64,000 nucleotides of DNA from contig NC_089729.1 in assembly GCF_035083965.1 (NCBI RefSeq), positions 2,026,001-2,090,000 on the forward strand. The letters are read 5' to 3'. Below are positions 1 to 64,000 of this stretch, in pieces. A program made the translations under genes and the position numbers. The stretch comes from Branchiostoma lanceolatum (lineage: Eukaryota > Chordata > Leptocardii > Amphioxiformes > Branchiostomatidae). The stretch's first letter is position 1. Each line of letters begins with the position of its first letter. The notes below the pieces were generated by a model. That model did no database searches. It was not told the DNA's origin and saw only the letters and a program-made list of their open reading frames with translations.

Positions 1-425
1 GTAAGGTTTGTGTCGGCTCTCACGGTGTCGACGAAGGTGACTCTTGGTTTTTCACGGCTTCTTTTCCCTTTTGTAGGGCTATGATATCAGGATGTCTGAT
101 GCAATGAGCAGCTAACTGCATTTAGAGCTCTGTTAGCGATAACATAATGAATAGTTAGTTTATCACCATGGCGCAAGGCTATAATTGCAGTTAATAGGAC
201 AAAACAGAGGATGAAGAGCAATATAATGTATGACGTAACGTTATATATCTGACAACTTTTATGCTAATTTTAAAACGCAACTAGTCAGGCTTGACCTCTT
301 CCTTTGGAGACTAGGGAAGACCATAAAACCTACTACTACTACGTGTGTTCTGTTACTTAAGAGGAGAGTTATTTTCTTTTTATCTGTAGAAATACTACTA
401 ATACTAGGATTCTTTCACCCTCCAG

Positions 426-2164
426 CCGATGACGACATTTCCGGGAATCAAAACGGGTCTTCCCGGAAGTCGTCAGTGGTGGGGTTACTGGAGGGCATCA
501 GGCGGAAGGATGATGGTCAGGACGAGGTGTTCGTGGTAGATCTGGGGCGGAGTCCTACCGGGCTGGGGCTCGGGCTCATAGACGGGCTGGTGAGGACACG
601 TGCTTGTTTGTTTGTGTGTTTGTTTGTTTGTTTCCGGGACGATGATGGGCAGGATGACCTTGGGCATGTTGAGAAGACAACGCAGAAAGAACCAAATCTT
701 AGAAAATCTGGATGACAAGATGCATCGCTGACGAAACGGATTGAAAAACAACCATTGGAGATTTCGTTGGATTCGGAAACAAAACTGGGTTTCAAAACTT
801 GGCCTTTTTAACATATCATCCATGACTTGTTGATGTTGATGTTGCTGCAGTTTCCTTGTTGTGACTGTTTTATGTATCTATTCTGCAGTACACTCCACTG
901 AAGTCTCCGGGAATCTACGTCAGAACACTCGTGCCGAACGGACCTGCGCACAAGGTCAGAAAAATCTTTCCCTTTCTTTCTTTCTTTCTTTCTCTCTCTC
1001 CTTCTCTCTATTCCTGTCCCTCCCTTTCTCTGGGTGACTCTGTCGCTCCCTTTAAGCCCCTGTCACACATGTGCGTATATACAAGCCCGTATGAGTTGCG
1101 TATTAACATAGTTTTGGTTGAGGTTAAGTTTGCAGCCAAAGAAGTCATTTCTTTGGTTTGATAACTAGACTGCTCAGCAGTGGGTCAAGGTAGAAAACAA
1201 CTTCCTCCCCGCAAAATTTACCTAAACCAAAAAATGTAACTGCGGAACTCATGCACACTTGAATATACGCACAAGTGTGACAGAGCCCTTAGAAAGCTCT
1301 TTAACTCTTGAAGTAACTTCAATATATGCATGTAAAACCAATGTATATATTAGTTTTCATTTTCCAGTGTCCTTGATGTTTTTTATGAGTTTTTTGTACA
1401 CATATTGTGAAGATGCATGTTCAGCCTCCCTCCGTTTTACGTCGTAAATGACAAACAAACAAACAAACAAACGGGTGTGTATTCCGTAGGACGGCCGGCT
1501 GAGACTGGGAGACCGGATTCTGGCGGTGAACGGGACCAGCCTGGTCGGGGCCGACTACCAGAGGTGAGGGTTAGCGGGGTGCGGGCTGTTTTTAAGTCGA
1601 CTTGGAGTCGACTCGGGACTATGCAAGGAGAATCCTATGTCAATCAAGTACGGTTTTCTAGTAGAAAAATCCACTTGAGCAGCCGAAAACTCCTCAAACA
1701 CAGCCCCAAAACTTGTGTGTAAATCGGGCCCTAGTTGTCTCCATAAAAAATGGAGATATAGTTTTGGGTGTGTCATTGTGTGTGTGTGTTTCCGCACTAC
1801 TATAGTTAGCATAACTCCAGAACCTCTTGATGGATTATGATGATATTTGGTATGTGGGCAGGTCTTGTGAAGCCGAAGTTTAAGGTCGATTTTGGGCCCC
1901 CTGGTATGTGACCTTGGTACTGCAGCAGAACTTCCGTGTTTGTATCTTTTGACCTGGACGTGCTATGGTCTTGATTTTTGGGTGGCTGATAGCTTGTGAT
2001 GTAATAAAGAAGTGGTGTAGGTTAGGGCCCCCTAGCAGCTTATTTGACGAGTTTTCTGTTTCAGCGCGATGCTGCTGATCCGGAACGCGGGCGAGCAGCT
2101 GCGGTTCTTGGTGGCCAAATCCGACAGCTCCGTCGCCATGAAGATCACGGCCTCCAGCTGCTGA
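426..2164 (+). CDS. RADIL: RADIL-like protein, 3' terminal four coding exons with PDZ domain (partial)
   Basis: Coding exons are 426-589, 889-954, 1490-1563 and 2065-2164 (TGA at 2162-2164). All have AG/GT borders and consistent phases (1, 0, 0, 2), giving about 133 C-terminal residues; the 5' part lies outside the window. The protein begins with an acidic/serine linker, then a PDZ domain: DEVFVVDLGRSPTGLGLGLI forms the first strand and carboxylate loop (GLGLGL), GIYVRTLVPNGPA the second strand region, DGRLRLGDRILAVNG the hallmark GDRIL-VNG turn, and AMLLIRNAGEQLRFLVAKSD the last helix and strand. The GLGLGLIDG and RFLVAKSD features resemble the C-terminal PDZ of Radil, a Rap1 effector with RA and dilute domains that promotes integrin adhesion. 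RA and DIL domains are not in the window, so another PDZ protein of the afadin/Radil group is possible. The tail ends in ITASSC. Confidence 0.72.
1054..1290. mobile_element. MITE copy 1 (GTGCGTATAT family) in RADIL intron
   Basis: The left end CCCCTGTCACACATGTGCGT is matched in inverse by CGCACAAGTGTGACAGAGCC on the right. The body shares its sequence order, including TTGGTT and CCTAAACCAAAA tracts, with 15267-15512. It has no coding capacity. TTA flanks both ends and may be the target duplication. Confidence 0.7.
1738..2060. repeat. Dispersed 'gggccccct' repeat family, fragment
   Basis: It begins with ATGGAGATATAGTTTTGGGTGTG and a short TG run, then carries tgatggattatgatgatatt and tgggccccctggtatgtgac landmarks. 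The same series recurs at 15656-16140 and 35921-36262, with related members at 7600-7985, 21480-21850, 62590-62880 and (inverted) 63900-64000. It fills the last RADIL intron and stops just before the terminal exon. It is non-coding; the element class is not clear. Confidence 0.65.
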
Positions 2165-3262
2165 GGGGGGTTCACACTCACATCTGATCTACAACGGTTG
2201 TGTGACCTGTTTACACTAGCATTCAATTGTACGACGGTTGTGGGACCTGTTTACACTGACATTTGTCGAAGTCCGACAGCTCCATCGCTATGAAGATCAC
2301 GGCCTCCAGCTGCTGAGGGGGGTTCACACTCACATCTTATCTACAACGGTTGTGTGACCTGTTTACACTAGCATTCACTCGCACGACGGTTGTGGGACCT
2401 GTTTACACCGATTTACATCGTTTAAGACATCTTAAGACAAGTGCCAAGATATCTTCCCATCTTTCATCTGCGTGTTCGTTTATGCCAAATGATGAGCCAC
2501 ATGGTAAAACGGAGATGTGAATAATGGTTGTATGTAACTTTGATTTTACCTGTGTAACCTTCGAGAAAAGCCACTTAAACACTTGCTGCCGGGCGGCACT
2601 TGAACAAAGCATGTTGTAACAATAAAATTAATATTGTAACAATATTGTAACAAAAATATTGGAACAATAGTGTATGATCGCGCTGTAGTGTCAGAAATGG
2701 CTACAATGTAGAGGTGCTGTCAAAAGGATATGTCGTCCTGAGTACATGATATTATGGTGGCTCGTGACACGTCTTTAGTACGTTCTACAACTAGGCTACA
2801 ATTTAAAGGGATCGAGTTATGGTATGTAAAATTCTCTTTAATTATTTTTCTGACAAAATGTGCGAAATGGTGGGAAGCATTTCTGTACACTTAGTGCTGT
2901 GAGTTGTACATGTAGCATTGATGTAGCAATATAAGAGTTGATGTAACATTTATACTGTGGATGTAGCGATATTCTTCAAATGTCATCATTGTAGCCGACT
3001 TTGCACCTGCTTCGTGAAAGAACTTTGTTGCCAATGAGATATAAGATGTAAAATTGAGATTTTGTGTTTTGAGATGTTTTATACAGAGTTTTGTTGATAC
3101 ATTTTATAAGGAGTAAATATTTATTTCCACAAAGGAACTGATGCGTGTGACCGTAGGGTTTCGTTCTTTTTGTTGTACTTATAGGTACGTTTTGAAACGT
3201 GTGACAAAAATCTTATAATGGATAATTTATTCAGTGTTTTAAAACTTTTGTACCAATAAATT
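2165..3262 (+). other. RADIL-like 3' UTR with partial duplication of the last exon
   Basis: No coding exon follows the stop. About 44 bases of the end of the CDS (through the TGA) plus the following spacer are repeated from 2272, period 152, so the copy lies wholly inside the UTR. The motif ACGACGGTTGTGGGACCTGT also recurs. Candidate poly(A) signals AATAAA are near 2622 and 3254; the latter is followed by T-rich sequence and is the likelier end. Confidence 0.55.
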
Positions 3263-3309
3263 TTCTCTCATTATTGATGTTGAAAGTGTACCTTACTTTT
3301 TATTGTTAT

Positions 3310-3515
3310 TGGCTGGGCCGACTACTCTCTCTTCGCAGCCAGGGGCTGACGAGGAGCTTACGTTTGAATCGCAAGCCTAGGTTCTTTAATAGTGGTGTGT
3401 CATTCGGCGCCTGAACTCAGGTGATCTTAATACGACGGTTGTCCCAGTCGCCGCCATTGCAGTGTAGGTTTTGAACCACACTGGGAAGGACCCCTACCCC
3501 CTACTCTTTTCGACC
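3310..3515 (-). repeat. SINE body fragment
   Basis: The blocks around GGCCGACTACTCTCTCTTCGC and the 'gaactcaggtgatcttaatacgac' landmark match, in reverse complement, the 3' half of the SINE at 17145-17550. It is a dispersed element lying just past the RADIL poly(A) site. Confidence 0.55.
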
Positions 3516-3602
3516 GTGCTCGAGTTGTGGAAACTTTCAAGTCTACATTGTACAGTCCGCTTCTTCTATAACCATTTAATACATACATCTGTCGTGCGGG
3601 CT

Positions 3603-4337
3603 ATGGTAACGTTGGGTCACATAAATTCGCGGGGTACTTAAATTCGCGATTTTTCGAAAACGGGGTATTAAGGGATATGTGCTAGACGCAACATCAGTAA
3701 TACCGCTAGAAATGCAAACTTGACAGACTAACGTATTCAGAACACTGTCAAAAAAGCTTCGATAAGTATGCATTAGAAGGCGACGAGGACAAAAACTCTC
3801 CGTCCCTTATTGGAACAGTCTGGGGGCTTCGTGGGAGAATATCACACTACATCGTTGTTGGCTGGTTTATAAGACAAATGTCACATCCGCTTCCTGCTAA
3901 ACACAGTCATTTACAAGACAACTCATTTTCTTAAAATTGCTGACCTGCAATTGGACTCTAAGTGTGATCAATCATCAAAACCCCTCTTTGTTGCTACAAC
4001 CTACGGCACGTGTATTTTCCCGCCGCCATATCATTACCCAGAATCCTGTTGTCAAGCAGACGACAAAGGTTTGTAAGGAACACTTTTTTCGTCTAAATGT
4101 TGCGTGTGATTGTGGACTGAGGACGATATTTTCCTCAAAGTTTGCTCCTAATACAACAAGGAATACATGGACATAGTAGTTTTATCAATGCTACGGCATC
4201 CGGCTAACTTTCCATGAATAATGTACACGTTGCCATGACGGTGGATGTCGACTTTGACGTTCTACCGACTCAACACACGGGTTGTTTCGCGTAGGCCTGA
4301 TGTGTGCGGTACGGCCGTTTGTTCGTGTATTTTTTGC
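3603..4337 (+). mobile_element. TIR DNA element family A, copy 1 (one end missing)
   Basis: It starts with ATGGTAACGTTGGGTCACAT and is collinear, with scattered substitutions, with the reverse complement of about 19690-20423. Homology stops near 4337, so the distal part and the second terminal inverted repeat are absent. No transposase-like reading frame is visible; it is a non-autonomous remnant. Confidence 0.7.
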
Positions 4338-4744
4338 GTTTCGGCGCATGCGCGCCGGAACGCATTGTTCTGGCTTTTACCTTGCAGGCAGGAACCAGGG
4401 AAGCTTGGTTCAACATTGTGTCGCACACAATAAGACCTTATATGGCAATACGTTCCCAAATCCTTGTATAGCCGTTGCCTTATATGGCAAGAGAGCACGA
4501 AAAGGCAGGCAGGCTAGATTTGCATGTGACATAGGAGGGCGACCGCATGTAACTGCTACAACTGTTCGGAAATATCATTGCATTGTGGTTTCGGACTTTG
4601 ATATCCTGAAAAATGACCATATTACATCTATTCCACAAGATTGCAGAAGAAAAAAAATGATTTCGTCAAGAAAACGACCAAAAATCGGCATAAATGATAC
4701 CATATAGTGAGGTTATAGCATTACGTCCAGAGTAACTAGTTACG

Positions 4745-4825
4745 TACCGCAGCTTGGCCGATCTGGCAACGCGAAGCACTTCGGACCCAGAAGATCCGGG
4801 TTCGTGTCCGTGCACGGATTTTTTT
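4745..4825 (+). pseudogene. tRNA-like pseudogene or SINE head
   Basis: A box A-like stretch (tggccgatctggcaacgcg), a GGGTTCGTGTCC box B and a T9 run resembling a pol III terminator occur in tRNA-like order. The acceptor ends do not pair well and the anticodon stem has a mismatch, so I do not call a functional tRNA. A strongly AT-rich tract (4815-4975) follows. Confidence 0.35.
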
Positions 4826-5463
4826 TTTCTTTTTAGATATTGAATATCAAAAATATATATTGATATTATATTAATCTATCAATATCATATTTATGAATAT
4901 CTTTTTTTTTCATTAATAAATAAAGAAATATTTTATATTTGTTATTTTTAAATAATCATTTAATATATACAAGGCCTTTGTCTTATGAACAGGACTTCAT
5001 AGATTCCAAACCCGGCATTCGAATTTTTCTGTTCATTGTAATAGAAAATACCGTGCAGCGGCTCCTATGCGCGGTAAGATGATTCTTGCAAAACACTCGC
5101 CACTAAACTTCTATCCCCGATGTAAACAGAGGCTCTTGATGTTGTTTGCAAAACAGCGATTCTTTGTTACAGTAGCAAATGCTCCATTGTTCAGTATCGA
5201 CTTCATTCAGACAACACGGACGTGGAAAGTGGCGCCCCTCGGCACAAAACTATGGGAATTTTCATGAATTTTAGCAAAATTACCCAGGAAAATAAGGAAG
5301 AAATGTTGTAAATGCGGAAACCAGAATAATACGGATGAGGTAGCTGTTGATTTGTTTGACATTTGGTAGTCATTTTAGATAGAACCTTAGCTGTTATGAA
5401 CTTCTATTTCACTTAATTACCATAGTGCTGATGATTCAATGGTGCTTTTTCAAATTTTCAACG

Positions 5464-6027
5464 CACACTTCCGGGTTCGGCGTACGCGGAGTAACTTGGC
5501 GATTTTTTGCTACACAAGTGGTGAATATCACGTCTAAGACACGATACGACATTCCAGGTTCATACTTCACCTCCCACATTCTCGTCACGTTGCAAAATGT
5601 CGATTTGAGGATCTTCTTATTAATAATAATAATAATAATGAATGAATGAAAGACCTTTATTGTGCATTCATGCCCCGAGGGGCTAGGTACAGGTCGTCTA
5701 ACTTAACACATGGAACATACAAGGACATAATACAACAATACAAGCTGTAAACATATAGTGTAGACAAAACGTGTTATTAAACTAAGCTAGTCCGGTCGCC
5801 GTCTTGTACTGTGAATGGACCTTGGTGCGCGGCGCTGTAAAACTACACAGACCCACCCGGCGGGAAATGACTGGAAGATCCTTAGATCGACATTTTGCAA
5901 AGTGACGAGAATGTGGGAGGTAGAGCATGAACCTGGGTTGCCATATTGTGTCTTAGATGTGATATTCACCTCTTGTGTAGCGAAATATTCTATATTTACT
6001 CGACCGGACGCCGAACCCGGAAGTGTG
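5464..6027. mobile_element. Foldback element with ~150-bp inverted arms
   Basis: The left arm 5464-5616 begins CACACTTCCGGGTTCGGCGT and the right arm ends with its complement at 6027. The arms stay complementary, with mismatches, through landmarks such as CACGTTGCAAAATGTCGAT. The centre (about 5625-5770) resembles a LINE 3' end with a GAAT-type tail followed by 'gaccttattgtgcattcatgcc'-like sequence, inserted between the arms. It is non-coding. Confidence 0.7.
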
Positions 6028-6809
6028 GGAAGTGCACACGGACTAGCTGAGCATCTGCTGTTGCACTGCAAAAATGTTTGTGCTTTATCGTGACTAGGTG
6101 ATGTTGAAAAGTCCGGAAAATGTTTTCTTTTAAATCATATATTAAAAAAAGCAAGCTATTCAGCATAAGAACGTAATGATATTTGGTAAATCGTGGTCAG
6201 TACTTATCCTACCTTTTTAACTATTAGGGAATACGACTAATTCTACGCCCTTTCCCTTATACTGTCTAAGAACCAATCGCAGTCTTAATCAATTGCAATA
6301 GTATTTAATAGATAAGAATGAAATAATGAAACGATGGATGTAATATATAAAAACTGATAACGATATAATGAGCATGATCGAATGATCAGTTTGGCGTTTC
6401 TCAGACGTACAGTACAGCACAGATGTTATAAAGTCTTCCAGGTTTTTCCCCATCAAGCTTGCCCCATCAACTGATCTTTATAGATTTACTGTCCAACAAA
6501 TGTATAAGTTTGTATTTTATTTAACTGTATTCAATGTAGTTGTACTCCAGGAAGAATAGTGTAAAATTTGTGAAAACACTAATGGAGATATGAATAAGAC
6601 AAACAAACAAACAAACAAACAAACAAACAAACCTTCTGTGACTTTTTATTGATATACGTATAAGCCCAATGTCACAAGCTGTCAACATGTGTCGTGAAGC
6701 ATGGAAAGCGTGCTGCTACCTCATATGAACCACATTTCTGTTGAAGCCTAGACAGAGGTGTATATAATCATGTGCGAGTTATCTAGGTATAGTACAGAAT
6801 AGATATCAT
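6028..6809. other. Spacer with degenerate repeat fragments
   Basis: There is no coding signal. An (ACAA)n run lies at 6600-6632. Stretches near 6405-6450 and 6769-6800 resemble the left arm of the foldback at 7981-8280 (tgtgcgagttatctag, gtacagtacagcac), so older copies of that element are probably present. Confidence 0.4.
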
Positions 6810-7985
6810 AACTAGAGTTCCACGACCTCATACCTTCGCCAAATGATTTTAACCTTTATGACTGATGTATTAGGAGTGTTTCTCGTCAATTATAAATCAT
6901 ACCAGTTGATTGTCTTAAAATATAACATGTCCAAAGTATGAGCTTAACAAATTATGAGCTCAACAAAGAAGGTTATGCTAATATTTTTCATTAATTATGC
7001 AAACGAGGCCCTTATTAGCATAATTTCATTCAACGATGTTTACATTCACATAACGTCCCGATGCCAAAAAAAAGTATTGAATGTATGAAATTGCCGTCAT
7101 TTGCCAGTGTGGAATTAGAGAAGTTACTCATTAAGTATGCAAATTAGCCCACATTAGCATATTTTCTATCTATAAACATTCCTCTCTTCCTCAGTTACAA
7201 TTTGAATAGTGATATCATGGAACAAAGCGGATTTTTAAATTTGCCTCATTAATTATTCAAATTAGAATCTGATTTGCATAACAATTGTCCAATCATACTA
7301 AGCATCACACAAGCTATCTACATACCAAAAATAATGACCATCCATCAAGCCCATCTTGTTATAGTATTTCCTCATTAATTATGCAAATGAGGTCTTCATT
7401 TGCATAGTTCATATCAATTAATATTCCTCTCTTCCTCAGTTACATATGTCACATGTTTCAGAGTCCTATCATGGAATTTGGCGGATGTATAAACTTTCCT
7501 CATTAAGTATGCAAATTAGATACTAATTTGCATAAGAGGTGTCTAATCATGTACATCATCACTCAAGCTATCTACCTACCAAAAATCATTACCATCCATC
7601 AAGCCCTTCTTGAGTTATTCCCTTTCAAAGTCAGACGCAAAACCTGCTCCTGCAGTTCCAAAAAAGCCGCTAGGGGGCCCAAACCCACACCACTTATTCT
7701 CTGTCCAAAGAGCTATCTACCACTCAAAAATCAGTTCCATAGCATGTCCAGAACACGAGATATCAAAACAGGAAGTTCCGCTGCAGTACCGTAAGAAGCC
7801 GCTAGGGGGCCCAAAATCTAATCGTTTTTAGGTCTCATCAAAACCTACCAACATACCAAATACCAAGACAATCCATCCAGGCGTTCTTGAGTTATGATGG
7901 TCCACTACAAACAGACAAACAGACAAACAGACAAACAGACAAACGCTACCCTCTGCATAACCTTCTCGGCGAAGGTAATAATGTG
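6810..7985 (+). mobile_element. Family B non-autonomous element, copy 1 (~1.17 kb)
   Basis: The whole stretch from TAACTAGAGTTCCACGACCT to CTTCTCGGCGAAGGTAATAA is matched at high identity by the reverse complement of 21475-22645. It contains internal AATTAATGAGG/TTTGCAT modules repeated about every 150-180 bp and two 'ctagggggccc' sites. Short reading frames are shared by both copies but resemble no protein I know. Confidence 0.75.
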
Positions 7986-8280
7986 CGAGTTATCTACTAG
8001 TAGGTACAGTACAGCACATATATTATAAAGCCTTGCAGGTTGTGCTCCATCGCCCTCTGTGGTTTTACATTGATAATGCATAACCTCAAGGCCACAAACC
8101 GCCGACATGTGGCGCGGCCGGCCTAGCGGACAATGCTGGCGGTTTGTGGCCTTGAGGTTATGCACTGTCATGTAAAGCCACAGAGAGCGATGGAGCAAAA
8201 CCTGCAAGGCTTTATGATATCTGTTCAGTTCTGTTCTGTACTGTAATGCGTTGTACCTGCTAGCAGATAACTTGCACATT
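7981..8280. mobile_element. Foldback element with amplified right arm
   Basis: The left arm 7981-8125 (tgtgcgagttatctactag... cataacctcaaggccacaaac) is inverted in 8135-8280 (gtttgtggccttgaggttatg... agataacttgcacat). The loop is a GC-rich GCGCGGCCGGCC core. The element abuts family B copy 1. Confidence 0.75.
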
Positions 8281-8590
8281 TACATGTATCTATTCATCTA
8301 TTTATATGTAATGTAAAGCCACAGAGGGCGATGAAGCAAAACCTGCAAGGCTTTATGATATCTGTTCAGTTCTGTTCTGTACTGTAATGCGTTGTACCTG
8401 CTAGCAGATAACTTGCACATTTACATGTATCTATTCATCTATTTATATGTAATGTAAAGCCACAGAGGGCGATGAAGCAAAACCTGCAAGGCTTTATGAT
8501 ATCTGTTCAGTTCTGTTCTGTACTGTAATGCGTTATACCTGCTAGTAGATAACTTGCACATTTACATGTATCTATTCATCTATTTATATG
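8171..8590. repeat. ~141-bp tandem repeat derived from a foldback arm, three copies
   Basis: The unit containing atgtaaagccacagagggcg, tgttctgtactgtaatgcg and ttacatgtatctattcatc occurs three times, starting near 8171, 8311 and 8452. Copies two and three are nearly identical. The first copy is the right arm of the preceding foldback. Confidence 0.85.
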
Positions 8591-10780
8591 ACTATTTTAT
8601 TGTTGTTTAGAAACAGAACTTACAGGCAACAAACAGCCTCTTTCTGTAATGTCAATAGTCAATAGCAAATGAGCATCTTTGTCTAATCTACAGTAGAAAT
8701 ATTTGATAGAAGAGATTTTGAGAAGGAATTGTAACCAAAGATGCGTCACATATTTGTACAGTTCTAAGTGAGACGAGTTACCATACACATGTTTGGAGTG
8801 TTGTATGCATAACAATTCCTTTAGCTAAATATCTCAAGACCTCTCAAAACACAATATCAATAAATGAGCAGTACGTCTTGTTTTAGTCTAATGTTTTCGG
8901 ACAGATTTTCGTCCAAAAATCACCTGGACACCGCTTGTTAAATTTCATTCAGACAAACTGTAAAGCAATTTGAAGAAATTTCAGTTGGTACAAAAATATG
9001 ACGACAGTGCCTCTTTTGCACCCCCTATTCCTGAATTTGTCAAGTGCTGTACAAGAAAAATGGACATGGATATAAACCATATGATGCATAGGCTCCAATA
9101 GGATCGCCCTGTGTGTAATGATCGGTGCAACGTGTGTAGAAAAACCGGTTTGTAAAGTCACAACCCTCACTTTTCTTCTTGTATTCGCGAAGGAAGGTCG
9201 GTACCTGTTAAACTCTTCGGTCCAACTTCTCAGCAATCCCTACAACGCAGGTGAGTGCGTCTCAATTATACGAAGAGATGTTCCTTTCCATTTGTGCCAA
9301 CTTTCAACTCATTTCATCCAAAAGGGACCTGCTATGATAGAAAAGGCGTTTGTTTTTGTACCGCCCTCATACATACAGTAAAACCAAAGGCGAAACTCAA
9401 AAGGTGGAAAAGACAACACATTAATTATTTTCTAAAGGTAACAAACTTTTTCATACTTCTCACGTCTGCATTCGACATTTGCACCGTTATAGAAATCTGC
9501 TAAAAGTTTGGACATAGCAATAGTAATATACATTTCTCAAATATGGTGAAAATGCTCAAAAACATCTGCTATGCACATTTTTGGTCACTTTTGCAAGTCT
9601 TGTCCGAGTAGTGGGCGTGACCAAAAGACGAGAACCTTGTTAGGTACCAACGTTAACGTTATTCTAACAGTACGGTTTAAGATATGATAGACATGTGTTT
9701 TTGTAGCTATCTGAACAACTAGGCATAGAAATAAAAGTGTTCCAACACTTGCTAAGTATTCACCACAATGTGAGATTTGATGATTAAGGGGAGGGGGTCT
9801 CGGTTGTGTATATGAACGGTTTCTCATCATGTGATTTAGAGGTTGTGAAATTCCTCTGCTTTAATGTTAGTACTGTTAAGTTTCCAAAAAAGAACAAAGT
9901 TTTGGTATTTTAGCAAAGTAATGTAACGTTAACGTTAAATAGAACACTTTGCACGCCTAAATGTGTGTAACAGGACACGCCTAGCTTAGATCTTCTCTCA
10001 AAGCCATTATTTGTAGCTGATCTTTGCCTTGACCGGCCAAAACCGGTCCAACAACTGTGTACACTGCCTAAAGGTTTAACAGATGATGTCACTAGTCCCT
10101 CTATTCAGCATGCATAGCCTACCGTAAGAAATGTTATTGTGGCTGATATCACGGCCGCGCCAAAAACAGTCTATTTTTCATGGGGGCAACAAGTGCAGTA
10201 TCAAAGAGCGGCGCAAGGGGCCCAAATTCATTCGTTTATCTTTGATAAGACTTTGTAGCCACATGGAAAATGTCATCTAAAAAGCTATGAATTATAAAGC
10301 GGTAGCGGGAGCATGCAAAACCTCAACATAGCCTTAAACACAATCATGCAAACGAAAACATCTCTTGTCCTTGTGTTCTTACTTTAAAAGCAATAGTTTC
10401 TTCGTTTTCTTTTTAAACAGCGCTTGCAGAAAATCCCGCTGTTTGACTTAGATATGATTCCCGGTTTTCTGGTAGTGTAAACTCTAGCTAACGTTAGCTG
10501 TTGCAGTTATCGTTAGTTCAGTGCCCAAAAGTGGTCCATGTAACCTTATACTGAACAAACTCGTTAAAAAACAAAAACAAGAAAACTACCTCAATGCCGT
10601 AATCATTGAACAGACATAACATCATGTATCCGTGAATGATAAACAATAAACAATAACATGCCATGTATCACATCATGTATACATTCAGATAAACAGAAAT
10701 CCATAATCATTGAATAGTATTTTACATAATAAATATATGCAGTGGTTGACATAAAGTAAAAAAAGTAACAACAGGTGCGC
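8591..10780. other. Intergenic spacer, no gene recognised
   Basis: Short reading frames occur on both strands, but none has splice context, a recognised domain or coding-like composition. I see no RNA gene and no well-formed inverted repeat here. Confidence 0.4.
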
Positions 10781-10789
10781 AGAGACGGG

Positions 10790-11375
10790 TGGTGTGATAA
10801 AGATTAGGAGAACAGTTTTCTTCTTCATTTGTCCCAGACTGGATGCACGAATGATTCAATATCAGTCTCCTTGATTAAAAAGCCATTTAAGTCTGGCTTC
10901 GTCCCTTTCCCAGATGACCTCAGGAGATTTGTCAAACATTTTACGGAAGAGAGTTTCCCTGAGGTCACCATAGAAGGGACAGTAAAAAGGAAAGTGTAAT
11001 CGATTTTCTACTTCATCCAGGCTACACATTGTACAGATTCTACTTTCCTCTGGGATCGCCTGGTACCGTCCAGTTTCAATACTCAGTGAAAATATCCTGG
11101 GCGTATCAGGGATATTTGGGTCTTTCAAAGGTTCATAGCGTGGTTAGTGACATACATGTACCTTTCTGTGCAATAAGTTTGAGTACAGAGCGAAGAGTTT
11201 CTCTTTTATTTTTTAATGTGAATATCACCTCTCAGTTTGTTTGAAAAATGTGCTCCTGATCACCTTTCCAAAATATTTCCTGTACGTCTATTCTCCAAGG
11301 GCCAAGTCTGTTATTCGGCATATCAATAACTCTGTCTGTCATTCTAATGGTTCTAATTGGAAGTAAATACGCTTT
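10790..11375 (-). pseudogene. Degenerate LINE 3' coding end (zinc-binding tail of reverse transcriptase)
   Basis: On the minus strand, 11128-10862 encodes a segment with RICTMCSLDEVENRLHFPFY followed by CPFY, i.e. C-x2-C...H...C spacing typical of the region after the reverse transcriptase in non-LTR retrotransposons. Upstream minus-strand frames (to about 11370) carry plausible preceding sequence but are broken by frameshifts or stops. It is a dead fragment; clade not assigned. Confidence 0.6.
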
Positions 11376-11384
11376 CCATTGATT

Positions 11385-11820
11385 AATGAATGAATGAAGG
11401 AATGAATGATGACTTTCATTGTACACATATACCCACTGGGTTCAATACAGGTCACAACAGAAAAGGTCACAGTTTACAACTAGCACTAGTCTAATAATTA
11501 CATGAATTTGGCTTCTTCTCGCTTCTTAGTGATTGTGTAAATATAGGTACAGATGTGCTTTATAATCAAGGATTTGTCTAAAGCCATTAGAAATATGAAC
11601 TTTTCTGTGTTGCTAAGGTGGGGAAACATATATTGCATTAGTTTATGCTGCAATACATTTGAATCAAACTAACAATGGACATATGACAAACCGGAATCAG
11701 CTTTCCAGACTTGCTTGATTTTAAGCTTGTATTTTTGGTTTATATCAGACAGGCACATTTGGAGGATCTTGGAGATGGTTGAGGTAAATCTTGGTCTTAA
11801 GTTCTGAGGGGGCATTGTTC
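11385..11820 (-). mobile_element. 5'-truncated LINE 3' end with ATTC-type tail
   Basis: An ATGAATGAATGAAGGAATGA run at 11385-11411 followed by 'ttcattgtacacatataccca' resembles the short-repeat tail of a minus-strand non-LTR element. Comparable tails begin at 5637 and near 61430. No coding part is left. Confidence 0.4.
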
Positions 11821-12039
11821 ATCTTTTTCATCTTTGTTGAAACCCCGCGGAATTAATGCGTACGTGGATAACATCGACTCAACATGACCTTAACTAGACC
11901 CGCCACAATTTCCACCGAGTCGGGTTTTTTTTCTTTCATATCGTTTGCACCAGAGAACAAACACGGTTGGGAAATTGGGCTGAAAACGGACAGACAACAG
12001 GTCAAAGGTCAGACCCAGCGCTGAGCAGTTCCCACGTGT

Positions 12040-12195
12040 GACGTCATGGAAATGATCGAAACACGCCCTCAGCCTTACTGACTTGTTACACTTGCTGTTC
12101 AAATAACACACCAGGAAATGATCGAAACACACTCTAATATCACACCATCAGCCTTACTGACTTGTTACACTTGCTGTTCAAATAACGCACCAGCC
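12040..12195. repeat. Tandem duplication, ~75-bp unit
   Basis: The block from ggaaatgatcgaaacac through gccttactgacttgttacac and ttgctgttcaaataac occurs twice in direct orientation (about 12047 and 12114), with a small insertion in the second copy. Confidence 0.8.
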
Positions 12196-12714
12196 TGCTC
12201 TGGCTCGGAACAAACCTGTCATGAGGGATGTATGGAATTTTGGCAGAAATAACATGCGGGGAAATAATTGTTTGTAAACAGTTCTTATCGATATATCAGC
12301 ACTACCCGGCACTTATTACACAGGTCTCTTAACGTAATTGCATTTGGACCCCATTCAACGTCCACCGGAATTTCAGTAAAGGAATAGGGAACCAACTGAG
12401 CGAACAAAAGGACCAATCAAGTCAACGCCCAGCATGGATTAACATGTGTTAATATTTCATGATGCAGCAAAAAAACACCCTCCACTGCGAACACCTGTTG
12501 AACCGTCTGCATGTTCCCGCCTGTGTCGTTAGCAACCGTTGTCATGACAACAATATCATGACGCGTGTTGATAATCCTCACGAAATGCGATGTTATTCAT
12601 GATTTATAGATCGTACCACAATATGTTTCCTGAAAAACAAATTCAACCTTCGCTGTCAGTAGAGACTCGGGCAGAATTGAAACACAGAATATAACGGCTA
12701 TAGATGAGTAAACT

Positions 12715-12950
12715 TTGAGTAAGGGATGCAAGGAAAGAAAAGGATGGAGAGGGATGGAGAGAGATGGAGAGAGGGGATGGAGAAAGAGAGATGGAGAGAG
12801 ATGGAGAGAGATGGAGAGAGACGGAGAGATAGAGCGAGAGGGGGATGGAGAAAAAGAGAAGGATGGAGAGAGATGGATAAGGAGACGGAAAGAGCTGGGT
12901 GGGGAAAGTGAGGGATGGAGAGAGATTGAGAGGGGATGAAGGGCGGAATG
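12715..12950. repeat. Polypurine GGATGGAGAGA minisatellite
   Basis: Almost pure purine on the + strand, built of ATGGAGAG and GGGATGGAGA variants. The reading frames it opens on both strands (RWREMERDGE, HPSLSPS types) are low-complexity artefacts. Confidence 0.85.
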
Positions 12951-12959
12951 AATAGATGG

Positions 12960-14300
12960 GTGAAGAGAGAAACTAAGTAAACGATAGATATCGATGAACA
13001 TAGATAGGTGGTTCACTGTAGCTGTGACGTAATGAACCTAACGATAAATTCCAACTGTACGTTTCCAATATTCCAGTTTAGACCATGTACATCTCTATCA
13101 TCTATGGTGATCTCTAACTGGAATTGTTACTCATTTTACGGTAGGTGGGGCGGGCCTTTCACTGCTATGGTCGTCCTGTGTTCATTTGTAGGTCGAATAA
13201 GATGTCCATAACTGAGATATTGACACGCACACGAATAACTACATGTATGCAATTTGTACCGCGTCTGAAGCAATTCACGTGTCCGCTCCGTACGGTCCTG
13301 TCACGGAAATTAACAGGAGCACTTAAAGTAAGCCCTTCATTGTTACCTGTAGCCTCCTTCATAAATATTTCAAACTTCATCCCCGAATTCTAAGGTGTCG
13401 GATTCAATTAGAGTACTGGCGGGTTAATTAGCTCTGCGACTAACTTGCAAACGATGAGGGGAAATATAGCTAACAGTACGGGGTAACATCAATAAATGTG
13501 AATTTCTGTTTCAAAATTACTCGATTGCAGTCACTTAAGAAATTGCAAGGAAGAAAAATGGCAAAAATTAGACGGACAAGGAAATCAGTTGCCGTTGCTA
13601 GGTAACCACATGGCCTTTTGTCCGTTTGTTTTTTCCAACTCTTGACTCAAAGCAACAGTTATGCCACTTTATTACTGCGAACCGCGGACAGTCCATTTTC
13701 GTCTTGGCGCGAAATAAAAACCACACGAACTTAAATGCATTGACAGTATAGTTGAGGAGGTAAACCATGTATGATGTACAGGGCGTTAGCGCCGTTACAA
13801 TAATAATAAGTTTATTGCAAATTCCTGCCCAGGAACAGGAAGTCATTAACAATAATTACCCAGCATTGTTGCAACCAGCCGCTGCCATCAATATTTCAAA
13901 TTTCATCACTTAGAGTAGTTGTTGCTAGGTGACTTCAGTGTCTTTTGTCCATCTGCACAAGGACATCATATAATGTCCTTGGTCTGCATGACTGTTGACT
14001 CAAAGCAATAGTTGGGCCACTTACATTTGCACAACGACAGGGGGGGGGGCTGATGTGAAAATGATTTTAAAGTAAAAGGACGCGGTTCATTACGGACATC
14101 ATGCGTGTCGCACACGGACTCGATCACAGAAGTCCACACTGTAGTAAGAAGCATAAAGTTTCCACAATGTCAACGACTCTGTTCTCGCCTATTCTGATAT
14201 TTTTGTACCCATCGTGGGAATGGTTTCGTCCTGACAACCACTTGTCTATATTATATTATATCAATGACATACCCAGTTAGAAGTTTGGCAGTCGGTCATA
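12960..14300. other. Spacer with ancient repeated segments
   Basis: Segments near 13570-13690 and 13910-14045 share gttgctaggt, cttttgtcc and gactcaaagcaa landmarks. 'atatttcaaa(c/t)ttcat' recurs at 13360, 13895 and 18105. It reads as a degraded dispersed repeat; no coding signal. Confidence 0.4.
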
Positions 14301-14506
14301 TCTACGTTCATCAGCGTTTTCGAGCTGCTCCGAAGATGTAGTTTACGCGGCGATCGGCTCCTGTTCGGGCCAGTCGAACAGAAGCTGACCGATCAGACTT
14401 TGTGTTAACTTTGTTCTTTATTTTCGAAAATTCTTTGAGCAACTTTTTTTCTGTGTGAACTGCCGGTACAACCATACTCAACAAGTCTACAGTCAGGCAA
14501 TCGGCG

Positions 14507-14527
14507 CCTCCCCGTCCGTCGGGGAGG
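14507..14527. promoter_or_regulatory. 8-bp GC hairpin in polycystin-like 5' leader
   Basis: CCTCCCCG and CGGGGAGG pair perfectly around TCCGT, about 70 nt before the ATG. If transcribed it would form a stable stem in the 5' UTR; any effect on translation is a guess. Confidence 0.35.
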
Positions 14528-14595
14528 GGTGGCGAGTAGTACACTTTTTCCGTATTTTCCCTGGATTATTTCCGACGGAAAGACGCCGAGGAAAA

Positions 14596-16910
14596 ATGTT
14601 TGCTTCTGGTCTGCTCTTCACGCTTGTGTTCACCAGTTCCTGTGTCGGCTGGGGACAAGGTAAAACGATTTACATTATGAACAAACAAACACGCAAACAA
14701 AACAAACACATACATACACAAAAGATAAACATGCATCGTATTGTGTGACGATGTTGGGACAAGTTGAGTAATTTCGTAGCTTTTGGTGTCATCAAAGACA
14801 AAGTCTTCGGCACATTCTAGCTATACATATGACTTGGTCATATCTTTTGCTACGCACGCTTTGGGCCAGGAATAGCTATGATATTGGTGGTCACATGTTG
14901 TTTTGTTGTATGACCGATGTATATTCCGGCAACAGGTTTTTACGAAATACTGTACTATTCTTTGCTATCTATCTATATGTGCTATATGATAGTTTTATAG
15001 TGCGTACACCAATTACCGAGCCCGTTCAAATCGGATGTTGGCCTGTGCTTGGCCATACCGAGGCAAACTGTGACAAACTTGCAATTTGCTGTGAAGTATT
15101 AGTGCTAAAGCCCCTATCTCACCGAAGCTGCGATCGGGCGATTTGACAAAACGCTCAAGTTCAACGAATTTCATCGATAAAAACTAATCTTTTTGCCCAT
15201 TTTGCGCTTTGTTGTCTTTCTAATTATACTTGCATGTTTTGCATGATATTCCCGTTGAGTCAACGGTAAGGGCCCTGTCACAATTGTGCGTATATTCAAG
15301 TGCGCGTGAGTTGCGCATCAACAATTTTTTGGTTTAAATAAGGTTTCCGGGGCAAAAGTTGTTTTCTACTTTGACCCACCGTTGTGCAGCCTGGTGACCG
15401 AACCATAGACATCACTTATTCGGCTGCAAACTTAACCTAAACCAAAAACATGTTAATACGCAACCCATGCGGACTTGTATATACGCACAAGTGTGACAGG
15501 GGCTTTACACCACTCCAGTTTGGGGCCCAGCGATGCCGCCAACGTGCCGCAGGTTCAGTGAGATATCAATATCATGACGTTCCTGTGACATCACAACAGC
15601 GGCTCGCAACTTCCGTTTTGAACTATTTAGAAGCTCGAGTTTGCAGGCAAACCTTTACTATCTCCATGAAAAATGGAGATATAGTTTTGGGTGTGTCTGT
15701 GTGTCTGTGTGTGTTTCCGGAATACTGCAAGCAGCATAACTCAAGAACCTCTTGATGGATTACAATGATATTTGGTATGTGGGCGGGTGTTGTGAAGCCA
15801 ACATGCAAGGTCGATTTTGGGCCCCCTGGTATGTGACCTTGATACTGCAGCAGAACTTTATTTTTTCTATCTTTTGACCTGGACATGCTATGGTCTTGAT
15901 TTTTTGGTGGCAGATAGCTTGTGATGTAATGAAGAAGTGGTGTAGGTTTGGGCCCCCTAGCAGCTTGTTCTGGAACTGTGGGGGCGTTATTGTGAAAATA
16001 ACTGAAAAAGGGAACAACGGATTTCCATGATATTTGGTATGCAGGTAGCTTGGACAGAGATGTACATAATGAAGTGCAAATTATGCTAATTGGGACTTAA
16101 TTTGCACAACTAATGAGGAAAATCAATATTTGCAGTGTTTTCAATCATAAGACTCAAATACATGTAACATGTGTAGTTTATGGCAAGTGGAGCATCAACA
16201 GATACCAATCATACAAATAAATTCCTAATTTGCATAATTAATGCAAAAGCGCCATGATTCATCTAAGTGGTAAATAATAGGACTGTCAATATTACGACAT
16301 GTGTAAGTTTGTTAAAGGTGTTTATGACCAAGCATATATAGCGTATAACGTCTATAATAGTTTCATTTTAAATTTCAAACGTTATCTCCTATCAAATTGG
16401 CACTCCGATTGGTCTGGTACATGGTAATTTACCGTGGATGTTTTACAACTACGATGTACGCTGTGCTCTCGGGAAGATGGCAACTTTATATATTTATAGA
16501 TCATCCATACGGGATCATTTATACATTGCATCATCATGTACACAAACTTATTACACTGTCTTTTCCTAACTCCAGTACAATGTATATAGTCTGATTCATT
16601 ACATTAAATCAAAATGATATTATCAATACAGAAACCGACTTCGCCTGCGAGCCGGGAAGTTTGAGGCTTTCTTGTCCAGCGGGAAAAACGCTCCTGATCG
16701 ACGAGGCCAACTTCGGCCGGACAACTACTGGCCACGCCTGTCCCTGTGGCAACTGCAACACCAACTGCCGTGCAGCCAACAGCCTGTCCGTTGTCAGGAG
16801 CGCCTGTCAGGGTTTACAGCAATGCACCGTAACCGCAAATGGACTTCTGTTCGGTGATCCCTGTCCGGGTACCGAGAAGTACTTGGAAGTAACCTACCGC
16901 TGTGTCTCAG
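14596..16910 (+). CDS. Exons 1-2: signal peptide and SUEL-type lectin domain
   Basis: Exon 1 (14596-14659) encodes [20 protein letters not shown], a good signal peptide with cleavage after a small residue. Phase 1 matches exon 2. Exon 2 (16632-16910, residues 22-114) is a complete galactose/rhamnose-binding (SUEL) lectin domain: a paired [19 protein letters not shown] start, ANFGRTT, cysteine-rich middle, and a [14 protein letters not shown] end, the family's typical closing strand. A wider ORF upstream of exon 1 exists, but the ATG used sits directly at the hydrophobic segment. It likely binds carbohydrate. Confidence 0.85.
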
Positions 16911-18295
16911 GTTAGAACAAATGCCAACATTTTCCAATTTCACCATCATGTGTACGTCTATTATATAAGTTTTGTTTGCAAGTTCTTGCCCTAGGGCTAA
17001 TTGTAACATGCAACAATGTATAGATAAAGTACAAAGAGAGTGCAAGTTAACAATGGTGACAAGCGGAACAAGTGACTATTCTAAGAACTGCTACGGAATA
17101 CAATCCATCCAAGCTTTTCGGGTCTAACTTCTTTTTTTGGGAGCAGTGGAAGACGAAGTCTCCCACTTTTTCTGCAATGAGTGGGTGTTGAGAAATTAAC
17201 AGATTCCTTGGGAAAGGCACTCAGTTACACGACTTTCCTCACTCCACTCAGGTGAAAATGAGTATCTAGCTTCGATTAGGGACGTCCCTCGGATAGGTAC
17301 TAGTAGTTAGATGAAGGCCTTGTGTTTGAGGAGAGCCACACCTTGAGCACGCCAGTTAAAGAACCCACCGCACTTAGCTATTAAAAAGAGTAGGTGTCTT
17401 TCTCGGTGTGAGTGGAATCAAACCCACAGTCCGCACTTTGTCGTATTGAGGTCACCTGAGTTAGCACCAAATGGCAGCCGCTCCATGCCTTTGCGATCTA
17501 GCCACTGGCTGCGAAGAGAGAGTAGTCGGCCCACCCAATAACAAAAAACAAAAACATTGAGAATAAACTGTGGAGTTTAGGAAGTTTGTCAATCATCATC
17601 AAGGAATGTCCAAGATAATATCGCGCCCAATTGTATCACCAGTCGTTGAAGTTGCAAGTTAAGGAAACCTAGGAGGAAAAATTGACACAAGAGTAGAGAA
17701 AGAGGGGGGGGGCGGCAAATTCTCCTAGAATTCTGGAGAAAAGAAATTTAAAGTAGATAAGAAAGCTGATAACTAAAGTGCAACAAAACTTCAAGTGTTA
17801 TCCTGAAATAATGCGTACTCCAGCAGCTCTCCATGGACTAGCCATAACCGAAGAAGACGGAAGCGAGGATAACGCTACGTTTGTAACGCCAATTACAAAG
17901 TTATCTTTTTTTAATCAAAATCGTTTAAAGGTTCCTTCTTAATAGGTTTTCCCCAAAAATATCACCCTAAAAGCTTGATGGCAAAACCAATTTTGGAGAT
18001 TTGTGTGTGGCATGGTTTCCAATTAGTAGCAATCATTATATGGATGATGATTATATGGCAGAGTAGTTTTCAAGCATTGTTCGAAGCCACAGTTGGCATT
18101 AATATTTCAAATTTCATTACTTACCGACGTTGTGCCGTCACATGTGGTTTTCTTCACTTTCATGACAGAATGTTAACAATAGTTATTGTTATTGCTTGCC
18201 GCGGTCGGCAAGAAAACATACGGTTGAATGCGCAAAGAAGAAAGGGACCTATACGGGCACGCCCAAAAATTATAGAATGTGTGTGTGTGAGTGAG

Positions 18296-18326
<31 letters not shown>

Positions 18327-21300
18327 TAAATCTTTATTCAACAGAATAAAAGCACAAAGACAGCTGTATTACATGAAAACATTAGAGTACACACACACAC
18401 ACACATGCTAGTATTTGAGTACATTTTGAAGTAGTTCGCCCCATTTTCTAAAGTGACTACTTAACTTATTTCTTTTTCCTGCGATGGTTTCTTCTTGACA
18501 CTTGAAATTATTCACAAATGGGATAAATTTATGCAACGAAATAGTACATGACTCACGATTTTTAAAAATGTACACCTTACCCAGAAGAATAATAAGATTA
18601 CACACTATCGGCACAGATTCGGAATGATCCCCCAACAGAATGTTCATTGGATTATTGACATTCAGATAAAGCCCTGTTGTTTTGTTTAACCATCTTTGTA
18701 CGCTCCGCCAAAATTCAACCACCTTTCCACAGTCATAGAAAAGGTGTTTTATTGTTTCTTCCTCTTTTTTACAAAGGGCACATAATGGAGAATCTTTCAC
18801 TGTGTGTGTGTTTGTGTGAGTGTGTGTGAGTGTGTGCGTGTGTGTGTGTGTGTGAGAGTGTGAGTGAGTGTGTGTGTGTGTTTGTGTGAGTGTGTGAATG
18901 TGTGTGAGTGTGTTTGTGTGAGTGTGTGTGTGTGTGTGTGTTTGTGTGAGTGTGTGTGTGTGTGTCTGCGCGCGCGCGCGCGTGACGTGTGTGTGTGTGT
19001 GCGCCGTGTTGTTAGTGATATATGACAATAGAATATGAATATAGAATACAACACGGGGTATTCCGTATCAGCCGAGGTACCAGCCCGACCGCGGGTAGGA
19101 TCGCCCGACGGCTCGCCATTGATCTTTCAAATCCCTACCAGTTACTACCACAAACCACCGCACATGGGGCAATCACCGACTTCACCATGATGTCACAAGA
19201 ACTCTATTTCGATTATAATGGACATTAGTAGAAGTATCTGACAAAAGCCCGTAAAAACGTTGTAAGGTATCGAGAACGGTCGTTGCTAGCGCTGCCCAAA
19301 TTGCTCAATGTTCCAAGAGAGAATGTAACGTTGGGTAACATAAATTCGGGATTTTTCCGATAATGGTTGACTGAAATCAATCTAGCAGAACAATAAACCA
19401 TCCTTTTTTTTTATAATTCTGTCAGTATCATGTACTATCTTTGCACTAATCATATATATGGTAGATTTTGTCTCTAGTCGTGCTGACACCATAATATTTC
19501 AACTTAGAACTACCGTCCGCCGCACGCACAATGACAGTGCTGTCGGACAGGGGGGCACATTAATTCGGGAGAGAAGATTCGTCTTGAATATCTTACCGCT
19601 AATCACATTTTATACAGCAGCTTTTCGTTCCATCCTTGGCTTGAGGAGAGTGCTATGGATATAGACGTGTCCAAGTAAAAAAAAATACACGAAAAAACGG
19701 CCGTACCGCACACATCAGGCCAGTTCGGGAACAAGCCGTGTGTTGAGTCGGTAGAACTTCACTCAAAGTCGGCCCATCGTCATCATCGGGCAACGTGTAA
19801 CGTTACATTATTCATGGCAAGTTAGCTGGATGCCGTAGCAATGGTAATACTACTATGTCCATGTGTTCCTTGTTGTGTTAGGAGCAAACTTTGAGGAAAA
19901 TATCCTCCTCAGCCCACTATCACACGCAGCATTTAGACAAAAAAGTGTTCCTCACAGACCTTTGTCGTCTGCTTGACAACAGGATTCTGGTTAACAATAT
20001 GGCGGCGGGAAAATACACGTGCCGTAGGTTGTAGCAACAGAGAGGAGTTTTGATGATTAATCACACTTAGAATCCAGTTGCAGGTTAGCAAAAGAGATTG
20101 TAATAAGTTGTCTTGTAAATAATTGTGTTTAGCAGGAAGCGGATGTGACATTTTTCTTATAAACCAGCCGACAACCATGTTGTGTAATTCTCCCACGAAG
20201 CCCTCAGACTGTTCCAATAAGGGACGGAGAGTTTTTGACCTCGTCGCCTTATAATCCATGCTTATCGAAGCTTTTCAGACAGTGTTCTGAATACGTAAGT
20301 CTGTCAGGTTTGCATTTCTAGCGGTATTACTTATGTTGCATCTAGCACATATCCCTAAATACCCCGTTTTCGAAAAATCCCGAATTTAAGTACCCCGCGA
20401 ATTTATGTTACCCAACGTTACATGATAGACACAGTCGCTTGAGTGTGGGGGAAAAAGGACTGTGTAAGATATGCTCTTGCAATACATAACAGTACCGCAT
20501 GGAAGCGCTAGTGATCGGGTCATGTTGCACTTTGACCTGCAGCTGACTTGTGGTCTGAAGCATGTTGACGTTCAACTTGGTTGTCGGATCTCTCCAGGAC
20601 GTCCATTCAATCGGGTCCATGGACTGCGAGGTTTGTCACTGTTTCTGCAGCGTTCCTACAGTTGTTCCGTGCGCGGTGCAGGCGTGAACAGCAGACTGTT
20701 GTCCGCTACACTCCGAGTTTATCTACTGTCGCGTCGTAGGCTGGGATCGATAGGCGGGGGAGGGGAGGGGGGCATATGTAACGTTATATAACGTTAACGT
20801 TACTGGTATGGTATACACATATAGGAGTTATGAGATCTGGATAGTTTGTGTCTTGCGGTTTGTAAAGGTACAGGTTTCATTTGATAGAAGATAGTTATCT
20901 TCCTATCAACGGCCCCCTGTGCAGAAAATGGATTATTCCAAAAATTTCTCTTTCTAAAGTTAATTGATTTGGCAAAACACATTTTTTGTCGATGTTGCAA
21001 GAAACAAGTTGTATGGGTTATCCTCTGAGCTGTTTCCATTGAAGACCAGAATGAATGAATGAATGAATGAATGAATGAATGAATGAATGAATGAATGAAT
21101 GAATGAATGAATGAATGAATGAATGAATGAATGAATGAATGAACGAACGAACGAATGAATGGGTAAAATGCCAATTTGTACCAATGACGGATGTGAAGCT
21201 TAGTTTGTTATCAAATTGATATATTTACACAGGAGCCTCAACATAATTAACTATCTTCCATTGGTCTTTAAAGACCAACTTTTTAAGTTTTGATAACAGT

Positions 21301-24300
21301 GTTGCTATTGATAGCAACATCCTTGTAATAGTGCAGAAAAGTCTTATTGACAGGAAGCACAGAAATACCTTTAAATCATTAATCATGCAATGGCTCAGGA
21401 TAGAGTGAGCAGAAGATCGGGGGGTCAATCCAGGCCTGGGCCAATTTATCTTTTATATAACGTTACATCCATCTTTGTTACCTTCGCCGAGAAGGTTATG
21501 CAGAGGGTAGCGTTTGTTTGTCTGCTTGTTTGTCTGTTTGTAGTGGCACAGAATAACTCAAGAACGCCTTGATGGATTGTCTTGGTATTTAGTATGTTGG
21601 TAGGTTTTGATGAGACCTAAAAACGATTAGATTTTGGGCCCCCTAGCGGCTTCTTACGGTACTGCAGCGGAACTTCCTGGTTTGATATCTCGTGTTCTGG
21701 ACATGCTACATGTATGGAAGTTATTTTTGAGTGGTAGATAGATCTTTGAACAGAGAGTAAGTGGTGTGGGTTTGGGCCCCCTAGCGGCTTTTTTGGAACT
21801 GCAGGAGCAGGTTTTGCGTCTGACTTTGAAAGGGAATAACTCAAGAAGGGTTTGATGGATGGTAATGATTTTTGGTAGGTAGATAGCTTGAGTGATGATG
21901 TACATGATTAGACACCTCTTATGCAAATCAGTATCTAATTTGCATAATTAATGAGGAAAGTTTATACATCCGCCAAATTCCATGATAGGACTCTGAAACA
22001 TGTGACATATGTAACTGAGGAAGAGAGAAATATTAATTGATATGAACTATGCAAATGAAGACCTCATTTGCATAATTAATGAGGAAATACTATAACAAGA
22101 TGGGCTTGATGGATGGTCATTATTTTTGGTATGTAGATAGCTTGTGTGATGCTTAGTAAGATTGGACAATAATTATGCAAATCAGATTCTAATTTGCATA
22201 ATTAATGAGGCAACTTTAAAAATCCGCTTTGTTCCATGATATGACTATTCAAATTGTAACTGAGGAAGAGAGAAATATTTATAGATAGACAATATGCTTA
22301 TGTGGCCTAATTTGCATACTTAATAGTAACTTATCTAATTCCACACTGGCAAATGACGGCGATTTCATACATTCAATCCTTTTTTTGGCATCAGGACGTT
22401 ATGTGAATGTAAAAATCGTTGAATCAAATTATGCTAATAAGGGCCTCATTTGCATGATTAATGAAAAATATCAGCATAACCTTCTTTGTTGAGCTCATAA
22501 TTTGTTAAGCTCATACTTTGGACATGTTATATTTTAAGACAATCAACAGGTATGATTTATAATTGATGAGAAACACTCCTAATACATCAGTCATAAAGGT
22601 TAAAATCATTTGGCGAAGGTATGAGGTCGTGGAACTCTAGTTATTATTGTAATTATTTTTACACCAGTTTAGAGGTTCATCCTCAGCATTAGGGTCAAGG
22701 TTGACAGGATCATGCAGTATTATTCCGTCAGCGGCATCCAGTAGTGGCAAGGTATTGGACACTGCAGAACAAGGGGCATAACGATGATGACGTTGTGTCT
22801 TTGGGAAATTTGACTGATGACGCAAATTTCCTTAATCTCCAAGCAGATCCACACCGGGCGCGAAAATCGTATATGCTAGCCAGAGAAGGTCCAGTCAGCC
22901 AGAGAGGGTCCATAGCCCTCTCTGGCTGACTGGACCTTCTCTGGCTAGCATATACGATTTTCGCGCCCGGTGTGGATCTGCTTGGAGATTAAATTTCCTG
23001 ACTTTACTTTACTGGAAATGAGTACCTAGTCTATGTTAGGCATGTCCCTTGGATAGGACGTTAAATGGAGGTCCTGTGTTTGAGGAAAGCCACAGCTCAA
23101 GCATGGTAAAGTACCCACCACACTAGCCGTGGCGACTAACGAAGGGAGTTTTTGCTTGATATTACATATACTTTCCCTTCTTAGTCGTGGGGCAGTACAG
23201 AATTTGACTTCTACTCGAGCGACGCCGGCCTTCAAACTTGCACGCCGGGTCCGATTCTTGTTCTCCCTGAACTCCTAACACCCTTACCTGAGACGCCGGT
23301 CACTTAAGCGACGCCGGAACCCCCATGTTAATCCACAAAAGGGCTTGATGCGGCAGAAGTCAATGGAAAAACAACATTGGGTCCGCCATTTTTGGTCTGA
23401 ATATAGAAGGAGAGGAACGTCATCGCTACGTCATCGCTTATACAGCCTGATTGGTGCGTTTACTCACATGACTGGGCTTGAAGGAGGCTACCCTATCATA
23501 GGTCTAATCCAACTGATCCTGAAGCAGTCACTCTGCTATAATCAATTATAATGACATTGTTCATTTGAACATAAGTTCCAATTTTTCTCATCAGCAAACC
23601 ATGCCTTTGAGGTCCTCCGTACTGCAAACCAGCAGTATAATGGCGTTGATCTCTTCGCCATCAACGCCAGACTCCCTGCGGATGGTCTGTCTAACACCTC
23701 GGACTGGTGCAGGGACTACCAGAACCTCTGTGCAGAGTTCGGACTGAGGCCGACGGGCTGTGGGGAGGAGGGGGCAGTCCAGGGTGGGAGTATCAGCGAC
23801 GCTGCCAGAATCCGGTAGGTCATGTGACATGTAGAACAGTCTCATACTTCACTCTGGTAGTAATCCTGTCTTGTGATCTGGGCCAGGGTGTAGCTTCAAT
23901 CTGCAAATGTTCAATGCGTCCTTTAAATTTAATTCATGGTATGGGGTGTTCTGGCACGTATTTGGCTCAGATTAGTCAGAACGCAGAGGTCCTGGGTTCG
24001 AATCATGGGTCCCCTGATTTGTCCTGTTGATGTTGTGCCCATGGTAAAAGCACTTTCATCACTTCATTCAGGTGTAAATGAGTACCTAGCTTCGGTTAGG
24101 GACGTCCCTTGGATGGGAAGTAAAACGGAGGTCCCGTGTTTGAGGGGAGCCACACCTTAATCACGTAAAAGAACCCACCACACTTATCGAAAAGAGTATT
24201 GGTCCTTCCCAGTGTGAGTGGATCATATAGAATCTGTCTGGATATGCAGCTTGTACTCCTCAGTACAAACCTGGTGTGTTACGCCTTGAGGCGGTTTACC

Positions 24301-27300
24301 GGGTATGCAATACAAACAAACAAAAACAAATGGGGGGGTGGCACTATTTTGGATTCAAATGCATGGTACAATTGTGAAGGTTCCATCATTTGCCATCGAT
24401 CATTTATATCCTGGATTTATGTGTACTATTATTTTGTAAATGATAAATTGACATTAGTGTCTATTCTTCATTCTGCATTTAATCCATTACATCAAGATGT
24501 GATGTTAGCACTTTCCTATTAAAAATGCCTTTTTGACATATTAGTAATGGAGTCATACATGTAATTACGGTACATAATATTAAATAAATAGAATCTTTAT
24601 GTATGACTAGGAAAATGCACTATACGAAGAAATGATCAACTTTTATCTTGTGAATCCAGATTTAGTGACACAGTATGTCCTGCGTTGTCTTCATTACCTG
24701 AAGTGTTACTGATTTGGTGTTATTCACAGTCATTATAGGGGGTACAGTTGCCAAAGTTGATTTTAAATAGTCACTCTCACTCACTCACTCACTCACTCAC
24801 TCACTCACTCACTCACTCACTCACTCACTCACTCACTCACTCACTCACTCACTCACTCACTGACACTCACTCACTCACTCACTCACTCACTCACTGACAC
24901 TCGCTCACTCACTCACTCACTCACTCACTCACTCACTCACTCACTGACACTCACTCACTCACTCACTCACTCACTCACTCACTCACTGACACTCACTCAC
25001 TCACTCACTCACTCACTCACTGACACTCACTCACTCACTCACTCACTCACTCACTCACTCACTCACTCACTCACTCACTCACTCACTCACTCACTCACTC
25101 ACTCACTCACTCACTATCCGGTTTAACATCTTCTTTTCCCCATCATCTGGGGGTTTGACGTGCTTGCATGCTGATGGGGGAGCTTGGTGGCCGCTCGCCA
25201 GGTGCCTCTGTCCTGTGGATTTACATCGTGTAGGTTGAGGTGGTGGAGGTCCTCCTTGACTGTCTTCTATCATCTTTTGCTCAGAAGGGGGTGTTACCAA
25301 TTGTTGAGATAATTATCATTCAAATGTTTGCAGGTGCGTGCCTGAGTACAACTCTGACCCCTACATCAACAACGTGCTCGGCTGTGGCCAGCCCGACCGT
25401 GCAGCTGAGGTGGCGAACTTGGCTTTCTCAGCCGGGGCTACAGCGGGCAGGAGTTTCGGCTTTTTCAGCTGCGACGCGGGGTGGTGCCAGCACGGGATAC
25501 GCGAGAGTCACTGGAGTCTGTACAACACAACAGCAGCCTTTGGCTCAGACGGGAGCGGAGACAGGATTGTGTACACCGTGTGTGCAGGCTCAGCAGGTAA
25601 GTATTTGTCACTAGCGGTATTGACTATTGATTCACTCAAAATGATGGTATTCTCTGACTAGATCTTTTGCCATAGTTAACACACTTAAACTTCTTTTTAC
25701 AGTATTACATGTAGTAATCTACGTAGCCATGGCCAGATACATTTAACTAGTCATTTACTGGTCTGGAATCATAATAACAATAACGTTCTTCTCATCTGTA
25801 TTCTCTACCTGAAACAGACAACAGTGGATGTGCCCAGATCCGGAACAAACTCCCGGGGGGAGATTACAACTGTTCCTGCCGACCAGGCTTTGCGCTAATG
25901 GAAGATGGCCATGGCTGTGAAGGTAGGGAACTGCTGCTTCCACAGTTCTACGTCATATTTGGTGATCTCAGTTAGTAAATTCTTGTGAGGACTTTCAGCC
26001 AATAACGTTTGCCTTTCTGTATTCTGGGGATGTCCCAGCTTAATTGGTAGCACCCTCACAGTTGAGCTCCTGCTTTCAATGAGTTGGTAACAGGGTGACC
26101 CTGGTTCAAATCCCGGGACTGGGCATCTCAGTTGGGGCAGCACCCGTCTTTTGGAAGGGATATTAAATGGGGGTCCAGTGTTTGAGGAGAGCCTCTAGAA
26201 TGTTAAAGGTGAAGACTACATGTAGCAACCCCTCCCTGTAAAAAGATACCCGTGATATACATTGTGTATACTCTGTTACTGAAAAAGCAAGAAAACTTGC
26301 TGCCCTATGTGTCACTGGGCATTACAAAGGCCTGAACGAATGAACAAACATGACTTGTGTATTCTGAATTCTTTGCAGAAGACGAATGTGCCACAAACAA
26401 CGGTGGGTGTGCCCATAACTGCACAAAGATCCCAGGAAATTACACCTGTTTTTGTCGTCAGGGCTTCGAGTTGATGGCAGATGGGCATGGTTGTGAAGGT
26501 GGGATAACTGTTTTATGATTGGATATACTATGGACCTCTCTATGTAACAGCTAGTAGCAAAATAAGTTATTATATAGAGGGTCTATATCCTTAGGTCTAC
26601 ACAGTTTTATATTTCCTAGCTATAGATTGAGTCAAGTGAGCAAAACAAGACACAAGACTTCACTGTATATTTATTTAATTTTTTTGTAAGTGACAACAGT
26701 AGTAATTTAATTTTTTTGTAAGTGACAACTATAATTTACAGTTACAGCTTTTGAAAAGAAACAGTTATCGCTGGTGTTGCAGTTGCTTTTATCTAGAACT
26801 TCAGCCAATAACGTTTGCCTTGGTTGTGTTCTGTACTTATTGTAGAGAACGGATGTGCAAGAGAAAATGGCGGGTGTGCCCAGAACTGCACCACCCTACC
26901 TGGGGGCCGTTACAACTGCTCCTGCACGGTGGGCTTTGTGTTGATGGGGGACAGGCATGGCTGCACACCTGGTAAGAAACCTGCACTCACTAGCCAATAC
27001 AAACATCCTGTCAACAGTGCCAAACAATCATATTGACAGGAACATCATGTCTATAGCGCAGCAATAGAACATTCTGACAATTATAAGTGCCAAACAATCT
27101 TATTGACAGGAACACCGATTGAAAAATTACTGACAAAGAAGGACAACAGTAACTGTTACAGTAATCTTGAAATTGAGTTTATTGAGATACCCTTTAGCCC
27201 CTCTAGGGGGCTAATCTTCCAGGGCTCATAAACACTACATTGTACATCACAAAATACATAGTACATACACACATAACTACATATTTACATTATATTTACA

Positions 27301-30300
27301 AATGTTCACATTGTGAAAACCACTGGGAAATCATGATCATCATAGTAAACATAGCAAACATATTACATTCAGTCCTCTGTGTGCCTCTGCCAGGTCATTA
27401 AAGTAAAAGTTCCATTCCCTCTATGTCAGGCCGGAGGTGTGGAGTGCCCGGGTATGGGGGGTTGTGGGGAGGGCATCTATATATTAATTAGATATCATCA
27501 GCTGGAATAATCAATTATGTATGAATATTTAATTTGTGGTTTGTGGTAGGCTTTTGTGTGCTGAAGGCCATTCCTACAGTTGTAGTAGATCAACTTATAT
27601 ATAATGACATGGCAGCACAATGTTAACACATTCTAAATAGTTTTGAATCAAGTCAAATGTTTGTTTTTTCGGACTTCCATCCCTTTTCCTTCACACAAAA
27701 AAAATGTCTAAGCACCTGTACCATGATACAGAAAATCTTGTGCATGAATTGGTATATATTCATTTAATGATTCAGAAGTCAAACCAATGGGGAATATATC
27801 TACAAATAAAATCTGTGTTTGCTGGCAAAAAACTTGTCTTTTTGATATTAGTCTATCTAATTACCCTATCAGTACAATACGGGTCTAATCAAACTGATCC
27901 TCGGGCAGTATCTTCAATCATCAAAGTAAATAACTCTCAGACTGTTTAATGTTATGAACTTATTCAATTAAGTTCTAATTTTTCTCTCTAGGAAACCATG
28001 CCTTTGAGGTCCTCCGTACTGCAAACCAGCAGTATAGAGATGTGGATTTCTTTGTGATCAACGCGCGGCTGCCGGCTGATGGTCTGTCTGCCAGTTCGGA
28101 CTGGTGCAGGGACTACCAGAACCTCTGTGCAGAGTACGGACTGAGGCCGACGGGCTGTGGGGAGAGCCATGCAGTCCAGGGTGGGAGTAGCAGCCACCCC
28201 TTCCATATCCGGTAGGTTCTGTGACATGTAGAACAGTCATACTGCAGGCTGGTAGTAGTCATGTCTTGTGATCTGGGCTGAGGTGTAGCTTCTACATTGA
28301 GCAAACATTCATGCTGTGCATTAGTCATGGATGTCTGAGTGACTATTCTGGACTGAATACATGATGAAGTGATCATATCTCCATTATTACCTTTAGTTAG
28401 CTTGATGAAAGCAATGTTTTCAAATTGACTTTTTAGCCTTAAAAACATTGATTCCATGAGACTTTGTTACCTAAAGTGTGAGTGAGTGAGTGAGTGAGTG
28501 AGTGAGTGAGTGAGTGAGTGAGTGAGTGAGTGAGTGAGTAAGTGAGTGAGTGAGTGACGTGGTATCATATAGACGAGGGAATTGTTACCGCGAGAACACA
28601 AGAACTGTCAGAGAGGTGAATCAGAGCTTGACACAATTTGGCTGGAGTTGGACTCCATTGACATTTGTCTGCAATGTCCCTGTAGCTTAATTGGTAGCTG
28701 ATTAGTACAGGTCCAGTACGGGTACAGCAGGGTGCTGGTAATTTGGACCTCCGTCCAAGCACCTAATTGATTGCACCAGTACTGTACTACCCTGGGAGCC
28801 GAGACTAGGACCAGGGCGCTAGTGATTTCCTTCGGCGGTCCAAGACAGTCAGCCTGCCCGATCTTAATCAAAGCTCCGGGGAGTCGTAGCCTGGGGGAGT
28901 GGACCGCGCCCCTTCTCCTATGTTGGTCCAACTCCCGGGCTAGAACTCCCGCAGTGCGCTAATTACGGTATCGGCGGGCTTGGAGCTCTTGGCTGCGGAG
29001 GGAATTGGCTAGAAGGAACCGGCTAAAAGGAACTGGCTAAAAGGCCCGATAATCGGTCTGATTCCCAGGGTAGTTCTGTACCGCTAGTACACATCACTAA
29101 TTCCTATGAAAAATGCCTTTTTTTTCATTTTTAATGGAGTTATACATGTCATGCAAATACAGTTACAGTAACTGTACATATTGCGTAATGAATTTTTATG
29201 TATGACTAGGAAAAACTCACTATACCAGATCATTTTCATTTGGTTGTTTTATGTTTTGCCAGCCTCAATGTCAGAAATCTACATCTTTTGTTGGAAGGTG
29301 TCCAGTGACCAATTGTTGAAATATGTTTAAAAAATTGTTGTGTTTCCAGGTGCGTGACTGAGTACAACTCTGACCCCTACATCAACAACGTGCTTGGCTG
29401 TAGTCAGCTCGACCGTGTAGCTGAGGTGGCGAACTTGGCTTTCTCAGCCGGGGCTACATGGGACAGAAGTTTCGGCTTTCGTAACTGTCACGCCAACCAA
29501 TGCCAACGGTGGATACGCCAGAATGATTGGAGTCTGATGGCAACAACAGCAGCCTTTGCCTGGGACGGGAGCGGAGACAGGATTGTGTACACCGTGTGTG
29601 CAGGCTCAGCAGGTAAGTATTTACTACGGACTCTGGACTATTAATAATTCACTCTATACAGTATAGAATTACATAATTCTTGCAAATAAACAGCCTTTCA
29701 AAAGACACAAAAAATGCATCTTTTTCAAGTTCGACCAAGATATGATTGAGGTGGTTGTTACTGTTGGTGAAATGATTTCGGGACCACAGAATTTTGCATA
29801 CAGAATTTCATATCAGATATAGATGAACACCCCTTCAAAAAAACAAAAAATGCACCTGTATGTAATTCAACCAGAATATGATTGACTTGGTCGTAGTAAA
29901 TGTAGTTGGAGAGGGAGGTGGTAACAATGTTGCTAACAGTTGATGAAAAACTATTTTTAGGACCACAGAATTTAGCACCACCATCCCTTTTTCCTCACAG
30001 TTTGTCTCTTGATCTACACACCAAAAGCTTACTAGTAATTCTGCCTTGTTAATCACAATCATATAACCTGATCATAGAAATTTTACCACCTAATATTTTC
30101 ATAAGGTAATAATTATATATTTTTTTCAAATGATGAGAAAAAACATTCCCACATGGGAACTGTGTAAAATTATAGATTTGCAAAATTTCACCCTGGTAGA
30201 TGAAGCTTTGATATTCTTATTTATCATGAGAATCGATTACAAGTTTGTCAAAGTCTTTTGTTTGACCAGATTGAATCACAAGGAGGGAAATTTGACAACA

Positions 30301-33300
30301 AATGGGTGTCCAAATGGACGGATGAAATGACTGCCCATTGCTGGATGCCTGAGTGCATGACCTACATGCACCTGTGTTACTTTTCCCGTCTCAGGACGGC
30401 ACAGTGTCGGCACTGTTTGGCAGGACGGCACTGTTTGGCACAGTGGCAGAGCATCCGGCTATGAACCAATAAGACCCAGGTTCAATCCCCAGTGGAGTAC
30501 CCAGACATGTCTGGACATGCACCCAGACGTTGTGCCCTTGGGAAAGGCACTTAACACGTATTTCCCATATCCTAAGCCCTACAGTAGAGTTTGGGTTGGC
30601 GTTAGGAAGGGCATCCAGCTGTAAAAACTCTTGCTACAAAAAAAGACTTGCACTTGGTGAAGAGTTCTGGGGCTCCCCCATCCATGTGTAAGCACGTCTA
30701 ACCCCCAGATGATGGGGAACAAAAGACGTAAAACTGGATAGAGAGAGAGAGAGAGAGAGAGGAGATCGGTTTTAGAAGAAAAAAAACTTAAACAAATTTA
30801 TCTCCCTCGTCCTATACATATCCAGCATAATGCATATGCATGTCCCAGCATAACAGATGCTACTATCAAGCAGCTGATCAACATTACATTGTTTTATCAT
30901 TTCAGCTACGCAATGTCCGACGCTGACTCCGCCAGTTAACGGAGCGCTGAGTCCTATCAAAGCGAACTACTCCTACAATGACGAGGCTAACTTCACCTGT
31001 AACCCGGGGTACAAGCTGGTAGGAGCCTCTAGTGTGAGGTGCCAGGCGGACCGAACTTGGAGTGATCCTGTTCCAACGTGCACTGGTAAGACAGCTTACA
31101 GTCATTTCTCAACTAGCTAACAGTTTTATTGTTTTATCATTGAATTATCTATTATGTTGTAAAAGTAAAGAATTGCTTGTTGTTTGCAGTACCGCTAAAG
31201 TAACAGGAACACGCTGTGACGACCGTCCCAGGGTGCCATATGTCTTATGACTTTCCGTGCATCGAGACGGCGTTTCTTGTTGGTTTTACGCAGGTTTACT
31301 GGCAGCTGCGGCCAAACAGATCATAAGTATTACATCTGAAGACAATAAAAAAACGGAAAGGTTGATAGCTTGGGTGTTTTTTTATTTCTTTTCGGAACGG
31401 GTTTAGTTGAATGGTCTCAGAGATCGGTGCTCGCACGTTCTGACAGGCGCTCTGTAGGAACTTTGCAAATTCCGTATTTTCCCAAACTATGTCCTTCATA
31501 GAAATCAAAAGATAGAAAAATATGATCGTTCAGCTATTTTCTGACCGAGTATAGTCAACTGTTTGTGCCTTATATCAATGTGGAGACCGTAAAAAAACAG
31601 CCGTTTTGGGTGCCCCATATATAGCACCCTGGGACGGCTGTCATGGCATGTTCCTGTGCAGTTTTGATGCCGTTGAAGTGTGCTGTGTGGCACCCTTACA
31701 TAGCTCATCTCAATGGTTGATTGTGTGGCAGTATTCCAATCCAAACTACATGTGAGGGTGTGCTTCATGCTGATTTGCCATGGACTCCCAATTTAATTAA
31801 AACGGGGCCCACTATAACGTGTACACGCACCCCGACTTTGGCCTGAGCATCTGGAGCACTTGCTTGTGACTTGAAAAGGTTAAAAAGTGCATGTATTACG
31901 CTGTCTGAATCCTAGCAGTATTCCACATTCTTCATTAAAGAATTCAGCTGTGTTGAAGGTCATATTCTCCGACAATTAGCTCGTCAACCCCTCAAAAAGC
32001 GTTAAAAAAAATTAAACTGATTTTTCAGTTGTCAGTAATGTTGGACATTACGAATTTAACAATTGTTGTGACCTAGCTGTTTTTAACATACAATGTACCA
32101 ATTTAGTCCATTTTTATCGGTCCTTAATATCATATACCAGCACCAATGCCGGCCTGTAAATGTTTGTTTTCCAAACTAGTTCGGGATTAGGAATATGTTG
32201 GGATTAGGACCATTTCCATTAACAGTAACTGTAGCGGTTATATGTTTTGAATCAAGTCAAATACTTTTTTGTGTCTACTTTTCGGACTTTCTTTCCTTTT
32301 CCCACACACAGATTTTTAAGCGCCTATGCCATGATACAAAATAAATTGAATGGAATGGATTGGTAAGTCAAATTCAAAGTAAAAGAAATGGGGAATGTAT
32401 TCTACGTTTGCTAGAAAATCTGAATTTGTTATTTTGCTACCATAATGTATCTACCTTATCAGTATTATCACAAACAAACAACTTGATTTTTTATGGCCCA
32501 AGAGTATCTTCTGAAATGAAATCGTTGACTAAGATGGCACCAATAGGTCTAATCAGACTGATCCTGAACCAGTTTCTTCAATTATCAAGGTCAATGACAT
32601 CGTTCATATGTCATTGACCATAAGTTCCAATTTTTCTTTTCAGGAAACCACGCCTTTGAGGTCCTCCGTACTGCAAACCAACAGTATAATGGCGTCAGTT
32701 TCTTTGCAATCAACGCCAGACTCCCGGCCGATGGTCTGTCTAACACTTCGAACTGGTGCAGGGACTACCAGAACCTCTGTGCAGAGTACGGACTGAGGCC
32801 GACGGGCTGTGGGGAGGACTGGGCAGTCCAGGGTGGGAGTAGCAGCCACCTGGACTTTATCCGGTAGGTTCTGGTAAATGTTACAGTGGTACAGTCATAG
32901 TGCAAGCTGTAGTCATTCTGCTTTGTGATCTGTGCTGAGGTACAGCTAGCTTTAAATTTATACATTGTCAAGCAAATGTTCTGAGTGTGCTTTTTTGTCA
33001 TTGCATTGGGGTTGGGGGACTATTCTGAATTGAAATGCATGATAAAATGACGGCAGTTGCATTATTTGCCTTGGTTCGTTAAGATTACAACTCAAAGCAC
33101 ATCATGTGTCCTATGGGTGAGTGAGTGATCATGAGTGAGTGAGTGAGTGAGTGAGTGAGTGAGTGAGTGAGTGAGTGAGTGAGTGAGTGAGTGAGTGAGT
33201 GAGTGAGTGAGTGAGTGAGTGAGGGAGTGAGGGAGTGAGGGAGTGAGGGAGTGAGTGAGGTAGGTACCGAAGCTAGGTACTCATTTTCACCTGTCAGTGA

Positions 33301-36300
33301 GTGAAGTGAGGAAATTTGTGTCAAGTGCCTTTCTCAAGGGCACAACGTCGGTGCACATGTCCAGACATGTCTGGGGGCAACCCGGGATTGAACCTGGGTC
33401 CCCTTGTTTGACAGCTGAATGTTCTTACCATTGCACCACACGATGCCACAGCGTTGCTGAGATAAAGACGTTGTTGTGTTTGCAGGTGTGTGACCGAGTA
33501 CAACTCTGACCCCTACATCAACAACGTGCTGGGCTGTCCCACTTACCTCGTGGCAGAGGTGGCAAACTTGGCTTTCTCAGCCGGGGCTACGTTGGAGAGG
33601 AGTTTCGGCTTTCATGACTGTGAAACCAGCCGATGCCAGCGTGTGATAACCCAGAACTTTTACAGTTTGACGCACACATATTTTGCATTTGCCTTAAACG
33701 GGAGCGGAGACAGGATTGTGTACACTGTGTGTAGCGGCTCAGCGGGTAAGTATTTAGTACCTATTGATATGATGTCTATTAAATTCACTCAACATACAGA
33801 ATTACATGTTGGCAACAAACAATGTTTCAAAAGACACAAATATTGTCTTTAATTTGACTAAAATATTGATGTGGTGATGGGAGGGTGCAAAATATGATTT
33901 TGGGACCACAGAATTTTGCATGACCATCCTTATTACCCCACATTTTTTATCCTAAGGCCACACCAATTTTATTTGTTGCTTCTCGGATTTTTCTGTAATG
34001 GACGCATTATTATGTACCTTTACTCAACAATTTTGCCCCTCAGAATGCGGGAAATAGCGTTTAAGACGGTTCAAAATATTAAAATTTTACCTTGCGCTAC
34101 CAAACAAATTGATAACACCTGTTCGTGAACTCAAAGACCTCGCGAACTCCTGCCTTGCTAAGTTTCGTGAAATTAAGTTATTGCAAACATAAAAAGACTT
34201 ACAGTATCATTCAAGCAGATGTTAGGATGGAAGATCGCAGTGATTAAAATAAACTAGGATCAAGTGAGAGAATACCATCATGATGATCTTTCCTCCCAAC
34301 GTCTGATTAGATTTTGACACAAAGTTGTTCTGTCTGCCAGCTCTTTTCTTTTACATTTATTGCGTGTAGTAATCTCTGGTATCCTTATGCTGATGTGTTT
34401 GAATAGTCATTTATCGATATGGAGTTAGTAACTATAACGTTCTTTATATCTGTGTTACCTGAAACAGACAACAATGGATGTGCCCAGATCCGGAACAAAC
34501 TCCCGGGGGGAAATTACAACTGTTCCTGCCGACCGGGCTTTGCGCTAACGGAAGATGGCCATGGCTGTGAAGGTAGGGAACTGTTGCATTCATTTATTTT
34601 CCATCGACATTTGTGTATAGTATCTCTGTCAGTTTGTTTTGTTTAAGTCACTGCTTAGCAAATATCTTCCTGATGCCACTTGATATGTAAGCCAAAATGC
34701 TAGGAATAGAATTATGCGTGAGGAAATTTATAGTATATCATGTACACCTTTGTGGAAGATGGCCTTGGCATTGCAGTATGGATGTTCAGATAAATGTATA
34801 TTAATCAAATTTTCACAAACTTTTAAGCCAACAATGCTAGAAAACACATCCAGGAAGGTTCAATACATACATAGTCATGTAGTCCTGTTTGTCTGATTGT
34901 CTTTTTTGATTGACGTTGGAATATTTACGGCTGCGTTTTACTCATGTTGCTATCTAGATGCAGATGCGTGTCTGGCCAATCCGTGTGACCCCCAGGCCAC
35001 CTGTACGGATAACCCCCCTCCTGCCCTTGATGCGAATTGTACCTGCAACACTGGGTACACAGGAGACGGACTTGTTAGTGGAACTGGATGTGCAGGTATT
35101 ACATCTTCAACGTTGTCATTCACTTTGAGGTAGTTAGTTAGTTAAAATCCTCCCACACTATAAGGTGTATAGGGCGGTGCCCATCCCCATTTCATAGCCC
35201 TGGGCCACACTGTGGTGCAATCACTGCAGCAGGGGGCTAGTCCACTGGCAGTGGAGTGTGTTTAACTTCCATACTGTTTCAGAAGTATGTACCATTTTTA
35301 TAAAGTCTTTAGTATGACTCAATGCGCCTCTTGTCCAGAGGTGTCCTACCCGGGGCTTGAACCTGGGCCTTCTGATCCAAGTAATTTGAACCAGATGTGG
35401 TGAGTAACAGAAGCGCAGACCACTACACCACAGGGACACTGGTAGAATTAATGGCAATGCGATAGCTTGGCTGACCAGATTTTCTGTCATTTCCTGATTG
35501 TTTACACCTTTCCTCTTTGCAAAATCAACCTTTTGAGACTCAACTTTTTTTGTGACATCTAAAAATACAAACCTCTTTAGGGAGTCATGCAGCAAAACAT
35601 TCGAAATAAATTTTATCCTCTAGAATTGCAGCCTTAAGTTTGTAGATGTAACATTTGTTGTAGATGATTCAGATGCTGAATTTTGCCTTTGCAGAGCCCA
35701 ACAAATGTGCGACAATGAACGGCCGGTGTGACCACATCTGCTCCAACATTCCGGGCGGCTACAGGTGCCAATGTCGCCAGGGCTTTGTGCTGATGGCAGA
35801 CGCCCACGGCTGTGGAGGTAAAAAAGTTACATGATTGTAGTTCATTGCTCAGAGATAGATATTATACAAAATGTGAATTTTCAAAGGCCTTCTTCACATC
35901 ACCTGCAATACATGATTATCTCCATGAAAAATGGAAATATTGTTTTGGGTGTGTCTGTCTGTGTGTGTGTGTGTATGTGTGTATGTATGTTTGTGTTTCC
36001 GCACCACTCCAGTCAGTATAACTCAAGAACCTCTTGATGGATTACAATGATATTTGGGATGTGGGCGGGTGTTGTGAAGCCGAAATTTAAGGTCGATTTT
36101 GGGCCCCCTGGTATGTGACCTTGGTACTGCAGCAGAATTGCAATTTTTGTATCTTTTGACCTGGACGTGCTGTGGTCTTGATTTTTGGGTGGCAGATAGC
36201 TTGTGATGTAATAAAGAAGTGGTGTAGGTTTGGGCCCCCTAGTTTATCTAGCAGCTTATTCTCACAAGGGTTGTTACTTTGATCAAACTACACATTTCAT

Positions 36301-39300
36301 CTGTTCTCTATTGTTTACCCAAAATTATTACCAGCTTAGCTATGAGAGGTTTAAAATGTGAGTATAGCGATGTGATTATTCAACCTGCAACATTTTAGAT
36401 GACAATCTAGGAAAGGGAACAGGGCATTGTCTACTGCATGTATTGTGTTGATAGCGTGTTCTTTGTTTGTAAGTGTGCGGCCGCTGCCAAGGTGGGGACG
36501 TCAACTGTGACCCGATGTCAGGTGTCTGCTCGGCTGGGTGTCAGGATGGATGGAAAACTCAGCTTTGTGATAAAGGTATCTTCAAGTTCTTCTCCTTCAC
36601 AAATTGTTGATTTAGAAAATGAAGCTGCATATCAACTGGACTCATAATTACAGGACTGGCCTTTTTTTCAAAATCATATTAATTAATAGCTTTGCTTAGG
36701 ACTGTCTGTATTTTAATCCACAAAAACATCTCAATCACACTTATGATCATGATCATGTTGAAATCACAAGTGCTCTGACCATTCTTGACTGTTTTAATTC
36801 TATTTCTTTCAGCTGTGGATCCACCAATGGACCTGGCCGTAACTGACATCACGGAAGAAGGGTTCAAGGTCACCTGGTCTCCATCCCCTGACCTTGACCT
36901 TGAGGGATACCGTGTGGTGGTGTCCAAGCTGGACATGACGACAGTTGTCAACAAGACTTCAGACGAGGCATCGTTTCCGGTGGTTGGCCTGTCACCGGAG
37001 ACTGATTACATCATCAAGGTGACAGCCCTGTTCTCATCAGGCGGTTGGAGGTCACAGAGCGAGGAGGCAGTGATAGCGGCGGCCACAGGTAGGGACTATC
37101 TACTAGTTGTTGATAGTTTATGAAATCAAAGATAGAATTTTATGAATAACTAAATCACCACAGCCATGTTAGCTGATAGCAGTCACAGATAGCAATGATC
37201 TGGTATTAATAGGAGAACATTGCTATTCTGCTAAAAAGTTAAACATGGCTCTGGTGATTTATAAGGATTTATATTGATTAAAACATTTGCAAGAGAACTC
37301 TTGAAGGCTTCTTTTCAAAGGAAGAATTTTTTCACATGTGAGGAATTGTTCTGTTCTACATTATTTTACTGTGTTGCTCAACCAAACCCCTAGATATGTA
37401 ATACTTTCCAATCTAAAGATTTGTGTTTAAAAGTGTCTAAATTTTTGTACATTCAAGTACAGTCACTGGAAAGGTGCAGTCTTCCTGTTGTGGTATTTCT
37501 CAGTATTGTTCTTCGCATGTTAAAAATGATTTTTTTTTAAATTTGGTGAAGTATTCTGTTTAATCTAAGTCTTTTCTCTGCCAGGCGCCACACCAACCAC
37601 AACACCTGCACCTGCTTCTACAACCACAATGCCTGCACCTGCTGCTACAACCACAACACCTGCACCTGCTGCTACAACCACCACGCCTGCACCTGCTGCT
37701 ACAACCAAGCAGACAAGTCGGATGACCACCCTCCTTACCACCAAGCCTTCAACTTCGACCGTAAGGGAAGCTGTGGGAGACGAAGGGTCATTTGATGACG
37801 GTAGGTTCTCGTGTGTTTAATGCAAGAGCACTAAAAGATTGGCGAAGTCATCATTAGGCAATGGACACTTTTATAATTTGTCTTCGTTGTCATTCGAGGC
37901 TGTGATGTTTTTATTAAACATATCAACGATTTATCCAGTGACATGATATTGTTTTTATGAAACCTGATGTTGAAATGATGTCAACTGTCACTGTTTGTAT
38001 ACTTATTTTTAGTTAATAACCTCGTACAACTTAAGAAAAATCTAGATATTGATATTGATATTTAGGTTTATCAAATTTTATTTTTTCCCTCCACGGCTGT
38101 CCGACCAACAGCCGCTGCTACAACTGAGCAGACGAGTGGGATGACCACAGTCCTGTCCTTCAGACCATCAACTCCAACTGTACAACTCGGTGGCGATGGT
38201 AGGTCTCCTCTGTTTACCAATCCGATACTGGAACCATCAGTGAGCAACCTGAACACTTTTTACAAGGTTATACAATTATCATATATGAGGCATTGATACT
38301 GTTGTTCAACCAAATGAATGTACAATTTTTCTAAGTGTACCAAATGCATAAAACAGTGTTAAATAATTGATCTCTAAAAAGAACATCATTCAATTTGTGG
38401 GACTATGTACATAATTATATACAACAGTGAGAAAAACATTACGGTAAATGTTATTCTCACTGTAACAGTTGTATATAATTAATATATGTACATAGTCCCA
38501 CAAATTGAATGATATTCTTTTCAGAGATCAAAGATTCGATGAGGCATTGAAACTCATAATGTTTTACCATTGACAGTAAAATCTGCTCTTCGATTGCAAA
38601 CCCCCATTTCTTTCAATGCTATTAAGAAAAAGATGCCCAATGGACATTCTTCAATTATGGCATCTGCAAAATTGTTTGAAATGTTCTTCTCTTTCTGCTG
38701 TGCAGAAACCAAGTTGACCAGCAGCAGGCCGCCGGTGGGTAACAGGGCGACACCTGACCAGGTATGTGGTTCTACAGCGGAGGGGATTTTTTTTTGGGGG
38801 GGGGGGGGGAAATTATTTGGTTAGAGGCCCCTAACTACTGGATAGAGACCAACAAAAATTGGATTTGTCAAATTGTATGACTTATAATGACATGACTTTA
38901 TGAGCTCAGTGGAAAGGGGTAATAAAGTACAACCTATCCACCCTGAAGGTAAGTGACCAAAAGTCTATTTGGGAGAAAGAGAGCGTATAAAACTGAGAAG
39001 TACTGAGCGGTTGTAAGTTGTATTTGTTAAAAACATTTAATGTGTGTAAATCAGAATCAAAGATGTGACTGTATACACTTAACTGTACTTGCACGAGGAA
39101 TTTGAACACATGATATGTTACAAATGTAGAATGCCTGAGTGTACTGCCCTTAAATTCCTGTGAAAAATTAAGGCATATATTATCTACAAAATGTAATATT
39201 CTGACTGTACTGCCCTTCATTCTTGTTCAATAGGCTCTTGGTAACGGTCTGGACAGCATCTATGCAGAATCCGTCTCCCCAAACCCACAGGATGTGCTCC

Positions 39301-42300
39301 AGATACTGGCTCAGGTTAGGCACACCCAGTACTACCTTCTATCAGAATGATTGTTTTTCTCTCAACAATTATGGCACGGACCTCCACAGAAGTTTAGAGC
39401 ATGAAGGGGCAAAACCACTATAGCCCAGAAGGGGGTGGAACCTCTTGCTTTTTACCTTACCATACAAATATTGATGACAAATACCGGCAATTTCTTGGGA
39501 GCTAAGCTTTGCATCTTACTTAAACTATGCGAAATTAAATGCATTTACAGTAAATGTTGTTGTGTCAACATTTCATTTGCAATTATGCACTTTGATGTTT
39601 TTTTCCAGTAAGACTTCTACTAACTTTAAAGTTATAGTAAATGCAATTATTGTATCTAATTCAGAGATTCCTATCAAACTCATTCAATTCGTCATCTTTT
39701 TGGTGTGTGTGAGATTACTGTAGGATGAAGAAGACAAGCAAATTAACCTTCTCCCTGCTGCCTCACTCTGTGACCAATAGAGAATGGGGTGCCAAACGGC
39801 TACGTCAGAGTGCTAAAAGTTAACTGGACTTGTGCATTTAGTATGTTAAGAACACACATGTTTTTACTAATTCTTTGTCCTTAATACAACTTTGTTGTAA
39901 AAAAAACAACTTTATTCTGAGAAATTTGTCTTTCATAAATGAGAAGAATGCAGATGTCTCTGGAGATGCTGCTGTGCTGGGGCAGCCAACATCAGCTGCT
40001 GAGGAAAAGGCACAGGTAAGCAATGTTTGGTAGTCTGTAACATTTTAAAGCGTTGGGAAACATTTGAGAAATCTGTTTCATCTCTCTCTTGGAAACATGG
40101 GGACATTTTATGGAGTTTGGACCAGGATAAGGAACAAAGGTGTTCAATCTTGTTATCCGTTGTTGTAGATGTGCAGGAAGGCAATTAAAACATTGGTGTC
40201 TGAAACGGGTCTGGCCCAGACGCCGCAACGTGTGCAAAAGCTCGCTGAGTTATCATCGCTTGTCATTAAGTCCTGTCCTGGCATTCCACAGAAGGATAAG
40301 GTAAAAGTCGCTGATGGGATTTTTACAAACTGAACGGTTTGACTCCTTACCTACAACTATGACATGACTACTCATTTTATGCTTGCAGCTCTGCAGAAAA
40401 CAGTTATCTATTTGTGCCTATCTTTTTATGTATGGCATGATGCTTTGACTTTATTGTCCTTCATAGATTGTATTTAGGTCGTCCTTTTTCAATTTTAACA
40501 TTTAGCATAGATTTTGCACATCACGCAATTAGCTGATAATATTAATCATTTTGTTATTCTTGAATGAAATGAACAAATTGAACATTTCACTTTGCACTTG
40601 TCCAAGTCTTTTGTCACAAAAGGCTTCTCATCAATTCATTTTTTTACCTAAGATGCATGTAAGTCGCTCTGTTTTTGATAGTGGAAATCTGCCCAAGATG
40701 TCTGCACATTCTGGTTGAGCAAGTCATAAGTATCGAATCTTTCTAGATAAGTCTAATATAAAGCAGACCTTTAACACTTATCAAAGATTTAATATAGTAT
40801 TACTTTCCTATAGGACATGGCCATGAGTGTTCTGAAGTCCGTCACCAGCAAACTGGACCAACTGGACATGTCTGACCCATCGACTGTCGAGTCTGTGGGA
40901 GGACGTAAGTACAATGTCATGTTTATCAGTCACACGGTGCTTCCAGTAATGTATTTTCAAGTTCATTTGACGTGTGTGTGTATACATGTACAATGCAGGA
41001 GAAGTAAACCACCTAAAAGGTGTTTTCAATGATTCAATGGAACGAAGACTTCAAACATGTAAGAAACATTGACACATAACATAAAGAAAGTCATTTAAAG
41101 AATTGAACAAAGTTAAACATAAGAATGTCGGCAAAACATAAGTTTGATGCCAAACTTCAATCTGTAATTCTATCCAGATTTCCAATTTGAACAAAGCATT
41201 GTACATCAAATAAAGTACAACAAAAGGTTATATTGCTTTTTCTGATATTTACATTTCAAGAATATTCTGTATGGTAGTGTACAAGAGAACGGTTACCCTA
41301 TAGAGTACAAATTTTAGTATCTAGGAGCACTGGTGCACCCACAGTCAAAAATTAGGTGCACAGCTCAAATTTTGGGTGCACACAGGTGCACATGCACCCA
41401 CTATTTCGAGCGTTGGGTATATAATTTCATCAATCTTGTCTCATCTATCTCTTAGCCTAACTATTTGACCGTTGAAGCACTACTGTTACAGAAGGTCTGG
41501 CAACCAGTTTTCTCCACCCTTCTATAGGATTTCTGTTTTTCTTAGAGTTTCAGTTAGTATATGATTATATCAATCACTAAAATTTTTAATATCACTTTCA
41601 AATTGATAACATTAATTCTTAATTTTGCTTCTGTTCTACTTCTAAATCAGCTCTGTTGGACTCCGTTGGTTCTCTGCTTGAGGAACCAGAGAGAGATGCA
41701 GAAGAGGTTGATGGGAAGCCTGCACCTGATCTCGAGGAAGACCAGAGTCTCTCTCCAAAGGAGCGCCTTGAAAAGGCAAAACAAAAGGAGCAGGAGAACC
41801 AAGCTGAGGTAACAAAAGTCATGATGCTTTGTGCAATGCTTGACTCAATGTTTAATTTGTAGAGGTTTTTTTCAAGTTAATCTTCCACCCTGGATCATGA
41901 CTCAAATCACACACTTTGGAAGCTGTTCTTCTTTGTTTGATTTTGCATCATGTGTTATTAACACTCTAAAAGGCTTCCGAATCGACTTTGTAATGTAGCA
42001 CCAAAGAAATATTGAACCCTCTGACGGAAACTTTTCAGACCTATGTCCTGATCACAACAAATCCTGACTGTGCTTTACATCATTGTGCATACTAGTTACT
42101 CTTAGTAATACATTTTGTACTTTCTTTAAAAAAATTTTTTAAATTTTTTTCATGCCTATCAATCTTCATTGTTGGTGTCTCTTTTCCAAAAAACAATTTT
42201 CCTCAGAAAAATGTCATACTAAAATTGGCATCCTACACATTGTGTTTGTAGTGTTTCAGGTTATTGAGGAAAAAAATAGATCATCTGAGCAAGACTAACT

Positions 42301-45300
42301 CATCATACTGTCTCCTAACGGTTACTTACAGAAACGAAGACTTGTCCAGGAAAGCCGCCAGGTCCTGGATGGTCTGTACAACGCCATCATCGGCGCCATG
42401 AGGCCAGGAGCCCCGCCGGTAACCATCGAGAGGGGCGGCATCACGCTGCAAGCTCAGACAATCTGGGGCGACCAGTTTGGAGGCCAGGTCTTTCAGACAA
42501 AGAATGGGAGCTTCCATGTTCCGTCTAAAGCAGCGCTCTTAGGAGACTATACACCGCACAGCGTCGCTACTAAGGTATTTGTTTGAACCTTTGTTTATTC
42601 ATGATAAGCTCAAATCGGCGCGCAGGCCGCTTTTCATTGAGGTCATGAGGGAAGAGGTAAGGGTCAGATACAATATAACAGAGATACACAGTCATTTGAG
42701 TCCTAATAACTCTATCAACATATATCATTACATATTTATGGTACAACAAAATACAATTTCTACAACATACAGCATAAAGTAGGGCGAAAGCTGGTTCATG
42801 GTCCGTGTCCGTTCGTTTAGTTCATTTCTGTTACTTCAAGAGTCTCTTAAAGGAAGTCAGATTCGGAGCCGTACATGTGTCATGTCCTGGTTATCAGTGA
42901 TCCGTATTTTTCCCTTCTTATATATCTGTGATGATATCAATCTTGGAGATTGTTTTTAAGATTTATTAAGATTAATTAAGTTAATGAAGTATAAAATTTG
43001 TTATTTTTGCAGTTGACGCAGTTTGAACAGAACCCATTTACCTGGGGGCGCGGGGAGTACCAGGCACGCTCGTCTGTCATGGAACTGTCACTCCAACAGA
43101 ACAACATCCCCGTGGCCTTCAACAACCTGACTGAAGACTTCTACATCACCATTCCGGGCGGCTCCGGAAACAAACCAGCGACAACAACCATCACCTTCGC
43201 TGCCCCAGGAAACAAAAGTTCAAGCTACCATCTGCTGAACCTCACCAACACCGCAGAAGGATTCCTGGTCACCATTACCCCACTGAATAGAAGTGTGGTG
43301 TACGACGTTTCCGGTAGGTACGGCGGTCGCCCTGACGACCAAAACTACAACGTATCCATGGAGACGTATATCCTACCTGAGGAGTGTGCCTTCATGAAGA
43401 CTCTGAGTGGCGATGAAGACACAGAGAAGAGAGAGGCGACAATGTTCATCCCCGGAAAAGATGGTCCTGTGGACTACTACATCAAGGTCCAAATACGTGG
43501 TGAGTATTTTTCATGTTGTTTAATGCTACAAATACAAATTAGGTTAATACATGTTTGTCAGATGAAGGGGGTTGTCTTGTCCATAAAGATATCACTAAAA
43601 CTAATGTAATTGTTTTGTGATATCTTCTCTTTTGTTGTGAAGGAATGTCACTCTGTACTTGAGATTTTAAGCATTGGTATTCTACATGTACATCAGTGTG
43701 ATATAAATGTGAAGTCTCATTCATAGAAAGTGTGCCTAATATTTTCATGAGCCCCTTCCACTGTTGTTTGTATGTTTCTTTCTTTCTTTCTTTGGAATCT
43801 CCATAAGAAAAATACATCATATACTGTCTTGTGATGTTGACAACAGGAGTCACCGGTGATATCCGAGAAGTTGTACACCTCTCAGCTCTGTCATAAACTT
43901 CCTTTTTTTCAGGACCAGTAACCGAATGTGACTTTGAGAAAAGAGCTGACATGAAGGAGTCACACGCCGATGACTTCTACGCCTACCAGATCCAGTGGGC
44001 CCGTTTGAGCTGCGTCTACTGGAGCGAGACCCAGGAAGACTGGAGCACTGACGGCTGCGCGGTGTGTACAGGTTCTCATTGTGTTAGGACAACTTCAATT
44101 TCAGTATTCACAATTGTTACAATTAGTAATAGCTGACAGTGTACTAAACACAATCATACAAAGTAAAAACTTATAATGACTGTTAACCAGTAAAATGTCC
44201 TTGCTTTGGTGTAGAAAACAGCAGATTTTTGTCACATGTTGTTCATAATCTGTACAATAAAAACATGACTGATCTTTTAATTGCAAGGCAGGTACAGTGT
44301 TTGTGTTTGTGTTTGATATTATGGCCCAGCAAAAGTAATTCAAGATTAGCTGATTCATATTCCTGGACAGCTATGTGAGATAGATAGTTACACATGTTTG
44401 TTATTTCTGAGTAATGATTAGGTTCATATAACTGTTCAAAAAGAGTGTCTTGACCAGAGGGACAAAATGTATTCAGGCCACTCCTTCTGATGTTATGCCA
44501 GGGACTAAATGTTTGACAATGGGGACGGCCTTTTTGGTCCATGGTCTACATGCATTTTCAATCAATCATGATATTATCTAAAGCAGTAAAAATTCTTATA
44601 ATGATAACTTTATACAGAGCTAGAAATTCAATGATAGCTTGTTTGTTTCTTTGTGTTTTTGTTTTGATATAAAGTGACCAGTGTTTGAATTAGCAAAATC
44701 TGATAACAACATGTTTCTTTACTGCTTTCCACAGATAAGCAAGCAGTCCACCATTTCCAGCACCATCTGTCACTGCAACCATCTGACGGCCTTCGGAAGT
44801 GACTTCGCCACACCGCCAAACACGTTTGACTTCATGGATTTTGATTTTAGTGATTTTGTGGACAACGGTGCCATTGTGGCAGCCATCATTGTGGCGCTCT
44901 GTCTCTACTCGTTCACAGCATCCATTATCAAGATCGCTGAGAGTAGAGGAAAAAGGATGGTAAGTATAGTCATCATCAATCAATCATATCATATCATGCC
45001 AATAGAAGTGACGAATGTGTAATGGTTATTTGTAGTCATTGAATCTTTACTCTGTGTGCTTTTTATTTCTTAATGGATAATTATTCTAGTACATTTTTAT
45101 CCAGTATTTTGATATGAATTTTGCTTGATTACTAGATTGATTTGTTTGGCAATGACAGACACACAGCCAGGGCTGCCCAACTAGCCAATGGCTATCAGAA
45201 AGGGCTAGCCCTGCTGACAAGGACAGGGTGTGTACTTGAACAAAGAAGATTTGTTATAAACCAATTCAAGTAGTATGCATATTTGCAACATGCCTGCAAC

Positions 45301-48300
45301 CTGCAGTATCTTTTACAATATATTCAGCTTTATCATATATTATTAGTAAATGATAATATAGTATCTACTGTGAGAGGTCAGGGTCAGCAATATACTATGT
45401 GAACATTCATGTTCTAATAATAATATTGTCTTCACACATTGTTACAGTTACATCACGCTGTGAAGTTGGACAACCTTCAGAACGGCTACCTGTACCGCCT
45501 GCTCATCTGGACAGGGGCAGCTAAGCATGCTGGGACAGAGTCCACCGTGTCCTTCAAGCTGTTCGGAGCTGCAGCAAACTCCGATCTGCTAGTGGTCGAC
45601 ATCACAGAGAAGGTTGGACATCAAATTTGGCACTGACTCAACTCCTAATAACAATTTCATCACCCGACTTTCCCCTGAAGATGTTTTTTGACTACAATCC
45701 TCAATGGCAGGCCCTAACATGTGGAATTTTTGTTGTTGTTTAGGTTTTCACCCAGAACAGCCAGGTGACCCTGACCTTCAGCACAGCAGAACAGCTGGGT
45801 AACGTGGAGCTGCTGCAGCTCATGCACGACAACAGTGGGGAGGGGGGCCGTGCATCGTGGAACGTGGACAGAGCAGCAGTGCAGGATCTCACCACAGGCA
45901 AACTGTGAGTTCACTCAAGATTTCCTTGGCTGTCTAGATTTATCCAATCAATCTATCCCGCAGCTTAGTTTATAATACTGTTTACACACCATGTAGAGTA
46001 GCTTTGCTGTACTTGATGTTTAGAACATGAATTTGAATGTCCTTTGTGGAGAGAAACTTGATAATTAGTCAACCTCCAATTGCCGACCTTTGAAAAAATA
46101 TGAGGTGTGTTTCTATTGTTTTTTTGTTTCAGAACCTGACAGCTAACAGTGAGACTGATATTATTTTTCCTTTTATGGAACTACAGGTTCTATTTCTTCT
46201 GCAGCGAGTGGCTGGCAGCCGACCGCGGGGACGGGCAGGTGGTGAAGACCTTTCCTGTCGCCACTGAGCAGGACCTGCGATCCTTCGGGTTCCTGTTCCC
46301 GGCAAGTCTGCGGAGTAATCTGGCAGAAGAACACCTCTTCCTGTCCGTCGCTATCATGCCTGAAGGTAACATTAGTTTTGCTTCCTTAAGTTTTACCATA
46401 AATACTACAGTTACTGTTACAATAATTATCATAGCTGCAATGAATTTTATGTAGTTTTTATGTCTTGTGTTTGTAAGTTTTATGTCCAGGAAGATTGGCT
46501 GCTTACAAATCTTGTATGTTAGCTAATGAACTTAAAAAAAGTATATCCAGAGTATCTACATGTAAACTTTATCTTTATCATAGTAGACCCCAGGGAGTCC
46601 ATATCACTCTGAAATGTCACTGATAGTTACTGTAACGGTTACTGTAGTTGTGTTTTATATGGATGAATGCCTCTTGCTGGCTGTATTTGATCAAGTATGT
46701 TGCTCTCATTCTTTATTATTAACTTGTTTTGATGAAAATGTCCCCATTATGTTTCCTTTACAGATAGCGCGTTCACCCGCAGCGAGAGGCTCGGCTGCTG
46801 CCTGAGTCTCCTCCTCATGTCCATGGTGTCCAGCGCCATGTGGCTGAGGGAAGAAATAGGAACCCAGGTTGTGCAGGCCATCAGCCTGGGGCCGTTCTCC
46901 TTCACCCTGAATGGAGTCTACACGGGGGTCATTACAAGCATTACCTGCCTCCCTGTCATCATGGCCATAGTCCTGCTGTTCCAGTACAGCCGACCCAGCA
47001 ACAAGGGCGACCGGAGGGTCCGAGATGTGGAGACGGGCGGCCCAGCTGAGGCACCCACCCAGCAAGGACCAGCCAAGGGCCTGCCGCACTGGTGCAAGTA
47101 CGTGGCCTGGGTGCTGGTGGTGCTGTCTGCTGTGGGGTCAGCTGTCTTCACCGCGCTGTACAGTCTGGACTGGGGCAAGGACAAGTCCGAAAGGTGGCTG
47201 TCTGCGTACTTCATCACCTTTTTGGTGGACATGTTCCTCCTGCAACCCGCAAAGGTATTGATATGCTCTTTATTGAATTGTCTACTTAATAAGTAGGTAT
47301 TATAGGATATCATTGTTACAGTAAGCATAATATCATTACATGTTTGTTGCAGTTGCCTTCTTTTATGTTATATAAAACACCTTGAAGTGCCACCTGTCAC
47401 TACCATCCATGCACAATGTTGTTTGATAATCACGGTGACCTGACTTCCTCAGAACATGCTATATTCAAGCCACATCCTAAGGATCATATTGCCATTGTCA
47501 GTTATTGTTCCATTTGTGCTCAACTGCTCATAAATATTAAACAATGTGTTCAGAAATCCTTACAACCAATGCTTTTATCTTGCAGATATTGCTTCTCACG
47601 TTCTTGACTTCATCCATTCGCAAGCCGCAAGCCGTGAAGAAGATTTATGAAGAGAAACGGGGCCCCGTTTCCATTGATGCCAGGACAGTGTCTTCACAAA
47701 AGGCACGCTTCAGCTGTAAGTTTTAGCACACATGTTTGTAGAAAACAGCATTACATATCATACTACCATGAAGATGTAAACTATGCACATGATACTACAT
47801 AGTGTATGACTTTTTGTTTGGAAACTGTTTGTTAGGCCACACCAATTTAATTTTTGGGTTAACAGATTTTTTTGGGTGAAATTTTAGCACGAGGACATCA
47901 TGAAAACAGAAGGCTGGGGTGAAAACTTGCACCTGACCCGTTCACTCCCTGAAACTGTGTGCACCAAAGTACAGACTTTCCTCTGAAATTCTGTTTTCAT
48001 GTTTATTTTCCAATCTAGCATTTTTTTGGAGATTCTGTTAAACAAGAAGTTAAATTGGTGTGGCCTTAGATGGTGAAAGAAAGCTATTTTGTGCAGTGTG
48101 AGTGTGCTCCCAACCAGACACAAGTTCCAGACCCTGTTTTGTGTACTGACATTTCCTCTTGCTTCAGTTTGTTAGTCCAGTTATCCGGGTGGTGGGCTTA
48201 AGTTTTCACTTTTCTAACAATACATAATCATACATATATGTGACTGAATTGATATTTTTCATGCATACTATAGCCAATGCATTTCGCATGAAGAGGAAGA

Positions 48301-51300
48301 TGGAACGTCTTTCGATGACATCCCTTGCCAACATCAAACAAGCGAGAATGAGGCAGCGCAGGGACAGGAGAGTTGTGAACACCTTTTGGGACATCATGTG
48401 GTTCTGCTGTTGCCTCCTGATTGTCATCAGCATTTCTAACGAGCACCACAACACCACAGAGGGTTTCTATCAGACACAGAGCATGACCAACACCTTTGTG
48501 CAGTCGATGGACGAGGTAAGTTCATTATGCTACATGTACATGTCGATCCTTGCTTGGGAAGGTCTCTATATCTTTGTACAGTATCTGATCACTATAATCA
48601 TAAATCACTGCATTGTTGAGACAAAATGTTACCTTTTAAGTCATTGGAAGGCCTTAATGCTGACATAATCAAGACTATGCATGATGTACAAAATGAATAA
48701 TAAACTAGTGGACGTACCAACTAATAAGTATCTAATACCAGCTCAGAAAAGGACAAAAAATAGCCATGCCTTTAAGTATATCAGACTTATCAACCTGGGA
48801 TTGATGTGTTAAAAAATTTGTATTTTCCTAGAACGATGGTAGAATGGAACTCGTTGCCACCAAGTACCGTAGAAGCATCCTCATTAGACAGGTTTAAACA
48901 ATGCATGCAGTTAGATATGCGAAGGTTAGACGTGACAGGTGTAGTATAACCAGCTGCTGCCATGCCGAAGGGCGGTTATACCGGCTATATAGATACATAT
49001 ACACTTAGCTTCTCAGATGGTGATTAGAACATGAATTCAGTGTGCACAGTTTGAATTTGTAATGAGAAATCTCTAAGGACAATTGTTATTTCTTAGTACA
49101 ACTATATCACAAGGCTTTATTTCTCCACAGGTAAATGATCCTCTAACCTTCTGGTCCTGGCTGTACGAGACCGCTCTGGGGAACTTCTACCCGGAGACTT
49201 CCTACAAAGGTGACAAGCCCCGCTGGCAGGACAAGAGCTTCACGGCTGACATGCAGTCGGTCCTGGTCTACCCACCTAGCCTGATCCAAGGTCGAGTTCA
49301 GACAGGTTCGAGGAACTACTTTCTGGGATCACTAAGTCTTGCTTTGAGCTTACATGCTACAAATGTAATTTCACATGCATTATTACCATACCAGGGGACA
49401 CACATTGAAAACTTAGATTCCAGAAATTCAAAGAATAATCATTCAGGAAATATCTACTTTCAAAAACCTAAAAGTGAAGGGAATACCAAAATAGCATTGG
49501 ACTGACTTTTCATGTTTCCTTCTCCTGTCATCCTAGGGCTGTGCACAGTGCCTGTGACAATGCAGCACTTATTTGACGAATGTTCATCAGCGTATGATGA
49601 ACACACCAAGGAGACCGGGGCGTTTGAGAAGGGATGGAAAAGGGTCAGGAATACATCAGCGATGGAATCAGAAGCCCCTGGATGGATCCACCTCCCCAGC
49701 GCCTACCCCAGTCTCCCCATCTACGGTGTGACCACGCAGTACTGGGGAGACGGCTTCGGTCTTCACCTGGGAAAATCAGCAGACGAGATGCGCAGCGTCC
49801 TAGCAGAGCTGAAGGCCCACCATTGGATCGACAAGCGCACAAGGGTCATCTTCTTGGAAGCCGTGCTCTACAACGGAAACCTGGATCTGTTCACATCGGT
49901 GACGATGGTGTTTGAATTCTCCGAGACGGCCGGAGTTTTCTCCCATCATCACGTGCACACCTTCCGACTTCATCAACGGCCAGGGACGATCGGGTACATC
50001 TACGTCCTGCTGGAAATCATTTACGTCATCATTCTCCTCTACACACTGTGGACAGAGGGGAAAGCTGCACGCGCAGCCGGCTTGGCCTACCTGATGGAGC
50101 CATGGAATATTGTAGAAATATTCAACTTCATCTTGGCATTCACCGTCATTGTCTTGTACGGCTTTAAGATAATGTACAGCTCCAAGGCTCTGATGGCGAT
50201 CAAGGAAGGGAAAGGTGTGTGACACATTTGTGCTAAAATGTTACACTAATTACACAAAAATGTCACTTCAACATGCTCAATATTTGAAAACAACTTTGCA
50301 AAAGCTCTGACTGTATTAGGTTAATATTATTCAACACTGTACTTTTATTAATGATATGCATTACACTTCTTTCAAAGATCTAGTCCACCATTTCCGATCT
50401 GCTGTGAACATCAGCTTGGTGTATGGCTGGTTTCTGGCCTTCCTGACGTTTGTCAACATGATGAAGCTCCTCCGGCTGGTGAGGTTCAACCCATTCCTCT
50501 CCAAGCTGATGTCCGTGTTCCGAGGGATGGCGGGGGAGTTCTGTTCCTTCATCTTCTACTTCTTCTTCTGGCTCTCAGCTTTCGGCGTCTACGCTTATCT
50601 CATGTTCGGCCTTAGTGTGACAGAGTACAGGTAAGGAAATATGTTGTTCTATTTGTGTGAAATCTTTTAGGTTAAAAAAAATTCAATTTGATGATTTCTT
50701 CTTTTTTTTACAAAAGTTCTTGAACGTAGAATAGTTCAGGTCACCTTTACAATCATATGATAAATTTTGACAATTCTTTCTTCTTTTTCAGCACCATCAG
50801 CAAGTCCTTCTCCACACTGTTCCAGATGTCTCTTGGAAATTTTTACTATTATCAGCTCAAGGAGGCCGCTCCTATTCTTGGCCCTATCTACTTCTTCGCT
50901 TTCATTTCCTTAATCTTCCTCGTGCTGATGAACATCGCCATGGCGATCATCGACAGCGCTCTTCCGGATGTGCGGAACCACGACATGCCTGAAGAGGACC
51001 AGTACTTCATCCAGGGGTTGTGGGAACGCTTCACAGCCTTCTTCGGCTTCTTGAAAGTGCCAGTCACAGGTAGCGTTGTATCATTTCACAGATAGACAGT
51101 GCACATCCAACCAAGGATGTCTATCATCTCTTGGGTCTTGACTCTGTTGTTTCTGTGGCTACTGACATATGTACTTTATTACTGCAACATTACTGTTGTA
51201 AGCTTTCTTGTTGGCAATGCATTTTAGTATTTAAAGTGTGGATTTGGGACCTGAACCAGGACCTTTGCTCCATAACTGAGCTATACCGCGAGTATGACAG

Positions 51301-52812
51301 GATGGGCAGCAGTAAGGTCCAAAGTTAATTCCTGTCCTGTCTTTAGAACCACCCCCCTTAAGCCCCTTTGTTTCCTCTGCCTCTTGCCAGCTGGGCTTGA
51401 CTGTTTTTGTACATCATTGTTGTTATTGGATGATTAAATTTTGTTTGTTTCATATGGAAATATACAATAAAGAAAACTTACTAAAGACATTTGCAATATC
51501 AACCCAGATGATGACTCCATGGCCATTCTTCATGACAGCCTGATCGGCGTGGAGATTAAAGTGGAGAAACTGTGGCTGAAGAGAGAGTCGCTCTTCAATC
51601 TCAAGTAAGTACATCTTACAAGAAATACTGCTTGAGCCTGATGCCCTTGAATGTGTGTGAAATGATCTTCCAGCTACTGTATGCTTTACAGCTACAGTAA
51701 CTGTAATTGTGATTAGAAAGAATAGACTGAAAAGTTGAAAATGATAATTGTTGAAAATAAACACTCAACATATAGGCCTGAGAGGTTCTAAGAAACACCA
51801 ACATTTCTATCCTGACAGGATGAAGGATGCGGACCTCCCCACAGGGCCTGAGTTTGTCCCGACTGTCAAAGACCTTCCCGCGCTTCCCGAACAAGTGATC
51901 CGCTCTGAGAACAGGGCGCCAGTGGTGGTGGCATCAAAATTGGAGGACACCCCAGAAAACCATCAAACCAAACAAGTCGTAAAAATAAAGTCCATCCTTT
52001 CCAAGGGGGGAAAAAGTGACAAGAAGTCAACCAGGAAAGTTTCTTTCGCTCTGGCTGTCCTTGTTCGTCACACTGAGGAGTATAAGGTGGAGTGGCCAAG
52101 TGTCAAGATGAACGCTCGTAACGAGGTGGCTCTGACATACCTCCAGATGCTGACAGACGACCACATCCAGGCTGCCCAGATGCTGCTCCGCCGCCAGTAC
52201 CCGGCACTCCAAGGGCTGGAGGGGCCTGCAGTCGGTCTCTGTGACGATGGGTTTGTGAAGATGACAGGAAAGGGGCTTCAAATCCACCACAACAATCATC
52301 AGCACTGGGTTCTGTCGTCTTACACAGACGGAAAGGTGTGCCTGTATGACAGCCTCAGTGTCCCCATGACCCCATCTCTGCAGATCCAGCTTTACCAGTC
52401 CTATGCCGCGTTTGCTGATCAAACAAGGAACACCCTGACCGTCTTCTTACCGAACGTACAGCGTCAGAAGAACGTCTCGGATTGTGGGCTGTTCGCCATC
52501 GCCTGGGCGGTAGACATCGCAGAGGGGCAAGACGTGAGCAGGGTTTTGTATGACAACAGGAAGATGAGGAGCCATTTGAAGACGTGCTTCAAACAAGGGA
52601 ACCTCACACCATTTCCACTTCTGTCTAGCAACAGAAAGAATGAAGGTCAAACCAAGAAACACCAAATCAAGCTGGTCTGCCACTGCGAGCAGGGGGAGCG
52701 TCTGGGAAGGATGGAGACTTGCAAGGCATGCGGGAGGATGTTGCACGTCAACTGCCTGCCATTCAGCCCTCCCTGTGACGGCACATGGGTATGTGGAGAC
52801 TGCGCTGTGTAA
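14596..52812 (+). CDS. PKD1L2-like: Polycystin-1-like receptor-channel with SUEL lectin N-terminus and Ulp1-PHD C-terminus (41 exons, full length)
   Basis: I joined 41 exons: 14596-14659, 16632-16910, 23595-23814, 25334-25596, 25818-25922, 26379-26498, 26846-26971, 27992-28211, 29350-29612, 30906-31085, 32644-32863, 33486-33745, 34468-34572, 34958-35095, 35695-35817, 36474-36575, 36813-37088, 37585-37800, 38112-38198, 38706-38761, 39234-39314, 39947-40015, 40169-40300, 40814-40904, 41651-41808, 42332-42574, 43013-43499, 43913-44061, 44735-44959, 45448-45612, 45744-45904, 46187-46365, 46764-47254, 47586-47715, 48274-48515, 49131-49305, 49537-50214, 50378-50630, 50792-51069, 51508-51604, 51819-52812. 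All borders are GT/AG, all phases agree, and the sum is 8901 nt (2966 aa). The N-terminal SUEL lectin, GPS, PLAT and channel order is closest to PKD1L2 among vertebrate polycystins; no REJ, LRR or PKD repeats were seen. It is expected to be a surface 11-TM protein, probably pairing with a PKD2-type subunit. The least certain exon is 39947-40015 (weak acceptor); extra exons in the 6.7-kb second intron cannot be excluded. Confidence 0.85.
15267..15512. mobile_element. MITE copy 2 (GTGCGTATAT family) in intron 1
   Basis: GGCCCTGTCACAATTGTGCG at the left is inverted as CGCACAAGTGTGACAGGGGC at the right. The internal order matches 1054-1290, including the TAACCTAAACCAAAA stretch. Confidence 0.75.
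15656..16260. repeat. 'gggccccct' repeat family member in intron 1
   Basis: It opens with the short palindrome tctccatgaaaaatggagat and a TG-rich run, then the gatggattacaatgatattt, gggccccctggtatgtgacc and gggccccctagcagcttgtt landmarks. It ends in AATTAATG/TTTGCAT modules like those of family B, suggesting B and this family are related. Confidence 0.7.
17145..17550 (+). repeat. SINE-like dispersed element
   Basis: It carries gggaaaggcactcagttaca, caggtgaaaatgagtatcta, gggacgtccctcggatagg, gtgtttgaggagagccacac and a 3' part reaching gccactggctgcgaagagag. These landmarks recur in the SINEs near 23010, 23935 and 33255 (inverted), and the 3' part at 3310 (inverted). Confidence 0.65.
18308..18790 (-). 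pseudogene. 5'-truncated LINE inserted in a TG microsatellite
   Basis: The minus-strand frame (18790 to 18408) encodes [20 protein letters not shown] followed by C, the C-x2-C...H...C tail after a non-LTR reverse transcriptase, and runs to a stop near 18408. Downstream on the minus strand come AATAAAGATTT and an A17 tract (T run at 18310-18326), i.e. poly(A) signal and tail. Both sides are flanked by (TG)n, as expected if the element landed in, and duplicated part of, a microsatellite. Confidence 0.75.
18798..19000. repeat. (TG)n/(TGTGAG)n microsatellite
   Basis: Long alternating TG with TTTG, GAGTG and a CGCGCGCG core. Reading frames through it give only HTHT repeats. Confidence 0.9.
19323..20423 (-). 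mobile_element. TIR DNA element family A, copy 2 (complete, ~1.1 kb)
   Basis: The left terminus ATGTAACGTTGGGTAACATA is repeated exactly in inverse at the right end (to 20423), extending 26 bp, then with a gap into GGATTTTTCGA. The reverse complement of 19690-20423 matches copy 1 at 3603-4337. No transposase ORF is visible. Flanking target duplication is not clear. Confidence 0.8.
21052..21160. repeat. (GAAT)n microsatellite
   Basis: Roughly 27 copies of AATG, with three AACG variants near the right end. It may be the tail of an older LINE. Confidence 0.95.
21475..22645 (-). mobile_element. Family B non-autonomous element, copy 2
   Basis: Reverse-complement counterpart of 6810-7985, matching almost end to end with small indels such as an extra CATGTA near 21710. 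It lies in intron 2 of the polycystin-like gene, in opposite orientation to copy 1. Confidence 0.8.
22824..22999. mobile_element. Perfect palindromic element with 9-bp target duplication
   Basis: Arms 22834-22908 and 22916-22990 are perfect reverse complements over 75 bp, with a 7-nt loop (TCCATAG). The direct repeats AAATTTCCT at 22824-22832 and 22991-22999 flank it. A 9-bp duplication is usual for Mutator-like elements. It is non-coding. Confidence 0.9.
23010..23125 (+). repeat. SINE fragment
   Basis: It contains gaaatgagtacctagtctat, catgtcccttggatagg, gtgtttgaggaaagccac and agtacccaccacac, the same landmarks in the same order as the element at 17145-17550. Confidence 0.55.
23595..25596 (+). 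CDS. Exons 3-4: unrecognised ~160-residue module, copy 1
   Basis: Exon 23595-23814 encodes [40 protein letters not shown] and [14 protein letters not shown]. Exon 25334-25596 encodes [37 protein letters not shown] and [16 protein letters not shown]. Residues about 115-275. I do not recognise the fold. It is secreted-side, has conserved cysteines (WCRDY, LCAE, GCGE, RC, GC, SC, WC, VC) and a [11 protein letters not shown] end. The same split (phase 1 in, phase 2 inside, phase 1 out) occurs in copies 2 and 3, so the module moves as a symmetric phase 1-1 cassette. Confidence 0.75.
23930..24320 (+). repeat. tRNA-derived SINE
   Basis: A head with box A-like ggctcagattagtcagaacg and box B GGGTTCGAATCATGG is followed by the shared body (gtgcccatggtaaaagcac, gagtacctagcttcggttag, gtgtttgaggggagccacac). 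Confidence 0.65.
24774..25116. repeat. (TCAC)n microsatellite
   Basis: About 340 bp of TCAC repeats with GACAC interruptions at roughly 60-80-bp steps, a higher-order pattern. On the minus strand it directly follows the SINE remnant at 25117-25270 and probably began as that SINE's tail. Confidence 0.95.
25117..25270 (-). repeat. SINE 3' part
   Basis: On the minus strand, gatgatggggaaaagaag and aaaccggata correspond to the end of the SINE at 30430-30730 (gatgatggggaacaaaagac, aaactggata), whose tail is also a simple repeat. Confidence 0.55.
25818..26971 (+). CDS. Exons 5-7: three EGF-like modules
   Basis: 25818-25922 (residues 276-310) has only four cysteines ([12 protein letters not shown]...CSCRPGF...HGC), lacking the first and third EGF cysteines. 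26379-26498 ([14 protein letters not shown]...) and 26846-26971 ([14 protein letters not shown]...) have the full six and the C-x-C-x2-GF(x)L-x4-HGC end typical of the fibrillin/LRP-type EGF. Each is a single phase 1-1 exon, which permits shuffling. Confidence 0.85.
26025..26346 (+). repeat. tRNA-derived SINE
   Basis: Box A-like tagcttaattggtagcaccc and box B GGTTCAAATCCCGGGAC lie in tRNA-like order. The body has gtgtttgaggagagcctcta and ends in a GAACGAATGAACAA tail. Confidence 0.7.
27160..27310 (-). mobile_element. LINE 3' end fragment
   Basis: 'tgagtttattgagatacccttt', 'ctagggggctaatcttccagg' and 'tacattgtacatcac' follow the pattern of short LINE 3' ends seen at 5640 and 61430 (minus-strand AATAAAC near the end). 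No coding part remains. Confidence 0.35.
27992..29612 (+). CDS. Exons 8-9: unrecognised module, copy 2
   Basis: Exons 27992-28211 and 29350-29612 (residues 393-553) repeat copy 1 at high identity. The divergent spots are [27 protein letters not shown] and [17 protein letters not shown]. Exon lengths (220 and 263 nt) are identical to copy 1. The intervening intron holds a (GTGA)n tract. Confidence 0.75.
28478..28558. repeat. (GTGA)n microsatellite
   Basis: About 20 units with one TAAG interruption, in the intron inside module copy 2. Confidence 0.95.
30420..30760 (+). repeat. tRNA-derived SINE with (GA)n tail
   Basis: The head has box A-like tggcacagtggcagagcatc and box B GGTTCAATCCCCAG. The body has gtgcccttgggaaaggcac, and the end gatgatggggaacaaaagac aaactggata is followed by (GA)n. 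Confidence 0.75.
30906..31085 (+). CDS. Exon 10: Sushi/CCP domain
   Basis: Residues 554-613 show the four-cysteine CCP pattern: [40 protein letters not shown]. It is a single exon of 180 nt, phase 1-1, placed between module copies 2 and 3. Confidence 0.92.
31203..31657. mobile_element. Foldback/MITE in intron 10
   Basis: ACAGGAACACGCTGTGACGA with the following CCGTCCCAGGGTGC at the left is inverted at 31624-31657 (gcaccctgggacggctgtca, then tggcatgttcctgt) with a few mismatches. Inner arms continue less well. It is non-coding. Confidence 0.65.
32644..33745 (+). CDS. Exons 11-12: unrecognised module, copy 3
   Basis: Exons 32644-32863 and 33486-33745 (residues 614-773). It is one codon shorter than the others in the second exon. 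It differs most at [26 protein letters not shown] and [19 protein letters not shown]. The intron between its exons carries (GTGA)n and an inverted SINE. Confidence 0.75.
33117..33260. repeat. (GTGA)n microsatellite
   Basis: A tetranucleotide run changing to GAGGGAGT variants at its right end, next to a SINE. Confidence 0.95.
33262..33452 (-). repeat. tRNA-derived SINE, inverted
   Basis: Read on the minus strand, the head ggtgcaatggtaagaacatt and box B GGTTCAATCCCGGG precede gtgcccttgagaaaggcact and gaaaatgagtacctagcttc. Confidence 0.7.
33953..34145. mobile_element. MITE fragment (GGCCACACCAATTT family)
   Basis: It starts with TAAGGCCACACCAATTTTAT, the terminus of the elements at 47836 and 57300. 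The rest differs and no matching right end is seen. Confidence 0.45.
34468..36575 (+). CDS. Exons 13-16: four EGF-like modules
   Basis: 34468-34572 is nearly identical to exon 5, including its four-cysteine form, so the pair 'module + this EGF' was probably duplicated together. 34958-35095 ([16 protein letters not shown]...[11 protein letters not shown]) is a calcium-binding-type EGF. 35695-35817 ([14 protein letters not shown]...CQCRQGFVL) is a standard six-cysteine EGF. 36474-36575 ([19 protein letters not shown]) is cysteine-rich and closest to a laminin/Delta-like type. All are phase 1-1, residues 774-929. Confidence 0.82.
35145..35445 (-). repeat. tRNA-derived SINE, inverted
   Basis: On the minus strand, gtggtgtagtggtctgcgct (box A-like) and GGTTCAAGCCCCGGG (box B) are separated by a tRNA-like distance, followed by a body reaching gccctatacacc. 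Confidence 0.65.
35921..36262. repeat. 'gggccccct' repeat family member in intron 15
   Basis: It carries tctccatgaaaaatggaaat, the TG-rich run, gatggattacaatgatattt, gggccccctggtatgtgacc and gggccccctag, as at 1738 and 15656. Confidence 0.75.
36813..37088 (+). CDS. Exon 17: fibronectin type III domain
   Basis: Residues 930-1021 are a complete FN3: [20 protein letters not shown] at the A/B strands with the conserved W, EGYRVVVS at strand C, and [18 protein letters not shown] at strands E-F with the LxPxTxY motif. One phase 1-1 exon. Confidence 0.92.
37585..38761 (+). CDS. Exons 18-20: Thr/Pro/Ala mucin-like stalk
   Basis: 37585-37800 holds repeated TTTPAPAAT units (a 27-nt repeat, about four copies), then Ser/Thr-rich sequence. 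38112-38198 repeats the [16 protein letters not shown] theme, and 38706-38761 closes the linker and switches to phase 0. Residues 1022-1141 are likely heavily O-glycosylated and act as a spacer between the adhesive modules and the GAIN region. Confidence 0.8.
38367..38531. repeat. Near-perfect 165-bp hairpin in intron 19
   Basis: The left arm from TTGATCTCTAAAAAGAACAT through gggactatgtacataattat is inverted to 38531, interrupted only by small bulges; the apical region is around attacggtaaatg. It could be a MITE or a long RNA hairpin. Confidence 0.75.
39234..42574 (+). CDS. Exons 21-26: helical linker before the GAIN/GPS
   Basis: Exons 39234-39314, 39947-40015, 40169-40300, 40814-40904, 41651-41808 and 42332-42574 encode residues 1142-1399. 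They are rich in helix-forming segments ([69 protein letters not shown]) and end with [20 protein letters not shown], typical of the helical subdomain that precedes the beta-rich GAIN fold in polycystin-1-like proteins. The exon at 39947 has a weak acceptor (GAGAAG/AATGCA), chosen because it alone keeps phase 0. Confidence 0.75.
43013..44959 (+). CDS. Exons 27-29: GAIN beta region, GPS cleavage motif and TM1
   Basis: 43013-43499 begins [14 protein letters not shown] and continues as beta-rich sequence. 43913-44061 encodes [18 protein letters not shown] and 44735-44959 encodes [14 protein letters not shown]. Together these give the GPS pattern C-x2-W...W-x3-GC...C-x-C-x-HLTxFG. Predicted autocleavage is between L1628 and T1629 in HLT. 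The hydrophobic [20 protein letters not shown] (about 1655-1674) is TM1, followed by a basic KIAESRGKR stop. Confidence 0.92.
45448..46365 (+). CDS. Exons 30-32: PLAT/LH2 domain
   Basis: Residues 1687-1854. [20 protein letters not shown] matches the PLAT start (Y-x-V-x-TG...AGT-S). [37 protein letters not shown] and a tryptophan (RASWNVD) strand follow. [16 protein letters not shown] gives the closing FxCxxWLA-D-GDG motif seen in polycystin-1 PLATs. It lies between TM1 and TM2 on the cytosolic side and is a lipid/protein-binding domain. Confidence 0.92.
46764..48515 (+). CDS. Exons 33-35: transmembrane segments 2-6 region
   Basis: 46764-47254 opens with [20 protein letters not shown], the usual polycystin-1 TM2 entry, then a TM around [19 protein letters not shown], a basic, proline-rich cytosolic loop, [20 protein letters not shown], and [20 protein letters not shown]. 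47586-47715 continues [15 protein letters not shown] and a charged loop. 48274-48515 has a basic RMRQRRDRR helix and [18 protein letters not shown], leading into the polycystin domain. Confidence 0.88.
47836..48067. mobile_element. MITE with GGCCACACCAATTTAA termini and TTA duplication
   Basis: GGCCACACCAATTTAA at the left and TTAAATTGGTGTGGCC at the right are inverted, flanked by TTA on both sides. Internal landmarks (gaggacatcatgaaaacaga, gtgtgcaccaaagtaca) match the reverse complement of 57300-57535. It lies in intron 34. Confidence 0.85.
48676..48960 (+). pseudogene. LINE ORF2 C-terminal tail in intron 35
   Basis: [19 protein letters not shown] then, after a frameshift near 48812, [20 protein letters not shown] and [10 protein letters not shown] give the familiar tail of non-LTR elements (sFFPRT-xEWNxLP...SxxxFKxxL), ending in TAA at about 48947. 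It is intronic and dead. Confidence 0.8.
49131..50214 (+). CDS. Exons 36-37: polycystin (TOP) extracellular domain and TM7-8
   Basis: [20 protein letters not shown] opens the domain; [40 protein letters not shown] and [20 protein letters not shown] are its conserved strands (WID-x-TR-x2-F-E...YN). TM segments follow at [19 protein letters not shown] and [19 protein letters not shown]. In known polycystins this domain caps the channel and drives subunit assembly. Confidence 0.93.
50378..51604 (+). CDS. Exons 38-40: polycystin cation-channel TMs, pore and tail start
   Basis: 50378-50630 covers [20 protein letters not shown] (S4-like, weakly basic) and [20 protein letters not shown] (S5). 50792-51069 has the pore-helix-like [17 protein letters not shown], then [20 protein letters not shown] (S6). 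The S6 end and the [14 protein letters not shown] region resemble polycystin family channels. 51508-51604 is a short charged, coiled-coil-like segment ([19 protein letters not shown]) whose phase 2 end joins the last exon. Confidence 0.92.
51819..52812 (+). CDS. Exon 41: polycystin tail fused in frame to Ulp1-type cysteine protease and PHD finger
   Basis: The exon is a single 331-codon open stretch (residues 2636-2966) with a strong acceptor (CTATCCTGACAG) in the phase demanded by exon 40. Residues 2637-2715 form a basic, disordered linker. A C48-family domain follows: the catalytic His 2798 ([11 protein letters not shown]), Asp 2813 (VCLYDSLS), Gln 2852 and Cys 2858 ([13 protein letters not shown]) are all present with Ulp1 spacing (Gln to Cys six residues). 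[18 protein letters not shown] resembles the end of Ulp1-like ORFs linked to invertebrate transposons. A PHD-type zinc finger closes the protein, with ligands C2923, C2925, C2937, C2940, H2945, C2948, C2961 and C2964 (C4HC3). Members of C48 cleave SUMO or related proteins; PHD fingers usually read histone tails. What either does on a membrane channel is unknown. There is no intron inside the fused part. Confidence 0.88.
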
Positions 52813-54760
52813 AAAAAGTCTTCACTGCAGCTTAGAGAGGACTGTACTGATTGAAATTCAAAATCAAGCATAACTGAATGTTCTCCTGACGGAAGTAACG
52901 AAACAAATTTAAAGCACTCTAGGATGGGAACTGATCGGAACACCATAACTGTTCAATTTGTTTTGGTGTGTGATTTAGTATTGTGTGTGTCTATTTATTC
53001 TTATTTATTAATATTAGGGATTAAGTCTAGGATCTATAAAGTTTTAAAAGACTTTGTTAGTAAATTTGCCTTCTTTAAATTGTACAGAATCTTAATCAAT
53101 ACTTTTATTATTAAGTTGAATAATGTATTTATAATGTTACAAATTTAATGTCTTTGAAACATTTTCAAAGTCCAAAATAGCAAGAACTTTCAGAACTTGT
53201 TTTGTTGTATTTTTGGCTGCAGTCAAAAAGGCAGTTTTGCTTAACAAAGAAACTATTATTATAGTTTACTAAATCACAATGAATATGTTATTTGTGTCAT
53301 AAGATTTTGGCCATGAAGAAAAATTACTGCTTGTAAATATTGCGTGTGCTTAATCAGAATTGCCTGAAAGCTTGTTGAGAAGAGGAAATCAGCATTAAAT
53401 AAATATTTTGTAACATCATGTAATAACAGGCCAAAAATTTCTTAAAACACCAAAAGAAAAATGTTTCCATTTGGAGTCTCATATCAGTTCAGTTTACACT
53501 TTAAACTGGCCTACTCAGAAGAAAAGGAGGGCCGGTTATTGCTCACAGGATTAGTAAACAAACTAGTCTAAGTTTTTAACATTACCATCATCAAAATTTT
53601 GTCATTAAAAGTAGAAAATATTTTGGGGAAAAAATCAGAAAAAAAGTTCCTCTGGACTGCCTAGAATTGCAGTTTTGGCTGTTCTGTTTGTGCTTTTAAG
53701 ACAAAGAAAACTAATAACAATCAATATGTTTATGTTCAAGGACATTGTATAATGCCCTTGATATGTCGCTTGTGTCACTTTATGATATTTGGTCTGGTCA
53801 TCATCATCGTTCCTCCTCTTATATACGAGGTGCAGCAGTTGGTCAGGTAAATGCTTGTAAATAAGAGTAGACGTTTGAAAAAATCTGCACGAAAGTACAA
53901 ATTTGTAACATCATCTGAACTATTTTTAAAGACTGATGGAAAAGTTCCATATACATTCAGGTACCGTTACACTTCAAAATGGCCTGCTCAGAAGAAACAG
54001 AAGACGCTGCTGTTGAATTATTTTCAGGATTAGTCTGTCAACAACTTGACTAAGTTTTCGAAAACATTATCATACAAAAATTTTGTCAAAGGTAGAAAAC
54101 ATTTTGAGGAAATTAGAAAAATTCCTATAAATTTCTGACTGCCTAGAATGGCAGTTTTGGCTGTTATGTTTGCTTTTAAAACAAAGGAAACTAAATAACG
54201 ATGATTATTCACACGTCGAAGGACATTATATAATGTCACTTTAAAAGATTTTGGTCAGGTAGAAAAACTACTGCTTGTAAATATTGCTTGCGCTTGATTT
54301 AATTGCACGAAAGCTTGTAGAGTAGAAGCATTAAAAAATCAGCAAAATTATACAAAATTTGTCATCTGATAACAAACTAAAAATCGTTTAAAAGACCAAA
54401 AGAAAAGTCGCCATTTAAAGTATCCTATCAATTCAGGTTACATTTCTAAATGGCCTGCTCAAAAGAAGAAAGAAGGCTGTTACATTTATTTTTAGGATTA
54501 TTAACATGTCAACAAACATGTCCATTTTTTTGGACAAATGTTATCATATCGAAAATTATCAAATCGCAAAAAATATCACAAGAAAACATTTTGGGCGAAA
54601 TGAGAAAAAGGTTTTTCTGGAAACTAAAACACTACTTCAAAATGACTATAATTATGGTTTCCTACCTTGTAAATTCTACAGAGAAATATCTGTCAACGTT
54701 TTGATTTGAATAAAACTTGATTGATTTGCTGATTCGAATGTGTCTTTCTTCTTTATTTAT
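52813..54760 (+). other. 3' UTR / downstream region with three diverged ~470-bp repeats
   Basis: The sets gaaaa(gt)ttccat..., cctgctcagaagaaa..., aggatta and ctgcttgtaaatattgc...gaaagcttgt recur around 53340-53560, 53930-54310 and 54395-54500, strongly diverged. AATAAA occurs at 53398 and 54709; the second is followed by GTGTCTTTCTTCTTT, a good downstream element. No coding signal. Confidence 0.55.
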
Positions 54761-56180
54761 TTATTCTTGTATGGAAGAGAGCATATAAAAGCACACTGTC
54801 AGCATTTTTCACTCCCCCTATCTCCACATGCAAAAATGGCCTCTTCCAAATCAACCCTTTGGAAAAATGGGCAATGGACTATTCCAGAATCACAAAACTC
54901 CAAAAAAGAATAATCCTAATTTGACCCCATATGCAAAATGGGCTCTTCCAAAAACATATCACCATGCAAAATCGTGTCTTCCCCATCTGTGAAAGTTCTC
55001 CCTTAACCAAATGTCAGATCATTTAGCTGTCATAGAATGGCACTGAAACCCTAAATAAACGGGGAGAGAAACGACTTATGGACATGGAAAGAGCGCCCCC
55101 TTACTCCCTGCAAAATTACTGCAAGATGAGGACTCAAGGACTAAATGCAGTAACACAACAGTTCAAGTCATTGACTTGATTACAGCAAAGCCACAAGCTT
55201 ACCGCACCATACAAGTGCCACTGCACCAAAAACACCTTGAACTTACCCATTTTTCACCCACATCGTTTATTCACAAAACGACATAGAAACAAATTCATTC
55301 ACCGAGTTTATATAGTCCATCCATTGGTTCAATATTGCTCGATGTAAACATACGTCCATTGGTTAAATCTGGTTAATATAACCAGAACTACGGCCATGAA
55401 ATACACATCCTAACTTTTGCTTCCAGAGACTTGGAAATTATAATTTAAAAGAATGCAGAAGAAATGACAGAAAATAGAACAACTTGACTTTATTTGCACA
55501 CAATGCAAAAGTTACCCATGACAAGCAACTGGGCAGATTTTGTCAAAGGTCAGTCAGACATTTCAGAGAGCTTCCACTTATTAGCTTTCTGACCCTCTAC
55601 AATTGCTCCCAGTCTGCCTTTATGAATCATGTACAGTAGATATCACGCTAACAGTTTTGAATCATGGCGGATAGTTTAACAGCAAGAGTCCAGTATGCAG
55701 CATATCGACTGAGTACGTACAGGCACCAGAACATAATCTGCTTGGGTGGCTATGAAAACTCCTTTTGCCAGTTGGATATGGTCTTTGCCACCGTTAGATC
55801 TGCTTGGAGATTACAAGAACACACATTCCTGTAAAGTACAAACTTTGCACACACACATACACACACACAGTCACACTCACATGCAGATTTTAGCAGACAT
55901 TGGATCTGTTACAACCTGAATTCACTATGACTTCCACACATTGTCAACTGCACAATTGTCACACCCTCCCTGACATTATGACAATTGCTTTACAACCATG
56001 GAAGGTTACATACATCTAGATTCTGCAACATTTTTATATGAGGTTCACATTATTGCTACAACATGTTGGCCACACCAATACGATTACTTGGTTCTGGGAT
56101 TTGCAAAACAAAAATACTGCTGAAATAAAAGTTACATGAACATGAAAACAGTCTGAAGGGAAAGTCCTGCCTTGGTACAC
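54761..56180. other. Spacer, possibly MMD-like 3' UTR
   Basis: No exon is recognised on either strand. A minus-strand AATAAA near 55490 could end a long MMD-like 3' UTR. (CA)n occurs at 55848-55870. Confidence 0.3.
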
Positions 56181-56428
56181 ACAGTTTCATACCCTGGGCG
56201 CCAGACACCGTATATCGGCGCGCCACCGAGCACCGCACGCGCGCCCAAGCTTTCCCGACCCACCCACCAAGCTCGTATTCGGCGAGCGGTGCTTGGGTTT
56301 ACAGCGGAGGGTGGGCCGGGGTCGGTCTTCGGGGGCAGCGGGAGGGTGGGCCGGGAGAGCTTCGGCGCGCGTGCAGTGCTCGGTGGCGCGTCGATATACA
56401 GTGTCTGGCGCCCAGGGTAACAGTTTCA
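56181..56428. mobile_element. GC-rich MITE with 9-bp target duplication
   Basis: ACAGTTTCA at 56181-56189 and 56420-56428 flanks termini TACCCTGGGCGCCAGACACC / GGTGTCTGGCGCCCAGGGTA-like (one mismatch), with inverted homology extending about 56 bp (ATATCGGCGCGCCACCGAGC). The GC-rich centre opens chance ORFs. Confidence 0.88.
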
Positions 56429-57299
56429 GGAATGAAATCCCGGTCAGATTCATGTTTTCCTGCTGATTATCTGTCTTCTTGTTTGACTCATGTTGAAATG
56501 TCCTGAACATGTCTAAGAAGCAAGAAAACAAATTGATGATTGTGATCATGAAAATACATAATCATACAGCCACTTATTTACAAACCTGACATGACACTAG
56601 AGACTAGACAGATTTCTTATCTCTCCTCAGAGTCAGTCTTGGTCTCAGTAAGACTTGTCGGAATGTCCTGAAAACGGAAACTACTGCATGGGTATGACCT
56701 TATTGATAGAAGTACATACACTGTTACTGATTTACAAACTGACATGACAATACAGTTTTGTTGGCTCTCCTTCGAGCCAGTCTGAATACACTTAAACCCG
56801 CACACCTTTTTGTTGACTAACACATGAACTATTGATGCAACGTTAACGAGTCAGCGAGCACAAGTTGGTGTTGTCTTGTTGATTAAAAAATTCTACCACT
56901 GATTTACAAACTGACAGGACACAATTATAGTTTTGTTGGCTTTTCTTCAATTCAGTCTGAATCCACTGACCCGCACACCTCTTTGTTGACTAACACCTGG
57001 ACTATTGATGTAAAGATTCAGGGAGTACAAATTGCATCATTTTTAACATTAAGGAACTGATCAAGTCATTACAGCTAAAAGAAACTAGGCACCTCCCCCC
57101 TCTTACCCAAGATCTAATCCTCATGAGAGAGACATAGCCTCATTACACGTGTACAATGTCAATGAAAGCAGTTTTGGAATGATTTAAAATGTTGGCAACA
57201 GACATTCTATAAGTATATACATCTCTCACTTTGGAAGTTAAAAATTTGATATAGTAATACTGTATTTCCTGGAAATGGCTTATATTTCATTTTGCCAAG

Positions 57300-57535
57300 G
57301 CCACACCAATTTAATTTCTTGGTTAACGGAATTTTAAAAAAATGCTAGATTGGAAAATCAACATGAAAACAGAATCTCAGAGGAAAGTTTGTACTTTGGT
57401 GCACACAATTTCAGGGAGTGAACAGGGTCAGGTGCAAGTTTTCACACCAGCCTTCTGTTTTAATGATGTCCTCGAGCTGAAATTTATTCTTAAAAATCCG
57501 TTAACCGAGAAATTAAATTGGTGTGGACTAAAGAC
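57300..57535. mobile_element. MITE, second copy of the GGCCACACCAATTTAA family
   Basis: Left GGCCACACCAATTTAATTTC and right AAATTAAATTGGTGTGGACT are inverted. The interior matches 47836-48067 in reverse complement. Confidence 0.85.
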
Positions 57536-57672
57536 AATTCACAGGAGGTAGTGTTTTTGTACCCTGGCTTCCACATCATATCTGCAACTGTTTCCATTTT
57601 CGTTTCAAATAAAAAGACAGTCTCATTTTAAATTAGTAGTTATCTCCTTGTAAACAGGTCACACAGACTACT

Positions 57673-58150
57673 AAAGGGAAGCTACACAAATAATTGAAAA
57701 TCCTACTACGCTATGTTTAATATATTCCAAAGTCAAATTCTTACTTCAAGTTGTTTCACATAAGTCCTTCATAGTTTTGGGATCTTCCACCGTTTGCAAC
57801 TTATGCTGTGCTGACGCCTTCTCACCTGATAATTTTGGTACACTGAACACTGACGTCATATAATTCAACCATCAGGTGAAAAATTTAGAACACTGACATC
57901 ATATAATTCAATCATCAGGTCTGGTGAGTTTATCGCTTTCTCACCTGATGATTGAATTATATGACGTCAGTGTTCAGTGTAACAAAATTATCAGGTGAGA
58001 AGGCGTCAGCACGGCATAAGTTGCAAACAGTGGAAAATCTATGACAGACTTATGTGAAACAACTGGAAGTAAGAACTTGACTTTGGAATATATTAAGCAT
58101 AGCATATAGTTACTGTAGGATTTTCAATTTTTTGTGTAGCTTTCCTTCAA
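57673..58150. mobile_element. Foldback element with ~235-bp arms
   Basis: GGAAGCTACACAAATAATTG at the left is inverted at the right (caattttttgtgtagctttcc). Arms stay complementary through tgcaacttatgctgtgctga and ctgacgtcatataattcaa, meeting at a loop near 57925-57945. The left arm carries an extra internal repeat of the gaacactgac(g/a)tcatataattca segment. It also contains TGACGTCA-like CRE sites in both arms. Confidence 0.85.
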
Positions 58151-58262
58151 GTATTTGCAGCAGCAGTGATACATTTAAAACTTATAAAATATGTTATATC
58201 AATAAGAAAACTCTAACAGAATGAGTATCATTTTTCCCTATTGGCCATGCTGATCCGATTGC

Positions 58263-58521
58263 AGGGCTGTCTTCAGGACCCGTCCTTCCGTCCCGGAAAT
58301 TTGCTTGTTGGGACGGCACAATATTCAACCCCTTCAGTCCCCAAAATATCAATTTCATGAGATAAAACTGATGAAAATGTATTTTTTATCATGAGATAAA
58401 ACTGATGAAAATGTATGTAACGTTAATAGCTTAAAATGACAAATTCAACAATGAAAATTAAAAAATCGGCTCCAAAACAATGAGTGGGACGGAAAAAAAT
58501 TTAAAGCTGGAGACAGCCCTG
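58263..58521. mobile_element. hAT-like MITE
   Basis: CAGGGCTGTCTTCAGG at the left and GCTGGAGACAGCCCTG at the right are inverted. The flanks TCCGATTG and TTCGATTA are an imperfect 8-bp pair, as expected for an old hAT insertion. A 32-bp internal tandem repeat (tcatgagataaaactgatga...) lies near 58350. Confidence 0.7.
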
Positions 58522-60168
58522 TTCGATTATATGGATGACATCATCTGGAAACCCACAAACTGATGTAAGCGTGCGAATAAAAAGAGTTTGGCCAAAAAAA
58601 AACTTGCCTTCATTATGAAATCTAAGTGTCGAGGAAGATTGCACAAAGGACAAAACACACTTGGTATTATATCAAACAAAAGATTCTTCATTTTTGTCCT
58701 TTCACGTCGTCTTCTTTGACTTTTGAATTGACTTTGGCATTCCAGGACATTAGTATCTTGTAATTTTCCGATATTTCTTTGTAAATACGGCATACATTTG
58801 ATCATTTTGCAGTTGCTTTGTGCACAAAGATTGTAAACCAGGCGTAGGCACGGACTTACGGAGGCTGTTGTAAACAAATGTACGCCGACCACGCGCCGCC
58901 CCGAAACAGAAATCGGCAGTGTTGCCGTTGCGGCCGGACCCAAAATTGTCTGACTGCGACCACATTGGACAGATGACCGCTATAGACTCTTAATGCTTTA
59001 ATGTCAATGGGAAAAATCCAAAGGGCCAACAAAAAATGACCACTATGGCCAGGTGGCTGCTATGTCCGGGTGACTGCTAACACAGGTTTGACTGTATGGT
59101 CAAAAACCTTTTTAGATACGGACAAAACTTAACGTTGCAAGGATGTCATCCATATAATCGAATCAACTAGGCCTAATGAATTTTGATAGTTTTGACTCAC
59201 TTTGTGTCAAACCTACAGGCGCAGATTCTGCCACACTGTTCACACTGCCACATGTTCCCACATAGACGCCACATTGTCGCACTTCATGTTTAGCAACATT
59301 ATTTGCAACGCTAACGTGTTATTGCACTGCATTGTAATCTCATGACATCACACAAACACACCAGCATACTGTGAAATCACATACTTGTCAAGTTATATCA
59401 ATTCTATCACTTGATTCTCTGTCAACACATTAAAGGCATCCAGAGGATTTTATGAGGCTTGAAACTTGAATTAAAAAAAACTCCAATGTCTATAGAATAT
59501 CCCAGCCCTATTAGACTGATCCTGACTGTCCATCACAATTAGCAGGTTCGACCAATGAGAGAGTGACTGCATGTCCGTGAAATGTTTGCATTTTTATGTT
59601 TTAATTTTGCATTTCTAGGTTTTGACGGAGGTGGGCAGGGCTATGGTGTCTATTTACACTAGGCGCGTGAAACTAAAAGATCACCCTGTAGCTAAGATCT
59701 ACATTTGTGCCGCCTTTGAGCAATTTTGATAAGAAATCCGCACGCAAATGTGGTAGACAATTTTCAACAAGAATATTTCCAGTTTTCCAGCCCCATAAAA
59801 AGCTCCAGGTGCCTTTAAAAAAACAAGACAATTACGGCCCCCTCTGCACCAGACGGCAGTCGCTGAGCAACCATTCAGCGACCTAAATTGGACTTATGTG
59901 ACTCCTGATTTCACACAAATTGGATTATAATGCAAGATACAAAAGTATGATTTAAAACATCTTTAAAACCTTCATAATTTGTTGTACAGCAACAAAAATT
60001 GAAGATGTTTGACGATTTTGTAATTGGAAAGTCATGATGGAAGATATCAAAGCATGATTAAAAATACAACATTTAAAAAATCTGTCAAATCTTCGGTCGC
60101 TCAGCGTTCGCTGCAGCCTCTCATGAATGGATAGGGGGTGTTAACGAGACAGCAATCAAGCGTCCAGC
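58522..60168. other. Spacer / MMD-like 3' region, no gene recognised
   Basis: Only short unsupported reading frames. The minus-strand MMD-like stop is at 60169-60171, so part of this is 3' UTR. Confidence 0.4.
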
Positions 60169-63100
60169 CTACATCCCAGAATGCCCTGCTGCTATCCCAT
60201 CATGCCGTGCGCCCATCAGGTAGGTGACGACGGCGTAGTAGTGGAAGGCGGCCCCCACCACGACGAACAGGTGCCATGTGGCGTGCGCAAATGGTATCCG
60301 CCCGTCGCTCTTAAAGAAGAACACGCCCGCGATGTAAACAGCGCCCCCTATCGACAGTTCCTTCAGGCCATCGGTGCAGGGCTGCAGGGGGGGGGGTGAC
60401 AGTGAGGTCAGAGATGGCAGACTTCACCCCCTTACCCATACTGGGCAGTCAGAGATGGCAGACTTCACCCCCTTACCCATACTGGGCAGTCAGAGATGGC
60501 AGACTTCACCCCCTTACCCATACTGGGGTAGGCAGAGATGGCAGACTTCAACCCCTTACCCACACTGGGCAGTCAGAGATGGCAGACTTCAACCCCTTAC
60601 CCACACTGGGCAGTCAGAGAAGGCAGACTTCACCCATCACCAGAAATCACGGCCACAACTAGCCTCCTTCTGCTTACCGAATAATAATTGCCAAGTGTTG
60701 AGGAAAAAACATGCCAGATTTGCCGTGTCCACAGAATTAAGCTGTGCAGCCCAGAATAACATTCACCACTAACCATGGAGAACACATCTCTACATGTACC
60801 TGGGAACATATCCCTGTTATCAAGTACAGGGTTTAACATTTATCACTTACCATGGAGAACACAGACAAGGAAGGACATATCCCCATTATCAAGTACAGGG
60901 TTTAACATTTATCACTTACCATGGAGAACAGACAAGGAAGGACATATCCCCATTATCAAGTACAGGGTTTAACATTTATCACTTACCATGGAGAACAGAC
61001 AAGGAAGGACATATCCCCATTATCAAGTACAGGGTTTAACATTTATCACTTACCATGGAGAACAGACAAGGAAGGACATATCCCCATTATCAAGTACAGG
61101 GTTTAACATTTATCACTTACCATGGAGAACACAGACAAGGAAGGACATATCCCCATTATCAAGTACAGGGTTTAACATTTATCACTTACCATGGAGAACA
61201 CAGACAAGGAAGGACATATCCCCATTATCAAGTACAAGGATGTCTCCAGTCTCTTACATCTACAGGTGAGTATAAAGAACACAACACTATTAGAGCAGAG
61301 TTCACAAACAATTCACCTTTTTCTGATATCCGAGAGGTGACTTACAAGTTAGAACCTAATTTACAAAACAATACGACTGCAGTACTGCAGCCACCTGCTG
61401 GGTGGCGCACCTGTCCAGGAAGATCAATTGAATTGAATTGATGAATTGATCTTTATTTACACAACCTGCAGGCTTTAACCAGCCTGAATTTTGTTGCATT
61501 ACATGTTGGCTCCATTGAAAAATTTGCTTTCAAAACCGCAAACGTAACATTTTTCCACTACATGGCATTTTTGATCATATATGTATGACAGTCCCCGAAG
61601 GCAAAGAAGAATTTCTCTAAACTTATAGCTTCTAGAGGTAAGGTACATATAAACAAAGGTTCAAACAAACAATTCACAAAACAATAGGACTGCAGTACTG
61701 CAGCTGCCTGCTAGGTGGCGCACCTGTCCAGGAACATGCAGGAGAAGACAGTCCCCGAAGGCAAAGAAGAATTTCTCTAAACTTATAGCTTCTAGAGGTA
61801 AGGTACATATAAACAAAGGTTCAAACAAACAATTCACAAAACAATAGGACTGCAGTACTGCAGCTGCCTGCTAGGTGGCGCACCTGTCCAGGAACATGCA
61901 GGAGAAGACAGTCCCCGAAGGCAAAGAAGAATTTCTCTAAACTTATAGCTTCTAGAGGTAAGGTACATATAAACAAAGGTTCAAACAAACAATTCACAAA
62001 ACAATAGGACTGCAGTACTGCAGCCGCCTGCTAGGTGGCGCACCTGTCCAGGAACATGCAGGAGAAGACGGTGCCCATCAGCGCGAGCACCCAAGTGACG
62101 CCGTGCACCCATTGGCCGAGAGCCCCGCTGTCCCGCAGCGTGAGCCACGGCATGTACGACGCCGCGATGAAGAAGTAGATCACCGCTCGGTCGCAGACGT
62201 GGAAAAAGTGGAGCAGCGACCTGGAGAAAAGTCAAGTGCGTCTCTGAGTTTTTTAGCCTGGTTTCAACCAAGCCCCGTGTCCGCTCGCCAGGCTAGTTGG
62301 GCAGCCCTGGCCTTGTGTGCTGAACAGACAAACCTAGCCTGGTTTCAACCAAGCCCCGTGTCCGCTCGCCGCCTGTAACGGCTATCCATCCGCAGGGAGG
62401 GGAGAGAAACCCCCGGACAGCTGGAGTTTGCGTTATACAGACTATGAGTTTTTGGCGACGCCTCAGGGGCGAGCCAAATTTCTACTATATTGTGTGCAGA
62501 TTGCAAGAATTCTAGGAATTGTACAGGAATGTGAAAGTCCATGGGACGATAACTCTAGAATGCCTGGATGTATTGTCTTCATATTTTGTAGGTGGGTAGG
62601 TCTGTGGGAGACCTTGTAATCATTGGATTTTGGGCCCCCTAGCAACTTTCTATGGTACTGCAGAGGAACTTTCACTTTTCAAATCTCGTCTTCTGAACAT
62701 GCTATAGTCATGATTTTTAAGTGTTGGATAGCTCTGTGTTAGGAAAATATGTCCTGTAGATTTGGACCCCCTAGCGGCTTTTTTTGGAACTGCAGGAGCT
62801 GATTTTGACTCAAACTTTGAAGAGAATAACGCAAGAAGGGGATGCCGGATCATCATAATTCTTGGTGTGTAGATAGCTTATTTATTCATTGGTTTGTCTG
62901 TTCAGCACACAAGGCCAGGGCTGCCCAACTAGCCTGTGGTTATCACAAAGGTGCGCTTAAGCCCTGCTGACAAGGACAAGACAGTACATTGGAATTTTGA
63001 TATGGACAGTATAACAAGCTATAACAATATTCTAAGTGCATTTCTACTAAAGAACAATATTCTAAATACCTTCCAAGAATATCTGTAAGTTCCGTGGATA

Positions 63101-63510
63101 GCATAACGTATCAGTTCCCTACATGGTGGAGGTGAAAAAAATGGAGGAGGGACCTGGAGAAAAGTCAAGTACAAGTATATCTTCCAAGAATACATGCAGC
63201 ATAACTTCATAAAGTTCTTAAACACACCCACATTTGATTTCTTTACTCCTTTTTACAGCTATGTTTACCCTGTCCAATCAACCTCTTTGAAACTCAGATT
63301 GGAATCCGCCATAACCCAACAAATCGCTTCCTAGTTTACCTTAACGACTTACCTGAGTTTACCTGTCCAGGCCAGCAGGTGGAAGGAGGTTGACAGCGTG
63401 AAGAGGGCGACCAGCGCCAGCCCGTAGACGACGGCGTTCACAAACTGGAGCGGGCTGTCGGCAAGTCGCAGCAGGATCAGGATGGCGAACAGGCTGGGGA
63501 CGATCAGCAG
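60169..63510 (-). CDS. MMD: MMD / PAQR10-11 homologue, last four coding exons (partial)
   Basis: Minus-strand exons in coding order: 63510-63353, 62220-62044, 61259-61190, 60381-60169 (TAG at 60171-60169); 618 nt, 205 residues, all phases consistent. The 5' exons lie beyond the window. Hallmarks of the monocyte-to-macrophage differentiation factor group of PAQR/hemolysin-III proteins: [19 protein letters not shown] (S-x3-H), [20 protein letters not shown] (conserved Asp and very typical string), [20 protein letters not shown], and [20 protein letters not shown] with the HxxxH zinc motif. At least five TMs are present. The donor of the first exon here is the GTAAGT at 63352 rather than the earlier GTAAAC, because only it keeps frame. 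The tail after VVTYLMGA is short ([12 protein letters not shown]). The family is Golgi/lysosome membrane-located and linked to Ras/ERK signalling in vertebrates. Confidence 0.88.
60407..60640. repeat. 41-bp minisatellite, about six copies, next to the last MMD acceptor
   Basis: Unit GTCAGAGATGGCAGACTTCA followed by ccccttacccatactgggca, with period 41 (60407, 60448, 60489...). It starts just upstream (on the minus strand) of the G10 tract forming the polypyrimidine run of the last exon's acceptor. Confidence 0.92.
60769..61259. repeat. 67/69-bp tandem repeat copying an exon end with its splice donor
   Basis: Seven occurrences of CCATGGAGAACA (60773, 60851, 60920, 60987, 61054, 61121, 61190 for the CATGG), spaced 67 or 69 bp. 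On the minus strand each unit contains the 3' part of the MMD exon 61259-61190 plus GTAAGTGATAAATG. Only the highest-coordinate copy has the acceptor and a complete exon. Length variants differ by AC (gaacacagac / gaacagac). Confidence 0.93.
61587..62066. repeat. 160-bp tandem repeat, three copies, copying another MMD exon end and donor
   Basis: GACAGTCCCCGAAGGCAAAG starts at 61587, 61747 and 61907. Each unit ends in ggtggcgcacctgtccagga acatgcaggagaag, which is the 3' end of the MMD exon 62220-62044 with its GTGCGCC donor. Only the third is joined to the real exon; an older partial copy lies at 61380-61420. Confidence 0.93.
62255..62372. repeat. Direct repeat, ~36 bp, twice
   Basis: AGCCTGGTTTCAACCAAGCC and the following ccgtgtccgctcgcc occur at 62257 and 62335. 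The gap (ggctagttgggcagccctgg) recurs inverted near 62910 and 45165, so this is repeat-family debris. Confidence 0.75.
62590..62885. repeat. 'gggccccct' repeat family member in an MMD intron
   Basis: It contains attttgggccccctagcaac, tggtactgcagaggaacttt, ccccctagcggcttttttt and ggaactgcaggagc, the order seen in family B and at 15656-16140. An inverted fragment of the same family begins near 63905 and runs out of the window. Confidence 0.7.
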
Positions 63511-63596
63511 CTGGGAGGGACAGAAGGAGAAATCTCAACTTCGATAACGCCCAAATAACCCCGCTAGGGGCAAAGTAGGGGGGAGGAGGTCCCAGG

Positions 63597-63905
63597 CTAA
63601 GGCGGGCAGGCCTCCAGCCTGGCGCGGAAGGACTCAACGGTGGGAGCCGTAACAACTGCACCAGGCAGGGCGTTCCACTCGGGTATGGTGCGGGGGAAGA
63701 AGGAATTTTTGTAAGAGTCTGTCCGGGCGTAAAGTGGTTGAAATTTAAGCGTGTGGCTCCCCCAGGTGCGCCCCTGAGCTGGTTTCAGTAGACTATCTGT
63801 GTTAATATTGATGGAGTCATTGACTAGCTTATAAAAAAAGGTGAGACGGGCGCTCCTCCTCCTTTCAGAGAGAAGGGTCCACTGCAGGTCATTGATCAAG
63901 TCCAC
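63597..63905 (-). pseudogene. LINE ORF2 C-terminal tail
   Basis: Minus-strand frame with LLSERRRSARLTFFYKLVND, GRTWGSHTLKFQPLYARTDS, YKNSFFPRTIPEWNALPGAV and ESFRARLEA, ending in a stop at 63597. This is the standard C-terminus of CR1/RTE/Jockey-like non-LTR elements, 5'-truncated, inside the MMD-like gene. The frame is intact over about 100 codons, so it is relatively young. Confidence 0.82.
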
Positions 63906-64000
63906 ACAATGTCCAGGACAGAAGATACAAAAACGGGAAGTTCTGCTGTAGTACCATGGTCATACACCAGGGGGCCCCAAACAAACCTTGAGTTTGTCTT

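What the first reader, a model, noticed from the sequence alone, without database searches (positions are those of the whole stretch)
51819..52812. Ulp1/SENP-type protease plus PHD finger fused in frame to a polycystin channel C-terminus
The exon that begins as the cytosolic tail of a polycystin-1-like channel continues without stop or intron through a complete C48 domain (His 2798, Asp 2813, Gln 2852, Cys 2858) and a full C4HC3 PHD finger. Phase and acceptor fit exon 40 exactly. Ulp1-PHD ORFs of this style occur in invertebrate DNA-transposon contexts (established for several superfamilies), so the simplest reading is that a transposon ORF landed in the last exon and was captured. A membrane-tethered, possibly active SUMO-protease with a chromatin-reader finger on an ion channel would be a new arrangement; release of the tail by proteolysis, as known for polycystin-1, would give it a route to the nucleus.
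Basis: partly seen in the sequence, partly recalled or inferred. Interest (0 to 1): 0.93.

Follow-up and report, generated by a model that had tools for sequence, protein, structure and literature searches.

The report
Polycystin channel fused to SUMO-protease module
In lancelets (amphioxus), a family of large polycystin-type channel proteins carries an intact-looking SUMO-protease domain plus a zinc finger at its cytoplasmic end, a combination conserved in several species and not described in any paper found here.

The parts
35691..51604 (+). 25 exons of a polycystin-1-like gene upstream of the fused exon (from EGF/FN3 ectodomain through GPS, PLAT, polycystin domain, channel and a coil-like segment)
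   Evidence: Projected from B. lanceolatum P0012; all 25 junctions GT-AG (the script only accepted GT-AG and stop-free junctions), one frame, no internal stop, 93% identity to P0012 over 2096 aligned columns. Domains by Pfam on P0012. Exons further 5' (from about 23588) exist but were not modelled.
49131..51069 (+). Polycystin (TOP) domain and S1-S6 channel exons: 49131-49305, 49537-50214, 50378-50630, 50792-51069
   Evidence: Pfam Polycystin_dom 7.9e-28, PKD_channel 4.2e-10, Ion_trans 1.2e-5 on single ORFs; splice sites
51508..51604 (+). Exon encoding the post-S6 coil-like segment ([32 protein letters not shown]); 'coil-like' by eye
   Evidence: the same segment precedes the module in P0002, P0003 and P0005
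51819..52812 (+). Last coding exon: polycystin tail motif, linker, C48 protease, PHD finger, stop
   Evidence: homologues, full-length fusions
51819..51879 (+). Conserved start of the tail ([18 protein letters not shown]), also present in two models without the module (P0020, P0025)
   Evidence: first 20 residues 80% identical, then blocks to residue 100 at 41-59%
51880..52089 (+). Fast-evolving, gap-rich, low-confidence linker
   Evidence: (tree length 6.85 for exon residues 1-106); block pLDDT 35-48 over residues 1-90
52090..52611 (+). Ulp1/SENP-type (C48) domain; His 52303, Asp 52348, Gln 52465, Cys 52483 (first base of codon)
52672..52806 (+). PHD finger, C4HC3, ligands from 52678 to 52803
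   Evidence: eight ligands in 27 of 27 modules; profile matches to PHD structures; weak but consistent fold matches
53398..53403 (+). First AATAAA after the stop: possible polyadenylation signal
   Evidence: pattern search only

Best explanation
The gene encodes a polycystin-1-like receptor/channel (EGF, FN3, GPS, PLAT, polycystin domain, channel) whose cytoplasmic tail is a flexible linker, a Ulp1/SENP-type cysteine protease domain and a PHD-type zinc finger. SHOWN: the in-frame fusion, its intact frame, its presence in many Branchiostoma paralogues across several species, conservation of catalytic and zinc-binding residues, and protease evolution as slow as the channel's. INFERRED: the module joined one ancestral channel gene before the sampled Branchiostoma species diverged and was then co-duplicated with it; it came from a SWIM-C48-PHD protein of the kind linked to Mutator or Ginger transposons; the protein is a channel-enzyme that removes SUMO (or a related ubiquitin-like protein) from itself, its channel partner or nearby proteins, with the PHD finger as a docking or folding element. 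Local action at the membrane is the most likely mode (about 0.5), nuclear action after release of the tail less so (about 0.15).
For: Splicing and open frame. Same fusion in 19 of 30 long polycystin proteins; also partial models P0002, P0003, P0005. Tetrad 26 of 27, zinc ligands 27 of 27. Rates on one topology: channel 1.97, C48 2.00, PHD 3.29, spacer 4.27, linker 6.85; per-site identity C48 above linker, p = 9e-13, C48 against channel p = 0.49 (the test ignores phylogeny). Channel and module trees share their main groups. Fold; profile matches to Ulp1/SENP1 and PHD structures. Precedent for SUMO control of polycystin channels: SUMO-PKD2 surface abundance, passages of review PMC11506562.
Against: No RNA, protein or enzyme evidence; the fused proteins are database records, by their names mostly gene-model predictions. 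dN/dS could not be run, as DNA of other species is not held. One B. belcheri model (P0035) has Ser for the catalytic Cys. Eleven of 30 retrieved rows lack the module (two of these have its first residues only); many end early beside fused siblings, so truncated models are likely but real short isoforms are not excluded. Pfam scores lie below curated cut-offs in the window and in the amphioxus proteins scanned. YopJ-type acetyltransferase, another family of similar cysteine chemistry, also scores weakly (13.3-13.9 bits), and in alignment A3 more members match it (9 of 42) than C48 (6 of 42) at E 0.01. The SUMO preference is a guess: NEDP1 (NEDD8) and ubiquitin-acting relatives score close to SENPs.
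Confidence: 0.72

Rival explanations
1. The protease-PHD module is expressed as its own protein, from a start at the first ATG of the exon (51820) with its own promoter, and the channel usually ends earlier.
For: P0001, P0004 and P0006 are deposited as separate proteins starting at this Met. P0015, P0034 and P0038 end at the end of the channel exon with VTG, as if reading into the intron.
Against: The splice junction and phase are kept in P0002, P0003, P0005 and the 19 full-length fused models. The first 20 residues of the exon are conserved (80%) and also occur joined to the coil segment in two models without the module (P0020, P0025). Single-exon predictions often start at the first Met of an exon (my judgement).
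Confidence: 0.12
2. The module is translated as part of the channel but works as a binding platform (SUMO or other partner capture, scaffolding) rather than as an enzyme.
For: One paralogue has lost the catalytic Cys while keeping the other tetrad residues and all zinc ligands (P0035). Conservation alone does not prove catalysis.
Against: 26 of 27 modules keep all four catalytic residues while the linker beside them changes freely.
Confidence: 0.2
3. The tail is cut off and travels to the nucleus, where the protease and the PHD finger act on chromatin.
For: Soluble polycystin-1 C-terminal fragments reach nucleus or mitochondria in mammalian cells (PMC10502374, passages). A Lys/Arg-rich stretch lies in the window's linker (by eye).
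Against: The linker is the least conserved part, so no conserved cleavage or import signal is seen. A simple NLS-like pattern matched 7 of 26 linkers, not the window's. The PHD lacks the cage-type aromatics that most of its relatives have.
Confidence: 0.13
4. Assembly or annotation artefact, or a recent transposon insertion in decay.
For: Module relatives resemble proteins associated with mobile elements.
Against: 19 fused models in Branchiostoma records from several sources (ncbi, uniref, eukprot), trees sharing their main groups, slow protease evolution, no stop in the window model. No convincing terminal repeats around the module.
Confidence: 0.02

Closest known systems
Polycystin-1 family (PKD1L2/PKD1L3/PKD1-like)
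   Same: GPS, PLAT, polycystin domain and PKD channel by Pfam on the closely similar P0012; database names PKD1L3 and polycystin-1-like protein 2
   Different: The one non-amphioxus polycystin retrieved, fish P0041, has no module; known polycystin tails carry no protease (recalled)
SENP/Ulp1/NEDP1 cysteine proteases (peptidase family C48)
   Different: 15-18% identity to these rows; fused to a channel and followed by a PHD finger; below Pfam's cut-off
SWIM-C48-PHD proteins (P0008, P0010, P0042 and kin)
   Same: Closest sequence relatives of the module outside amphioxus: 31-38% over the matched part, 20-32% in the alignment; same C48-PHD order where the PHD is present
   Different: Often a SWIM finger instead of a channel (25 of 42 members of A3; Pfam finds none in P0008); many have Glu where amphioxus has the catalytic Asp; 11 of 16 keep a Tyr and a Trp in the PHD that amphioxus lacks
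Ginger1 and Mutator transposases with Ulp1 and PHD domains (PMC2836005)
   Same: The paper lists Ginger1-9_HM as 'Ulp1, PHD' and says hydra and lancelet Mutator elements encode Ulp1 (passages)
   Different: No transposase domain or terminal repeats here; PMC6446971 could not confirm MULE transposases in B. floridae (passages)
Channel-enzymes such as TRPM2 and TRPM7 (recalled)
   Same: Ion channel with an enzyme domain at the C-terminus
   Different: Those carry a hydrolase-like or kinase domain, not a SUMO-type protease, and are not polycystins

Membership tests
Polycystin-1-like channels | Polycystin (TOP) domain plus PKD channel domain | tested here: met
   Window ORFs: Polycystin_dom 7.9e-28, PKD_channel 4.2e-10
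Polycystin-1-like channels | GPS and PLAT upstream of the channel | tested here: met
   P0012, 93% identical to the window model: GPS 7.7e-11, PLAT 3.8e-12; window model keeps [11 protein letters not shown] at the GPS. The window's own exons were not scanned for these two domains.
Peptidase C48 (Ulp1/SENP) | His-Asp-Gln-Cys catalytic set | tested here: met
   26 of 27 modules incl. the window
Peptidase C48 (Ulp1/SENP) | C48 fold | tested here: met
Peptidase C48 (Ulp1/SENP) | Score above the curated Pfam cut-off | tested here: not met
   18.2-18.8 bits against 20.7; the distant relative P0008 passes with 22.8. Fold and residues argue that this is divergence.
Peptidase C48 (Ulp1/SENP) | Cleavage of SUMO or another ubiquitin-like protein | not testable with these tools
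   needs purified protein
YopJ-type acetyltransferase (Pfam Acetyltransf_14) | Score above the curated Pfam cut-off | tested here: not met
   13.3-13.9 bits against 24.4; 9 of 42 members of A3 match at E 0.01, best 0.002
PHD finger | C4HC3 zinc ligands in order | tested here: met
   27 of 27 modules
PHD finger | PHD fold | tested here: inconclusive
   PHD-alone model pLDDT 65.9; nearly all of the 50 listed matches are PHD-containing entries, but best E is 0.18
PHD finger, H3K4me3-reading type | Cage aromatics (recalled: aromatic before the first Cys, Trp before the ligand His) | tested here: not met
   Val or Ile before Cys287 and no Trp before His309 in all 7 amphioxus rows of A3; Tyr plus Trp in 11 of 16 relatives with an aligned PHD (P0053, aligned out of register, left out)
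Mutator/Ginger transposon copy | Transposase domain and terminal inverted repeats around the module | tested here: not met
   Inverted pairs whose arms flank the module are 20 nt at 75% (51472/53147) and 15 nt at 87% (51472/54045), taken as chance; no transposase family in the Pfam scan of the exon at E 1

The most novel reading that the evidence does not exclude
A genus-wide family of polycystin channel-enzymes: a mechanically or ligand-sensitive GPS/PLAT channel whose tail is an active SUMO-type protease of transposon origin, turning a membrane stimulus directly into removal of a ubiquitin-like modifier from the channel complex or, after tail release, from other targets.
Probability: 0.4. 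Interest if true: 0.92.

Novelty: new variant of a known kind. Interest (0 to 1): 0.8.

Why it matters
If the protease is active, this would be a channel that carries its own SUMO protease, a direct link between polycystin signalling and SUMO control. SUMOylation is reported to set the surface abundance of PKD2 in arterial muscle (review PMC11506562, passages), and here evolution may have placed the eraser in the same polypeptide. It also looks like a durable domestication of a mobile-element-associated protease, kept through repeated duplication of a host receptor family. Automated annotation misses it: the precomputed Pfam lists of the 19 fused proteins name neither domain, and both score below Pfam cut-offs where scanned, so these proteins are named simply PKD1L3, polycystin-1-like 2 or uncharacterized.

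Tried and rejected
Whole-genome copy search: no genome is held for the window. dN/dS: not possible without other species' DNA; replaced by protein-level rate contrasts. A conserved PP1-docking (RVxF) motif looked tempting in the window's linker (KVSF), but only 11 of 26 linkers match the pattern at all, some at another place (P0007 left out for lack of a linker). A consistent nuclear import motif: pattern in 7 of 26 linkers. Terminal inverted repeats around the module: only short, imperfect pairs. Module relatives with flanking DNA in viral contigs: 23 pattern matches, none confirmed. The third protein search scored only the 7995 candidates sharing most words and lengths up to about 1000 aa, so a full MULE-SWIM-C48-PHD transposase would have been missed; the transposon origin therefore stays a literature-based inference. 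Of its 60 listed hits, 33 (P0010 and 32 new ones) went into alignment A3, and some of those have no residue at the catalytic columns (P0088, P0090, P0097, P0098, P0100). Fusions outside Branchiostoma were not exhaustively sought: one search was limited to short proteins, selected by the channel and by length.

Literature: ten searches. No listed title or abstract start described a polycystin with a Ulp1/SENP or PHD domain. Passages were read in four papers (PMC2836005, PMC6446971, PMC11506562, PMC10502374); the rest were seen as listings only. This covers only the open-licence library searched.

Full report
WHAT IS THERE. The ORF runs to a TAA at 52810-52812. A canonical acceptor at 51819 and donor after 51604 join it in phase to the channel exons. 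Using B. lanceolatum protein P0012 as guide, 26 exons from 35691 to 52812 give an open frame of 2069 aa; all 25 introns are GT-AG, and the product is 93% identical to P0012 over 2096 aligned columns. The guide was used to choose splice sites, and only GT-AG, stop-free junctions were accepted, so this shows that an intact model exists, not that it is transcribed. The channel part is identical to P0012 over 494 columns, so the window is most likely B. lanceolatum, an allele or a very close paralogue of that locus. The linker differs: P0012 has 27 residues more there (133 against 106).

NOT ONE GENE BUT A FAMILY. The exon alone finds seven Branchiostoma proteins among 10 hits; P0002 and P0005 already join channel segments and module, and P0003 joins the coil segment to it. 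A search with the channel exons returned 30 proteins at E <= 1e-20, 29 of them Branchiostoma and one fish. Nineteen of the 30 end in the complete module: B. lanceolatum 6, B. floridae 1, floridae x japonicum 2, floridae x belcheri 7, B. belcheri 3. Two more (P0020, P0025) have only the first residues of the exon. Nine have none of it: P0015, P0034, P0037 and P0038 stop at or within a few residues of the end of the last channel exon, P0036 adds 36 unrelated residues there, P0039 stops within the channel, P0024 and P0040 continue into a septin domain, and the fish protein has its own tail. In the channel tree (30 rows; P0040 dropped as too short) rows without the module sit among fused ones, for example P0038 beside P0035. 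The module tree recovers the same main groups, with weak support for its deepest split and some reshuffling among close paralogues. The simplest history is one fusion followed by co-duplication, with many short rows being truncated models; real loss or short isoforms are not excluded. Hybrid-genome records may include alleles or orthologues of each other, so rows are not fully independent.

SELECTION. Over 27 modules (the window, 19 fusions, P0001-P0007), 26 keep His-Asp-Gln-Cys; P0035 has Ser for Cys. All 27 keep the eight PHD ligands. Over the window and 19 fusions, mean pairwise identity is 0.781 in the channel, 0.779 in C48, 0.712 in the PHD, 0.585 in the spacer and 0.567 in the linker; gaps are 0.1% in C48 and 18% in the linker. 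Tree lengths on one topology are channel 1.97, C48 2.00, PHD 3.29, spacer 4.27, linker 6.85. Invariant columns: 63 of 162 in C48, 12 of 43 in PHD, 7 of 106 in the linker. A decaying insert would not keep its catalytic core as tightly as the channel while the flanking part of the same exon drifts. The PHD is less constrained than the protease. This is a protein-level argument; dN/dS could not be run.

ORIGIN. Outside amphioxus the nearest relatives are P0008 (Crassostrea virginica), P0009 and P0010, and a wider set of mostly unnamed proteins (60 listed). 25 of the 42 members of alignment A3 carry a SWIM finger, while only 6 match C48 and 9 the YopJ-type family at E 0.01; the shared layout is SWIM-C48-PHD. 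Several 90%-identity clusters hold 20 to 51 members, as mobile elements might. Pairwise matches to P0009, P0008 and P0010 start at window 52102-52150, and the profile alignment becomes clear from about exon residue 88, marking the likely join near 52080-52150. In print, Ginger1-9_HM is listed with 'Ulp1, PHD', and Mutator elements of hydra and lancelet are said to encode Ulp1 (PMC2836005, passages); SWIM fingers are listed for many MULE groups, though that survey could not confirm MULE transposases in B. floridae (PMC6446971, passages). Capture from such an element is therefore likely but not shown; no convincing terminal repeats remain.

HOW IT MAY WORK. Cytosolic tail, flexible linker, conserved protease and zinc finger suggest an enzyme held at the membrane by the channel. 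SUMO-modified PKD2 is the form said to be activated by pressure and kept at the cell surface (PMC11506562, passages), so a polycystin with its own deSUMOylase could set the surface level or state of its complex. NEDD8 or ubiquitin as the true substrate is not excluded. Release to the nucleus has a mammalian precedent for polycystin-1 tails (PMC10502374, passages), but here the linker shows no conserved signal, and the PHD has Val or Ile and no Trp at positions where 11 of 16 relatives with an aligned PHD have Tyr and Trp. That these positions form a methyl-lysine cage is recalled knowledge.

NOVELTY. The sequences are in databases under channel names; the module is not annotated in the precomputed Pfam lists. 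Ten literature searches listed no paper describing it. It is a new variant of the known idea of a channel with a C-terminal enzyme, in a family for which I know of no such case.

Noticed in passing
window 23588-23815, 27991-28212, 32643-32864 and 25317-25598, 29348-29614, 33493-33747: Three tandem copies of an N-terminal exon pair of the polycystin-like gene (66-85% identical to P0012), possibly alternative N-termini or duplicated gene starts.
   Followed up: partly
window 53300-54700: Two to three diverged direct repeats at about 475 bp spacing downstream of the stop codon.
   Followed up: no
window 56190-56419: Inverted repeat with 79-nt arms, 91% complementary, 72 nt apart: looks like a small MITE-type element.
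   Followed up: no
window 37594-37707: Coding minisatellite, 27-bp unit, 4.2 copies, giving a Thr/Pro/Ala-rich ectodomain stretch; P0013 starts with a much longer one.
   Followed up: no
P0024 (B. belcheri), P0040 (B. floridae): Two polycystin models run into a septin domain (PF00735) after the coil segment; a neighbouring gene joined by annotation or a second kind of tail fusion.
   Followed up: no
P0015, P0034, P0038: Models ending in VTG at the end of the last channel exon, as if the next intron were read: possible short isoforms without the module.
   Followed up: partly
P0035 (B. belcheri): The one fused paralogue with Ser in place of the catalytic Cys: a natural candidate for a dead-enzyme member.
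   Followed up: no
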